From Morchella semilibera (taxonomy: Eukaryota > Ascomycota > Pezizomycetes > Pezizales > Morchellaceae), in assembly GCA_009192285.1 (NCBI GenBank), contig WBVU01000012.1, forward strand, positions 372,001-436,000: a DNA stretch of 64,000 nucleotides, written 5' to 3'. Made by a program: the position numbers and the translations under genes. Below are positions 1 through 64,000 of this stretch, piece after piece. Each line of letters opens with the position of its first letter. The first letter of the stretch is position 1. The notes under the pieces were generated by a model, which saw only the letters and a list, made by a program, of their open reading frames with translations, was not told the origin of the DNA and did not search any database.

Positions 1-23
1 TAATTTCTCACATTTCTTCGTAG

Positions 24-371
24 TAGACAGCTTCAACATTCATAGGCTTGTCATTGCTGGCGTAACATGTGCTTCGAAATTCTTCTCTGATGTGTTTTAC
101 ACAAACTCTAGATATGCAAAAGTATAACCCCCCGCTTTTTGATACTCTTTCCCGCAGCTTACTAATCGGTTTAAAGGTTGGCGGTTTACCACTACAAGAA
201 CTAAATCACTTGGAACTGCAATTCCTTATCCTGAACGATTTCCGACTTGCTGTGCCAGTGGAAGAGTTGGAGGCGTACGGAACAATGTTGGTGCAGTTCT
301 ATGCACGGGAGGCAGTGGCAAATGCGGATCTCAGGGGAATAGGACCCCCAGCCGATCCAGCAGCGAACTGA
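24..371 (+). CDS. preg: PREG/Pho80-like cyclin, C-terminal part (5' end outside window)
   Basis: Exons 24-121 and 177-371 encode the C-terminal part of a Pho80-family cyclin, the regulatory partner of a Pho85-type kinase that restrains phosphate-starvation transcription. Visible residues run VDSFNIHRLVIAGVTCASKF, then FFSDVFYTNSRYAK, then after the intron VGGLPLQELNHLE and FLILNDFRLAVPVEELEAYG, which is the characteristic end of the cyclin box in fungal PREG proteins. The intron (122-176) starts GTATAA, ends AAAG and has an ACTAAT branch site. A further acceptor at about 23 (CGTAG) leads into the first visible exon, so at least one upstream exon lies off the left edge. The tail after the cyclin box is short and ends with TGA at 369-371. 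The family call is firm; the exact paralogue (Pho80 or another Pcl) is less certain. Confidence 0.85.
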
Positions 372-3108
372 GCTGTTGTCGCATACAACCGTTGCAATAA
401 TATCATAACCGTCACAGGTCACTGAGATCATATTTCGTCTGGTCACGTACTGTACGTTTTTGACTGGCACCGTCTTTGGATCAGCACTATTTATTTCCTT
501 TTTCAACCAACCTCTCTGGGCGGAAAGCGATCGAACTTTTTTCTTCGGTTTTTTTTAGACTGTTAAGGCGAATATTGCGAAAGATCGGCTACCATCTTTT
601 TATTAGTGGTTGTTTATTGTTTAAAGCGCGGAGAGGACAGGTTCAGCACCTAGACGGGAGACCGAGGAATTCATGCCGAGGAAGTGCCGGATGAAGTGGT
701 TTATTTATTATACGAGGGCGGGGCGTTCGTCTATTTTTCTTATATATGGGCTTTGGTCGGATTTAGCTATGCGACTGATGTGGATGTAGAGATTCGTGGG
801 AAATGGGGGCGTCATTGGTGTCTGCATGGGTACTATCATTGATATAATGATGGGGCACTTTCTTGAAAGCATTGGAGGTTGAAGTAGGATAGGAAATGTG
901 ACGGCGCTTATAATCTTTTGCTTTTGTTTTTTTCTCCTTTCATCAGTTTTTTTCGATTTTTTTTCTGCATATGTTTCTTTTGTCGTTTGCGAGCAGAGCA
1001 TTGTTTACCACATCGCATCTATTCTTGTGTTTGGAAGGAGGTGTGCGGGGGCACAACCATGTTTTAAAGGGTGGTTGCCTTTCGTTGTTCTCTCTTGGAG
1101 GTTCAATTTGTTTATCGTCTTGTCCTGTCTACTGGGTGGTCTTTTTATTTCTTTCCGGATGTTAGGAATTGGGATTTTTTTTATTATGATGGGCGTGATT
1201 GTTTATTATCTCTCTACGTTCATTGTTCTACTCTATCAACCATGTTAGATCTAGCCTTCTTTTTTCTTATCCTTATTCTTCTTTTTGATTAATCTCACGA
1301 CACATATTTTCATCTCTTTCCATCATTTCCATCATTTCATCTAGCTGTCTCGTTTGTGCTTTCTTTCTCCCTCTCCCAATCTAGGGGCTGAGTGAGATTT
1401 CTATTTTTTTATTTTTTTTTTTCACTGGGTGGAATTCTATATTGGCCGCTGGAGTACACATAGGGTTGGAGGTCGGCGTAGGGGATGGGATTGGATAGTA
1501 AGGGGAGGAGAAAGGGAAATTTCGATTTTAACGAGGCCTTTACGAACTTGTATATATCATAAACTTTTTGAATTCTCTGCACAATTTCAAGCCTCCACCG
1601 AAACTCGTACATACATGTCATGCATACATACGCACGTACATACATGATACATGGTATCAACGTTCTTTTGCCCGAGCACCACCAACCCTTCCCCCCCACT
1701 CCTTGAACTATCTACTGTAGACCGAGGTTTTCCGGGAACCCGAACTTCTTTGCTCCGCTACCACACCCCGTATTTTTCGGCTTTCCAGTTACATAGTTAC
1801 ACACATGGTATTTCCAATCACTGCTTTTTCCCTCCCTCCCTCCCTCCCTCCCATCCCTCCACTCCCTCCACTCCGCCCCCACAGCTTCCTTTCTTCCTTC
1901 CCTCCCTTCTGTGTCACCGTGTCACCATCACTGTCACTAGACAGATAGACAGACGTAGATATGTAGGTATGTAGTCACTCTCACTCACTCAGTCACTCAT
2001 GTTCCACCCCCCCCCCCCCCAAATAAAAGTCCGGGTCATCGTTAATCCACCGCCCAATACAAACTCGTAAGCGAGCCCCCAAGAACAATTTCCATTAGCA
2101 ACCCGAAACCCCATGTCATTCCCAAGGCGGTGGTGCGTGCTGGTGCCTTAGTACTTATCGTTTATCGATAACCTTATCAGGTCCTGTATGTAGGGCCCAC
2201 GTGCTAGGGTTTGTGGATGACGGTGGGCCTTGGCGAGGCGAAGTCGGCGCTGAGACATTTTGCTTGGGGGGGGGGGGGTGCCCTGGTAAAGTTAGGTCTC
2301 GGTAGTTTTTTTTTGTATGTTTGGGGCTAGTGAAATTAGATGGTTTAATTTTTTTGCTACATAGCAGAAGGCTAGCTAGGGAGGGATATGCACCCCACAC
2401 TCCTGTGGATATTCGGACTTCCTCGAGTTAGTTCCGCTATATCTCTCATTTCTCTATTCACCCATCGCGATATCAAGCAACCCCCCCGCCCCCCTCCAGG
2501 GGTTGCGTAAAAAGGCACGGAGCGGACCGCATATTGATTCTAAAAAGCAAGTCTGACCCTGATAATGTATATAGTACAAAAGCATTCCAGCCCCCGAATT
2601 TCAAGTATTCCTATTTCGTGGATCATCAACCGTCACCCGAAGCCAGCGCCCAGGCAGACAAATGTGAAGAGAAAAATGGCAAAAAAGAGATTATGAAAGA
2701 GCTAATGAAAAAATAAAGAGGCTATGAAAAGAGATAATGAGAGGGTCCTGGTATTTCTCCACTCCATTCCGCTGGTGAAATGCTGACACAAGGTGAAAAA
2801 ACCGAAAAGCTACAACATGGCCCCTGGTGTGCGCGCCGAAAACCCGACTCTGAAGTAAAAGTAAAGCAAAACGCTAGGCAAAGAGGGAAAAAAAAAGAAA
2901 TCAAATGTAACACGCCGTTTCGTTGTGCGCAAGGATAAAGGGGGAAAGGTTACACATTAATTTGTGTTTTCCTTCTCTGCACCAATCCTGGGTGGGCTTG
3001 TTCGGCCTTCGGCGGTTTTCTTAGGACTTTGGCTACTCCAGGAAGTCAGCTTGTTGGAGATAGAATCCGTACTTTCCCTAGTAGCAGGGGTATACGGCCA
3101 CATGGTCC
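372..3108. other. Gene-free spacer between the cyclin and the Ulp1-type protease
   Basis: No coding region with conserved residues is visible. Positions 480-1420 are T-rich, with long pyrimidine runs that make hydrophobic-looking shadow ORFs, and may be 3' UTR or promoter. Simple sequence is frequent: CCCT/CCTC repeats at about 1831-1875, a CAGATAGACAGAC tract near 1935-1955, TCAC repeats near 1976-2000, a C run at about 2007-2019, a G run at about 2267-2278 and an A/G-rich stretch at 2660-2720. Confidence 0.6.
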
Positions 3109-4019
3109 TCACCTTCTTGAAGCTTTCTTCCGTAAAGATTCACAGACTTTCAACATTTCCTTCCTCACACCACTCGCATCTACCCGCTTGCCCCCCAAGC
3201 TCATGTTGACCTCCTTCTCCACCTCCACGGCCAGTAACCTCCTGACGAGTAGGTGCTTCATAGCCCAGCAAACATGAACCCCGCAATCACTCCCATTGTC
3301 CTGCTGTGGGGTGTCTTCGATATTGCTCAATCTTAACTGGAATCCAAGCAATGGCTCGAGCTTGTGGACAACCATCCGGGCCTCGGCGTAGTTGGCTGGC
3401 GATAATGAGTCGTAATGAAATGCAACCCGATCACGTACTCCCACTACTAGTAAGGACCAGTGAGAGCCGCCCTCAGGGATAGCAGGGTTGCGGCAATCGT
3501 TGATTGGGAGAAATATGTGAGAGGCACTACGAACGTCGGGGAGAGCTGTGCGTAGGGACATGGGGTCTTTGAGGAATATCGTTAGCAAAATCTATCTTGA
3601 GAAAACGAAAAAGGGAGCTCGCCATTAGTAGACTTTAGAAGAAATGCCATAGAAGGCCTGAGCAGTATAATCTTGGACGACGATTGTTTTGAGAGGTTTT
3701 CATGTTCAAGGTACCTATATCGGTAACACGTCGAGAAAAGTGGGGAGATTGTTAGCGAGAGTTGATTTAGCCACGACAAGCAAATGACCTACGCACTCTT
3801 CCCAGAAGGAGATGTTCTATGATTGATTGATTAGCGGCTGTCTCTTAGAACGATAGAAGGAATGTTAAGCCCTACATTGTCAGTAAGCCAGTCATTTTTC
3901 AAGCAGTCTATATCCTCTCTAGTGACTATTCTTGGGGAAATCCAAAGCTGCTGGTCAGACCGGTGTAGTCCCACTAAAACATTCCTCGCCCATGGAAGTA
4001 AACATACGGCAGATATCAT
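3109..4019 (-). CDS. Ulp1/C48-type cysteine protease, NEDP1 (SENP8)-like deneddylase
   Basis: The proposed CDS is complement(join(3109-3566, 3623-3714, 3797-3816, 3876-4019)), about 237 residues. The product looks like the NEDD8-specific protease NEDP1/SENP8, which matures NEDD8 and removes it from non-cullin substrates. In order it shows TREDIDCLKNDWLTDN, then NISFWEEYLEHENL, then RPSMAFLLKSTN, FLPINDCRN, the catalytic His in GSHWSLL, the Asp in FHYDS, the oxyanion Gln and the catalytic Cys in QQDNGSDCGVHVC. This is the complete H-D-Q-C set. One exon is only 20 nt. Introns 3817-3875 and 3715-3796 are GT-AG, but intron 3567-3622 only keeps frame if it uses a GC donor (GCGAGC), so that junction is tentative. 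The start is the first in-frame ATG (4019); an additional upstream exon cannot be excluded. Specificity for NEDD8 over SUMO is inferred from length and motif context. Confidence 0.8.
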
Positions 4020-6015
4020 GATCTACAATTCAGTTAGCTTGCAACGTCTTGGCTGTTGTAATCTGAGCTGGGATCATACACGATAGATAGGGATCCTCAG
4101 GCCTGAAATTCTATCAGCCAGACCATATGTTAGCATAAACTGTTGATCCCTCGGGGAGATCCAGGGCACGGTGTTGGGGACGGGCAAGCTTTACATCGTC
4201 CCTATGGAACCCATTGCTAATCTCTCGAATTGCTTCACGGAATGGCATTCTGTGACTGGGTTGATTGGTTGTGCAGCCTCCTGTAGACAAGGCTGTAGGG
4301 GTGTGGAAGATATCACGTAAGATCAGATAGAGTAATAAGGATGAAGCTCGTTTGTAGTAGTAAAGAAGAAGTCTAGAGGGTAGATGCAAAGAAAAGGAGG
4401 ATCGATTACTTATTTGAGGCGATGATTCCCTGGGTGTTGTCGTTTCCCTGCCCCGAAACCTGTCGCCGGCCTAGGAAGGGGATCCAACGTCATTTGCGGG
4501 GCCGACGGACAACCCCTCGCTAAGCTGTTTCTTATGCACCAAAACCCACAATCCCCATGGGGAATGTGGGAAAGGCCATTTCAGGACCAGAATTCCATTT
4601 GGTGATTGGTGATTCTAGAGTTTCAGGATATGGCTTCTTGCACGAATAATGCCATTTTGTATACAGCTTCGGAGGCCTCGTCATCCAAGAGCCGCATTCG
4701 GCGCGACTTGGCATCAATGGAACTATTCAGGCCTGTTCATATGCCGTTAAAGCGACAGTCCCTGAGCCGCGAGGTCACATCTTGGCTTTGGGAGTGGATC
4801 CTAGAGCAGCTATAACTCCAGAGCTATTCTATTGGTCGAGCAGATGCTGGGATCGACTAGGTAGGTAAACTGCATATAATCTATTATCAACTAAAGTTGT
4901 ACGCCCTCTGGATTAACAAGAAACAGAAGATACTTGGTATTTTACTTTGCGGGGGCGTATTGAGAATTATATACAAAGGGAACGGGAATATGGTAAAAGA
5001 AATGGAGCTTAAAACATGTCGAGTCACCTAGCACCTAAGTGTCCCAAGTCATAAATACATGTAAGTAGCGTTCCAACCTCCGAGTCACCATAACATAACC
5101 AAGAACCAGAAAGGGCCCCCCGTGGCTAAGGGTAAGTTAGGTAGCGATGAAACCTTTGTGCCTACAGCTGTGGCGTCAAAAAGTGCCAAGTACCCCACTT
5201 CCCAATGACTCGCGCAGCTGAGGATGTTTACGCATCGCGGGAGCTTCCAGATTGGTCATGTACCAGTCAAAGTAATAAAAACCGCTTATTATGATTATTT
5301 AGAGCACTGTACCTAGCTAATCAACGGTTAGTTACCATGATCCACGATGTCCCGCAGCTGAACCCGATTTATGGGATGCCTGAAGTTTAGCTATCTAGAT
5401 AAAGCATTGTACCCCGCCTTCTTTGTCAACCATCTTGCTCCCGGACTCTAGAGTAAGTGCATCCTAAATTCAATTGGCTTAAGATCTATGGGCGCAACTT
5501 TCCTGATACTAAATTCGACACAGGGTACATAGAAACAGAAATTTAGACAATTACTTACGACGGAGCCTCGGGTTTACCGCCGGGCCAACATCAACCGCTT
5601 TTGTTCCCATACCCCAACATAGAGCTTCCGGCATTCCTCAACTTCGGCTCCCTATTGCTATCGCGGCGGGATCTCTTGAGTTATAGGTCCGTGAGACAAG
5701 ACTGTTGCACCGCCCCTTGTTCATGTGAGGAAATCCAGACCACTGCGACATTTATAATATCTTTGTATAGTCGGGGGTAGAGCTCAGGTTACATCGAAGG
5801 ATCCACAAACCCAATATCCCAGCAGCAGCAACATCAAGGCTACCTCCCAAGATCCCATCAACGACAATATCGTCTATTCGCTCACAGAAACAACTATTGA
5901 CCCCACGGGCTCTTTTGCGGGGCTTCCATACGACAGCGGCTTGAAGGACAAGTCCGAAGATAGTACAGAGAAATAGTCAGCTCTGGGAGAAGGGATAATT
6001 ATTACTGCTATATCA
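4020..6015. other. Gene-free spacer upstream of the protease and the zinc-finger gene
   Basis: Short open stretches occur (4114-4389 and 4532-4717, minus strand) but none shows a recognisable domain. The last 150 nt before the zinc-finger ATG contain a short open frame ending at a TAG near 5977 (residues include TETTIDPTGSFAGLPYDSGL). It could be a leader ORF or a remnant of an upstream exon. A TACATGTA palindrome lies near 5056. Confidence 0.5.
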
Positions 6016-7911
6016 ATGTCGGAGCACACACCTGAGAGAGGTAATAGGGGAGAACCCGCCAACATTGTCTCAGGAACTTCATTCTGCGAGGTTTGTTGGT
6101 TAGAAAGAAGCGCTCATCACTTTAATACTCAACCCCATACTCTGGGTCCGACCTTTGCTTGCGGCGGTTGTCCTCTCTTTCTTTCCAGTAAGGCAGCTAG
6201 ATCTCGACACCGCCTTTCCACGGGTTGCGTCGGTGATCCCAACCCTCCACTTAGCTGCCCTGTTTGTAATCTTCAGTTCAAGAAAAAAGGCGTAAAGGAC
6301 CTCCGAATCCATCGCAAATCTCATGACCTTGAGGGGGAAGCTCCCAATATAGGCACAGCATCCTCATCAAACACGACACCCTCTGCAAACACAATGTCCG
6401 CATCAAATACAGCCCCTCCTAAAGAGGCAGTGCCCCCCCTTCGCCCAGCCCCCACTATAAATGCGATGGCCCCGACAAACGCAGCTCCTACGGCTGCCAG
6501 GACTGTACCCGCTGTAGATGCTGACCCATTGAGCGTGTTTTGCAAACTCTGCTGGAAAGGATTCCGCAACATAGAACAGCACAATAAATCGAAAGCCCAT
6601 CTAAGGGGGCATGAAGTGAGATGCAGCCGTTGTGTCAGTGAACGGTGGTTTTCTAGTAAAGGCGCGAGAAAGCGTCACATGGCCTCAAATTCTTGCTCGG
6701 AGTTTGAAGAGTACCGTTGCTGCGATTGCGATATCAGCTTTGCAACTGCGAAGCTCCTTAAACGACACACCAGAGACATCACAATTCATCCGCCCAGAGC
6801 AGTTCCGGGATACGTTGACCATAACGGCGACATAGAGGAGCTTGCAACCTACCTGGGTTCTGTAATCCTCAATGCGCCGAGTGAGGGACCCATAAAATGT
6901 CTAGGAATGGGCTGCGGAAGGACATTTACCAAGACCTATGCAATGCTCACTCACATTGAGAGCGGATTCTGCCGCTCGAAGCTGAATCGTGATATCATCG
7001 ACGATATCATTATCGCGAACGACCCCACAAACATCATCACGGAGGCAGCCGCAGTTGAAGTGCGAGCCCAAGACCGGGCCTCTATAGCCTCCTCCGAATA
7101 CTCCAGTTCCATCGACGGCAGCGTATTCCTTACTTCTAGTGAAGCCGATAGTGACTTTGGGCAGTTTGGCAGCGATATCACGGTAGGCAGTATTAGCGGG
7201 AGCGACGGGACCATCACACCCCGTGCCCGCAGGGTCTCGGACCATGGCTCGGACTCTAATTCGGACTCTGATGATGATGACTATAACGGCCTCCCTACAC
7301 CCAGTGACTCGGAGAACGGCGTCACTTTAACCCCGTCCGACTCGGAAGACTCTGATTACTGTTACCTGCCCACCCCCAGTGACTCGGAGGATGATGTTTA
7401 TTTGACTCCGTCAAACTCGGGCGACTCTAGGAGTGGGGTCTACTTGACGCCTTCCGAGACCAGTGGCGTCTACTTGACGCCTTCCGAGACCAGTGGCGCC
7501 GGGTCTTTGTTCACCATGTCCACGGACACCCTCTGTAGCCTGCCCCAGCCAACCGCCATCAAATGCCCCATCTGCCCCGCCCACATAAAAAGAACGTTTC
7601 CAAACATCGATGCGCTGCACACACACCTTCGGTCGAAAGTGCACCAGCCAAAGATCTACCACTGCCCGTCGCCAGATGCTCCCGGTAGTGAGGCCGCTGA
7701 CGAGGCCGCAGCTAGTGAGGCAGCCCCGGCCGGCAAGAAGAAGCGTAAGAGCAAGAAGAAAGCGCAGCCGCTACTGAAAATGTTTGCGACGTTGAGTTCG
7801 CTAGGGCAGCATGTTGACTCGGGGAGCTGCAAGAAGGGGGAGCGTACGTTTTATGCGACGGTTGCGTTTCTGCATGAGAAATTGAAGGAGGCGGGCAGGT
7901 CGGATGTCTGA
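6016..7911 (+). CDS. Multi-C2H2 zinc-finger protein with acidic TPSDSE repeats
   Basis: This is an intronless 631-residue protein, presumably nuclear and nucleic-acid binding. Cys/His pairs of C2H2 type occur along its length: FCEVCWLERSAHHF, TFACGGCPLFLSSKAARSRH, LSCPVCNLQFKKKGVKDLRI followed by HRKSH, VFCKLCWKGFRNIEQHNKSK followed by AH, VRCSRCVSERWFSSKGARKR followed by H, YRCCDCDISFATAKLLKRHT, IKCLGMGCGRTFTKTYAMLT followed by H, and IKCPICPAHIKRTFPNIDAL followed by HTHL. Between the N-terminal six or seven fingers and the last ones lies an acidic, Ser/Thr-rich linker (about residues 390-500) built of LTPSDSE, PTPSDSE and LTPSETSG copies. A basic patch KKKRKSKKK near residue 575 may be a nuclear signal. 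Finger spacing is irregular, as in fungal-specific C2H2 families of unknown function. The start is the first ATG of the open frame. Biological role unknown. Confidence 0.8.
   Translation: MSEHTPERGNRGEPANIVSGTSFCEVCWLERSAHHFNTQPHTLGPTFACGGCPLFLSSKAARSRHRLSTGCVGDPNPPLSCPVCNLQFKKKGVKDLRIHRKSHDLEGEAPNIGTASSSNTTPSANTMSASNTAPPKEAVPPLRPAPTINAMAPTNAAPTAARTVPAVDADPLSVFCKLCWKGFRNIEQHNKSKAHLRGHEVRCSRCVSERWFSSKGARKRHMASNSCSEFEEYRCCDCDISFATAKLLKRHTRDITIHPPRAVPGYVDHNGDIEELATYLGSVILNAPSEGPIKCLGMGCGRTFTKTYAMLTHIESGFCRSKLNRDIIDDIIIANDPTNIITEAAAVEVRAQDRASIASSEYSSSIDGSVFLTSSEADSDFGQFGSDITVGSISGSDGTITPRARRVSDHGSDSNSDSDDDDYNGLPTPSDSENGVTLTPSDSEDSDYCYLPTPSDSEDDVYLTPSNSGDSRSGVYLTPSETSGVYLTPSETSGAGSLFTMSTDTLCSLPQPTAIKCPICPAHIKRTFPNIDALHTHLRSKVHQPKIYHCPSPDAPGSEAADEAAASEAAPAGKKKRKSKKKAQPLLKMFATLSSLGQHVDSGSCKKGERTFYATVAFLHEKLKEAGRSDV
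7261..7500 (+). repeat. Coding tandem repeats (TPSDSE/LTPSETSG units) in the zinc-finger gene
   Basis: The acidic linker is built from degenerate repeats. The last two units (about 7438-7497) are a perfect 30-bp duplication reading VYLTPSETSG twice, which points to a recent duplication. Earlier copies read PTPSDSE and LTPSDSE. The length may vary between strains. Confidence 0.8.
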
Positions 7912-10255
7912 TCGGGTGTGATATATGTGATGTCGAGTGTGAGGTTTGTTTTCTTACTTTTTTTCCTTTTTTTCCTTTTCTTTCTCTTGGAACGGATGAG
8001 TGCATTTGATCGACTGATTGTACTGTGAGATTAAACTTCCACCTCGCCGTTGGTTTCTGGGATTGTCAAGAACCGAGTGATGTATATGAACCGGCCACTG
8101 ATAACAAGTAAAAAACCTGCCGACGCCAGCTTTATCCGAAGGCACCCCAGGTCCAAATATCCAGTGTAGAGCAAAAAAAAGATCTCCCCCACCCACCCGT
8201 GTTTCCCCACTCATTTATGGAGTCTAGAAGACGTCAGTGTCTGTATATATCGCACCCACATGCCACCACCTCACACCACGCCTAGGAGGATCCTAACACT
8301 CACCCCCGCCCAGAAGTGGAATGTGGAAGACGTGCAGATTATCGATCGATTGGTTAAGTGGTGTAGTGTAGATCATGTCTAGTCTTTGGTCTCTGAGGCC
8401 TGACAGCACATGTATGGCGAATGAACACCTGTTCCAATGGCTAGTTCATGTCTGTCCCGTGCTATGGCTAGCCTTTGTATACGGAGAGTAATTAGCGAAA
8501 CTCAGTGTCGGAAGCGTGCCCGTTATAGCTCTAGGTAGATTGAAGATGCATGTGTGTAGAGCAGAGAACATTGAAGATTGCAGATGGGATGATACAAGTA
8601 TCGATCTACTCTGCCTATTTGCGGGGTATGTCTGCGCGGTCATCACAAGTCACTCGGCACCCGTCACCCCCGCCGAGAAGACAGAAGTGGGGTTACATCC
8701 TCAGACTGGGTTGGATGCATAAGCTTTGTTTATGCGCATGGTGCAGCAGCAGTAACATGCAGGTCCGCGGCGTGGAGTGTTCGGGTGTTTTGTTCCGACC
8801 AACTGGTGATAGTCAAAAGCATGTGAGGGGGGAGGGTTTCATGACGGATACATGTATTTGAGTTATGAGAGCTACGGGCTCGAGAACTGAGAGAAGCGAG
8901 GGCCCAATTACTGCTATCAAGATGGCGGGAAATAGTGATACGGCCGTCACAACTATCTACAAACAACTACCTACAATTACCTGTTATAAACAAACAAAAA
9001 GAACGAGCTCAAAAGAACTCACATAAATCCCGAACCTCGTAACTATTCTTTCCCCCAGCAACCTCCTTAGGCCACACCCAAGAACAGCCAATCCCCACTT
9101 CCGATCCCCACTTCCAAAACCTCTCCTTTTCCTTTCCTCCCCCCCTCCCCTATCCTTCAAAGCCCTTCGGCCCTCCAAAGGAGAAGAAAGTCTTCTTCTC
9201 CAAAAGCCCACAAAACCCACAAAGCCCACAGTGCCCACAAAAGCCCACAGTACCCCACTCCTTAACCAATCACCCCTTCGGACTGCGCCCAAGGTAACAG
9301 CAACTGGAAAGATCAAAAAAAAAAAAGCGAGCCGCCTTTTTTTTTTATAAAACAAAAATTAAGCAACCCAGAAGGCCCGAAGACCTTTGGCAGAAGCTCA
9401 GCCCTCGATGTGCAATGAAGGCTATATCGCCCCCGGAGACCTGGCCTGCATGTGCGCCGGGTCTCGTCGCCAGGTAAGTATGAGGAGACAAGAGGGGGGC
9501 GGGGCAGGAGTGCATTATATACATGTTATACGCTTGGCGCCCAGACGTGTTTTGGCCGATTGGAGGGTTTGGGGTTCAGGGTTGGTTTGGGGGAGGGAGG
9601 GGCCAGGCCACATGGCCGACTGGTTGTGGGTTGGGTTCGGTTGAGGCATGCATGGGCGTGGACTGGGGGGGTGGGTGGTGGTTGTGGTGGTGGTGAGTGC
9701 GCACGGAGGTTGTTGGTGAGGAGGGGAGGGTTGCCAGGTGGCAAGGACTCTAGCTAAGTCGAGATAAAGCTTGTCTAGAGGATACCTTGCGGGCCAGGCG
9801 CATACTGGGGTGATTAGTAGCACTTAATGGGACAGTTAAGTTAAGAACAGTCGAATCGGGTTACAAAACACCAACAGTATAACTAATCAACTACATATTA
9901 GACTTTTGCGCAAAGGGCCTATCGATAGATACCATATTAGTACTGCAGAAACATAAATGCTGTGCTGTGCTTAAACACAGTACCACATAATAAAATTTGT
10001 ACTCATATAATAAGGTGTTCGATTCCTCCTTTAATACTGTGGGTCCTCAAAATTACCCGGACGCCTGATGCGCCCCCAACTAGACAAAACTCTACTACAA
10101 GACCGTCAAACTGGATACCGGTATTAAATAGGCGGGTATTTCTAGGACTGTTTATGGCTTATTTTTGGGCAGTTAACCCGTATCATGGCCGTTGCGTCCG
10201 GACAATTTTGACAACCCGACCCACAATATATACCTAGAATGAAACCCCTACTAGA

Positions 10256-10416
10256 TGACTTCCCGTGGAAATTTAGATTCTAGAATCTGAACAAGGGGGG
10301 GGTCGGTTCAGATCTCTAAACTTCATAAACTTGAAAACCAGTAGTATGATTGGTTGTTCGTGAGCCTTTGCCATACTGGCCAGAAATCTAGGTTCTAAAT
10401 TTTCTACGGGAAGTCA
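10256..10416. mobile_element. MITE-like foldback element, 161 bp, ~34-bp terminal inverted repeats
   Basis: The left end begins TGACTTCCCGTGGAAATTTA and continues GATTCTAGAATCTG. The right end, read on the minus strand, begins TGACTTCCCGTAGAAAATTT and continues AGAACCTAGATTTCTG. The arms match over about 34 bp with a few mismatches and one-base gaps. There is no coding capacity between them. This is the structure of a non-autonomous DNA transposon. A clean target-site duplication is not obvious: ACTAG occurs on both sides but not flush with both ends. Confidence 0.65.
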
Positions 10417-10713
10417 CCCACTAGCTAGAGCAATGCAGTAGAGCGTGTTGGCCACACTCATATTTTCAAATTTTGAGTTCAAATTTCGAGCTCTTGGTGG
10501 GCTATCCACACCAAAAACCAGTCGCCAAGTTGTTGGCCAATACGCCCTAGTTAGTACATGCTTACCAGCAACCAGTGACGGAAACAGGGAGAGAACGTAT
10601 ATACGGCGTCAGACTGCATGTATATAGATACATAATTACAAGTTTTGATGCGTTGCCAAGGAGATCGATCTTTCCGCTCATAAACCACAACGACACAAAC
10701 AGAAGCATCGTGG

Positions 10714-10785
10714 CGTGGCCTAGTGGTAATACACTGGGCTTCGTCATATGACCACGACAGGTTCAAATCCTGGTGGGAGCAGTGA
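10714..10785 (+). ncRNA. tRNA(Arg)-like SINE head / tRNA pseudogene
   Basis: A pol III A box (TGGCCTAGTGG) and B box (GGTTCAAATCC) lie at tRNA-like spacing, with GGCTTCG between them where an arginine tRNA anticodon arm would be. The T arm pairs partly (CAGG with CCTG), but the sequences flanking the boxes cannot form a 7-bp acceptor stem, so this is not a functional tRNA. The order and wording of the boxes resemble a tRNA(Arg), which suggests a tRNA-derived SINE promoter or a decayed tRNA copy. Confidence 0.55.
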
Positions 10786-11523
10786 TGAGAAAGCCCAACA
10801 TGGTAGCGACGCTCTTGAGGGATGAGTACTTCTTCACGTAAGTCTTTTGTTGCCGGCTTTTAATTATTTTGTAGCCTTGGGTGCTGCTCTTGTAACACAT
10901 CTACCAACACAAATGATCGTGGGTAATTCTAATTAAACAGAATGTTTCTTTTTTTATTTAATTCTCTCTTCTCCTCGCGGACCAAACTAAACGCTCATTG
11001 CACACATGCACCCACGTCCCTACTCCCCAACCACGCCCAGAGAGCCAGAAAACATACAAAAAAAATATAATTATATTACCCAAACCTGCATCTACAAATT
11101 ACCCGCGGTTGACGCCTTTTTTTTGCAATACCTAAAGGGAAAAATGTAAGTGTAAGTGTACATACATACATGTATGCAAATCCACCGCTCTGTGAGCCAG
11201 TCAGATCACGTGGTGGAATTTAGGAATGGGCTCGAGTGATATCCCATGATCACCATCGGCCGACTTTAGGTTGGATTTGAAGATGGGTCTTTTAATCTCG
11301 CCCTACCAGCGATGAGAGTAGGAATGTAGTTCCTCGAGCTTGTTTTTGTCTTGAGATGTCTCCACGTTAAGGCTGGTCAGCCAGTCAGCGAACTATCTAC
11401 ATGCATGTAACTACACAAGTCTTCACCACACAGCACAGGGCCCAAAAGCATTCATTAACAGTGGGGTATTCCCCTATATAGATTCGTCGCAGTTTACATA
11501 TCGACATGCGCACACGCATCCTT

Positions 11524-13387
11524 CTATAACTTCGCCTTTACCACCTCATTCTTCTTCTTCTCCTCTTGCGCGGCCTGGTCCCTCAGTAACCTCCTCAATA
11601 TCTTCCCACTCACGCTCTTCGGGATCTCATTTATAAACCTAATGCCACCCCTCATCTTCTTATGGTTCGCCACCTTTTCATCAATCCATTTGATCAGCTC
11701 CTCCTCGGTCGCCGCCGCCCCAGGCGCAAGCACCACATACGCCCTCGGCACCTCCGTCGCCATCGCCTCAATGTGTACACCCGTCACTGCGCAGTCCGCA
11801 ACCTTCTCGTGCCCCAGCAATAGGCCCTCCAGCTCCGCAGGCGGTACCTGAAACCCCTTGTACTTGATCAGCTCCTTGATGCGGTCCGTGATCCAAAAGT
11901 TCCCGTCCTCGTCTTGGTATCCGATGTCACCCGTCTTGAAGTATCCATCCGGAGTGATTGCATTCGCGGTTGCCGCTGGGTTGTTGTGGTATCCCAGCAT
12001 AATGTTTGGGCCCTTCATCCACAGTTCGCCGGTCTGGCCGGGCGCCAGCTCGCTACCATCCTCGGCGACGTACTTTGCCGTCATGTTGGGCAGGAGGGTT
12101 CCAACGCTGCCAATCTTCGGCCGCCAGACCGCCCAGGGGACCATGTGGGTTGTTGGTGAGCACTCGGAGAGGCCGTAGCCCTGCTTGACGGGGATTTTGA
12201 GGCGCGCGTAGAGAGCCTCTACGAGCTCCTTTGTGAGTGGGGCGGCGCCGGAGTTGAGCATGCGGATGGAGGAGAGGTCGTAGTTGTCGACGATTGGGTT
12301 TTTTGCGAGGAGGAGAATGACGGGTGGAACGGCGTACGAATACGTGACTTTGTATTCCTGGACGAGTTCGCAGAATTTTGCGAGGTCGAAGCGGTCCATG
12401 ACGATGGTTTGAAGGCCGATCCATAAAGAGGAGTGCATGATGCATGTGAGGCCGTAGACATGGAAGAAGGGGAGGAAGGCGATGAGGCGGTCATTCTGGG
12501 AGGTGATATTACCTTGTTCGCCGGCTTCGACTTGGAGCTGTCGGGGGGGTTTAGTTTACTAGTTACAGGTTGCCATTTTGCTGCAGGAGCTGGGGGGGGC
12601 TTACTATGTTACAGATTATATTCCGGTGGCTTATCATGACACCCTTTGGCAGCCCGGTAGTCCCGGAGCTGTATACCAGGAACGCCATATCTTTGGCTGG
12701 GTTGATCTTTGTGCGTCTCCACTTGACGCTTGTGGAGGGATCAATCAGCTCCCTCCAGTGCTTGAACTCGGGGCTCTTCTTGTCTCCCATGACGATGACG
12801 CGGTCCTTTGGAATACCAGCTTCCGCAGCAGCCTTAGTAGCTATAGGCAAGAAATCTACTAATGTAGCAATTGCCTTTGCGCCACTGTCCTTGAGCTGGA
12901 ACGCCAGTTCTTCAACTGTGTATGTTGGGTTTGCGGGGGTGATTACACCCGAGGCCCACATGGTCCCCCATATTAATGGGGGCGTGTCAATATGGTTGGT
13001 ACTTGTGGAACGTTAGTTTTCTTGGGCAATTGGGTTGTTTGGGGGGGTTGAGTATTGGGCGCAAACCTGAAGACTGCTAGGACGTCGCCTTTGCGCCATC
13101 CCCATTGAGACTTGAGGCCAATCCCGAAGTTGAGGGCTTGCTGGTGAATGTCGGCGTAGGTGAGTTGGCGCTTTGTGTTGCCGTCAATGTAGATTGCTGT
13201 TGGGGGGGTGAGAGTAGGGTCAGTATAAGGCTTCAATGGCAGGGAGGATATAATTGTTATTGTTCTCAAGGGGAGCGCAGTTCGTACCATGGTCGTCTGG
13301 GAATGGTCTACTCTCCCGCTCAAACAGGAACTGGTAGAGGTCCTTATCGGGGATTACTACTGGCTTGTGTAATGAATCTGTAGGCAT
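11524..13387 (-). CDS. 4-coumarate:CoA ligase-type acyl-CoA synthetase, peroxisomal (PTS1)
   Basis: CDS is complement(join(11524-12537, 12605-13001, 13067-13196, 13288-13387)), 546 residues. All junctions are GT-AG and in frame. It is an ANL-superfamily adenylate-forming enzyme that activates an aromatic or fatty acid with ATP and then CoA. Motifs in order: the phosphate-binding loop YSSGTTGLPKGVMISHRN, FLPFFHVYG, GYGLSECSPTT, GELWMKGPNIMLGY, KTGDIGYQDEDGNFWITDR, IKELIKYKGFQVPPAELE, and the C-terminal catalytic lysine in PKSVSGKILRR. The last three residues are AKL, a PTS1 signal, so the enzyme should be in peroxisomes. Fungal members of this family serve beta-oxidation of unusual acids or secondary metabolism; the true substrate cannot be read. 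A CCACAACCACAACC-type leader lies directly before the ATG. The retrotransposon LTR starts about 850 bp upstream. Confidence 0.92.
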
Positions 13388-14240
13388 CGTGGTTGTGGTT
13401 GTGGTTGTGGTGGGAATATGTGAAAGGTGTCTCTGTCTTTATAAGTCTTCTTCAGAGATTAGGGGAGGGAGTAGAAGAATAAAGTGGGCGAAGAGGAGTT
13501 TAAGCAGAGGCTGGATGTATGAAGAATGTTGACGTGGTGGTGGTGGTGGTGGATAGAGTAGACCGAGGATGAAGAGACCCCAACAAGAGCTAGAGTCCCC
13601 CCAATCCATGCATAGAAAGAGCTGTCGTGTATTACTTTTTGGTATGTGCCTCGGCCCCGGTGGTCGGCCCCCATATGGCACTAGCACACGCTTAGTTGCG
13701 GGGGAAGCACTCACATACTTGAACTTATGTACCTGCTACATGTAGATAGATAAAGGACTGGGGGAAGGGGGGGGGGGAGGAGAGGAGGCTCCTCCACAAC
13801 CACAAGATAGAGGTTTCACTTCTTGGAAAAGATTCCAACTCGGATAAGTCCCCCAAGTTGGGGAGGAGGAGGGCAGCAGTCCGTCCCTTATCACCACCTT
13901 ATAAAGGATTTCAAATCATTGGGAGGGGCCAGGCACGTTGGGCAGCAGCTATTACGCATATACAAGTACCTACTCTACCTACAACCCTACATGCTCTATG
14001 CAACGTTGGATTCTCGCAGTCCCTCGGGAATATTGTGTGGGGAAGGGTCAAAACCGGTTTGGGTGTTTTGACAGAGAAAGTCTGGGGTTTCCCCGAATCC
14101 CTGCATCCATCCATGTAGGTTTGTAGGCAACTCTCTCCAAAAGGCTGGGGGAGGAAGGGGGGCACGTTACATGATACGTCGATCCAACGTCTTCCGAATG
14201 ACTTTCTGTGACTGGGACTGGGAGAGAAGAAGAGGAACGT
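13388..14240. other. Promoter/leader region of the CoA ligase up to the LTR
   Basis: On the minus (sense) strand the leader contains CAACCA repeats directly upstream of the ATG (13388-13413) and a CCA tract at 13534-13552. A G run lies at about 13766-13778 and a TACATGTA word near 13739. No gene is visible. Confidence 0.6.
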
Positions 14241-14559
14241 TGTGGGGCGAAGATTAGGCAACCAGCGTGTAAGCGAGGGCTGAGAGCGCGGCTAGAGATT
14301 AGCGCGCCTTGGCGCCTTGGCGATGTTTTGTCACGTGGCGCGTTTGATAGTTCACTGCTTTGTTTCTTTTTTGCTCTCTCTTCATCATCATCAATAATCA
14401 TCAGTTTCACGTTTCATCGGCTCGATCATAGTTTCGAGCATATGAGCACTGTGAATAGGTGAACCAATCAAATAAATCAAAATCATCGTCACTAAAGCCT
14501 CTATCTAATCTAAACCTCTTTCTCTACCCAAAACCCTCAACCTCGTGTCCGCAGCTACA
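14241..14559 (+). repeat. 5' LTR (319 bp, TG...CA)
   Basis: It starts TGTGGGGCGAAGATTAGG and ends GTCCGCAGCTACA. The identical sequence returns 8074 bp downstream. TG/CA termini and a preceding ACGT target duplication define the ends. A short open frame into gag already begins inside the LTR but without an ATG. Confidence 0.95.
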
Positions 14560-14561
14560 AC

Positions 14562-14577
14562 TGGTGACCCCGACGTG
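14562..14577 (+). other. Putative primer-binding site
   Basis: TGGTGACCCCGACGTG begins two bases after the LTR. It would pair with a tRNA 3' end terminating in GGGGTCACCA. The tRNA identity is not assigned. Confidence 0.65.
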
Positions 14578-14688
14578 ATTCTTTCTCACGGGGACAGAGT
14601 CCAATTGTTTCGTCTCTCCGTTTCATCGTCGGTTCATCAAAATCTGTCGTCCTCAGGTGCCGTTCGAGTCATCAAGGACCTGAAGAGG

Positions 14689-17688
14689 ATGAGCCCGAGA
14701 AAAAAGGCTCACACCTCAGAACCAAAAGCACCGTTAGCATCACCTCCAGATTCATCTTCACCTCCCCTCACGATAATTGGACCATCGTCATCACCCCCTG
14801 ACGTCAGTTCACCACCAATCGAAACATCTCTCACAGAAACAATACACGCACCAATTATGTCTATCCCTGCAACTAAATTTTACGGCAGAGCAAATGAAGA
14901 TGTGGATTCCTTCATTAGATCGATCGAGGTTAACTTTATCCCCCAGTCCTCTTTCTATACCACGGCGGATGATCAGAACGCCGCAAAGCTATCTATTCTC
15001 AAGAGTAAGCTTAGGAGCAAGGCTGCTAGATGGATCGCGAATCAACCCAGGAGCATCACCTCATCGTGGCCAGATATCGTTCAAGCCCTCAAAAGCAAGT
15101 ATGATAACGCCGGAATGAACGAAGAAAGGAGGCGTGATTCAGAGAACAAGCTCCTCAAGTTGAAGCAGGGTAAAGATTCGCTGAAGAGATACCTAAAGAA
15201 AGCTATTAGGATCAATGAGAACCTATCCTCACAGTGGGATGATACTGCTGCAAAACGGTTCATCTTGGGCATCAAGAAGGAGAACACACGCTGCTTGGTC
15301 ATTGCAATGGGGCAGCTTGGGGACACGTATACCTTTGCTCAAGCAATCAATGCAGTTAAGATGATGTTGAGAACATCATCTAAATCAAGTAAGAGGAGGA
15401 GGCATGACGACGAGGAAGAGGAGGATTCCGAAGAAGATGGCTCTAGCGCTGAGTCAGATGATGAGAGTAGCAGTGGGGACGATGGAGAGAGCAGCAGTGA
15501 AGAAGAGATGCGACGTAAGAAGAAGAAGAAGAGCACCAAGAGGGGTAAGGTCGTCATCGATCGCGAGGACTTGTTGAAGCTCCTAGCGGATCTCAAGGTG
15601 AAGACCCAAGAAAAGCCTGCCGAAAGAGTCATCAACCTGGCTCCGGAAACCGAAGTCTACGGCGTGCAGGGGAATGATCAAACTCGAGCACCAGAAACGG
15701 AAACTTACGCTGTGCAGCGAAGGCCTGGTCCTCAAGGCGCTTACAACGCAGGGTATCGGCCCGGGAATCAAGCTCCGCCGTTTCCGAATCAGTCACACGG
15801 GAATCAGTACGGCAATCAATCTGGGTTCGGGTACGGGAATCAGCCTGGATACACAAATCAGTACGGCAATCAACCTCCGCCCGGGCAGCACGGAAATCAG
15901 TTCGGGTATACTGGATATCAGGGTAACCCGTATGGAAATCAGTCTCAAAATTCCTACGGATATCCTCAACGCCCGTTTGAACGGCGAGAATTCGGTAGCG
16001 GTGAAAGACGTCCTCCCGGTGTTTGTTACAGGTGCGGCCAATATGGTCACTACAGCAACGATTGCATTAATCCTCCTCTATCCCGCGAAGACCAGTTTAG
16101 AATCCGACAGAAGAGTGAAGAAGAGATGGCTCAGAGGATCCTGGCAAAATATCAGCCCGAGAACGTCAGAGCACCCGAAAATAGACTGGGGACAAACGGA
16201 CAGTCGAATGATGCTCGCATGAACCCTCCACCGCCCCCACAGCAAAACGCCAATTCAGTCGACTTCTGGAGAGGAGTCCCAGAAGGTATGCAGGCGCCTG
16301 AATCGTCGCTCGTGGAATGGTACGACTCAAACGCAGCGGACAAAAGAGAAGGCGGGGTGGCTTTTGGGAGCCGCTGGAATAGTGCTACTCCATCCGTGCC
16401 GCCTGCAAACAGAAGAAGACTCAGCACGACTGTAGAAAGCGAGTCTGACGATAACGAGAGGGGTAGCGTTTCACGAAGCAAAGCCAAGACGTCCGAGGCC
16501 CCTGCCTCCGCGGGAGCAAACGAAAGGGAATACACACCTCCTGGAGCGAAGAAGAAGATTCAGGCCTCCACAGTGCACCCCAAGGACATAAGAATGATGA
16601 GGGATCAAGCTGGTGAAGACGTTGTAGCCAGGCTCAGAGACACTCCTATCAGCGGGCTCACCTGGGGTAAGCTTCTCAACATCGCCCCCGCCGTCAGGAG
16701 GGAGGTTGCGAAGAGTCTGGTTCAAGAGAGGACTCCGAGCACCTCCAAGAAGACCGTTAAGTTTAAAGAACCTCCTGCCTCTACCCCCGAAGCTGAAATG
16801 GAAGACGTCCTCGCCGTTGACGCTGCTGTCGGCCAGAATCGTGCGGGTCCTGACGATGGACCAGTCATCAACTTCTATACCTACGGTAGGATTCGTGTGC
16901 CGGGTAAGGGATACTACGGTATCAGCAGGATCCTCGTTGATGCTGGTTCGGTCATCAACCTTATGCCCGAAGCAGTCGCCGAGGAGATGGGCTTAAGTAA
17001 GCAAATCAGTCCTCAGTTTAACGTGAAAACGGCAGATGGAAGCATCGCGGTAATTGATCGCATGGTCACCGTGGATCTCGAGGTAGCAAACGTATCCGCT
17101 ACTATTAACTGCTATCTAATGCCTGGTCCGGGTAAACCTGCGTACGCTATCCTCCTGAGTCGTCGATGGCTTAGACAGTGCCATGCAAAAGGCGACTATA
17201 GGACCAGCACCTACGTCATTAAGGACCAAGCTGGTAATGAATATCTCGTTCCCGCGATGGAGGGAATGAAGACCAAGTCTCCGCGGGTATCACTTCGAAT
17301 CCCGCAGTCAGCAATTGTCGATTTGGACGAGGAGACGCTTGAAGACCTGGAAGGCGGCGAGCAACTCATGGCTCAGATTATCGCCCAGATAATCAGAGAG
17401 ACGAAGGAGCAAGATGCTCTGGACACTCTCGAAACGTTCTCTGTTTCCACCTCCGTTCCCGAGTCCGATGGTACGGACTCCCGATCCTTTTATCGCCCCT
17501 CCGAGTCTGATGTTACAGACTCCCGCCCCCTTTTCCACCCGTCCTCCCCAGGGTCCAAGGTGACGGACTTTCACCTCCTACTCTACCCGTCCGACCCTGA
17601 TCCTCCCCTCCTCCCCTCACACCCTGCCGTCGCTGTCGCCGCAGGGATCACTCCTGGAGAACAGGATTTAAAAGCCTTCCGTTACTAG
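14689..17688 (+). CDS. gag: Retrotransposon Gag-protease polyprotein
   Basis: From the first in-frame ATG (14689) the ORF encodes 999 residues. It begins with a Pro/Ser-rich segment, then a Ty3/gypsy capsid-like region (FYGRANEDVDSFIRSIEVNF ... SKAARWIANQP), and an acidic Ser/Glu/Asp stretch followed by KKKKK. Next comes a Q/N/G/Y-rich prion-like segment made of GNQ units, about residues 345-425. A CCHC zinc knuckle (CYRCGQYGHYSNDC, about residue 445) binds RNA. A retropepsin-like site, ILVDAGSVINLMP (about residue 750), carries D-A-G where D-T/S-G is usual. The C-terminal 100 residues are Ser/Asp/Pro-rich. Translation ends at TAG 17686-17688, just after the slippery sequence. The open frame extends upstream into the LTR only without an ATG. 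Confidence 0.9.
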   Translation: MSPRKKAHTSEPKAPLASPPDSSSPPLTIIGPSSSPPDVSSPPIETSLTETIHAPIMSIPATKFYGRANEDVDSFIRSIEVNFIPQSSFYTTADDQNAAKLSILKSKLRSKAARWIANQPRSITSSWPDIVQALKSKYDNAGMNEERRRDSENKLLKLKQGKDSLKRYLKKAIRINENLSSQWDDTAAKRFILGIKKENTRCLVIAMGQLGDTYTFAQAINAVKMMLRTSSKSSKRRRHDDEEEEDSEEDGSSAESDDESSSGDDGESSSEEEMRRKKKKKSTKRGKVVIDREDLLKLLADLKVKTQEKPAERVINLAPETEVYGVQGNDQTRAPETETYAVQRRPGPQGAYNAGYRPGNQAPPFPNQSHGNQYGNQSGFGYGNQPGYTNQYGNQPPPGQHGNQFGYTGYQGNPYGNQSQNSYGYPQRPFERREFGSGERRPPGVCYRCGQYGHYSNDCINPPLSREDQFRIRQKSEEEMAQRILAKYQPENVRAPENRLGTNGQSNDARMNPPPPPQQNANSVDFWRGVPEGMQAPESSLVEWYDSNAADKREGGVAFGSRWNSATPSVPPANRRRLSTTVESESDDNERGSVSRSKAKTSEAPASAGANEREYTPPGAKKKIQASTVHPKDIRMMRDQAGEDVVARLRDTPISGLTWGKLLNIAPAVRREVAKSLVQERTPSTSKKTVKFKEPPASTPEAEMEDVLAVDAAVGQNRAGPDDGPVINFYTYGRIRVPGKGYYGISRILVDAGSVINLMPEAVAEEMGLSKQISPQFNVKTADGSIAVIDRMVTVDLEVANVSATINCYLMPGPGKPAYAILLSRRWLRQCHAKGDYRTSTYVIKDQAGNEYLVPAMEGMKTKSPRVSLRIPQSAIVDLDEETLEDLEGGEQLMAQIIAQIIRETKEQDALDTLETFSVSTSVPESDGTDSRSFYRPSESDVTDSRPLFHPSSPGSKVTDFHLLLYPSDPDPPLLPSHPAVAVAAGITPGEQDLKAFRY
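15773..15975 (+). repeat. Coding repeat of GNQ units in Gag (prion-like segment)
   Basis: The DNA repeats variants of GGGAATCAG and GGCAATCA, coding for GNQ, GNQYGNQ, GYGNQP and GNQPPPGQHGNQ. Composition is almost entirely Gly, Asn, Gln, Tyr and Pro. It lies immediately before the zinc knuckle. Confidence 0.85.
17667..17673 (+). promoter_or_regulatory. -1 ribosomal frameshift site (T TTA AAA) between gag-pro and pol
   Basis: In the gag frame the codons read GAT TTA AAA GCC, giving the heptamer T TTA AAA of X XXY YYZ form. It lies 12 nt before the gag stop codon. The pol frame is -1 relative to gag and is open across this point (AGC CTT CCG TTA CTA GGC ...). Downstream, CCGGGGG (17693-17699) can pair with CCCCCGG (17722-17728) in a 7-bp GC stem. 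The spacer of 19 nt is longer than the usual 5-9 nt, so the real stimulator may be a larger fold. Confidence 0.75.
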
Positions 17689-20600
17689 GCCGCCGGGGGT
17701 CTGGTAACGGGGTAGAGTACTCCCCCGGTAGGTACAGAAAAAAGGACTCCCCCTGCGTGGTAGAGACGCAGACGAGGGGAGGAAAAAGATGGGGTGGAGA
17801 AAGCCCCATCTTCGACGTTGAAATAAATAAAAAGAAGAAGAAGAAGAAGAAAAGTTCAGAAAGAGAAGGAAGCAGATGTGCCGCCGGCGGTTGCGGTGAA
17901 GGGTGTGAAGAGTTGTGCTGTTGTTCGTTGTTTGTCGGAGGTCCCCCTCCCGGTCAGATATCCCGAGCTAGAATAGTAGGGACCGAGCCGGGAGAGTTGA
18001 GGGACCTCAACGGAGGAGACGAAGGGAAAGAAATGGAAGAAACAAGCGCGGGAAGGGGTGGAATCATAGAGGAAGTGGAAGACTCTCCCTCCCTGATCCT
18101 TGGGAAGAGCAGCATGACTGGACCGGTCCCTGCCGTTTTTAACGCCAACTCCAGCCCCAGCACCGGAACATCAATCCCCAGTCCCGCGGCTGCAGATATA
18201 GCCGCAGCGGGGATCGAGGAGCTGGAGAAGTATGGGACCCGCTATCCTGCACCTCCGAAGGAGGATGGCAGTAAAAAGGAATCAGGGCTGCAAAGGCCTG
18301 ATTCACCCTCCGGATCGGGGCTACAAAGGCCCGACTCACCCTCCGGATCGGGGCTGCAAAGGCCCGACTCTCTCTCCGACACCCAAAGTGCCGGAAAGAG
18401 TAGCAACCTGGGTGCCGGCCCCCCCAAAGCGTCGGTATCACTCTCCAGATGCCAAATGAACGCTGGACCGAACAGCGCGGTTGAAGACGACAGCGAACCT
18501 CCAGAGCCGATCGACCGCCAAGCCTCACAAATCGGGGCTGAAGACGACAGTGAGGGAGTCTTCCGCGATGTCCATGGCGCCTATTACCCGCTAATTAGCG
18601 AAGACGACCGCGTTTATGGGATCAACACGACAGGATATCCTACGGATAAGCGCCCCACTGAGTTTCATCGCTGCGTCGACAAGTCTACTGAACCGGAAGT
18701 AATCAAGAAATGGTTCAGCGCTTGTAACATCACTATTGGGGAAGCGGTGGCTCTTCCTAGCGATCGCCGCGCTGCGGAGAGGCTATTATACACCTGGAAA
18801 GATCTATTTGGAGATGATCTTGGTGACCTTCCTGAATGCAGACTAGCAAAGCACTACATTCCTACATATCCTGGGTCAATACCGCACCGCGCTACCAACC
18901 CCTTGTATACCGCCGAAGAAGTGGAGTGGATGAAGGTGAACCTACCCAAAATGTGCGATTCGGGTATCATCACACACTCCAATTCGCAGTGGAACAGTAA
19001 ACCTAAATTCGTCCGCCGTAAGGACAACTCCCTCAGAATGGTGCATGTATTCTGTAAGCTCAATCAGGCGACTATCAAGTTCAACACGCCCATGAAGAGA
19101 ATAGAGCCTATCTTGCATAAGCTCATGCAAGAGAAGTACCGGTGGTATTGGCAGGCTGATGCGTCAGTAGGGTATTGGGGCGTGCCGCTAGCTAAAGAGC
19201 ACGCGTATAAAACTGCGTTCAACACCCCGTTCGGTCAGTTTTGCTACCTTCGGATGGGTATGGGATTAGCGGGCGCGGCACACACATACGCGCGTATGAA
19301 AGACATCCTTGCCGGACCCATCCCCGCACCCAATGCAGAGCCTGGGATTGCTGTACAAGATGACCAATCAGCGTTCGAATTCTTCATGGACGATGATTAC
19401 GGAGCCCACACCACCTTCCAGACTCTGCATGACTTCCTCCACGATAGATACTTCCCGAGGATAGCATGGTCAGGGCTAAAGCTCAACCCTAAGAAGAGCA
19501 GCTTCTGGATGAAGTCGTTGAAGTTGCTAGGGTTTGCAGGTAGCGGAGAAGAAGGGCTACGCCCGTCGATAGATAAGATCGGGGCAATAGTCGATTACCC
19601 TACCCCCGCCTCCGTCGCCGAAGTAGAGCGATTTCTTCACATTAGCACGTACTTGAAGCAATGGATACCGGGCCGATCAGAACACTCACGCATTCTGAAG
19701 TCTTCCATCGTATGCCGAGTGGATAGCCTGGGCCGAAGGCAAGAGCTAGAGCTGGTATGGAAGGAAACTCACCACCGATCATTTGAGCACATAAAATCAA
19801 GCATCGCCGAGAACGTAGTATGGGGAGGCGATCCTTCGCTACAGTATCATCTATCGACCGATGCATCCAATCACGCCATCGGTGCAGTGTTATTCCAGCT
19901 TATCGGGCACCCGGCAGGCACGTTAGCCACCTCAAAACTTCGGGATGCCGAGCGCATTATAATGTTCATCTCGAAACCGTTCGCTCCGGCAGAGACCCGG
20001 TATCATGCCACCGAGCGCGAAGCGCTAGCAGTGGTGAGAGCACTTGCCGAAATTAGGTGGCTCGTCCTAGGATCTCCGTATCCGATCAAGATATATACGG
20101 ATCATCAAGCACTTCTCTCTGTGCTTAGAGGTGATGAGGCAAAAGGAAGGCTAGTACGATGGCAGGTGCAGATCTCCGAGTTCGATCTAGAATTCCACCA
20201 CGTTCCGGGCACGCAGAATGTGCTTGCGGATGGGATGTCGAGATTAAGAACGCGCAAGAGTGAGTGGTGCTGTGAGTCAGCGGGAGTTGAAGAAGTAGAG
20301 AGAGAGCGAGAGCAGGAAGAGAGATGGAGCGAGTGGATAAACGATGAGTGGTATGGTCTCATAGTGGAGTATAAGCTTACCGGCGAACTTCCTGTCTTGA
20401 CGATCCTCAAAAGGATGAATAAGGTAGCACCTGCGTCAGAGCCTGAGCTATCGAAATGGAAGCGGCGCTTGAAACACCAATCAGCTAGATTTATTTTGGT
20501 GGACGAGAACGAAAGCCGAACAAGCACAGTCACCAAGAATGGCTGCTCCCTGCTTTACATCGAAAAGAATGCAGAGACGGCTATATGCGTGCGGAAAGAT

Positions 20601-21851
20601 GAAGTTAAACCTACTCTTCGCTGGGCCCACGATATTCACGGACATTTCGCTGAGTCTATCACCCTGAAGAAGCTGATCGGAAGATACTATTGGCCGACTA
20701 GGCACCGAGATGCTTCATATTATTGTCGATCGTGTGATTCTTGCCAGAGAGTTGGCCCCCTAAAGCCTTCTCAAGATCTGCTACCGATCTTCCAGCTTCA
20801 ACCTATGGATATGTGGGGCATGGACTTCCTTGGGCCGATCGCACCCGTGTCTCTAAAAGGGAACCGGTATGTGCTAATAGTTGTGGACTACTTTACCCGG
20901 TATCTGTTTGCGAAACCCGTGCCGAAAGCCGATAGTGCCGAAGTAGTGAAATCGTTGATCGAGCTAAGCCGATTCGTAGGATGGCCGAGAGCAATATATC
21001 ACGATAACGGATCACACTTCGTAAGTCAGGAAGTGCAGCAGCTTCTATCGTCATTTGGCGTGAAGCAGTATCCTGCGCCTAAATCACACCCTCAGTCAGT
21101 TGGACTCGCGGAAAGGTACGTTCAGCTAATCGTCGTGGGATTGCGAACCTTAATGGCGACTTCCGAGGAAACACGATTGGTATGGGATCAGGTGCTTCCG
21201 CAGGTAGTCCATGCTATCAACACTAGGATCATTAGGACGCACGGGTATACGCCCAGTCAGCTCCTTTTCGGGTACAATGTACGCAAGACTCGAATTGATG
21301 CCACTCCCCGCGACCAAATAGCGTCCGCGGTCCTCGCAGACACGCTGAAGTTCTCAACACCAGAAGATCTGGAAGCGTGGATCTTCAATCTCCGAGCGTC
21401 AAAACTAGAGGAACTCAGAGACACCGTGCGTGAAAGGCTAGTCCGAAGGTCTCCAGACAAGAAAAAGAGGTTGTGGGAGTCTCCTAAAGAGGGTGACCTA
21501 GTAATGCTACGCCGATTCGAGGTGGATCGTCAGCATGGGCGCAAGTTTGAGGCGAAATGGGAAGGACCATACCGTCTAGACAAAGTATCGTGGCATGGCA
21601 AAACCGGGAGAGTATTCGATCTGAAGACGGGAGCCGAAGCACGCGTGAGAAAGTCGGGTCTTCACGAAAGGGTACACCTAGACGATCTCAAAGTCTACGT
21701 ACCCCGAGAAGAGAGATGGTTAGGGCATGACGGTGATATAAGAGGCGGTCAGGGGACGAAAGAAGTAAGATTCGTCTGCGTCTGTGAGAGACTAGATGAA
21801 GTGGTGGAAGAAAGCGGCGTGATCGGTGAAGACGGCGTGATTTTCATTTAG
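17673..21851 (+). CDS. pol: Retrotransposon Pol: reverse transcriptase, RNase H, integrase
   Basis: The frame is open from the slippery site to TAG 21849-21851 and has no early ATG, so expression as a Gag-Pol fusion by -1 frameshifting is expected. Numbered from 17757, a low-complexity N-terminus with RPDSPSGSGLQ repeats (about residues 175-205) precedes the reverse transcriptase. The RT carries WQADASVGYWGVPLA and the catalytic FFMDDDYG (about 541). RNase H begins at LSTDAS (about 698) and includes YTDHQALLSVL and DGMSRL. Integrase has an HHCC finger (HDIHGHF ... CDSCQ, about 958-993) and the D,D(35)E triad in MDFLGP (1022), YHDNGSHF (1083) and GLAERY (1119). It ends with a GPY/F-like module (KFEAKWEGPYRLDKV). 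No chromodomain was seen. All catalytic residues are present. Confidence 0.92.
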   Translation, partial: SLPLLGRRGSGNGVEYSPGRYRKKDSPCVVETQTRGGKRWGGESPIFDVEINKKKKKKKKSSEREGSRCAAGGCGEGCEELCCCSLFVGGPPPGQISRARIVGTEPGELRDLNGGDEGKEMEETSAGRGGIIEEVEDSPSLILGKSSMTGPVPAVFNANSSPSTGTSIPSPAAADIAAAGIEELEKYGTRYPAPPKEDGSKKESGLQRPDSPSGSGLQRPDSPSGSGLQRPDSLSDTQSAGKSSNLGAGPPKASVSLSRCQMNAGPNSAVEDDSEPPEPIDRQASQIGAEDDSEGVFRDVHGAYYPLISEDDRVYGINTTGYPTDKRPTEFHRCVDKSTEPEVIKKWFSACNITIGEAVALPSDRRAAERLLYTWKDLFGDDLGDLPECRLAKHYIPTYPGSIPHRATNPLYTAEEVEWMKVNLPKMCDSGIITHSNSQWNSKPKFVRRKDNSLRMVHVFCKLNQATIKFNTPMKRIEPILHKLMQEKYRWYWQADASVGYWGVPLAKEHAYKTAFNTPFGQFCYLRMGMGLAGAAHTYARMKDILAGPIPAPNAEPGIAVQDDQSAFEFFMDDDYGAHTTFQTLHDFLHDRYFPRIAWSGLKLNPKKSSFWMKSLKLLGFAGSGEEGLRPSIDKIGAIVDYPTPASVAEVERFLHISTYLKQWIPGRSEHSRILKSSIVCRVDSLGRRQELELVWKETHHRSFEHIKSSIAENVVWGGDPSLQYHLSTDASNHAIGAVLFQLIGHPAGTLATSKLRDAERIIMFISKPFAPAETRYHATEREALAVVRALAEIRWLVLGSPYPIKIYTDHQALLSVLRGDEAKGRLVRWQVQISEFDLEFHHVPGTQNVLADGMSRLRTRKSEWCCESAGVEEVEREREQEERWSEWINDEWYGLIVEYKLTGELPVLTILKRMNKVAPASEPELSKWKRRLKHQSARFILVDENESRTSTVTKNGCSLLYIEKNAETAICVRKDEVKPTLRWAHDIHGHFAESITLKKLIGRYYWPTRHRDASYYCRSCDSCQRVGPLKPSQDLLPIFQLQPMDMWGMDFLGPIAPVSLKGNRYVLIVVDYFTRYLFAKPVPKADSAEVVKSLIELSRFVGWPRAIYHDNGSHFVSQEVQQLLSSFGVKQYPAPKSHPQSVGLAERYVQLIVVGLRTLMATSEETRLVWDQVLPQVVHAINTRIIRTHGYTPSQLLFGYNVRKTRIDATPRDQIASAVLADTLKFSTPEDLEAWIFNLRASKLEELRDTVRERLVRRSPDKKKRLWESPKEGDLVMLRRFEVDRQHGRKFEAKWEGPYRLDKVSWHGKTGRVFDLKTGAEARVRKSGLHERVHLDDLKVYVPREERWLGHDGDIRGGQGTKEVRFVCVCERLDEVVEESGVIGEDGVIFI
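18284..18380 (+). repeat. 33-bp coding tandem repeat in the Pol N-terminus
   Basis: Nearly three copies of a unit coding GLQRPDSPSGS occur. They differ by a few silent or single-residue changes. Polyproteins often tolerate such linkers. Confidence 0.8.
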
Positions 21852-22294
21852 TTGGCGGTGAAATTGGCGGTGAAGAAGAGCATCAATCGATGGGAGACCC
21901 TATTTCTATCCTTTCCCCTTTTTTTTTTCATTTATTAGTTAACGGCACAAAGCAAGCGGTGAAGCGGTGATGATTTTCCTACGTACTAGCTAGCAAGCGG
22001 TGAAGCGGTGATGATTTTCCTACGTATCATCTAGCAAGCGGTAAAGCGCAAATCGGGGGTGTAAAGGCGAGATTCCGTATGTTTGGTGGGAGTTGGCGGT
22101 GTTTCTTATTTCCTATCTCTTAGATAGCAGAAGGCGGTCTGCGGTGATGACGTTAATGATGCGGAGATGCGGTGATGATAAGATAAGGCGGAGATCGAGA
22201 AGGCGGCAAGTACAAAAGGCGGCGATGACGTATGCTTTTAAGCATAGGGGTATTAGCTAGAAAAGTGGAGGATTTGGAGCTAGTTTGATGAACT
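21852..22294 (+). repeat. Non-coding 3' tail with (A)GCGGTGA-rich tandem repeats
   Basis: Between pol and the PPT the sequence is dominated by GGCGGTGAA, AGCGGTGATG and GCGGTGATGA words. A 41-bp unit beginning AGCAAGCGGTGAAGCGG is repeated at 21951, 21992 and (degenerate) 22033. No ORF of note is present. Confidence 0.8.
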
Positions 22295-22310
22295 AAAGAG
22301 AGAGAGGGGG
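22295..22310 (+). other. Polypurine tract
   Basis: AAAGAGAGAGAGGGGG lies 4 bp before the 3' LTR, in the position of the plus-strand primer of reverse transcription. Confidence 0.85.
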
Positions 22311-22314
22311 TTGT

Positions 22315-22633
22315 TGTGGGGCGAAGATTAGGCAACCAGCGTGTAAGCGAGGGCTGAGAGCGCGGCTAGAGATTAGCGCGCCTTGGCGCCTTGGCGATGT
22401 TTTGTCACGTGGCGCGTTTGATAGTTCACTGCTTTGTTTCTTTTTTGCTCTCTCTTCATCATCATCAATAATCATCAGTTTCACGTTTCATCGGCTCGAT
22501 CATAGTTTCGAGCATATGAGCACTGTGAATAGGTGAACCAATCAAATAAATCAAAATCATCGTCACTAAAGCCTCTATCTAATCTAAACCTCTTTCTCTA
22601 CCCAAAACCCTCAACCTCGTGTCCGCAGCTACA
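22315..22633 (+). repeat. 3' LTR (319 bp), identical to the 5' LTR by eye
   Basis: It shows the same TGTGGGGCG start and GCAGCTACA end as the copy at 14241. It is followed by ACGT, matching the 4 bp before the 5' LTR. Confidence 0.95.
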
Positions 22634-22637
22634 ACGT

Positions 22638-23449
22638 CCGAGATTCGAGATAAATGTTTATTCATTTTTGCTCCCTTACCTCCCAAAAGTGCAAATCTTG
22701 GTTCCAAAGATGCAGGGAAACGATCTGGCTGAGCATCCTCGGAGTGAGTGGTCGGCTTGGCGCGCCCGGATTCCAGTTCGGCTCTCCTGCCGACTATCCG
22801 GAGGAGGAATCGAGCACCAATTGCAAGATTGGATCTATTACACTACTATTATCTTCTATGCTGTGTCTGGGTTCCTTCTCCCATCATCACCGCATATCCC
22901 ACGCTTCACAAAACACAAGCCAGCTTGTAATACTGCATGATGTAGCAGCTAGCTTCTGGGCTGGGCAAACAGTCAGATCCCTCTGCCTCTTGAATAGACA
23001 GGAACAAATAGTCCAACATTCCACAACACCAGAAACATTACGAGACACCTATCCAATTGAGCGATTGCAGCACAATAACGAATATGGCACTACATAAAGA
23101 GTGCCTCTTTATCTGAATCTTTAAGGCCTTTACATTTCTCGTGCGACATTTAGAGCCCAAATGCTATTAGCAGCTCAACCTCGGTGGTCCAAGAAATACC
23201 ACAAAAAAAAGATTTAAACACTGGAAATATCGCACACATTCTCAGTAGGACTCTTCTCAATTCCTATTAAAAGTTTCTACTATCTTACCTGTATCTGGAC
23301 CCGGCAAGGATATCGCTTGGCATCAATCCCTCACTCTGATTATCGAGATAATCATCAGTCTCATCCCAAAACCTCTATTCACATTCACATTTACACTCAC
23401 CACCACCACCACCACCACCAATCTATCAATTGAACCACCAAATCCCACT
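22638..23449. other. ATP10 upstream region
   Basis: No gene is visible. A CAC-repeat tract (23398-23419) sits about 30 bp before the ATP10 ATG in the presumed leader. The segment was adjacent to the CoA ligase promoter before the retrotransposon inserted. Confidence 0.6.
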
Positions 23450-24432
23450 ATGGCCTCCCCCCTCCGGCAACTGGCCATGATGCGCCATCTTACCCGCACC
23501 CTCAACCCCACCGTCCAACGCCGCACCGCCCGCGCCGTCGACATCCGCCACATCACCACCCGCCCCTCCCCCGCCATCCTCGAAAAGTACCGCGCCAAGC
23601 TCGACGCCAAGCTCAAAGCCGAGGGCGTCTCCACCTTCGACGAGCTCAAGACCGCCTACAAAGACAAGATCGAAGCCGTGCGCAAAGAGGCCGCCATCGA
23701 GCCCCCGCGCGCATCACCCGCGGTCGAGGCGGGACTCGCGCAGCCGCCGCCGCCGGTGCCAACGCCCGTGGCCGAGGCCGCAAGGAGAGCCAGCGCAGTG
23801 CCAGGGATCAAGTCGCTGGGTAGCTATGTGGATGTCGAGAAGCTAAGGGCGCTGCCCGGGCCGAAGGAGATTGAGTTTATCTGGAGGGCGCGGTTCGTCG
23901 CGGATGGGAACAGCCTGTGCGCGGCGATCCCGCAGGAGAAGTATGCAAAGATGGAAGCGGACGCTAAGAAGCACCCTATGGTAACCCCCTCCTCTTCTTC
24001 CCCCCTTTAACCCCCCCATCTTCACTAACCCACCATATCCAGTTCATCCTCCCCCTCCCGCGCGAAGGCCAAGGCATCGAAATGCACTTCCTCCAATGGT
24101 CCTTCCCCTCCTCCACCTCCTCGACCATGATCTTCACCTCCCTCGAGCAATACCGTCTCCACGGCGAGTTCGCCGTCCCGCACACCACCCTGACGCACCA
24201 CCTGGAGCTCGCGCACGAGAAGGGCGTCGTCCTCGCGCAGGGCACCGTCAACAGGGACGCCGGCGTCAGCGCGGACGAGGCCCGGCTGCTGCTGATATCG
24301 CTGCAGAAGTTCTACGGCGCGGGGGAGGACGAGGCGGGCAGGAGGCGCAGGGCCCTGCTGGACATGTTTAGCAGGGGTGATCGGGGCTTTAGGATCGAGG
24401 ATCTGGTGGCGGAGGTGGAGAGGATCGATTGA
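23450..24432 (+). CDS. atp10: Mitochondrial ATPase assembly factor Atp10
   Basis: CDS is join(23450-23980, 24043-24432), 306 residues. Atp10 is a chaperone of the inner mitochondrial membrane that helps insert subunit 6 (Atp6) into the Fo sector of ATP synthase. The N-terminus is Arg/Ser/Thr-rich and acid-free (MASPLRQLAMMRHLTRTLNP), as expected for a matrix presequence. Conserved Atp10 features are the KEIEFIWRARF segment and the C-terminal FILPLPREGQGIEMHFLQW with SLEQYRLHGEFAVPHTTLTH. The single intron (GTAACC...CCAG) falls in phase 0 after HPM. The coding sequence is markedly GC-rich compared with its surroundings. It is convergent with NOP13 downstream. Confidence 0.9.
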
Positions 24433-25289
24433 TTGGATAATAGAGGGAAAAATATAGATTTGTATTTATTTAGAACGGAGCGTGGATTGTTTTTCTTGTA
24501 TTATATGGGGCAATTTTGGGGAGTGAATGGAGCGGAATGGAATAGAATAAGCCTCTCTCTCTCCAAACAATCAGATCTTGCATATAAGGCACCTCATCTT
24601 GTCTCAGCACCACAACAATATCCCGCCCCCAAATCATTGACCCTCCCTCCCGCGCCCACCCCACCCCACACACAAACTCCGACCCCCCATCCCAGCCACG
24701 CTTGCCGGGTATCCGCCCCCAGCCTCGGTCCCGGCCTGATTAGTGATTCCATCCACCACCCGGGGTGCACCTGTATACATACATGTACATACATACATAC
24801 ATACATACATAGCCCCCCTGAAAAGGTGCCCGCTGCAACACACACGCTCTTGTCACCGATGGGGGGGTCCTACCTACTCTAGGGGGCGGCGCCGCGTCAC
24901 AGCACGGGGCGTCTGGGTTGGGTTGGATGTGTTCATGGGATATCACTCGGTGCGTCAACCGCTGGGTATCCGGTCCCGGGGTCTATGATACTGATGGGTG
25001 GTCTGGTTGGCTCGTGTCGTGGGGAATCCGCGAAGCTGGGGGGGATAGCGTAAATAGATGTAGATAGCATAGTTGGACCACCGGGCCGGGCCAGGGTGGA
25101 TAGGTGCATATGAGGATGGCTCGCAAGTTCACAAACACACACTACAGAGAACCCTACGGACAGCAAACTACTAGTAAATACCTCTCACATGCTACAAGAA
25201 AAACTCCTCTAATTACCTGCAAGTATAACCATAAGTACAGAAAAAAACCACAAACTTTTGTTGCGCATCACCGGAAATCACTCGGCTGG
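24433..25289. other. Convergent intergenic region ATP10/NOP13
   Basis: No gene is visible. A TACA microsatellite with a TACATGTA core lies at about 24775-24811, followed by a CCCCCC/GGGGGG-containing stretch. ATCACTCG words occur near 24944 and 25273, the second about 15 bp before the NOP13 stop. Confidence 0.6.
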
Positions 25290-26783
25290 CTAGTCAAACT
25301 TCATCTTAGTCCCCTTGCTCTCGGTGATGGCGCCAGTCCTCCTAACGTCATTACTGTAGACCGCGCCCGGGTTGGTATCTCTCTTATCCTGCCTCTGCCT
25401 CTTCTCCTCCCACGCCCTCTCCGCCCAGTCATCCTCCGTCTTCTGCTGCCTCCTCTTCCTCGGCCTGAACTCCTCGGCCTCGACCCGCTCCGCCTTCTCG
25501 CCTTCGGGCCTATCCTTCCCGAAGCGCTTCTTATACCTCACGCTCGAGTCCTCGCCATACTCCATCTTGATCTGCCTAGTCCCCAAGAACCTCCTCTTCT
25601 TCTGCCGCTTCGCCAGCTCCTCCTCCTCCTTCCCCTCCAGCTCATCCTTGGCCTTCTCCTCCTCCAGCGACAACCCCAGCATCGCGCGCTTCACCGAGTC
25701 GACATCCTCAAAGTCGACGAACCCGAACCCCTTACACTTGCCCGTGTCCTCGAACGTCGCCAACCGGATCTTTGCGATTGGCCCCGCAAACTCAAAGTGG
25801 CTCTTCAGGTCCTCCTCCGTCGTTGCAAAGTCCAGGTTCCCCACAAACAAGATCTTGCTCGGCGGCTTACTTTCCAGGTTCGGGCCGAGTCTTGGGCCAC
25901 CGTTAGCAGGTGTGCTGCCGCTATTGCGGTTCGAAAAGTCCTTGGAGTTCTTGATGAGGACCCTGCGGCCGAGGAAGGGCGTCTCGGTGAGCGTGAGCGC
26001 ATAGTCGAGCGCCTTCTCGTTCGCAAAGTCGATGTAGGCAAAGCCCTTGTTGCGCTTGGTGCGCGGGTCCGTCGGCAGGTTGATGCGCGTCACCTCGATG
26101 CGCTGGATTGTGGACGGCGGGAGGGTCAGGAACTCTTCGAGCTGCGGGCGGGTCGTGGAGAAGCCGAGGTTGCCGATCCAGATGCCCCATTTTGAGCGGG
26201 CCTGCGAGGAGTGCTCGGGGAATTCTTCAGCGGGCTTGGATGCGGCGGCAGCGGCGGCGTCAGTACTAGTGGTGGTGGTGGTGGTGGTACCGGCGGCAGC
26301 GACGGGAGAGGGTTTAATGAGCTTTGAGGCGAGTTCGGGGTGCTTTTTGAGTTTTCGGAGGGCCTTCTTGGAGGGGGGTTCCGGGAGGGTGACGTCGATC
26401 TCGATCTCGGAGGTTTCGGTATCGCGCTTCCGCTTTTTGGAGGCGTTGGGAGAGTCTTCGGGGACGGCGGGGGTCTCTGGGGTGGTATCGGCCCCGGCTT
26501 CGGCCTCGACTTCGTTTTCGGCCTCAGATTTTGGCTTTTCCTTCTTTTCCTTGTTCTTTTTCTCCTTTTTCTCCTTTTTCTCCTTTTTCTCCCTTTTCTC
26601 CTTTTTCTCTGTCTTTACCTCCTTCTCGTTTTGCTCCGCAGGTTTATACTCCCCAGACTCGTCATTGGCATCTGCATCTTCAGCAGCGGCCTCTTCTGCA
26701 GCCTTCTTCTTCGCCTTCTCCTCACGGAGCTTATCCTTCTTCTCGTTTCCGCGGCCCGGGGCCCTCATCTTTGTACGCGACAT
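25290..26783 (-). CDS. nop13: Nucleolar RNA-binding protein Nop13, two RRMs
   Basis: Intronless, 497 residues. The N-terminal 180 residues are highly charged (KEKREKKEKKEKKEKK-type tracts) with acidic/Ala stretches, typical of nucleolar proteins. RRM1 (about 197-285) opens with WGIWIGNLGFSTTRPQLEEF and carries KGFAYIDF as RNP1. RRM2 (about 318-400) has KILFVGNLDFATTEEDLKSH and GFGFVDF. The basic C-terminus includes RPRKRRQQKTEDDWAERAWE followed by EKRQRQDKRDTNPGAV, the ending shared by Nop13 homologues. Yeast Nop13 is associated with pre-60S/90S particles. The first ATG gives MSRTKMRAPGRGN. A Thr run coded by a GTGGTG (minus-strand ACC) microsatellite lies at 26266-26288. Antisense ORFs in this GC-rich gene are shadows. 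Confidence 0.9.
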   Translation of the reverse strand: MSRTKMRAPGRGNEKKDKLREEKAKKKAAEEAAAEDADANDESGEYKPAEQNEKEVKTEKKEKREKKEKKEKKEKKNKEKKEKPKSEAENEVEAEAGADTTPETPAVPEDSPNASKKRKRDTETSEIEIDVTLPEPPSKKALRKLKKHPELASKLIKPSPVAAAGTTTTTTTSTDAAAAAASKPAEEFPEHSSQARSKWGIWIGNLGFSTTRPQLEEFLTLPPSTIQRIEVTRINLPTDPRTKRNKGFAYIDFANEKALDYALTLTETPFLGRRVLIKNSKDFSNRNSGSTPANGGPRLGPNLESKPPSKILFVGNLDFATTEEDLKSHFEFAGPIAKIRLATFEDTGKCKGFGFVDFEDVDSVKRAMLGLSLEEEKAKDELEGKEEEELAKRQKKRRFLGTRQIKMEYGEDSSVRYKKRFGKDRPEGEKAERVEAEEFRPRKRRQQKTEDDWAERAWEEKRQRQDKRDTNPGAVYSNDVRRTGAITESKGTKMKFD

Positions 26784-27236
26784 CTTATCCTGCTGCCGAG
26801 TGATTTTGTGGGGTGTGGTGGTGGTTTTGGCCGAGGGCTCGAGAAATATTATTTTTTTTCTTCTTCGTGAAATCTTGGCAAGTTGTGTGAGTGCACGGGC
26901 ACAGACAGGTCACTCAGTGGGAAATGCATGAAGAAGTTGTTTTTCACGCATGGATTGGTTGTTTGAGCTGTCAAGAGTGCAATTGAGCTGTTTTCAATAG
27001 AGACTGTGTATGGGCGAGAGTAGCACTTTTTTTTTGGGGGGGGGTCTTTCGAACAGGCGAAACCTCCCAGGTGGCCTCCCCGGGTTTTTATCCAGGCCCA
27101 GGGTTCGGTTTGGAACCTTTTACAGCTGCTACATACTCTGCTTTGCAACCACCGAGCAGCTTCACTTCTTCATTCTCCAGCCTCTATCGCCCACTCTCTA
27201 TTCTACTCTACCGTACCAAACTACCAACTCCTCAAA
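26784..27236. promoter_or_regulatory. Divergent promoter region NOP13/Asterix (453 bp)
   Basis: It contains an ATCACTCG word 6-13 bp upstream of the NOP13 ATG, a T/A-rich tract at 26847-26866 and a T8G8 run at about 27029-27043. No other gene is visible. Confidence 0.5.
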
Positions 27237-27787
27237 ATGTCGAAAGCCCAGAAAGACCAGCGCCGTGCGGACCTCAGTACGCCTCTCTCTCTCCATGCCA
27301 CTACCACTGTACTACATGTAGATACTAATAATCCGCCCAGTAATCCCCTACGTCCCCACCGAGCCCAAAGCCGAAGAAAACGACATCGCCAGTACTTCCC
27401 CCCCTCTTCTCCCTCCACAGACACACAGAGACTAAAACCACACACTATCCAGGCACAATCGGCTCCACCCTCCCCATGGCCGCAATGTTCACGCGCAACA
27501 AGATGATCGGCTGGACGGCCGTCGTGTTCGCCGTCCAGGGCTGGCTCAGCGAGACGCCCGGCCAGGTCGCCAGCGGGAAGCAGCCCGCTTACTTCAGTGT
27601 CGGTATGAGTGTTATGGCGTTGGCAATGGTATGTCGTTCCTCTTTTTGAATCTGGCGGGAGGAGGGTGATGAGTGACTGACTGATTGGTGTGCCGTGACC
27701 GGACAGAGTTATCTCCCGCTCTTTATCCCGAGCATGAATAAGGCCGCGTCGAGTACTGCGCCGGCGCCGCCAGCGCCGGGTGTGTAG
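27237..27787 (+). CDS. PAT-complex subunit Asterix (WDR83OS / UPF0139 family)
   Basis: CDS is join(27237-27276, 27341-27391, 27453-27628, 27707-27787), 115 residues; all four junctions are GT-AG and in frame. Asterix is a small ER membrane protein that, with CCDC47 in animals, protects unfinished multi-spanning proteins during insertion. It begins MSKAQKDQRRADLI, continues IPYVPTEPKAEENDIAS and MFTRNKMIGWTAVVFAVQGW, then YFSVGMSVMALAMSYLPLFI, giving two or three hydrophobic helices. It ends with a short Ala/Pro tail. Length and order of segments match the eukaryotic family. Family assignment is from recognition of the conserved core. Confidence 0.85.
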
Positions 27788-29119
27788 AGGCTGCGAGGGG
27801 TGTGGATACTAGAGAGGCTATAGGTAGATAGGTTATATGCCAATTGACGTAACTTTTAATACGTGGCTTGTAGTGTGCGGACGTGAATACCAAGTTTGCT
27901 TAACAGATAGTCCAGTCCCAGTGAAATGCATGCAGCGCAGTAGTATTCAATCATATACCCACCACATTCCAACTTGAACAATCATAAACATCCAAAGACA
28001 AAATAAAGTAGAGGGTGCAGTATCAATGTCTCACCGCACTACCAAATTGGGCCTATCAGTATCTCCCGTATTAAAGGGGCGCCATATAAGCTCGAAGGGG
28101 CCTAGTGCGGCTAGCTGGAGAGCTGTAATAGTAGAGTCAAGTAAGACCGGATGTATGCGTAGTAAGTAAGCATCTCTACAGTTGTTTGCGGGGGGGGGGG
28201 GGGATGGCATAGGAACCAAAGACTTGTTTACTACATACCTAAAGTGCTTTGGGTGGGGTGTTTATTCAGCTGGAGGGGAACTCGATCAATACATGTATAT
28301 AGATTGACTGGGCTTTGTGTGTGGCACTAGGGCCAGACTAACGCCAAGTTTAATAATTAAGGCCCACTCAACCCAACGTCTGGTTCGAGACAAGGTGCTT
28401 CCGTCACTACAGTGTTATCTTGGAATAATAGGGAACAGTTGTGGTAATTATGGGGCTTTCTATCAACCGGTGGCATATCGATCAATAATATAAGCAGATA
28501 TGCAGGGCTGGTCTCAGTTACAGAATTATTTAAAGAACGAAATTGTAAACATGATAATTATTAGGCCTCTGCGGGTAGCTAAAATGCAGGTACTGGGCAG
28601 AGCTCAGCTAGTTGTCTATAGGGTAAGCATAGCTACAAAAGCCCCTGTTTCCGGGTTGGAACGCTGATTAGTTAGTGCTGTTTGGTCAGTCATGGGATAT
28701 CAATCGCAACACTCTCAGTACCGGTTAGGAACCTTGTGAAATTAGGTGGATTGATTATTCTGGGCATGTCGACAAGAACCCAGCTGTAGTAGCGAACCTC
28801 TAAGTGCCCTCCGCACATGCCCAACCAAAATCCCCATTCTTCCCTGGATAAAAAAAAAAGAACTCCGATTAAACACTGGCAAGGAGAAAAAAAAAACCAA
28901 AAAACCACAAACACAAAGACACGGCTGCATGCAACAACACAAAATCCCAGACCCGGCCCAGCGAAGGAATACCCCAAACTTTTTTTGCGGTTGTGATTGC
29001 AGGATTTTGGTTTATTTGGTAAATTTTTTTTTTTTTACACAATCCCCCAAACCCGAAACCACGAAAAAAAAAAAAAAGGCAAGAAAGGAAATGGCCCCCG
29101 TTTTTATTCTGTTGTGCGT
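27788..29119. other. Gene-free spacer Asterix/RPL37
   Basis: No conserved coding region is visible. A 14-15-base G run lies at about 28189-28203 and a TACATGTA near 28291. T- and A-rich tracts (28850-29080) lie downstream of the RPL37 stop and are likely its 3' UTR. Confidence 0.6.
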
Positions 29120-29810
29120 TTATTCGGCGGTGGCGGCGGCGGTGGCGGTGCTGGCGACGGGGCCACGAGCGCCCTTGGGAGCGCCCTGCTGGAAGCCGTT
29201 GCTGAATTTCCTGTTGACGGTCTTGAGGTACCTCATGCGGCCGGTACCGGTGGTCTTTCTCCTCTTGGCCTTCTCGGACCAGTTGTCTATTTTTTCTACT
29301 CGTTAGCTCTTCTACCATTTCCCTCATGATTGCTGGCTTCTTCTTGGCGGTGGTCGAGGCGACGTACACTTCCTGGTCTTAGCAGCGGGGTAAGCACAGC
29401 TAGAGCAAGTGTGCTTCTGGATGTGGAAAGAGCGGCGGCCGCAGCGACGGCACAAGGTGTGCGACTTGTTCTATAGTTTCCCAATATCTCGTCAATACTT
29501 CCATCTTCTTCCATTTCCTCCAGCTTCCACCTCCACTTCCACTCCCATGCTCTCTGTTATGCCCTGCTATCTCTGCTGATGCAGCCGAAGCTTGCTCGGA
29601 CCGTAGAGGGTGGAGGGGGAGGAGAGATTCGGGGGGGGGGGGAGGGGTTGAACTAACGTGGCGCTTTCCGAACGAGCTGTAAACGATATCCAATTAGCCC
29701 TCAATTACTCTTTTTCTCCAAGATCAAAATTCCGCCAGCAGTTCGGGCCGAAGAAATTGGGGGTCGGAGATGGAGGGAGTGGGAAAAACTCACGAAGTTC
29801 CTTTCGTCAT
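29120..29810 (-). CDS. rpl37: 60S ribosomal protein L37 (eL37)
   Basis: CDS is complement(join(29120-29286, 29368-29470, 29658-29676, 29794-29810)), 101 residues. The first two coding exons are only 17 and 19 nt (MTKGTS and SFGKRH), as in many fungal ribosomal protein genes. The zinc ribbon has its four cysteines in LCRRCGRR and [10 protein letters not shown]. The basic core is [20 protein letters not shown], then [12 protein letters not shown] and [11 protein letters not shown]. The protein ends in an Ala/Thr tail ([10 protein letters not shown]) about ten residues longer than the usual 88-92-residue family length. All donors are standard (GTGAGT, GTTAGT, GTACGT). Confidence 0.95.
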
Positions 29811-30402
29811 TGTCGGATAATTTTCGGGGGGATTTGATGGGGATTTTCGTGAAGGATTGCTGCGTAGTCAGTTGGCGTGTCGGTAAATTCTGTCTATATC
29901 GCGAATTGTGAAAGTGTGGTGTTGTTGGGATTTCCGATGTGTGGTTTTTCTGGGTAAAGCTAAGCCTATTGGGGGAGAAGCAGTCGCCTGTTACAGTGTG
30001 TGGGGGGGGAGAGGGAGGGGACGAGACGAGAGGGTTTTGACCCTAGCACTGCAGTGGTTGTGTGAGGCTAGTGAGTTTTGTGGCTGCCTGGAAGAGTCTG
30101 TTGTGGCTTCAATTATAGTGTGGCTGGGCTGTGTGGCAGCCAACCAGCCACACAGAAACGTCAAGGAATGTGCATGTTAGAAGTTGGATCAAGGGCGCGC
30201 GGGTGGCTTGGCGTGTCGTGAGAGAACAATCAATACTAACAACAGACGGGAGAGAAGAGGAAACGCAGGACGACATCGCCCATGACCTAAAACCTCACCT
30301 CACCACCTCCCTTCTCTCTCTGTTCATCTCACCATCCTATCCCCTGTTTTCTAACTTCATCTTCCCCCCCCCTCCATCACTTTGTAAACACCATCCCTTT
30401 CT

Positions 30403-30462
<60 letters not shown>

Positions 30463-30513
30463 ACAATCAAACCTTCACTCTCTCGGCATTACCCCAAATC
30501 TCCCTTACTAGCA
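29811..30513. promoter_or_regulatory. Divergent promoter region RPL37/IEC3 with long CT leader
   Basis: A (CT)n tract (30403-30462) ends about 50 bp before the IEC3 ATG, presumably in its leader. Pyrimidine-rich leaders are common in fungal genes. No other coding region is visible. Confidence 0.6.
30403..30462 (+). repeat. (CT)n microsatellite in the IEC3 leader
   Basis: It is 60 bp of nearly pure CT with two TTT interruptions. Confidence 0.9.
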
Positions 30514-32007
30514 ATGTCTGCAGAACATGGCACCTCCGGTGGAGGTGATAAAGCTCACTACAAATCCTACAAGTACATCACACCTGGGAAACAATCGCCC
30601 TCTCCCTCTCCCAAGTGCGCTGACACTAACTACCATCATCATTACTACAGGAAGAAATACCGTAAGCTCCGCTTCAAATTCCACCAGTCTATGAAACGTT
30701 CCGACGAGCTCTTCAAGCAAGAGCAGACAGCAAAGGCAGCTGTAAGACGAATACTGGAGGAAAACACGTTTGCACTCCCAATTCCCCTCCTCTTCCCATA
30801 GAATGCTTCGATACTGACACTGAGTCTCCCCCGCTTCGCCAGTCGCCTTCTTGACCTCCTCGTTGACCTTAACTCCTCAACCCACATTCCCAAAGAGCGC
30901 CGCTTCAACCTCGGTTCGCCATCATGTCCAACACCAACTCGATTCCTCTCGCCTACACTACTCGCTACAATCCCACAGGATGAGATCGCGGATGACGAGG
31001 CACTTCTTCTTGACCCCCCTGTCAATGGGGCCCTGCAAGCGAAGGTGGAAGCTATGGATGCAGATACCTCCTCGACCTCGTCTGATTCTGAGAACGAAGG
31101 CGACTTTGATACCCACAACCGCCGTGAGCGAGATTCAGATAACGAGGATGACGATATGGATGATGATGATGACCGCGAGGCTTACCTTGAAGAGATCCGG
31201 GAGACAAACTACAAGCGCGGGATCCCCGGAACACCCCCTCGGTACGTTCGCGACCAAATGAAAGCCGACGCGGACCGTGAGCGCAAAGAAGCAGTCGAAC
31301 AGGCTCGCATGGCAGCCGAACAGGCTAAACAGGAGGCCATCGACTCCGCGGCTGCAACTGCGGCCGCGGGAGTGAAGCAGGAGCCGGTCGATGAGAACAT
31401 GGAGGACCTTGACAGCGCAGAGCATCCACCTCCGCAGACGCCACCGAGGAAGCCAATCTCATTGGCTGATATTTACCCGGCGCCTGGACACACCCCACCG
31501 TATCTGCGTGACCCGTCGCCGTTCCTCATGTCCCTGGAGGAAGAGGAAGCGTTCTATTATAACATTGACGAGAACCTTGGCGGCGAGATACCAACAGCCC
31601 TTGAGACATCGCCCTCATCAAAGGTGGAATCTGACCCCCGTAACCCAATGAGTGTATACTGTTGGCTCCGGAAATACCAGCCTCAAGTATTCCTCCAAGA
31701 GGGCGAGGGCGAAAAGAAGCCAAGGGGCCGCGGCGGCCGTAAGAAGGCTGGCCATGATGGAGATTCAGGGGATGAAATCATGCCAACGCCCGCCGCAGCA
31801 CCACAATCGGCCGCAAAGACCACCGGCAAAAGGCGGCGTGCTGATACAATGAAGGGCGCGGGGCTAGAAGATAGTGTGGAGATAGATCCCCATGCTACCA
31901 CGCCTAGTCGTGGCCGCGGAGGAGGCAGGGGCCGAGGCGGTAGAAGGAGGGAGGGTGAACCCCCGGTTAAAAAACAGAGGAGGTTGGTGCAATCTAGAAA
32001 CTCTTGA
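30514..32007 (+). CDS. iec3: INO80 chromatin-remodelling complex subunit Iec3
   Basis: CDS is join(30514-30572, 30651-30767, 30843-32007), 446 residues. Both introns are GT-AG with phase-2 junctions (SYK|KKYR and EEN-T-RLLDLL). The N-terminus matches the Iec3 domain: SYKKKYRKLRFKFHQSMKRS, then DELFKQEQTAKAAVRRILEE and RLLDLLVDLNSSTHIPKERR. This forms a coiled-coil-like helix pair. The middle is acidic (SDSENEGDFD, DNEDDDMDDDDDREAYLEEI). Then follow GTPPRYVRDQM, an Ala/Lys/Glu helix, PISLADIYPAPGHTPPYLRD and a basic RGRGGRKK/RGRGGGRGRGGRR tail. The role is that of a nuclear INO80 accessory subunit; the precise function in fungi is poorly known. Confidence 0.85.
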
Positions 32008-33039
32008 TTTCGGGTTTTCTTTTCATTTTCTTGTTTTCTTTGTACTAGGGACTAATGGTGGTAGTTAAGTGTTGTTTAGTGAAGAGATTTGATGTTCTCA
32101 TAATCAATATACACTCCCCCTCTTAATCTTACCAAATGAGCTTTGGTACGAGCAGTTATTGGAGATCTAATTACGGGTGTGAGGGGAACTTCTCTTTTGA
32201 CCTTTTGTAGAACAGGAAGGATAGGCTGTCGTTACATTTTAAAATTTGGGGGAAACGGGTGTCGGCTGCTTGGGGGGTTCTGTTTCTAACGGTTGTCTTT
32301 TTTTCTTCCTTTATATTTTTCTTCTTTTTCGTTGGGATGGCTTGCTTGTATCTGTATCTTAGGCTTTCTTCCTCCTTTTATCATTTGCGGAGTTCTCTTT
32401 TTATGTTCCTTCTTTCTATTCTTTACTAGGGGGTCTCCGGTCGTACACTGCTATACTACTACCGTTGCTGCTTGCTCGCATGCTGCTATTGTTGCATAAC
32501 TATTACATTACTTAGTCAGTATTACTACTATTATTCTTTTTCTTTTTTTTTTTTCCGGGGGAGGGAGGGAAGCAACTAAAGGAGGCGTTTCTTTCTTTCT
32601 TCACATATTTGGGGTTGGGGGCTTGGGCGGGGAACTTGTACGTTAATTTGAGCTGCTTGTGGAAATAATAGTTGCTGTGGTAGTTGGCATGGATTTGTTG
32701 GATTTGGTTAGACTTGGAGGGAAAAATGTGGCATTTAGATCATTGACATTACATAACTCTTTTGGGTTTGGGTCATCGCCGTGAGATTGGGACTCTTTCC
32801 GGGGAACTAACTGACTGATTGACTAGCCTGGTAATGTTGATACGGATAATATCTCCCCTCTCTAGGCCTCCTAGATGCAAATGTTCTTTCCCTTCTATAG
32901 ACCACCACCACCACCACCACCACCATCCTTTCTTTAAAATAAACACACTCGTTACAAACGACACTCACCCTTTAATTACGCCATTGTCAAAGTAGACCTA
33001 ATCAATAAACACCTCTCTACCAACAACTAACCAAACAAA
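32008..33039. other. Gene-free spacer IEC3/small protein
   Basis: T-rich 3' flank of IEC3, a T run at about 32546-32555, and an ACC repeat (32901-32924) about 115 bp before the next ATG. No coding region is visible. Confidence 0.6.
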
Positions 33040-33352
33040 ATGCCCATCCTGAAATCCCTCGCCATGCGCACTGCCGCAACTTTCGCAACTCCTCTCTCCC
33101 GCGTCCACCACGCCCCCGTTCTGCGCATCAAGGGCCTCTCGGCGGCAAGCATCGTGTTTCCGCCCCCAGAGGCTACCAAGGAGGTTGGAATCCCCCTAGC
33201 TACATGTACTTATATTTGTTTAGGTGGCTGACGGATTCGTGCTTGCATAGGTCGAGATGTCTTTTGCAGGGACTATGGTTAGGCCAGCTCCAACTCGTGG
33301 AGCTGTGGCTGCGGCTACTGCAGATGCGAAGGTTGCAGATGTGCAGGAATAA
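33040..33352 (+). CDS. Small putative mitochondrial protein, unrecognised
   Basis: A two-exon model, join(33040-33183, 33251-33352), gives 81 residues. The N-terminus MPILKSLAMRTAATFATPLS is basic, hydroxylated and acid-free, as in a mitochondrial presequence. The rest contains KGLSAASIVFPPPEATKE and FAGTMVRPAPTRGAVAAA. The intron runs GTTGGA ... GCTGAC ... GCATAG; the donor is weak but the branch site and acceptor are good, and the second exon continues in frame to TAA. Without splicing the frame ends after 63 residues. I do not recognise the family. Expression evidence would be needed to confirm it. Confidence 0.45.
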
Positions 33353-36300
33353 TATAATCAGTGTTTTGGGATTCTCAATGAGGCTCGTTCGTACCCTATC
33401 CAATATCTCTGAAACGAATAACTCGAATGGCCCTGCTAATATCCCCTTTGAGCTTCCGCCGACCCTAGCCCTTCTCAACTTTTCAAGTTAATAGAGGGTT
33501 AGATAGACTACCGTATTTGTCTATATCCAATAGATCAATCACAACTTACTAGATTTTAATAAGAGTTGGTTTGTTTCTACTTTAGTATTCTTTTAGGCTG
33601 CTTTGAGGTTGATGGATGCTCCTAACGGCCCCACGGTGCGGCCATTATGTAGCTGTACATATGTACACGCATCTTATGGCCGCTCAGTCGACTGAATTAG
33701 TACCTATTACGAGAACCTATTATCCTCTAGCTTCCGGGGCCGGCCTGGAGTTGAGAGCTTGCCCAATTGCCCATTTATAACTCTAGGGCAATAATACCGG
33801 TATAGAACTCGCCATATGATCCATCCAGCAGCTTCAAACTGCAAAAGACCCTAACTCCAGAAATATGTAGATATCTAAGGGTCAGCTAGTATCAAATTTG
33901 TACGTCCATATACTTATGTAGGCATCTCATCATTAGAATAGCCTGTCCAATGACCTTAAGTGTATTTTCCGTATGGTTAATTAAACATATAATACTATAG
34001 CCCATACGCATATACGAACTTCTTCCATCTGCAGTATTTCGAGAAAGAGACTGTCCCTTTGAAAGATCTATCTATAGCCTTTGATGCAAGTGTAAAATAG
34101 TGAGAACGGATGTTTTGTTTCAATTATACCCATATATGATCTACACCAGTTTTTTTCAACACCTCGAGGAGCTGATTAGGGCAAATCTCTCTAGAATTCC
34201 AATAATCTTGGATTACGACGACTCACAGTTCTTCAGAGATGCGCAAGATCTAGTGTTTACCGATTGTGCTAGCCCCCGCTCCCTCTTGGAGTATGTCTTC
34301 GCCCTATTATCGACAAAGCAGTCGTCTCGACCGATTCTTAATTAATTTTCACTTTGACCTTAATAACCCAAACAGTTACACCGGAGTGTACTCCCCCCCA
34401 ATATCTCAATCTCTTTGGAGCTCCATATATATAAACCGTTCTACAAACTAACCTTGCATGGTTTCGTGATATTACCTATAAAAAAAGAGTACCTACTCTC
34501 CAACAAATCAAACTACGGGCCACGAGCCAAACTCAAGGTTTCATGCGCGAGGCTAGCAGTGATGTTTCATTCTGTTTCAAGATAAAGAGAAAATTGGGCA
34601 TAGACAGGAATGATGAAACGTTTCTTGGTAGCAATATATTGTATGCGGAGCTGGCTCGTAGATAGTCAGTGTACAACATATTAAGTATGTGTTGGTGCAG
34701 CCACTGCACAGAGTCGCCCGTGATGGCCTACCTCGAAATAGAAAGCTAGTCGTCTTAGACAACTGTAAATATGTATCTTCTCACAGGTAGGGACTTCAAT
34801 ATTTGTGAGTACAAAGGGAATGGATATATATTATCTATATAAACAGGGTGAAGGGGTAGTCGAAGTTAACATGGGTGCATAGATCTATGGAACTGGAATA
34901 GGAACGCGTCAGAGAGCTCGGGGACCAGATTTTTATTTTCGATGCAGCGAGTTGGGCAACTTTTTCAGAATTAGCCACCGTGTATGGGCTCAGTCAGCTA
35001 GTCTACTCTGTTCCATCCAAGGATATCCTCTATCCACGAATGCACCATAAAAATTATACCTTGTATCTCACTTACCAGATTATTCAAAAAAAAAAACAAT
35101 ACTATATTAATTCTATTCAACAACGTTTTCAACTAGTCCACTATGAACTACTATCCTTTTTGTTCTAGGTTGAAAGGGGCCTGGTATCTTATAGAAAATC
35201 TTAATACCCCTTTCCTCGTTATTTATATAACGAAGCAACACTAACAAGATCAGCAGGGAATGGGGCACTGATTGCTGTTAGGTGTTTGCACAGCGCGTCT
35301 ATAGCTATAGTAGCATGCCAAATATTCATAGACACCAGAAGGCTCTCAACAACTCTATAATTCCTAGCTTCCTGATTACCAACACCGTGGTAAGCCTGGT
35401 AGCCCTTCATAATAAGCTATTCTTGGGCCGACAAGAGCACATCACAGTTACTGATAGGACGAAAGCCTTTTTATACATTTATACAATCACACCCACCTTA
35501 ATGGGAGTCATAGGCTTGACTAACTATAACTCTAATATATATTGAATGCCTCAATACAAGCTTTAACAGAGTAGAGGGAACGATGCTGCGGTATTATAAG
35601 GGGGGGAAAGGACTTCATGAGGGCACCAGAATGCCCTATGGTGGTAACTATTATTTGGGCTAATAAGGATGAGTTGCTAAGTTCAAATGATATACCATAT
35701 AATCGCCGACCCCCCGCCCTGCCGTATGAAGAACGAGGAAAGAGGGGGCTGGGAGAACATATCGACTAATTACTATATACCACTTTTGTCTATTTTCCCG
35801 GATCTATAGGAGAAGGGTTGGGGGTTATTACATTACCATAACCGGAAGGCTTCATCAATCAATTAATCAAGCTTCAACAGAGTGGACGTAATTCTAAGCG
35901 TCGAGTGATCACACATGAATATTGTTCCGAAATCAGATCAATTGACCAACCGCGAACAACTCACTAGGCATCTACATGCAGCTTTGGAAAAGATTTAGAC
36001 GGTAATTTTTATCGGAGATTGTTTGCACCAGTACAGACAACTCCCAGAATTAATGGGCTATAGCCAATAAAGGTTCAATCACTACGCTACCGGACATCTA
36101 TTACCGCCCGCGGGACATCTTTTTTTTTTTTTTTTTTTTTTAGTTTAGTTTACTACTACATAAGGTGTGAATCAGTTGGTAAGTTCTCTTCATAGTTAGA
36201 CATTTTGGCTTAGATTCAATATCGGATATGAAGTGGAGAGAGACGGATTTGTTAACCAGAATAAGATATACCAACCTACATACATGTATCTATATTAAAT

Positions 36301-38680
36301 ACGGAAATTCTTAAACAGTATTTACTAAACAGCTACATTTATGACTATAGGCATCCTCCAGCTCTTAGGATCGAAAGCCATATTCCAACACCGACTCCAA
36401 AGCTCGAAACGAACCAACAATTAATCGATTGAAATAATCGAGTGATATACGGTGGGAGTAAGGGGGCGACTTCGTATTCCCCTGAGTGAGGAATCGAAGC
36501 AGATTTCAATTCTCTAGACTTTGCACCCGAGTGATTTGATCGAATGTGGCAGATAATGCATAACGCATAACACAGCTCCAAAATTCGCAGCCTTCCTGCA
36601 CAACATGTAGTTGCAAGAAGCCATCCGACGCGATAACAAACTTATATGCAGCCTTCCCCTTAAAATATAAAAGGCTCGCTTCTTGAGTGTAATCCATAAA
36701 GAGGTTCATCATGACCGGATCGTTTTCCGATCGCTTGTGAGAGGTATTTGTGCACTTACTCTTTACACGTAGCTACTAGACAACACAAGGCTTGTGTCTA
36801 CAAGTATGTAAGGAGACTAAGCCTCTGTATATGGGTCAAATAACCCCCGTATCCACGATACGGTGCGCAGTGAGCGAGCGATGTACAGATTTGTGAGTAT
36901 TCCAACCGCCCGACCCCATCATGACCTACCCTAGGAAGGAGGTTGGTCAAATGATAGAGAAAGTTAAGGCTGGTGATGTTGAGTGGACCGTTTTGATAAC
37001 GTGTTCTCACCAAAGGTTACCCTCCATGCACACCACTCTTCCTAAACAGGTTTTCGGAGAGGCGTTTTAGATATCGCAGCATATCATTGCTTGTATTACA
37101 CAGTCTATATAGATCTATCTTTAATATTTGGTCTTATAGCCCATTAAAACTTAAACGAATGGGCTGTCCCAAATTCCTTAGTGTAAGCTAGAGGTATATG
37201 AGATGGCTTTTGCGGATTTTAGATTGAACCAATTCCCCATTGATAGTTTCTCCTAGTGGATAAGGATAAAGTACTTGTGATATAAGTAAATCATATGATC
37301 ACAAGCTCACCGATAGATTAGCCGATGACACCAGCCTTGGTAGAAATCCCTTTAATGCTCGTCGAGGATAGATGATATAGGCTATTATATTCAAAGACCT
37401 TGCCAAACGCGCATCTACCCTACGAGAAGGCCCTAGCTCTTGAACGCTGACGTTATTTGGTCCCTATCCAGTGCTCGAGATTGCGTAATATACGACGTCA
37501 AAGTGCGTCCACAACCCCTTTGTAGAGCTGTTCTAACCAAATATAGGTTTTTCTATGGGGGGTTCCGGTAAGGTATCTGCTGGGGATGCGCAAGCCAGCG
37601 GGCCCTTTGTGATATTAGGGTATTAGCTAATTAGAGGCAGGTGTATCATCTAGTTTAAGAGCCACGAAGCCTGGAAAACTTAGTATCTACACCGAACACA
37701 TTTCTTGTATCCTAGTTTAGCTCCTAAAAAGAAAAAGGAGCCATAATGACGAGTGATATTTTATGATTTGACGGTGGATATTCGATAGAGGCACGGTTCA
37801 CCGATTCGCCAAGCCATATTCAACTCAGTTCGCAGACGTTCAGCTCACCTACTCATGATATTAGTTTTCAGGCAACCCGACTCGTGAAGAAATGACTACA
37901 CAGCCTCCAAAAGAAAACCTCGCTTGGTCAAACGTCGTCACATGGATGAAAGCGATTCATCACAACCATAACAACCACCTGAACTTCGTCTACCTGTTTC
38001 TTCCCAAATATATCTGGATCTCATATGAACTCCGATATAATATGCCACTGGTTATAGCTATGCCCCAAATATAGTTAGCATCGCTATCAATTGTAAGCCC
38101 TATCGTATCTTAGGACGCCGTTCCAACCCGCTAGGGGCTAACCGTAGAGAATTATATACCTACGTGTGCTCTTGCCAGTGGAACCACTCGAGTGAGGTTA
38201 CGAGGGCCCTACGATTTTATTTCAACCTGATACCGGATCGCTCCGTTAGTTTCCCAACTCCTAGGAAGGGGTGCATTATACATGTGCACTTTGCTCTATG
38301 TCCCTCTACAGGTCAGTAACAAGGCGCGACCAGGGCTGGGACTAAATCAAGAAGGCCAGATCTACCCCCCATGTCAAGCCGCCATAAAATCAATTGCGCA
38401 CCAGGTATGTATGACCTATGTGATGTACCAACCATTCAATTATTTATCTCTTCTAATCATCCCCCACTTTCAAAGATCTACATTACGAAACTATGTATGT
38501 AGTGCGATTAGAAGGGCATAAAAATACAGGGTAGAGAGAGAAAAGAGCTGTCGACAGATGAAGGGAAAATAGAAATTCTACCAGCAGTTGGTATATGCCA
38601 AGAAGAAGTGCAATGTATACAAGAGCGCCATAAATACCGTCAAAGCTAATATTTCAAACTTTTGCACATAGTCAGAGTCA
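33353..38680. other. 5.3-kb AT-rich gene desert
   Basis: No conserved protein is visible on either strand. TA-rich words are common, as in RIP-decayed transposon remains, although no recognisable transposon domain survives. Features noticed: a T run of about 22 at 36119-36140; a tRNA-like A-box word (ATCAGTTGGTAAG) followed by TTAGATTCAATATC at about 36167-36226; four ATCACTCG words (35902, 36440, 36530, 37751); and a TACATGTA near 36291. Confidence 0.55.
36119..36140. repeat. Poly-T run
   Basis: About 22 consecutive T. On the minus strand it is a poly-A that could be a retroposon tail, but no body was recognised next to it. Confidence 0.7.
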
Positions 38681-40046
38681 TTATGCCCTAGATCCGACCC
38701 CCCCGACATCATCCAATGCAGACTTTACTTCTTCTACAGAAGCACCAGCTTTAATGTCACTGATAAAGTCGTGGATGTAATCAAAGTAATTATCTTCCGC
38801 ACAAGTGTCGTTATGTGTACCTTCAGGAAGTTCGCGCCAGACCTTGGTGGATGTGCACACGTTGTACAGCGTTTTCATGTGAGATGGCCTGTCTTGTGTC
38901 AGCATATTTCATATTTCATCAAGGTTCCAATGAAACGAGCCCGTAGAATATCGGAACAGGAGAAACAGAACAGTCGCCAGGTAGAAACTTACGGAACAAG
39001 TTCATCCTTCAAGCCGCTTAGAAATAGTACTGGCACTCCCTTGATCGCTGGAAGTGTTGCCTCGCTGGGCCATATCTGATGGCACAGCCTCGCTAGGTAC
39101 CTTGCGGGGGGGAAAACGGTTGGAATAAGCTTCCGGATTGAACGGAAAGTATTCTCGAGGATAAGACCAGCAATCTTGTCTTGATTCTTTGTGACTAGTT
39201 GAATCGCGAGGGCCCCGCCGAGTGACTGTCCGTAGACGAAGATTGAAGTATTCGCGGTCGAGGGGTCGGTGAGTAGATAGTCGAGAGCTGTTTGAGCATC
39301 TATCATAAGACCTTTTTCTGAAGGTCGGCCGGTAGATTTACCATATCTAGGGAAGTCTCACGTAGTAAATATAAAGGAGCCCCATTTATAAGAAGCGGTA
39401 AGAAAGCGAAGATCGGCATTACAGAACTTACCCACGATAGGACAGGATGAAGATATGACACCCCATTTGCTCACTGAATACACGCGCTATCGGTAGTCTA
39501 TGGCCCTGTTTGATGTCAGCCTCAGTGACACAGGAGAAGTGGGGAGCTTGGGTTCTAAAGCTTACAATATTGCCAGCATTTCCATGCATGAAGAGCACCT
39601 GCGATAACACCCGTCAACATCCAGCCAAAGCCACGATAAGCGCATGTAGTGGATCTGCACAGTAACACCCAGCTGCGGCCTCTTTGTAGTGCGCAAGAGA
39701 AAGTTGCTCAGCATCTCACCGTCCGGCGTCTTGAGCTTCACCGTCTCCCAATCATCGATGCCGAAATCTTGGGGTGTCGGTACATTTGTTCGTGCGCCGG
39801 CCGGTATGGATCGAGGGTATATGAGTTCCCTATCGGCATCTCCGTTAGCTTCCTTCGGTGGGGGAGGGGGGGGGGGAGGAGAGGAGGGAATTGGAAAGAC
39901 TGTCGGCCAGCAGTGATGACGTACGATTGCTTAAAATATAGCAGTGCTGAGAGGAGCACGGCGAGACCAGTTGAAGCCACGATTGCTCCTTTCAAGTATG
40001 AATAGAGGGAGCTAATATAGGAGAAGATGGTCCCCGAAGACGACAT
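38681..40046 (-). CDS. bem46: Bem46-family alpha/beta hydrolase (ABHD13-like)
   Basis: CDS is complement(join(38681-38888, 38993-39346, 39432-39505, 39566-39598, 39661-39829, 39925-40046)), 319 residues, six exons, the smallest 33 nt; all junctions keep frame. It starts with a membrane anchor (VASTGLAVLLSALLYFKQ) followed by ELIYPRSIPAGARTNVPTPQ. The fold shows VLFMHGNAGNIGHRLPIARV (oxyanion loop), FILSYRGYGKSTGRPSEKGL, the nucleophile elbow GQSLGGA, the acid in LSGLKDELVP and the His in PPSHMKTLY. In Neurospora, BEM46 sits at the ER/plasma membrane and affects ascospore germination. The natural substrate is unknown. It is divergent from the F-box/ankyrin gene. Confidence 0.93.
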
Positions 40047-41544
40047 GGGAGGGATAACAGGGAAGGAAGATAGTTCTAGGAGGAGCTCAGCTGAGTGTTA
40101 CCTAGATTGAGCATAAAAAAGTATGTATTATATGTAGATACCCACAAGGCTTAACTGGCAGCAAACAGCAGGATCGACGGCGCCTGTTGGATTGTTGTTG
40201 CCTTGTGTGTGGTGTGTGGTGGGAAAGTGAGGGAAGCAATGCTTCTGGGGGGATGCTTGTTTGGTTGTTTGGTTATGCGCGGTGTGTTTGCAAGTGTGCA
40301 GCTACTGGTATGGTACGTACAGAAGAAGCGCCGTAGCTGCGTACTCTAAAGTACAACAAGTTCGTTGGAATGTGTTCCGGGAGAATTTAGCGAGATTCTG
40401 GGGTTCCTGCGCGTGCGGGAGGTGCTCCGTGCTTCATGTGCCCTTCTTACCGATTTGCAAACCCACCACAATTCACGTGATTGGGCATATTTACATACAT
40501 GTAGAGATTAGAAGATTAGAAGTAATATATTATTATACAATGTAGCTAGTGTGCCTAATTTCAATCTTCGGTCACGCCGGCATGTACTACTTCATTTCGT
40601 GCGCACTCGGACATTGTATGTACATTTAACTAGGGCTTGAAGTGATAGGGCTGAGACCTGCAGGCGTTCCACTAAGAAAACTGCGCACAATTAAATGTGA
40701 AATCCCGTCGATACCAGGTCCGGGTTTGGGCCGGTTTGGAGCAGTTTTTTTGGTGCAATATTTAAGTACCGGCAGTAGAGTACTAGGGCACCGTCCGCGG
40801 CAGACGTTTTGGTATTAATTATTGGAGTATATAACAACCTGTACGTGTGTATTATATTGGGGAGGGTGAAGCATCCAGAGTCATGGGAATGTAACCATAG
40901 CCATACGTGCATACATGTATCTACATTACTGATACATAAGGTATCACTCGCATAAATAATCAGTGATCACTCCCCACAAATAGCTAAGTATAGTTTTAAG
41001 GCTGTTTCCTATAAGCATATAATTACAAGTTGATCTTTTAACCCAAGTTGTTGTAAAACAATGAAAAAGAGGGATCGCGTTGCGCGCCCCGAGGTGCGTT
41101 ACCCACATTCAGTTGGAAAAGCTTTCACGACTAACAGGCCTCTGCGCGTTTAGAGAGTGATTCCCACGCAGCTACGAATTATCGAATCAACGTCACAGAC
41201 CGACGGGAAATGGTTTTTATTTCTTTCTCTATTACCCCCTCCTATATCCACAGAGCGGAGCAGTAGCGCAGATTTAAGAAAACAACAAATTTCGTCTCCG
41301 ATGAGACACGTGGTGTGTGGCCGGTCGTGCCATGATTTGTGCGCACTTCTTCTCACAAATGCATATATATATATAAACCTCCAGGAGTCTCATTATATTC
41401 AGCGTGCTCTCTCCCACTTACTTTCCCTTCAATCTTATCCCAGTAATACTACGTCCCAAAGCCCACAATCCACATAAGCTCTATTACCATCGCCAGTTGC
41501 TTCACGCCACTCATTTATATACCAGCTACCAAAGTTTAGACCCG
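40047..41544. promoter_or_regulatory. Divergent region BEM46/F-box-ankyrin gene (1.5 kb)
   Basis: TACATGTA words occur near 40497 and 40911 and ATCACTCG near 40945. A TATA-rich block (GCATATATATATATAAACC, about 41360-41378) lies about 170 bp before the F-box gene ATG and could be its core promoter. No gene is seen. Confidence 0.5.
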
Positions 41545-42564
41545 ATGAACCCCACATCTCACCACTCCTCTTACCGGGGCGTCTCGAATGCCACCCCCGA
41601 ACCCGAGCTTGGGGCTCCATCCCCGAAATCATGGGATGCCATCCCCCCAATTCTAAATATACCCCCCGAGATCCTTATTATGATCGCTGCGTATCTCCCT
41701 GAACGCGACCTTTTCTCTCTTCTCCTCGCCGCGAAAGCCTTCCCTATGTGGCTGCTCCCCATGGTGCTTAAACTGCGCCTCACCCAGGATAAATCTAGAA
41801 CCTTCCTCCATTATGTTGCGCAGAACGGTTCTCCAACTCAGATGCACCACATTCTCAGAAACGAAATGTGCCGTACCTCACTCCTGGATATCCCCGATGA
41901 AGATGGCGCGACTCCATTGCACCTGGCCGCTAGTCTTCTCCCGTGCAGGTGCGATGGGCAGCCAAACGCTGACCCAGATATCGTTGATGACCCGACTTCA
42001 CTACATGTGCCCCCATGTTCCGACCTACGCATGCGCCCAGTGTTGGCAAACATGTGTGAGGAGCTGCTACTTGCTGGCGCAGATGTCAATGCGCGCAATA
42101 AGCTGCGCGAGACGCCGATCTTTTGTGCTGTAGATGCGGGGTGTGCTGAAACAGCCAAGGTGTTGAGGAGGCGGGGCGCTGACCTACAGGTAGTTGAGGA
42201 AAACAATTTGACGGCTGAGCAGAAGGCAATCATGTATGGGCGCGAGGATCTTATTTTGGCGCTGAAGCGCGAGGAGGAGGTGAACGGACAATGTGATGGG
42301 TATCAAGAGTTGGCGGTTGCCACAGCGCATCAGTTCATTGAGACTTTGAAAAAGATGATTGGGGAGGGAAAGAACCCCTTTGAGGAGGGTAGAGAGGGAG
42401 CTCTGGGTGTAATTGCATGCTGGAGGAGTGGCGGAAGAATATCTGAGGGGTTAGACGCTCAGGAGATCAGCGTGGCATCGAAGTTGACGAGAGGGAAGAG
42501 GCGTAGAACACGGGATGATCCTACAACCTCGTTTGAGAAGAGGCTAAGGATGATGGACTACTGA
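41545..42564 (+). CDS. F-box-like protein with ankyrin repeats
   Basis: Intronless, 339 residues from the ATG at 41545. An F-box-like helix set lies at about residues 33-65 (NIPPEILIMIAAYLPERDLF, then SLLLAAKAFP). It is followed by ankyrin repeats: SRTFLHYVAQNGSPTQMHHI, DEDGATPLHLAASLL, LLLAGADVNARNKLRETPIF and CAVDAGCAETAKVLRRRGAD. The C-terminal third is charged and lacks a known domain, ending in RKR-type basic residues. Such proteins usually recruit substrates to SCF ubiquitin ligases. The longer open frame upstream begins without an ATG and was not used. Confidence 0.8.
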   Translation: MNPTSHHSSYRGVSNATPEPELGAPSPKSWDAIPPILNIPPEILIMIAAYLPERDLFSLLLAAKAFPMWLLPMVLKLRLTQDKSRTFLHYVAQNGSPTQMHHILRNEMCRTSLLDIPDEDGATPLHLAASLLPCRCDGQPNADPDIVDDPTSLHVPPCSDLRMRPVLANMCEELLLAGADVNARNKLRETPIFCAVDAGCAETAKVLRRRGADLQVVEENNLTAEQKAIMYGREDLILALKREEEVNGQCDGYQELAVATAHQFIETLKKMIGEGKNPFEEGREGALGVIACWRSGGRISEGLDAQEISVASKLTRGKRRRTRDDPTTSFEKRLRMMDY

Positions 42565-43100
42565 CTCTAAATGTCAGTCATAGTGGGAGTCAGGTTAAGA
42601 ATTTGACTAGGAAGTATTGTCAGTTTATTTCAATTGGGGGTTCTTATGGTATCCATGTTCAGGGCCTAGATTTTAGCTGTAAGTAAGATCGAGCATCTTT
42701 CTCGCTATTTCTTCTCTTTCGTTTCCCTTCCCTTTTCCGTTTCCCTCTCTCAGTTTCCCTTTCCGTTTCTCCTCTTCCCTCTTTCCCTCTCTTCCTTTCT
42801 CTCTTTCTCCCGTGCACACCCACTCGTTCTCTCCTTCTGTCTTAATATGTAGGTTCTATGGCGTATGGTGTATGTGTCTATATCCATGTTCGTGTCCCTC
42901 TTTTCTTTTTAAAAATGTATCTATTATATGTAATCCGTAATGTTTGTTCGTACTAGCCGCCTGTATTATTAGCATTCGGATTATTAAAATTAGGCTTCAA
43001 ACTGCTAGCTCCCTAGCCAAAGTAGTGATGTAGTGAGTATCATCCCGGTAGATTACTACATGTAGTAGGCAGGGCAGGAAGCTTCTTAACCCACACTAGA

Positions 43101-43172
43101 TGTACTACGGTATCAAGGGTAAGTGAGTAGAATGTAACAACATAAATCACTTACCCTTGATACCGTAGTACA
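43101..43172. repeat. Perfect 26-bp inverted repeat with 20-nt loop (hairpin 1)
   Basis: The arm TGTACTACGGTATCAAGGGT plus AAGTGA (43101-43126) is the exact reverse complement of 43147-43172. The loop is 20 nt. Confidence 0.9.
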
Positions 43173-43176
43173 GCGG

Positions 43177-43254
43177 TGGGTAATGATAGGTCATCGGACA
43201 GTTCTACCTACAAATGCGCATCTAGTAGCGTTCCGTCCGATGACTTATTACCCA
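43177..43254. repeat. Second inverted repeat, 20-23-bp arms (hairpin 2)
   Basis: TGGGTAATGATAGGTCATCG plus GAC (43177-43199) pairs with GTCCGATGACTTATTACCCA (43235-43254), allowing a 3-nt bulge and one mismatch. The loop is 35 nt. It begins 5 nt after hairpin 1. Confidence 0.85.
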
Positions 43255-43664
43255 GTGTTGTACATGTAGCCTTCCCACAGGCTTGAGCAAATCTAAAAGC
43301 TCTGGCGGCAGCACCCCCCGTAAAAAACATAAGGAGCTCATAGCTCACTATCATATACTTACTTAAAATACATGTCCATGTAGTAGTTGCAAACCACTAA
43401 AAATCACTCGCGTGTATAATTAGCAGTGAGATCCTATGAGGCCTACATACCTGAATTATACATGCAGCTACATGTAGTGTCTCCAAATAAAGTTTAGAGC
43501 TTAGAACATGTATACTGTAGTTACTACATGTAGCCACGTACGAGTTGGTACCAGCTAGCTCTCCTCAATACATGTACTTACATGCAAATTGGGGTCTCGA
43601 GATCAACCCACTCTTTATCAATCTGCCAATCTGCCAATCTGCTAATTCACGGTCCTCTATCAAG

Positions 43665-45405
43665 ATGGATGGGAATCCATCTCTCCCCACGGATGTGCTC
43701 CACAATTCATTGCCATCCCCACCAACAGAGAAAGCTGCAACCTCCTCTACCTCGAGGCTTACGGACCTGACTGCCCATGTAAGCTGCCCGGACCCCCTGC
43801 CCGTCCCCTCAAACAGCAATGATCCCTGCGTCCCCTACATCCCCACACTTCATCTCGAAGTTCGTCTCCTTCCACAGGCTTCAATTCGCCCTGACTCGAT
43901 CATCCGCTACGTCCATGAATGGCTTAATGCCAACTTCATCTCCCTGCATCTGGCACAGAACATTACCGTATTTGAAGATGCCCCATTGATCTCGGAGAGC
44001 GTAGAGATAATCACTGTAGTTGAAGCTACGGGATCAACAGCAGAAATTCTGCATCTTGATGAGGTGTTACTGGATGTGTGCGCATATAAGCTACACGAAG
44101 GGGTAGATGTGCTTGGTGGGACAGGCGGGGAGGAGGGCGAGGAGGCACCGAGCTCAAGGGTTTTGGTCCTGCCGAGTAGGGCCTTGGATGGGCTATGGGA
44201 GTATCTGGTTTTTGAGCCAGATATCAGGAGAGGGTTGTTACATTTTATATCTAGTATTAGTGAGTGGTCTAGAGATGTGAGGTTAGTAGGCAAATATGCT
44301 AATGTTTAGTTAGTTTTGTTTGCGGACAAGAAGGTCAACTTTATGTGCGTGACTTGGAATAGGCTGGTATTACTACATGGGCCCCCAGGGTCCGGAAAGA
44401 CGAGCCTATGGTAGATGCTGATGTACTCTACTTGGTTACATCAATGCTGATCTATAAAGCCGGGCGTTGGCACAGAAGCTCTCGATTCGGCTGTCAAAAC
44501 GGTTCTCACACTGCCAGCTCGTAGAGATTAATAGCCATAGCCTGTTCTCAAAATGGTTCTCGGAGTCTGGTAAGCTTGTGGGCAGGATGTTTGATGAGAT
44601 ACTGCAGATGCTGGCGGACGAGGATACATTTATTGTAGTACTAATAGGTTAGTGGCTAATGACTAGTGGTCAGTACTATATGTAATAATAGTAGCAAGCC
44701 GTACTGTTATTGTTGCTAACGGGCGAGATTCTGGGGGGATAGACGAAGTTGAATCCCTTACTTCGGCCCGGAAAGGTGCCGCCAGCGGCAACGAGCCTTC
44801 CGACTCGCTCCGGGTAGTGAATGCACTACTTACAGCACTCGACAAACTTCGCTTCAGGAATAATGTGAGAGTAGCCCAGTACCTTAAATGTACTCCAATA
44901 AGCAACTAACCAACCTGGCAACAATGGCGATAGGTGATCGTACTAACAACTTCTAATCTCCTTGAAGCCATGGACCCAGCCTTCCTCGACCGCGCAGATA
45001 TAAAGCAGTACGTCGGTGCCCCAAAGACGCAAGCCGTTTATACCATCCTACGAACCTGTCTCAATGAGCTTATTCGCTGTGGATTGATTGATGAACAGGT
45101 ATGTCATCGAAAGTCAACACTCCTCTCAAAAAGAGGAATGAGCTAAGTCTGTATAGACGGAAATAGCTACGGCCGAAGAAGCCAGCTTGACACTGTTCTC
45201 GCAGCCCTGCTTTGCGTCGAGCAGGCTGTGGCGTATCGCAGAGGAGTGTACGGACTTCTCAGGCCGGACACTGAGGAGGCTGCCAGTTCTAATGCATGCG
45301 GCCTATATTCAAAAGGAGAGTTGTAGCCTGCTCGAGGCATTGAAGGCGCTGGAGTTGACGGTGGAGGATGAAAAGAGGGCAAGAAGGGAGTTGGCGGTAG
45401 ACTGA
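43665..45405 (+). CDS. pch2: Pachytene checkpoint AAA+ ATPase Pch2/TRIP13
   Basis: CDS is join(43665-44259, 44314-44410, 44460-44647, 44743-44864, 44934-45098, 45157-45405), 471 residues; all five introns are GT-AG and in frame. Pch2 remodels HORMA-domain proteins (Hop1, Mad2) in meiotic checkpoint and recombination control. After a family N-terminal domain ([24 protein letters not shown], [16 protein letters not shown]), the AAA+ core has Walker [40 protein letters not shown], Walker B FIVVLIDEVESL, sensor 1 VIVLTTSN, and the arginine-containing [17 protein letters not shown]. The C-terminal small domain contains [16 protein letters not shown]. The start ATG ([15 protein letters not shown]) is the first in frame before the conserved part. 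It is convergent with the zeta-COP gene. Confidence 0.92.
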
Positions 45406-45883
45406 GAGGCGTTTGTTTACTAGCAGCAGTAGATTTCTTTTGATGTAGGGTGATTTCTGCTGATAAGGTTGTGCTTTTTTTCTCCTATGGTGGCTAGATG
45501 GTAGCGTATGTAGCTATTTTAGGTGTGTCGGCAACGATGTATAGGGGTTAAAGGTTCTGGGAGGAATTCATCACTGGATGTCACTCGATAGTTGTAGACC
45601 AATGCGTGTGTTGTCTCCACGACAGGTTGTTGTTTGGTTGATGTATTAACACACACGTATGTGCAGCAGCAGTACCGCCCATACATTACATGTATATTCA
45701 ACACCACTCACCTACTTACTCCTCCTGCACAGGTGTGCTACCACTGCGACTAGATGTACTACTACATGTACTTCTATTGTTACCAGGAAAAAAAATGGAA
45801 TTAAGAAACAGCGTCATCCTAAATCATCTATATGTAGATATCTAACTAGTTACTCTCCTTTTTGTCAGTCTCCTCTTCGAAAC
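45406..45883. other. Convergent intergenic region PCH2/RET3
   Basis: It is 478 bp without a gene, probably both 3' UTRs. TACATGTA words occur near 45688 and 45762. Confidence 0.6.
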
Positions 45884-46617
45884 TTACAATCCCTGCCTCA
45901 ACCTATCCGCCAACTGTCTCTTGCCAAACTCCCATGCATTGAGCAGCCCCTGTTCCGAGAGGTCAATGTTCTTGACACTCGGCGCATCCTCCATGGGCTG
46001 CTTCGTCACCCGTGTAGCGATCGTCGCCGGATCTGTCTCCAGTATCACTCCATCATCGACAACTTCGTCGACAGCTAGGGAGACAACATCAAAGTTCTCC
46101 AGTATGGTGCGCTTATCCACCGTATTCCTACCAGCGCATATCATCAGCATCAGCCCCTTCCCTCACCTCCTTTTCAATTGAAGTAGTAGATAACGGGTAC
46201 ACACCTCAGTAGAATACTCAACGTATCCCTGAGTGCCAGCAGAGCGTTCCACAGGAGGAGCTCATTCTCGTTGGCGCCGCCAACTACATAGAGGATGATG
46301 TCGCCCTCGGCCTTGAAGACAACGACACGACCATCATAGAGAATGATGTCGTTTCCAGCGGTCGCCGTCTTCTCGGCGAGACCCTTTTCAAATGCGGCCT
46401 GAGAGGCTGGAGTGGGGTAGGGCGGGGCGCTGCCAGCGGGGGAATGCGGGGGATGGTAGTATTTGGCGAGGAGGCGGGTTCCAGTATTCGTCAAGAGGAG
46501 GATCGCGTTTACCTAGGTGTAATGGAGGCGCGGTTAGCAGCGGATAGGGCGAGTCGGAGGTGAGGGGGGGGGGGGAGGTAGGTGTGCTACCGAGAAGAGG
46601 GTGAGATTGGGGGACAT
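45884..46617 (-). CDS. ret3: Coatomer zeta subunit (COPI)
   Basis: CDS is complement(join(45884-46127, 46205-46512, 46591-46617)), 192 residues, close to the usual 175-190 for zeta-COP. It is a small longin-like subunit of COPI coats that pairs with gamma-COP for Golgi-to-ER retrieval. Segments: MSPNLTLFSVNAILLLTNTG, RLLAKYYHPPH, then after a Pro-rich loop FEKGLAEKTATAGNDIILYD, GRVVVFKAEGDIILYVVGGA, NENELLLWNALLALRDTLSI and RTILENFDVVSLAVDEVVDD followed by GVILETD. The first exon is 9 codons; junctions are GT-AG. Confidence 0.93.
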
Positions 46618-47894
46618 TGTGTAGATACTGGGTGGGTAGGTACTTCTGCGCTGGTGAGAGTGGAATACAGCCGTAAGGTGTAAGATGGTTGTCGCGGGTA
46701 CAATTAAAGTAAGTGCAGTAGTATACATGTAGTTGTCGCAGGAGTTAATACCTAGTTAGCCTGAGCGGGAGAAGCCGTTAGGAGTAGGAGTTGCAATAGA
46801 TTGAATAAATTGACAATTCTGCACTCTTAACTGGTATTATCAGGATTCGCGAATATATGTGCATATGTGCTAATGAAAAACAGCTATTAATTGAATTCTG
46901 CTATTGGTCAAGGGCTCTATCACTCATCCAAAATCACTCGTTGTTCTGTTCCAACCAGTAAGCGCGTTCCTGCATTCATGTATGTACAGGCTTCTTTCTT
47001 TTTTTCGCCCCTCCCCATTTTTGTGTGTGGTCAGCTTACTACTCTACATTTATCACTCAAGTGTGCGCACCGCAGACGGACTAAATAGGATATATCAGTG
47101 ATTTTCCGAGTTTCATGCATTCACCGCCGGAAACATGCCTTACTGGCGGAGCTCCTAGCACGTCGAGCTTGAATGAAGACAAAAGCGCGCGCGGAGCGAA
47201 ACGAAACATCTTAAGATTCGCACTTTTATTAGGGGCAAAAGCATAATCTGTCGTATTGGTACTCCCTTGATCGCAGTTATGTAGCACATTAATATAACGG
47301 CCGACCAGTAAGATAATTAGCGCTTGTGATCACAATATTATATATATATATAGCGGGTGTCTCAGCTAGCATGAAAAAGCTATACCCACCATTCCTCGGG
47401 GTAAAACTGCCCTCGAAATTATATATAACTGAAGGAACAACAACCATAGGTAGGACCCCCGGAAATGAAAGAGAATGCACTTTCACTCTTCGAGGGAAGG
47501 CGAGGCTGCCAAAGAGCCCACAACGGTGATGATCTCTTTCCTTGTTGGCGGCATCGATTGATCTTATACGAGTACGTATTTTATCTCCTTGTTCAAGAAC
47601 CTAACCAAATACTAGGAGAAACAATACAATAGACACCCTAGGCCACCTCAAAGAGTAGCACTAACCTGTTTACTTCAGGGTTGTTAATGTATTTGGACAT
47701 TTTAGCTTCTATGTCACGCAGTCCACCTCATATACGTTTTATATATATATTATGTATATATTAAGCTCATTTCATATATATATACATGTATATATACCTG
47801 CATGCATCCCGTGATAAAAAAAGAATATATCTACTACGAGCTCAATCAACCGACTAATTCATAATACATAACATCCTCTAGTCATTTATCGTGG

Positions 47895-47996
47895 CCTAAT
47901 ATCTGCTACTGCCCTAATATGGGTTCCCATCCGAATCTTGAAGCCAAAGCCGTTAAGTGGAGGCTCATTCGGTGGACAGCGAAAATGCTCCAGCAT
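47895..47996 (+). pseudogene. Degenerate 5S rRNA gene copy
   Basis: Segments line up in order with ascomycete 5S rRNA: GGGTTCCCATCCGAATC (for GGGATCCCGTCCGCTC), AGCCGTTAAG (for the AGATAAG region), TCGGTGGACAGCGAA (for TCGGTGACGACCAGCGAA) and a CTCCAGC end. The many differences, especially at both ends, make it a relic. Dispersed 5S genes and pseudogenes are normal in filamentous ascomycetes. Confidence 0.5.
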
Positions 47997-50367
47997 GAAC
48001 TTTAACTATACTAAATATTTGTCAGATATTTTGACATCGACTAACATTATAGCACACCACTATGATATAGCCAGTAGTTCGAGGCTCACTGCAGCGAGTA
48101 TAATTTCTCTAGCCATGGGCCGGTTACTCAGCCAGATCATATCAAGATCTTAAGAGTACTAGTAAGCTCGTCAACCGCAAAGTGTGATAAAAACATAGAG
48201 TAATATACATATGATTTGTATAATATCAAAATTACTTGGGGCCATTTAGTTTTACCGTGTATAAATAGGGACTCGATCACCCTATTATACGGGGTTAATA
48301 AATTCCCCACCAACTTCGAATTCCTACCATAGTGTTAACTTCTGATATAAAGGGATATCATTAGTAGTCTAAGCATCCAACGAACACCCAAGTTTATTCG
48401 TAGGTTACCGGTGTTCGCCAGCTACCTTAATACCACTGTCGCGCTAGTCATAAACTCAAAGATTCTAGTTCCTTAAGCTGTGGCAATGTAACAGGGTCAT
48501 GATATATACAGATTAATTAACCCCTGAAATCAAGTGCCGATTCAGTTGGTAAAGTACATGCAGGTGCGTTCAATCACAACCCAAGCCACACTTTCCTTTA
48601 CTAGCTCTAAGGTCTAAACACGACCGGCCCTTGCCCACAGCATTGTAAGATGGTGGTAACATCATTCACGATCGAGTGATGCCTTGTGATCCGTTCAATA
48701 CCCAGCCGCATGATATAGAGAGTACTTATATCCCCACCCAAGACCTAAAACCAAGCCCAGACCTAGATATTTCTCTCCCATTAAGAAATGATCGATACCT
48801 TCTATTCAATTTAGTTGGGGGTATATTGCTCCCTTTGTTCTGTTTAATTGGTGGCCCCTAATCATATTATATATAACACGACGCATTATATATTAATTAA
48901 TTCCCCATTCTAAATATTAAATAATGGGCTGGGTAGATAGTTGAAATGTTAATGCGGTCAATATGCATGGCTGTTCGTACCCTGTATACTTATGGGCTTC
49001 TATTAATTACTTTGCTAAGCTGTAGGATGGTTTCTTGCCTTGAAGGCCTAGGCTCTAACAAGTCCTAGATGATTTGGTCTTTTGATGTTTTAGATGAACG
49101 AAATATTTAAGCACGAGATCGAGAAGCCATCTCTAGGGCCGGCCGATGAATATATAGTCCAGAGAACAGACGCCACGACCCGGCTGCACAATTAATTACA
49201 ATGGTCTCTGTAATCGAGTGCAAAGTTAATAGGAGAAGAAACACCCCTTGAAGCACATGCATATTGTCTTAGAAAAAGTGGTTTTGGAAACCTAAAAGAA
49301 AGAAAAAAAAATAACGTTCTCCTGGCCGTGATCATAAAACATCACTCGAGTTGCATCGCCACGGGATTTCGGCACCCCAGCAGGGGGTGTTGGTCAAAGC
49401 CAACCCAGCATATTCCGGGATAAAGTCATTGTTAACTTGTCCAGCTTGAAGCCTTCAGGCTACTGGTTAGGGGGATCCAATCTCATGATTCTGGGGTAAT
49501 GTGACATATCATGTGTTAATTACATCCGATAAAAGATGCCAAAAGCGAGCAAGTACTAAATGTACTAGGTATCTCGACAGGTTCGTTCATGCACCGGCTG
49601 TCAGAATTGCCGGTGAAACTGCTATCCCAAGCGGCATATGTACATACTATGCCTTACGAATTCTCGCTCACGAAGGATTTACAGTACAATTCGTAACTCA
49701 CACATAATCCTTCCTGCCGCGCGTTACTGGTTTTTTCTTCTACCCCCCCTGCTAATTTCTTCCAGAAATTCTTTATTGTACTCTAGACAAATTATGAAAA
49801 ACCCCTGACTTACGCAACTTTCCCTGGGGGATGAGCTCTTCGCTAGATCCGCGATTCCTGATTTAATTGATCCAAGAAACGGCGACGCGGAATCGTCATC
49901 CCCTAGCAGATGGTAACTCCGTTCAGAACCGGCCTGAATCTAGTACATTAACGACTATCTTCCTCCTACCTAAGAGACGTCGGCATAGGCAACCAAAGCG
50001 TTATTTCTGTAGGAGTGTAATAGATGTATTTGATGCATGGTAGATTGGGATTGTGAGTGGGGATTGTCTTTGGGTGCAACCAGGACAAAGAGGTACGGAA
50101 TTACAGATAGTATGTATATCACACATCCTTCCGACTATCCTTGAATATTTCATGCCAATAGTTTCTTTTTTGTCTGGCCTGGTTACTGATCAGGACTGGA
50201 TAAAACGCTAAGTACATATCACAAACTAAAAAATGAGAGTGGCACCGATTAGCTAGAAAGATCGCGCACAGCGAGTAAGACGTGCATACCATGTGGCAAA
50301 GATCTTTAATAGACGTTATTGTGAAGTTGCGTAAACAACCTCTTTCTCCTTTTTTTCTCAAGTTATG

Positions 50368-50392
50368 AAGTATTATTATTATTATTATTATT
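50368..50392. repeat. (ATT)n microsatellite
   Basis: About eight ATT units precede a T run; TTTTTTCTCAAGTT occurs on both sides (50350-50363 and 50392-50405). Confidence 0.8.
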
Positions 50393-51934
50393 TTTTTCTC
50401 AAGTTGATATTACCACGAGTGATAGCACATGACCGAACATGTTACTACACAGTTCCTTGACCAAGATAATAAGTAGTCTATTTAGCGTGTTCGTACGTTC
50501 GAAAACCCCGGGGGTCTTCATGAGACCGTTAAAATATCGCAATTACCAACGGTTTTGGATAGACTATAACCAGATATGTTAATCAAAATATAGGTCCTTA
50601 AAGGGTTCACTATATTAGAAATAATGCACACGAACGAAACCCGCATGTAACACTAGCACGATTTATTCCCTGTCCAAAGTTTGGTTTCAGATCGAGCGGT
50701 ATTTATTTTGTTTGGTGCTAGCATTCTCAGCGGATACATATCTAGACCTCGAGATTGACAGAAATCGGCTATATCAAGACACTTGCATGATGTCGTTGCC
50801 TTCGAAACAAATGTTTTTTCTGGGGAAAGAATAAATGCGATATCCCCGCGAACTCAAGCGAGATGGAGTCCCAAGAAAAATTTGTTCAAGGGTCATGCTT
50901 TATCCTTTTTAGCGGCGTACATACATGAAGAAGCGAACGAAGCTTTGTACCTATTGTGCCCTGGTTACAGCCCTGTCCCCCCTCTTCCATGCGCGCACCA
51001 GAGTACCTATCTATGCGACGGAATTTTCAAGTTCGAGCGCGGTGCTCTAGTTTTTTCTTTTCTCACCGGGGGAAAGTACGACAGCGGCGTAAGTGGTAAT
51101 CTTGGCTGCTTTTGATCCTGTCTGCACATACCCAAAAACATTCTTAATTGGTGGTGGTAAAATCCACCCTGGGCCTTACTAAGTTGGGCTTATTACCATA
51201 CACCCACTTGGTCTTGGCGCAGGAGCTACTACATGTAAGTAGGATATGATCTTCGTCTAGATTTGTGGGGTAGTATATTTTACCTCCTCACGAAAACACG
51301 ATTTGTCCGGGGAAACAATTGAATGGAGTATGGAGTGGCAACCTTACTCGCGATGGCCAGAATAACAACTGTGATTCGCCGGCACCTGATCTCAGGAGTA
51401 GTATCCGGCCCTGATAGTTGACGATCTCCTTGCGGAGAAACAACAAACTATGAAATTTGAGCGAAGAATAATCTGTCTAGAAACCAATGGGGCCTGGACA
51501 GGTTTAAATTCGAAGGTTGGGTACTGATCGAGTACATGCACAGTTTGATTGACATGTCGGCACCCGCTGGAGTATACATTGCCTCTGATACTCCGTGAAA
51601 CTATATGATGTCAGGTGACGTCGAAGAGGGGAATCCAGCTGCTTTGTATCATTGCAGCGAAGTGAGGACCAAGCACCTGTAGAATATATGCCTCAGTTAA
51701 GGGCTCGCCTAACAAAGCTTGTTTGGTTATATGGAAATAAACAATTGGCTAAGAAGAAAGAAGACTAATTTGTGGTTGAAGAGTTGAATTGAAGGCCAGT
51801 AAGGTGTTTTTGAGAAGTGATTCCTCGATAAGATAAGAATACCTATAGGTATATGTACCTCTTACCTATGTACTTACGTAGGTAATCAACTTCAATCACG
51901 TGCTGAATTGTTGGGAGAGAAGGCGCATAACTTA

Positions 51935-51995
51935 CATACATGTATGTATGTACCTAGAGTATACATGTATGTACTCTATGTACATGTAGGTACAT
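51935..51995. repeat. Clustered TACATGTA palindromes
   Basis: Three TACATGTA copies with intervening ATGTATGTAC and TAGAGTATAC/GTACTCTA words give nested palindromes that could form a cruciform. Confidence 0.75.
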
Positions 51996-54407
51996 ACATG
52001 TGCGCCTGTTAGCTCCCTCGAAGGGCGGCGGCCGATCTGCTGAACCTGTACCACTGGGTAGATTACTTACCTAGACCTGCGTTGGAGGTAACCTATCACC
52101 ACAAAAACTACTAGGGTGCATATTAAAGTGCAACCGATTTTCAGCACACCAAGACTTGAATATCGTTTTTGGCTGATCTCGGCTCCTCATCGAGTAGTTT
52201 ACTCTACTCTACAGCTGGACTATGTACCAGCCAGTCCGAGTTTAAACAACACAAGACCCTTATTTTTCAAACCTTGAGCCTGACGTAGGTCGGGTGTGTA
52301 CAGGTGTCGCACTGGATGCACTGCAGCTGGATAAAAATTATGTGAGAAGGGAAAAAATTTAATGATACACACGATACATTTAATACATTGTAGATACTCC
52401 ATGACGGATTTGAAGGTCATGCGAGAGATGGGGGTGCTCTAGAGTAGGGTACCAGGGTGGAGGATGGGGTTCGCATTAATTGGGGTACGAACAGGCCTCG
52501 GAGTGGAAGGTTCTGGAGTATCGAATCATATACGGTACCTAGGGAATTTTACCGGCCGGTAGATAAGTGGAGATACCCAATGTGGGTCAAGTATTTGAGT
52601 GTGGCCTATTTTCCACGAGACATGTTCCTTCTGTTGCCACTACTAGGATTCAGCGTATAGAGGTACATCATGGGAGAAATTTTATATTGCAGTTGAGACT
52701 GTGCGGTCGCCTACGTACCCAGGAGGAAAAAACGTCGTCTTGAACGTGCCAGAGCACCTCGCTGGGAGATGTGGTACCTATCCATTCCCTGCCATTTTCT
52801 TCAGAGACTTCAGGTTTACCATACCAGTCAAAAAAAAATATAAAAATCAAATATCTAAATGAACAATCCTGCCGAGTGCCTAGCTAGCTGCAGCAGTAGT
52901 GTCCGTGGAGTATCGTATCCGCGTGCGTGTGAAAGAACTCTCGGGCAAGGCGGTGAGAACGAGGAAAGCCTAGACGGTGATACCTTGCCGACATACATAC
53001 TTCTCACGCATACATCCGACGAGCAAGAGCGGGACCGAAATAGTTTGATGTAGGCCGACTATTGGCGGGGGAAGGGAGTATATATGTACTCTGCTGTACC
53101 TACTAGCAAGAACAGCAGATGTGCACATCCGAGCACATACATTTCCATGTAACTAGGAGTAGAGTATGTAGGTATTGGGGGGTAGGAGGTCTTACGGTCT
53201 CACAAGCAAAAAGTTCTCCAACCAAACACAATGTTCCGCTGGGATTTTTGTGACTGTCATTGCCGGTGATGGAGATGAGCATGGGTGATGATGAAGAACG
53301 CCAGCACAACCAGTTTCTGTTTGAGGGACCCCTTAACGTGCCTGCATATATGATATGCGCCAGTTCAGCTTAAAGCCTATCGATGAGGTCCAGAGTCAAA
53401 GATTTGGGGTTAGAAAATTGTTCCTGTCTGCGTGCGGGAACAACATAGGAGCAAAACAAAATAAATTCCGATCAAGTTGTGACGCGTAACTGAGATTTGG
53501 TTCCTGGCATCACGTTTCTGTTTTTTTCCCCACAGCCGCCCTCTATGTTGAAACTAGGCTTTCTCTGGCTAAGAGAAATGGGGGAGGGCGTGAATTCTGA
53601 GCTTGTGGTGTGGCCGAGTTGCTACTGCACAGCCGGGCCCGCCTCACTGACTTTTGTAGCCGTTAAGGCCCGCCCAGGGTGTGCAGCTAGCGGCCCTACA
53701 CCCCTAAGAGGCACTTAAACTCGAACAAGGAGGATGAATTATGGTGAGTTACGTGCTTGTATGGGAGTTATGTACACTACTTGAGCAAAAAAAAAAAAAA
53801 AAAAACCTGTTACTGTTTCTTCTCAGGTCAAGCATAAGCGATATCTGTTTTTGGTTGGATGTTTTTTTTTTCTCTGGGCGCCCGCGCATTGTTGGTTGGC
53901 GGGATGGCAGTGGGTGCAATATTGGGTGGGTATGTACTAGTAAGTAGGTGGTGGTGCTGATACTGGGGGGTGCGTGAGAAGGGAGTTTTCGGCGCTGAAA
54001 GGAAGGCGACCCGTTTTGAAACCCCGTACGTAACTACTTCTACTATTGCTGTAACTTGTCGCTTGAAAGGATTCGTTCGGTCTCTGCCTGGTCCATAGTG
54101 TCTCCCAAGTGTTCGCCTCTTGCCTTTCCTCTTTGCTAGTCGTGCCCACCCCCCCCACTAATACGCTAGCGGCCTTTACCACACCATCACCACCTTGGGT
54201 GTTTACCAACCTCCATCGTTTACGACCATCGCTCCACATCATTCTACTACACCTTACTCTGGCCGGCAACGTCAGCATCACGTTCCTTTATAAAACAACT
54301 TACTACAGGATCTCGAGAAATCATAAGGAAGAAGAAGAAGACACACGCACAGAGGCTGGCCTGCAGTGCCCAAGCTTCGTCTACGTGAACTTGCAACCAA
54401 CCTTAAA

Positions 54408-57400
54408 ATGTCTGGCTCAGTAGGCGCCCTTTTATGGGTGTTTTTGGTTATTTCAGCTCTTGCCGTGGCCTCTGAGGGATTCCCTCCTTCCGAGGTTAGG
54501 AACATAAACCAGCGGCAATCGGAACCAGAGCTATCGCGTATCGTCTCTCCAGGGGCTTCAAAGCAGAACATCAATGACAGCGAGAAATCTAACAACTTTA
54601 ACGATCTTACATCTTCTCTAAGTGCTGCCAGAGCACTTGCAACCTATTCTCCAGAAGCTACAAACGGAATCCATCAATCTGGGCTTGGAAGGGTTGGGGA
54701 TGGAGGAGGGGTAGCACTTCAGAGGGAAAGATATATTCATGACTGGGAAGTTGAGGACTATGTATTGTTATCCACCGTCGATGGAAGTCTCTATGCCACC
54801 GACAGGAAGACAGGAATGAAGAGGTGGGATATTTCGTCGAATTATCCAGCAGTGCAAATTACTGCCCACCGGGCCAATATTTCTCATCCAGTACGGGATT
54901 GGATTCCAGACGATAATGTTGTTTGGATTGTAGAGCCAGTCAACGGGGGTCAATTGTACTATTATTCCCCAGATAGTGGGCTGAAGGTAGGTTTAAATAA
55001 ACAAGGACCTCCTTGTTCTATTTATAAATAAAGCTGACCAATGCGTCTCTTAGAAATTCGGTATTTCTGTCAAAGGGATCGTGGATAATACGCCCTTTTC
55101 TTCAGAGGGTAGTGACAAAGTCTATAATGGAGACAAGAAAACCACTACATTATCTATTGATGCTCGTGCCGGTAAAGTTCAAAGAGTGTTTAGCTCAAAT
55201 GGACCGGTGAACATAATGCATAATGAAAAGTGCAAACCAAAGAAAGGTCTTGAGGTTGAAGACTTGGACGATGAATGCGATTCCACCGAAAAGATCATCT
55301 TGATTGGAAGAACTGGTATGGTTATGATTACTTTCTGAGCAACGCATATTTTTTAGGTGAATATTTGCTGATAGTTTTTATAGAGTACACTGTCACTATT
55401 AGCAATGTTAATACTGGGGAGCTTCTTTGGACCATTAGGTACACTGAATGGGGTCCTAACAATAGTGATCGTGATTTGGCCGAACAGCACCACCAGCCTA
55501 TGGATAACCGCTATATTTATAGTAATTACTATGGCAGAATCTATGGCTTTGAGGGGGACCCGACAGGCATGTCTTCACAGCTTACATTTTTAGGGATTTG
55601 AACCTAACAATTTATTAGGTATTGCAAGCGAAAGGCGCCCAAGGTATCAGCAAGATCTCATGTCACCCGTCACCAGAATCTTTGACGTTGTCAAGTCTGC
55701 ATCGCCGTCAGATACAGAGGCTTCAACATTTGTGGTTCTTCCCCAACCAATTGTGCATGCAAAGGATGTTCCTCGCGATGACAAAATGACTTTTGTTGGT
55801 CTCGGGAAAGGTGGCCATTTTGCCTTGTCCGAGCTTAGTTACCCGTATGTAACGCATGGGGCGGATAAGGCAGGATGCTACAGCAAGGGTATCGATTGGC
55901 CATACCTAGAACACAACGAGCGTCAAAAGTCCTTGGTTGGAATTCACTCCGCCCAGTTTGTATATCCAGACTCGTACCCACACCCTGCATCGCTCCCGGC
56001 TCGCTCTCAGAATGAGGACGAGAAACCAGTGCAATCTAGAAGTACATCCCCGCCATTACCTTCTTCACCTTCACTGGGAGGTAGTAAGCTGCTTGGCTTG
56101 GCCGTGAGCAATCCTGTAGATCTCAGCATTGTGGTCTTGATTTTCTCTTTGGCGCTTTATGTTCTTCGTGGTGGGTCGAAAAAGGGAAAATACAAGTTCC
56201 CAAGCGAGGGTCGCGAATTTCAAGAACCCCAGTCTCAACAAGACGCAATAAAAGAAATCGTCATACCTGGAGTCGGCTTAGAAAAACCAGAGGAGGTTAT
56301 CAAACCGGAGCCAATTGTAGACTTGGAACAACCAAGGCAGCCAGAACCAAAAGGACCTAGCGCAACATCACTGGCTGAGGAAACAATAATGGCTGCCGAG
56401 GCACGGGTCCCAGAGGATGAACCAACTATTCTTGCAGATGATACCAAGCCTCGTGAGGTGAGATTTGATCCTAAACCGCAGGAGATCAAGGATGGAGAGG
56501 AGATAGTTGCGCCTGCCCCACCCGTTACGCCGAAAAAGAAAAAAGCACATAGGGGCCAACGTGGAGGTGCGAGACGACGTAAAGGAAACAGCAACTCCGA
56601 GAAGGAAGAGGATAGGATTGACAAGATTGTAAATGATGCCAAGAAGGTCGAGCAAGAGATTACTTTACAACCAGATATGACAGATGGATCTTCCATGAAC
56701 GAAGTCGAAACGTCAAAGGTTGTGATAAACGGTCTTGAGGTTTATGAGGACGAAATCCTGGGTAAGTTTACCATACTAGGACCCCTAAAATATGAATGCC
56801 TGCTCATTAAATTCAAGGGAGGGGAGTCAAGGAACAACCGTCTGCAGAGGGAAATTTGAAAACAGAGACGTTGCAGTCAAGAGGATGTTGAATGATTTCG
56901 TCGAGATCGCTGAGCATGAGGTTAAGCTCTTACAAGCGAGCGATGATCACCCTAATGTCATAAGATACCACTGCAAGCAAAAAGGGGGCAAATTTCTCTA
57001 CATTGCGTTGGAACTTTGTCAAGCCTCTCTTAACGACTTCTTATTAGACCCGGTAAGATTTTTGGAGCTTACCGATGCTTTGGATGCCACAGAAATACTC
57101 TATCAGATCGCTGCAGGCGTACATCATCTACACTCACTAAAGATTGTACACCGAGACCTTAAACCACAAAACATCCTGGTTAGCTTTCCCAAGGCGCCAC
57201 GGAACGGGGGCCGGGGAGCCGCCAAAAAGCCACGACTGCTCATTTCCGATTTTGGACTTTGCAAAACTCTTGACGATAACCAGAGTTCATTCAAGCTAAC
57301 AACACATGCTTCACCTGGAACATGTGGATGGAGAGCACCTGAATTGTTGACAATGGATGATGAAAGACGTCGGCCCTTTTCGTCGCCTGGGAATACGGAG

Positions 57401-58213
57401 AGCTCCGGGTCAGCCTCGTCTGAGACCGTAATCTTTGAGGTTAATAACACTCAGCGCAGAGCGACGAGGGCAATCGACATCTTTTCAATGGGCTGTGTAT
57501 TCTACTTCATCTTGACGCAGGGAGAACATCCCTTTGGAGATAGGTGGCACAGAGAGTTGAACATCATTAGCAACAAGAGTGATCTGAGCAGATTGAACAT
57601 TCTGGGACACCCGGGACATGAGGCAAGAGACTTGATCAGTAGTATGATCGATCACAATCCAAAGAAAAGGTAATACTTAATGCATAATAAAAGCTCATAA
57701 GAGCTAATCTGAAGCTAACATCAACCAATTAGACCCGACGCTACAAAGGTCATGATCCATCCCTTCTTCTGGTCACCAGAGAAGCGTTTGAACTTTCTTC
57801 TAGACGTTTCAGACCGGTTTGAAGTAGAGAAAGATAAAGAGAAAGACCCAAATTACAAGTCGAAGTGGATTCCCTACATCGAAAGAAATGCCATCCAAGT
57901 TACTGGGGGCGATTGGCTGAAACGCCTAGATCGCGGTTTTCTCGAAGAGTTGATAGTCAACAAACGGCGAGGCTATGAGGGTGTGAAGGTTTTGGACCTG
58001 CTGAGAGCTATTCGGAACAAAAAGCATCACTATCAAGATATGAAGCCCGCAGCTAAAGCCTCTGTTGGTGCTTTGCCGGGCGAGTATCTCAACTACTTTA
58101 CCACAAAATTCCCCGACCTCTTGCTACACGCCTATCAGGTAATTCGAGATACTGGGTTTTACGAGGAGCCGATGTTCCATTCCTACTTCTCCACCACTAT
58201 CTCGACCTTATAG
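54408..58213 (+). CDS. ire1: Ire1 kinase/endoribonuclease, unfolded-protein-response sensor
   Basis: The model is join(54408-54986, 55054-55315, 55384-55566, 55619-56765, 56818-57669, 57733-58213), 1167 residues. A signal peptide (GALLWVFLVISALAVASEG) leads to the ER-lumenal beta-propeller part (DYVLLSTVDGSLYATDRKTG, RYTEWGPNNSDRDLAE, NRYIYSNYYGRIYGFEGDPT). One transmembrane helix follows (LSIVVLIFSLALYVL, about residue 575). The cytosolic kinase has GSQGTTV, VAVKRM, HRDLKPQNIL, SDFGLC and WRAPELL. The KEN RNase ends the protein, with HPFFWSPEKRLNFLLDVSDR and LLRAIRNKKHHYQDM, then the FPDLLLHAYQ end. RNase activity splices the HAC1-type mRNA. Intron 55567-55618 has a GC donor (ACAG|GCATGT). 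At the P-loop the canonical GTAAGT donor (56762) breaks frame; a GTTTAC donor 4 nt later keeps it but adds one residue. Confidence 0.93.
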
Positions 58214-59675
58214 CTTTAATGTCTTGGGATACCTTCTAACTTGCATATACTTTGGGCATAATTTTTATTTCTGGTGTTGGGTAAGCGTTTGCTATATTTA
58301 TTGAGCTGTTATGGACTCGGGGCATTCTTGGTCTTTTTTTTTTCTTGTTTATTTATTTCCTTTGTTTTCATCGTCCTTTCTTTGCTATACTTCATGACTC
58401 AGGCTCGAAGGGATTTTTCCCTCGCCTAAACTCGATAAAAACAAAAAGTACCCGCTCGTTAGGCTTTTGGATACCAGTTTTGCTTTGTTATTATTTTTTA
58501 TACTGGTTGGGTTTATGTTTTGGGGAACAGATGGCTGGGTCGGGATGGATTGGGGTTCTCTTTTTCTTTATATATATATATTGGGCTTGAACATGCTGTT
58601 CTGCTCAATTTCATGTCTATTTACGATGGTCACGACTTTTTTTGTCTTGCGCTCGTTTAGTTTGGGAAGGGGTATTTTTCTTTTGTTGCTCCTTTCCTTT
58701 CTTTTGTTAGAATTCCGATTTTACCTCTTTCCTATAGCTTGTTGCGGGCTTAAGGTTATATCACCACCTCTGTTCATGGTTATTCCGCAAAGGTTAATCG
58801 CGGTTCCAATCACTGGTTTATTTTATGTGAAGATGCAAGGTTATATATCACTTCCTCACGTTATCATATTCCATATACTACTTTAGTTAGCTTATAAAAG
58901 TGGTGGGAATCAGCTGTACTATCAGTGATTTCTTGCTACAGGTACTCAATTCTGTCCAGTTATATCCTCATAAATCGGTCTTTACATGTATACTAGCTAA
59001 TTGCAGAAAGTGCTCTTGTAGGCATATGCCTACATGTATGTACTTTGATGTATATTGATCGCCTCGGGGTCTGTCGCGTGTTGTGGGGGGGAAAGTAGCT
59101 ATGGCTATCTTACCATATTGTTCAGAATATGAGGTTTATACGTACGGAATATATGGATTACGAGTTTGTGGAACTACATGTAGTGACACTAAGTGTAGTA
59201 AATACTAAACGTCAGTCGCTTGTGAGGCCACTGTATTTATGTCGATGACTGTTCTAGACTGGCGGGTCCGGTTGATCATGATCGGACTCATACTAGTTTT
59301 TTTTTTTTTTGTTTAGTTCATTAATTCATTTACTACATGTAGTTATATCAAAAAAGGTAGGTACTAGATATGACATGGATTTTAAATTTATAAGTCACGT
59401 TATAACGAAGCGCTGTAATAACACATAACTATTCGCAGAAGTATATCTTAATAAACATTTAATGACTTAATTTGTGGTATTTAAGGAAATGATAGTAATT
59501 GCAGGTTATACGATCATGCCATCAACGAAAATCCAGGCAGGGGCTAGACCTTCTATTCTGGAATCTACGTATATGGGTACATATTCTTTTTAGTCCCTCC
59601 TCTTTTCCATCATGAAAAAGCCCTACTTCCAGAAAAAAAAAAAGAGAATACGAACGCAGACATAAGGAGATGTTT
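58214..59675. other. Convergent intergenic region IRE1/RPT5
   Basis: T-rich 3' flank of IRE1 to about 58900, then AT-rich DNA with TACATGTA at about 58984, 59032, 59174 and 59336, and a T run at 59298-59311. No conserved coding region is visible. Confidence 0.6.
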
Positions 59676-61219
59676 TTATGCGTAGAAATTAGCCTGCAAA
59701 ATCACAATCAGCAATAGCCCGCATTATAGAACTTATGGAGGTTGAGCATACCGTATCCTTCTTCTTCGCCTGAACTTCACCGATAGCATCCACATAATGC
59801 TCGTGGCTTACTTTCGTCTTCCCACCTCTTAACGCAATCATACCGGCCTCTACACAAACAGCCTTCAGTTGAGCACCACCAAACTCATCTGTAGACCTAG
59901 CAAGCTCCATCCAGTTTACACCATCTTCAACAGTCATCTTCCTACTGTGAATACGGAGAATACCAGCTCTGGCCTCCTCATTTGGTAGCGGGAACTCAAT
60001 CTTCCTGTCCAAACGCCCAGATCGCAACAACGCAGGGTCAAGTACATCTACTCTGTTTGTCGCTGCAAGAACCTTAACCCGATCATCCGATGAGAAACCG
60101 TCAAGCTGGTTAAGAAGCTCCAACATGGTACGCTGTACCTCACGATCTCCGGATTTCTCTGAGTCGAAACGCTTGGTACCAACAGCATCTAGCTCATCGA
60201 TGAAAATAATGGCTGGCGCCTTCTCCTTTGCTAGCGCGAAGGCATCACGAACAAGTTTTGCACCATCACCAATGAACATTTGAACAAGCTGAGGGCCGGC
60301 AATCTTTAAGAAGGTAGCGTTACTCTGGGCAGCGCAAGCACGAGCAAGAAGGGTCTTTCCGGTTCCTGGGGGACCATACATCAGAGCTCCTATTTACCTA
60401 TTAGCTGAGCTCCTCCATAAAGCTTGCTTGACTGCTTACCCTTTGGAGGCTTAATGCCGATTTTCTTAAACCTCTCTGCCTCCTTCATTGGCATTACCAC
60501 AGCTTCCACAAGCTCTTCAATCTGCTTATCCAGACCACCGATATCACCATATGTCTCTGTAGGCTTCTCATCAACTTCCATAGCCTTAACTCGCGAATCA
60601 TACTCGGCGGGCAGAGTGTCAAGAACGAGGTAGCTGTCCTTGTTAACACCGATAAGATCGCCGGGAGATAGTTTGTCCGGGTCAACAAGACCGATGAGGG
60701 GTAAGAAGATTGTCTGTCGGGTGGAGGTTTTGATAACTGCAGATTTGCCGGCGCGAGTCGCATCAAGGTCAACATTAGCGCCATCCTCGGCGGCCTCAGC
60801 AGTTGGGTCCATATCTAGAAGCTCGACAACATTTCCAACAAGATAGGGGAGTTGTCTGAGAGATGAAAAGTATGACATTAGTACCTTCGATGGATGTGTA
60901 AAGCAAACATTCATTGCCCAACAAACCTGTTATTCTCAATTTTATCCAAATTATCCTTTATCCTATCCTTCATACTCCCCTTCTCGTGTATAAGCCGCTG
61001 GTGCTCCTGTCGCATGACTCTGAGATCATTCTCGAGCAATCGTTTTCGGTTGATGATATCGGGGGTGGAAAGAGACAGGATCTCCCGGTCGATACTATCA
61101 TCCTCCCTCTCTCCATCGACGTCCATCTTTGCATCACTATCTACATCGGCGGCATCCTTCTTATTACCCTTCTCTTGTCTTTCCTGCTCAAGGTCTTCAA
61201 GGTCTTCCAAAGAGGCCAT
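59676..61219 (-). CDS. rpt5: 26S proteasome regulatory ATPase Rpt5 (PSMC3/S6A)
   Basis: CDS is complement(join(59676-59693, 59752-60389, 60440-60855, 60927-61219)), 454 residues. It is one of the six AAA ATPases of the 19S base that unfold substrates and open the 20S gate. The N-terminal coiled coil ([20 protein letters not shown]), an OB-fold segment ([16 protein letters not shown] ... [20 protein letters not shown]), Walker [21 protein letters not shown], the pore loop QMFIGDG, Walker [18 protein letters not shown] and arginine fingers [16 protein letters not shown] are all present. The last exon is 18 nt and codes ANFYA, giving the Rpt5 C-terminal docking motif; unspliced reading would lose it. 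It is divergent from SSF1 with 349 bp between the ATGs. Confidence 0.96.
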
Positions 61220-61568
61220 TTTGTGGAGTGTAAATAACCTGTAGGGATCGGTATTCGGTGAATAGGACTCTCAGGTGTATACTATTTGGTAGTTTTTAGG
61301 ATGCGTGAGGATAGTTGATGATGAACAACAGATAGCGATGGCAGTGTTGTAGATGGATGGGATGATTGAGAGTAAGTAGGATGAATGGAGGGTTGCCCCA
61401 AGAGTCGTTGGCTGGTGACGCTCCAAGGATACCTAGCTGCCCCCCCACCACGCGTAATTCGTATCCCTGCGAACCTCTAGTCACCGCCGCTAAATAATTC
61501 TTACAAGACGTAGTTACAACCACCTTCTAGGAAAAACTTCACGACTGACAACCTTCCAACAATTCAAA
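61220..61568. promoter_or_regulatory. Divergent promoter region RPT5/SSF1 (349 bp)
   Basis: A single compact region must serve both the proteasome ATPase and the ribosome-biogenesis gene. A C run (61440-61447) lies in the middle. No known element such as the yeast PACE was recognised. Confidence 0.5.
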
Positions 61569-63088
61569 ATGGTACGAAAATCTCACTATGGCTCCAATTA
61601 TTCCTTGTATTAGAGATATGCCCAAGAAAGAAAGGAAAATAACAAAGTAATTATAGGCCCGCCGCCGCCAAAAGAAAAGGACCCATCTCCCAGCAGAAAC
61701 CTCTAAAACCAATGCCTCAGGTGTCGGTCAACCTCTCAATGCCTCAGCATCTCGTACACCAAAGACAATGGTTATTCGGATCGGCGCTGGCGAAGTCGGG
61801 CCTTCAATCTCTCAGCTCGTTACCGATGTGCGAACAATGATGGAGCCACACACCGCGAGTAGGTTGAAAGAGCGCAAGTCGAACAAACTGAAGGATTATA
61901 CCACCATGGCTGGCCCTTTGGGGGTCACTCAACTCCTTCTCTTTTCAAGAAACGAAAACTCCGGATCTACAACTCTGCGAATAACGAGATGCCCCCGTGG
62001 CCCTACAATTCACTTCCGCGTGAAGAATTATTCATTGTGTAAAGATGTGCGGAAGAGCATGCGGAATCCCAAGACCCCCGGGAAAGAGTTCATTACTCCA
62101 CCTTTGGTATATTTCAAGCCTCTTTTTTTCCTTTGCTCTTCGAGAAGCGCAAAAAGTCAAACCAGACAGTCCAAAGCCCTCTAACACACCCTACAGCTTG
62201 TGATGAATGGCTTCAATACTCCTCAACCGCCCAAACCTGATGGCACACCCGGACGCCCAGCCTCCGCACGAAATGCTCCTTACCAGCATGTTCCAATCCC
62301 TTTTCCCGCCAATTTCTGCACAGCGCACTCCCCTCGCATCGATTCGCCGCATCCTCCTCCTCAACCGTAGACCCGTTTCTGAGGCTGACCCCAAAGACGG
62401 CACCACCTCCGAATATGTAATCGACGTGCGTCATTACATTATTAATACCAAGCCTGTTGGAGTCTCACGCCCCATCAGGCGCATCAACGCCGCTGAGCGA
62501 GCTCTACGCGCAAAATCCAACGGCGAGAAGAAGAGTAATAAAGGGGCATTGCCTAATTTAGGTAGACTAGAAGATATTGCAGATTACATGCTCGACCCTG
62601 CCGTGGGCGGATACACGTCTGAGTCTGAAGTTGAGGAGGATGCTGAGGTTGAAGTGCTTCCGGGGAGCAGTCGCCACACTATCAAGAAGAAGAGAACCCC
62701 GAAAGGGCCGCAAAAGAGGGCAGTCAAGCTGTCTGAGATTGGGCCGAGAATGAGACTAGAGATGGTCAAAATCGAGGAAGGTCTGGCAGAAGGGAAGGTT
62801 CTTTGGCACGCATACGAGACGAAGACAAAACAGGAGGAACGGGAATTGGAGGAAAGGCACAAGATCAAGAAGGCAGAGCGCGAGCAGAGGAGGGCAATTC
62901 AGCAGGAAAACGTTAGAAGAAAGAAAGCGGAAAAGGAGGCGCTCAAAGGAAAGAAGAAAGCAGAAGGCGTGGAAGGAGAAGATGAAGTTAATGATGACGA
63001 TAACGACGAGGAAGAGATGTGGGACGACGATGACTTCGAGGGCGATTATGAGGACGAAAATGAAGAGGATGTAGAGATGGAAGATTAA
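61569..63088 (+). CDS. ssf1: Ribosome-biogenesis Brix protein Ssf1/Peter Pan
   Basis: Exons: 61569-61571 (only the ATG), 61657-62106, 62197-63088. Ssf1 is a nucleolar Brix-domain protein needed for 27S pre-rRNA processing in pre-60S particles. The second exon starts ARRRQKKRTHLPAE, then MVIRIGAGEVGPSISQLVTD, TMAGPLGVTQLLLFSRNENS and LRITRCPRGPTIHFRVKNYS. The third exon opens in frame with LVMNGFN, a family signature, but the conserved continuation (PHEMLLTSMFQSLFPPIS, VIDVRHYIINTKPVGVSR, LSEIGPRMRLEMVKIEEG) is in the +1 frame. The shift must lie at about 62215-62265, where no GT exists for another intron. The acidic/basic C-terminus (EEMWDDDDFEGDYEDENEED) is normal. An extra base in the assembly, a real mutation or frameshifting are all possible. 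Confidence 0.85.
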
Positions 63089-63513
63089 TAATCTTTTCTT
63101 TTCTTTTCTGTATTTTATATTTTTCTGTAGATCAAAATTTCATTGGGTTTATCAAAGTCCCTGTTCTAGGGTGATAAAGACCCTGGTTGTACAAATATCT
63201 TAAACGCCTGGCATCTAGGATTAGGACACTCCCATCCTAGGATTTTAAGTTTTGGCGCATATATGGGCATAGGTAAAAAGATAGAATATCCTAGGTAATT
63301 TATCGAGTTTTTATTACCATATCCGGTTCCCACGCATAATTAAGATGCTATGCGGCGGGGGATACATGGAGAGCAGTATAAAGCAGAAAATTGAATCACC
63401 AAGAGTCACCAAGAGTCACTCATAGGTTATCCTAAGGCTCATCCATAGGGAAGGCCCGCTACAGTTATCATAAGGGCGGCATAACTTACGTTACAAACTT
63501 TGAACACAATCTA
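63089..63513. other. Convergent intergenic region SSF1/F-box-type gene
   Basis: Short AT-rich spacer with a duplicated ACCAAGAGTC (about 63399-63418). No gene is visible. Confidence 0.6.
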
Positions 63514-64000
63514 TCAACCCGCCACCCTAACTAGTGACAACCTGTTGGACCCACTCAACAAACTACTACTCTCTGGGGCTCTCCAGAAAATAAACGCCCC
63601 CGATGTGCTCCTGCTGAACGGGGCGCTCTTATTTCCCCTCCAGTAGCCCAATATCATGTTATTCCCTGGAAGCATGATACCCTCATAAACCCATTCCCAG
63701 TCCCTGTAGCGCTTTATAAACTCCAGCTTCTTCCATCCACTGACTGCGGAGAGTGGACCGGGCGGAGATGGAATCGGTGTTATCACTACACCCTTGACAA
63801 CGAAGAGGTCACAGTCCTCTCCGCATCCAAAAAGTGGTGTAGTAGACGTCTCAGCACCTTCTGACCCTGGCTTATTAAACGTCAAATCGACAAGAAAGCC
63901 ATCGGACCTGTCGGAGCGTAAAAACGCTACCCAGAAACCCAAATCAGTAGCTATCCCTGTTGGGAGTGATGGCAGGAGAACAAACTGTAAGCTCCAAACC
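63514..64000 (-). CDS. F-box-type protein, C-terminal part (5' end outside window)
   Basis: A frame open to the right edge encodes at least 161 residues and ends at TGA 63514-63516. The part YRDWEWVYEGIMLPGNNMIL followed by GYWRGN and GAFIFWRAPE matches the C-terminal domain of a large family of fungal F-box proteins, in which a WEYEGIMLPGG...ILGRW...GPFIFW pattern is common. The F-box itself would be N-terminal and off the window. Function would be substrate selection for an SCF ubiquitin ligase. No ATG lies within the visible part in this frame upstream of the conserved region, so the gene continues beyond 64000. The family call is from pattern memory and therefore moderate. Confidence 0.6.
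   Translation of the reverse strand, partial: VWSLQFVLLPSLPTGIATDLGFWVAFLRSDRSDGFLVDLTFNKPGSEGAETSTTPLFGCGEDCDLFVVKGVVITPIPSPPGPLSAVSGWKKLEFIKRYRDWEWVYEGIMLPGNNMILGYWRGNKSAPFSRSTSGAFIFWRAPESSSLLSGSNRLSLVRVAG

Follow-up and report, generated by a model that had tools for sequence, protein, structure and literature searches.

The avian sarcoma/leukosis retroviruses carry the protease in the gag frame, the same split as described here, and their slippery heptamer differs from T TTA AAA. The IBV-type coronavirus pseudoknot combines a U UUA AA- heptamer with a short spacer, a long stem 1, a short stem 2 and a short loop 1. The spacer between heptamer and stimulatory structure is given as usually 5–9 nt (PMC7618472) or typically 6–9 nt (PMC3835772) in the accessible text of these sources, the second of which detected the pseudoknots of RSV and ALV only with loop 3 allowed up to 60 nt. 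A −1 frameshift with heptamer and pseudoknot is described for the PEG10 and PNMA genes in the available part of PMC5009743. For the Verticillium elements VdLTRE2/3/4 and Paracoccidioides RtPc1, the protease (PR) is placed in the pol ORF and the excerpts at hand name no slippery site (PMC3441728, PMC4427930).

The junction analyzed here is the gag-pro/pol boundary of a Ty3/Gypsy-type LTR retrotransposon, lying on the forward strand of a 64,000-nt stretch (the window) of an apparently fungal genome, within which all comparisons of copies and families were made. The element is bounded by a 5′ LTR (14241..14559, with TG...CA ends) and a 3′ LTR (22315..22633), identical over 319 nt; the repeat plus the next bases measures 323 nt. 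Reading of the flanks located an ACGT target-site duplication directly outside the LTRs, at 14237–14240 and 22634–22637. This arrangement and the domain order GAG-PR-RT-RH-INT, established by Pfam with PR matches below the curated cut-offs, are those of Ty3/Gypsy (Metaviridae). In the PDB, the second-best match of the RT piece was Ty3-G Gag-Pol and the best was 4ol8, which we take to be a Ty3 enzyme; the piece had no match in IMG/VR. Pfam found no chromodomain after the integrase in P0006 up to E 0.1, and the element thus lacks that mark of the chromovirus branch. The window gave no Rfam match at gathering scores and no tRNA in a scan with bacterial settings.

The gag-protease frame is open over 14509–17688, and from its first ATG to the UAG the ORF spans 14689..17688. 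Pfam places Retrotrans_gag at about 15001–15270 and a zinc knuckle at about 16021–16065. A retropepsin-like domain with the motif LVDAGS follows at 16927..17133, with matches to gag-asp_proteas (E 2.5e-5; 25.2 bits, under the curated cut-off of 28.2) and Asp_protease_2 (E 2.3e-4; 22.2 bits, under the cut-off of 24.3). The low-confidence structure model of this domain (pLDDT 47.6) gave weak Foldseek matches, ranks 1–17 being all retropepsin-type, with a best E of 1.1e-3 and none below 0.001. A search with the protease sequence returned the ten copies of the element in the genome and one weak match, the C2 element. In L063 and L064, two elements of this genome that are distant from the present one, the D, G and S residues of the motif recur. 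The protease of the earlier note is thus present in the gag frame as a protease-like domain, presumably with proteolytic activity.

Pol occupies the −1 frame relative to gag. It is open over 17601–21851 and, counted from the heptamer (17667..21851), comprises a leader, RT, RNase H and integrase, the last three recognized by Pfam matches to RVT_1, RNase H, H2C2 and rve. The heptamer T TTA AAA was read directly at 17667..17673, and from it the gag codons run TTA AAA GCC TTC CGT TAC TAG, with a gap of 12 nt between heptamer and UAG (17686–17688). Within the gag ORF no other in-frame heptamer fits X XXY YYZ with Y being A or T and Z any base but G, and codon shuffles put the chance of an in-frame heptamer within the last 20 gag codons at 2.75%. 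The earlier note had read both the heptamer with its distance to the stop and an open −1 pol frame with no nearby ATG; each reading is correct, the first pol-frame ATG of the window copy being at 18033, 347 nt past the U of the gag UAG. The zero-frame X XXY YYZ of a −1 signal, its distance to the UAG, both stems discussed below and an open −1 frame over the heptamer are found in 10/10 copies. The pol frame is open for 11 to 31 codons 5′ of the heptamer in nine copies (108 in the tenth), and in those nine the shift must therefore occur near the heptamer.

The frames, the heptamer, the copies and selection on the leader make it highly probable that programmed −1 frameshifting at T TTA AAA yields Gag-Pol, as the earlier note had proposed. 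We infer the slippage itself and its rate from the heptamer, the frames, the spacing, the predicted hairpin, conservation and the coding signal of the leader. Most ribosomes would translate Gag-protease up to the UAG at 17686. With TTA and AAA in the P and A sites, a 13-bp hairpin would stand at the mRNA entrance, and pairing of its loop with 17724–17728 probably locks it into an H-type pseudoknot. A fraction of the ribosomes would slip one base back (to TTT AAA) and continue into the leader, RT, RNase H and integrase, giving a single Gag-PR-Pol fusion. Since PR lies 5′ of the slip, its amount should equal that of Gag, and only RT-RH-IN should be held low.

The predicted hairpin (stem 1; 17679–17691 with 17698–17710, loop 17692–17697) has 13 bp and contains the gag UAG; it was overlooked in the earlier note. 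It begins after a spacer of 5 nt (17674..17678), which two further U-G pairs could reduce to 3 nt; the structure thus falls within 5–9 nt 3′ of the heptamer, and the unusually long 19-nt spacer suggested previously finds no support. Stem 1 alone folds at −23.3 kcal/mol and is the most stable of all 7,719 stretches (34 nt each) in the internal region, the next separate one reaching −16.7. Stems of 13 or more pairs, counting G-U and with loops of 3–12, start at 45 of the 127,880 window positions on both strands. The stability corresponds to a z of −4.7 for a 33-nt stretch that was chosen post hoc, but to only −1.6 for 62 nt and −0.4 for 94 nt. Every cell of stem 1 is paired in the nine distinct rows from the ten copies, and 12 of its 13 pairs never vary. 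Folding also gave a second hairpin of 6+6 bp (17747..17781), the inner stem of which is fully paired, with one pair appearing as U-A, U-G and C-G among copies, and the outer stem of which has one pair open in 6/9 distinct rows. The pairs of a third hairpin (17787..17811, 8 bp) are invariant and so do not test the pairing.

The loop of stem 1 carries CCGGG (17693–17697), which can pair with CCCGG (17724–17728) as stem 2, leaving 17711–17723 as loop 3. These pairs are intact and invariant in the nine distinct rows; covariation is not significant, 77/500 and 111/500 shuffles reaching the observed score. The sequences CCGGGGG (17693–17699) and CCCCCGG (17722–17728), offered in the earlier note as a stimulatory 7-bp stem, are both present, and five of their seven pairs fit stem 2. 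As the main stimulator with a 19-nt spacer, the 7-bp stem is rejected: it folds at −14.3 kcal/mol versus −23.3, two of its bases (17698–17699) are already taken up by the 13-bp hairpin, the stabler of the two, and a diverged relative, C14, lacks its two additional pairs. This decayed copy is the one diverged relative retaining the site (53/84 bases identical). It has lost the heptamer (ACTAAAA), two of the 13 stem-1 pairs are broken, and five of the seven CCGGGGG/CCCCCGG pairs remain, that is, the complete stem 2. The changes in C14 affect 8/36 positions of the stem arms versus 23/48 other columns (P 0.02); placed at random in the arms, they would leave 13.3 of the 18 pairs against 16 kept, a difference that is not significant (P 0.06). 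When the C14 junction served as a DNA query, only C14 itself was recovered and the ten copies were missed, so that search is insensitive.

We favor the predicted H-type pseudoknot of stems 1 and 2 as the probable stimulator; −1 signals often include such a fold but do not need it. That the same −1 shift at T TTA AAA is stimulated by the plain 13-bp hairpin, or by an alternative nested fold, is unlikely but deserves real weight. The hairpin attains its −23.3 kcal/mol by itself, and stem 2 has only 5 bp, with a duplex energy of −8.2. A competitor of the pseudoknot is a nested fold that retains 11/13 stem-1 pairs and reaches −30.8 kcal/mol. Nor is it rare for 5 nt of a loop to find a match within the following 40 nt: this is so at 10 of the 45 hairpin starts in the window, and three of those ten belong to the stem 1 hairpin itself. 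Against the plain hairpin, both arms of stem 2 are retained in 10/10 copies, even where the adjoining run of C has lost a base (in the C23 copy, 86 kb, one C of the 3′ arm is gone and the five stem-2 pairs are retained), and stem 2 holds 5/5 pairs in C14 although bases beside its 3′ arm have changed.

The alternatives to frameshifting are confronted by the pol-frame leader, which extends from the gag stop to the RT region (17689..18551). The window copy, C22 and C8 are the three copies with both frames open, and in these the leader has no stops in 299, 317 and 315 codons. Its dN/dS is about 0.43 (window vs C22), 0.49 (window vs C8) and 0.24 (C22 vs C8), third positions show an excess of changes (37/85, P 0.03; 13/21, P 0.007), and the gaps among the open copies are net in-frame. 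For the two other frames the comparison was restricted to the window copy and C22; dN there roughly equals dS, and 12 and 13 stops occur. The leader is under purifying selection in the pol frame, which is indirect evidence that the −1 frame is translated. It has no Pfam match and no convincing counterpart in L061–L064 or L066; the best match, at the expected place in L062, has E 0.08 over 12–13 residues.

Gag-Pol or Pol could be made from a spliced mRNA, as in the plant Ogre elements, for which the consulted portion of PMC6317226 describes a GAG-PROT / RT-RH-INT split solved by splicing. Selection on the leader in the pol frame indicates that it is not removed as a whole, and splicing is very improbable here. 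The usual fungal splice donor is GTRNGY, and none of the five GT sites in 17560–17690 fits it. Of comparably slight probability is a separate start of Pol at an internal AUG, by re-initiation or an IRES. The window copy does offer the pol-frame ATG at 18033; C22 and C8 have their first pol-frame ATG 839 and 833 nt past the gag stop, yet the leader, mostly 5′ of it, shows conservation as a pol-frame protein. That the overlap is decay, gag and pol having once been one frame before a base was lost or gained, is scarcely credible, for although seven of the 10 copies are broken elsewhere, the junction is common to all ten, three are open in both frames and the LTRs of the window copy are identical.

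Programmed −1 frameshifting, the preferred reading, can be set beside other families of the same genome. Both L064 and L063 have −1 overlaps: 18 codons in L064, with G GGT TTT in frame (chance 0.032), and 8 codons in L063, with A AAA AAC probably in frame (chance 0.009). L063 is the weaker case, the gag frame at its end resting on a weak similarity (12/24 residues, E 0.004). Neither has a hairpin comparable to stem 1; the Pfam protease matches of L064 are below their cut-offs, and the L063 piece has none. L066 belongs to another type; its −1 overlap contains no canonical heptamer, and other routes may thus exist in the host. Pfam found no protease in either of its ORFs, and the one there was judged by eye from a D-T-G motif. 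Tentatively, and at somewhat less than even chances, a Ty3/Gypsy lineage of this genome may have kept an old Gag-protease/−1/RT partition, like that of the avian sarcoma/leukosis retroviruses, in two, perhaps three families. Each would have a heptamer of its own, T TTA AAA in one, G GGT TTT in another and perhaps A AAA AAC in a third, and a strong pseudoknot would have arisen in just one of them. On that reading the partition would be the ancestral feature and the signal for the shift open to exchange; Pol would also include a leader of about 280 codons, translated yet devoid of AUG, like those of C22 and C8. With different heptamers in one layout, the replacement of slippery sites under a constant arrangement of frames becomes accessible to study.

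The element is a new member of a known mechanism. It provides a compact, testable −1 signal from a fungal-looking LTR retrotransposon, with ten copies and one diverged relative for comparison. The literature searched, which is too limited to show absence, yielded no Ty3/Gypsy element of a fungus that combines a gag-frame PR with a −1 pseudoknot. VdLTRE2/3/4 and RtPc1 are likewise fungal LTR elements with pol in −1; unlike in these two descriptions, as far as the text at hand extends (PMC3441728, PMC4427930), the protease here is on the Gag side of the shift, in the gag rather than the pol ORF. Ogre has the same GAG-PROT ORF1 and RT-RH-INT ORF2, joined by intron splicing and not by frameshift in the part of PMC6317226 consulted. 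PEG10 and the PNMA genes are Ty3/Gypsy-derived, but are domesticated mammalian genes without the LTRs of an element. With the IBV-type signal the element shares the heptamer class, the short spacer, the long stem 1, the short stem 2 and the short loop 1, which implies no homology; the IBV-type heptamer ends in C and the present one in A, and loop 3 is shorter here. The avian sarcoma/leukosis retroviruses, as in Rous sarcoma virus gag-pol, are alike in the −1 gag-pol shift and the predicted downstream pseudoknot, the likeness of split being one of partition alone; they differ in host and lineage, and in the fungal-looking element stem 1 is compact, with 13 bp, and loop 3 measures 13 nt.

Programmed -1 frameshifting is very likely at 17667-17673, the gag-pro/pol junction of an LTR retrotransposon that occupies 14241-22633; its two 319-nt LTRs show 100% identity, and ACGT flanks the element at either end. 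The heptamer T TTA AAA lies in the gag frame 12 nt ahead of UAG, pol is open in the -1 frame and no pol-frame ATG is nearby, all as the earlier note had described. In ORF1 (ATG 14689, UAG 17686), a retrotransposon gag domain is accompanied by a CCHC knuckle and by a retropepsin-like domain whose matches score under the Pfam cut-offs; this domain agrees with the placement of the protease in the gag frame that had been proposed. The second (pol) frame encodes RT, RNase H, H2C2 and an integrase core. The top two PDB matches of the RT piece were 4ol8, an RT/RNase H that we take to be the Ty3 enzyme, and Ty3-G Gag-Pol. The gag ORF has no in-frame canonical heptamer other than T TTA AAA. Codon shuffles of this ORF gave a mean of 1.3 such heptamers per ORF, and 2.75% of them placed one within the last 20 codons; the chance of an in-frame heptamer in the overlap itself is 0.022-0.036. 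Host genes surround the element, and 10 of the 38 listed ORFs of the window gave five named products: an AMP-binding enzyme (11524-12555, minus strand), an RRM protein (25290-26909, minus strand), an Iec3-like INO80 subunit (30802-32007), a TRIP13 N-terminal domain (43521-44309) and a protein kinase (56789-57673). Genes of this sort, the INO80 subunit for one, mark the host as probably fungal.

The genome (56.8 Mb, 23 contigs) was searched for further copies. A DNA search with 17500-17900 as query found at least 10 places, and a pattern search allowing up to three mismatches returned the identical 10, with no mismatch in any. The heptamer, the UAG 12 nt downstream and the -1 opening across the site are kept in all 10 copies. 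Both frames are open in three (the window copy and those on contigs C22 and C8), and the remainder have gag, pol or both broken. Two copies on contig C19 carry 48 additional nt immediately upstream of the heptamer, where only 11 open pol-frame codons are found. Two broken copies in the same orientation, about 4.1 kb apart at C23:81855-86419, are possibly a local duplication. Compared with the window copy over 16200-19400, the C22 and C8 copies show 0-10 differences per 100 nt before 17900, rising to 2-43 per 100 nt beyond 18000. Relative to the window LTR, their 5' LTRs have an identity of about 83% and their 3' LTR pieces (169 and 64 nt) one of 97-98%; a mosaic origin from two lineages is possible for these copies.

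The pol-frame leader between the heptamer and RT has no stop in 299, 317 and 315 codons in the three open copies, and the gaps between them are net in-frame. Its dN/dS is approximately 0.43 for the window copy vs C22, 0.49 for the window copy vs C8 and 0.24 for C22 vs C8, and third codon positions hold the most changes (37 of 85, P 0.03; 13 of 21, P 0.007). The two other frames, compared for the window copy and C22 only, have dN close to dS and contain 12 and 13 stops. The first pol-frame ATG is 839 nt (C22) and 833 nt (C8) past the gag stop, near RT. This coding signal, together with the late ATG, indicates that most of the leader is translated without having its own AUG; frameshifting accounts for this, and separate initiation does not.

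The earlier note had set a 7-bp stem (CCGGGGG/CCCCCGG) after a 19-nt spacer, overlooking the 13-bp pairing of 17679-17691 with 17698-17710, a hairpin that begins 5 nt past the heptamer. At -23.3 kcal/mol, this hairpin ranks first in stability among 7,719 stretches of 34 nt from the internal region; the next separate one reaches -16.7. The spacer is therefore 5 nt. As the putative stimulator, the 7-bp stem should give way to the 13-bp hairpin. The 6-nt hairpin loop, GCCGGG, could base-pair with CCCGG at 17724-17728, and the hairpin is thereby probably folded as an H-type pseudoknot, predicted by reading the sequence, that has a 13-bp stem 1, a 1-nt loop 1, a 5-bp stem 2 (17693-17697 with 17724-17728), a loop 2 of zero length (0 nt) and a 13-nt loop 3. 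Five pairs of the 7-bp stem are those of stem 2, and the other two are incompatible with stem 1. Against the pseudoknot, the folding of wider stretches was not clearly better than that of shuffles (z -1.6 and -0.4), and a competing nested fold exists. The C run in the 3' arm of stem 2 is unaltered in nine of the 10 copies; the tenth (C23, 86 kb) lacks one C and still has CCCGG. A decayed relative on contig C14 (L062, 2258-2341) shares 53 of 84 bases across the site. It has lost the heptamer and has the UAG in place; it retains 11 of the 13 stem-1 pairs, one via a double change from C-G to U-A, and all five stem-2 pairs. One relative with one double change (P 0.06) leans towards the structure and is not proof of it.

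Two further stable hairpins, at 17747-17781 and 17787-17811, lie downstream. In the former, one pair is seen as U-A, U-G and C-G across copies, and an outer pair is unpaired in six of nine distinct rows. Over the whole region, 111 of 500 shuffles matched or exceeded the observed covariation score. When the separate local hairpins of the element are ranked by stability, three of the top five fall in 17678-17816, directly past the heptamer; they might act in translation or in RNA packaging.

Distant retroelements of the same genome were also considered. Two of these, L064 (contig C2) and L063 (C23), have RTs about 26-30% identical to that of the window element. In L064, a Gag-PR-like frame and pol, the latter in -1, share a 55-nt overlap (3304-3358) with G GGT TTT in the gag frame (chance of an in-frame heptamer 0.032). 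In L063, the -1 overlap with pol spans 25 nt (2987-3011), and in it A AAA AAC sits immediately ahead of a UAA (chance 0.009). The L063 case is the weaker: the protease region of its gag ORF is interrupted, and a weak match to the gag end of L064 (12 of 24 residues, E 0.004) is our ground for taking the frame that stops at this UAA as its gag end. L066 (C19), the only element of its different type examined, has a 43-nt -1 overlap before pol (1759-1801) with no canonical heptamer; it gave no Pfam match, and a D-T-G protease motif was seen by eye in its pol frame.

The closest partition that employs frameshifting is that of the avian sarcoma/leukosis viruses. As passages of PMC7618472 and PMC3835772 present it, -1 frameshifting with a heptamer, a 5-9 nt spacer and a pseudoknot is well established. 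Fungal LTR elements are less skewed between +1 and -1 types than those of animals, according to part of a review (PMC5009743). In plants, a GAG-PROT/RT split is known, which Ogre solves by splicing (excerpts of PMC6317226). Two fungal Gypsy families, as portions of PMC3441728 and PMC4427930 describe them, include PR in the -1 pol ORF, whereas in the window element the retropepsin-like domain lies in the gag frame. From these comparisons, the mechanism is already known; what may be new is the placement of PR on the Gag side and the presence of this signal in a lineage of this kind.
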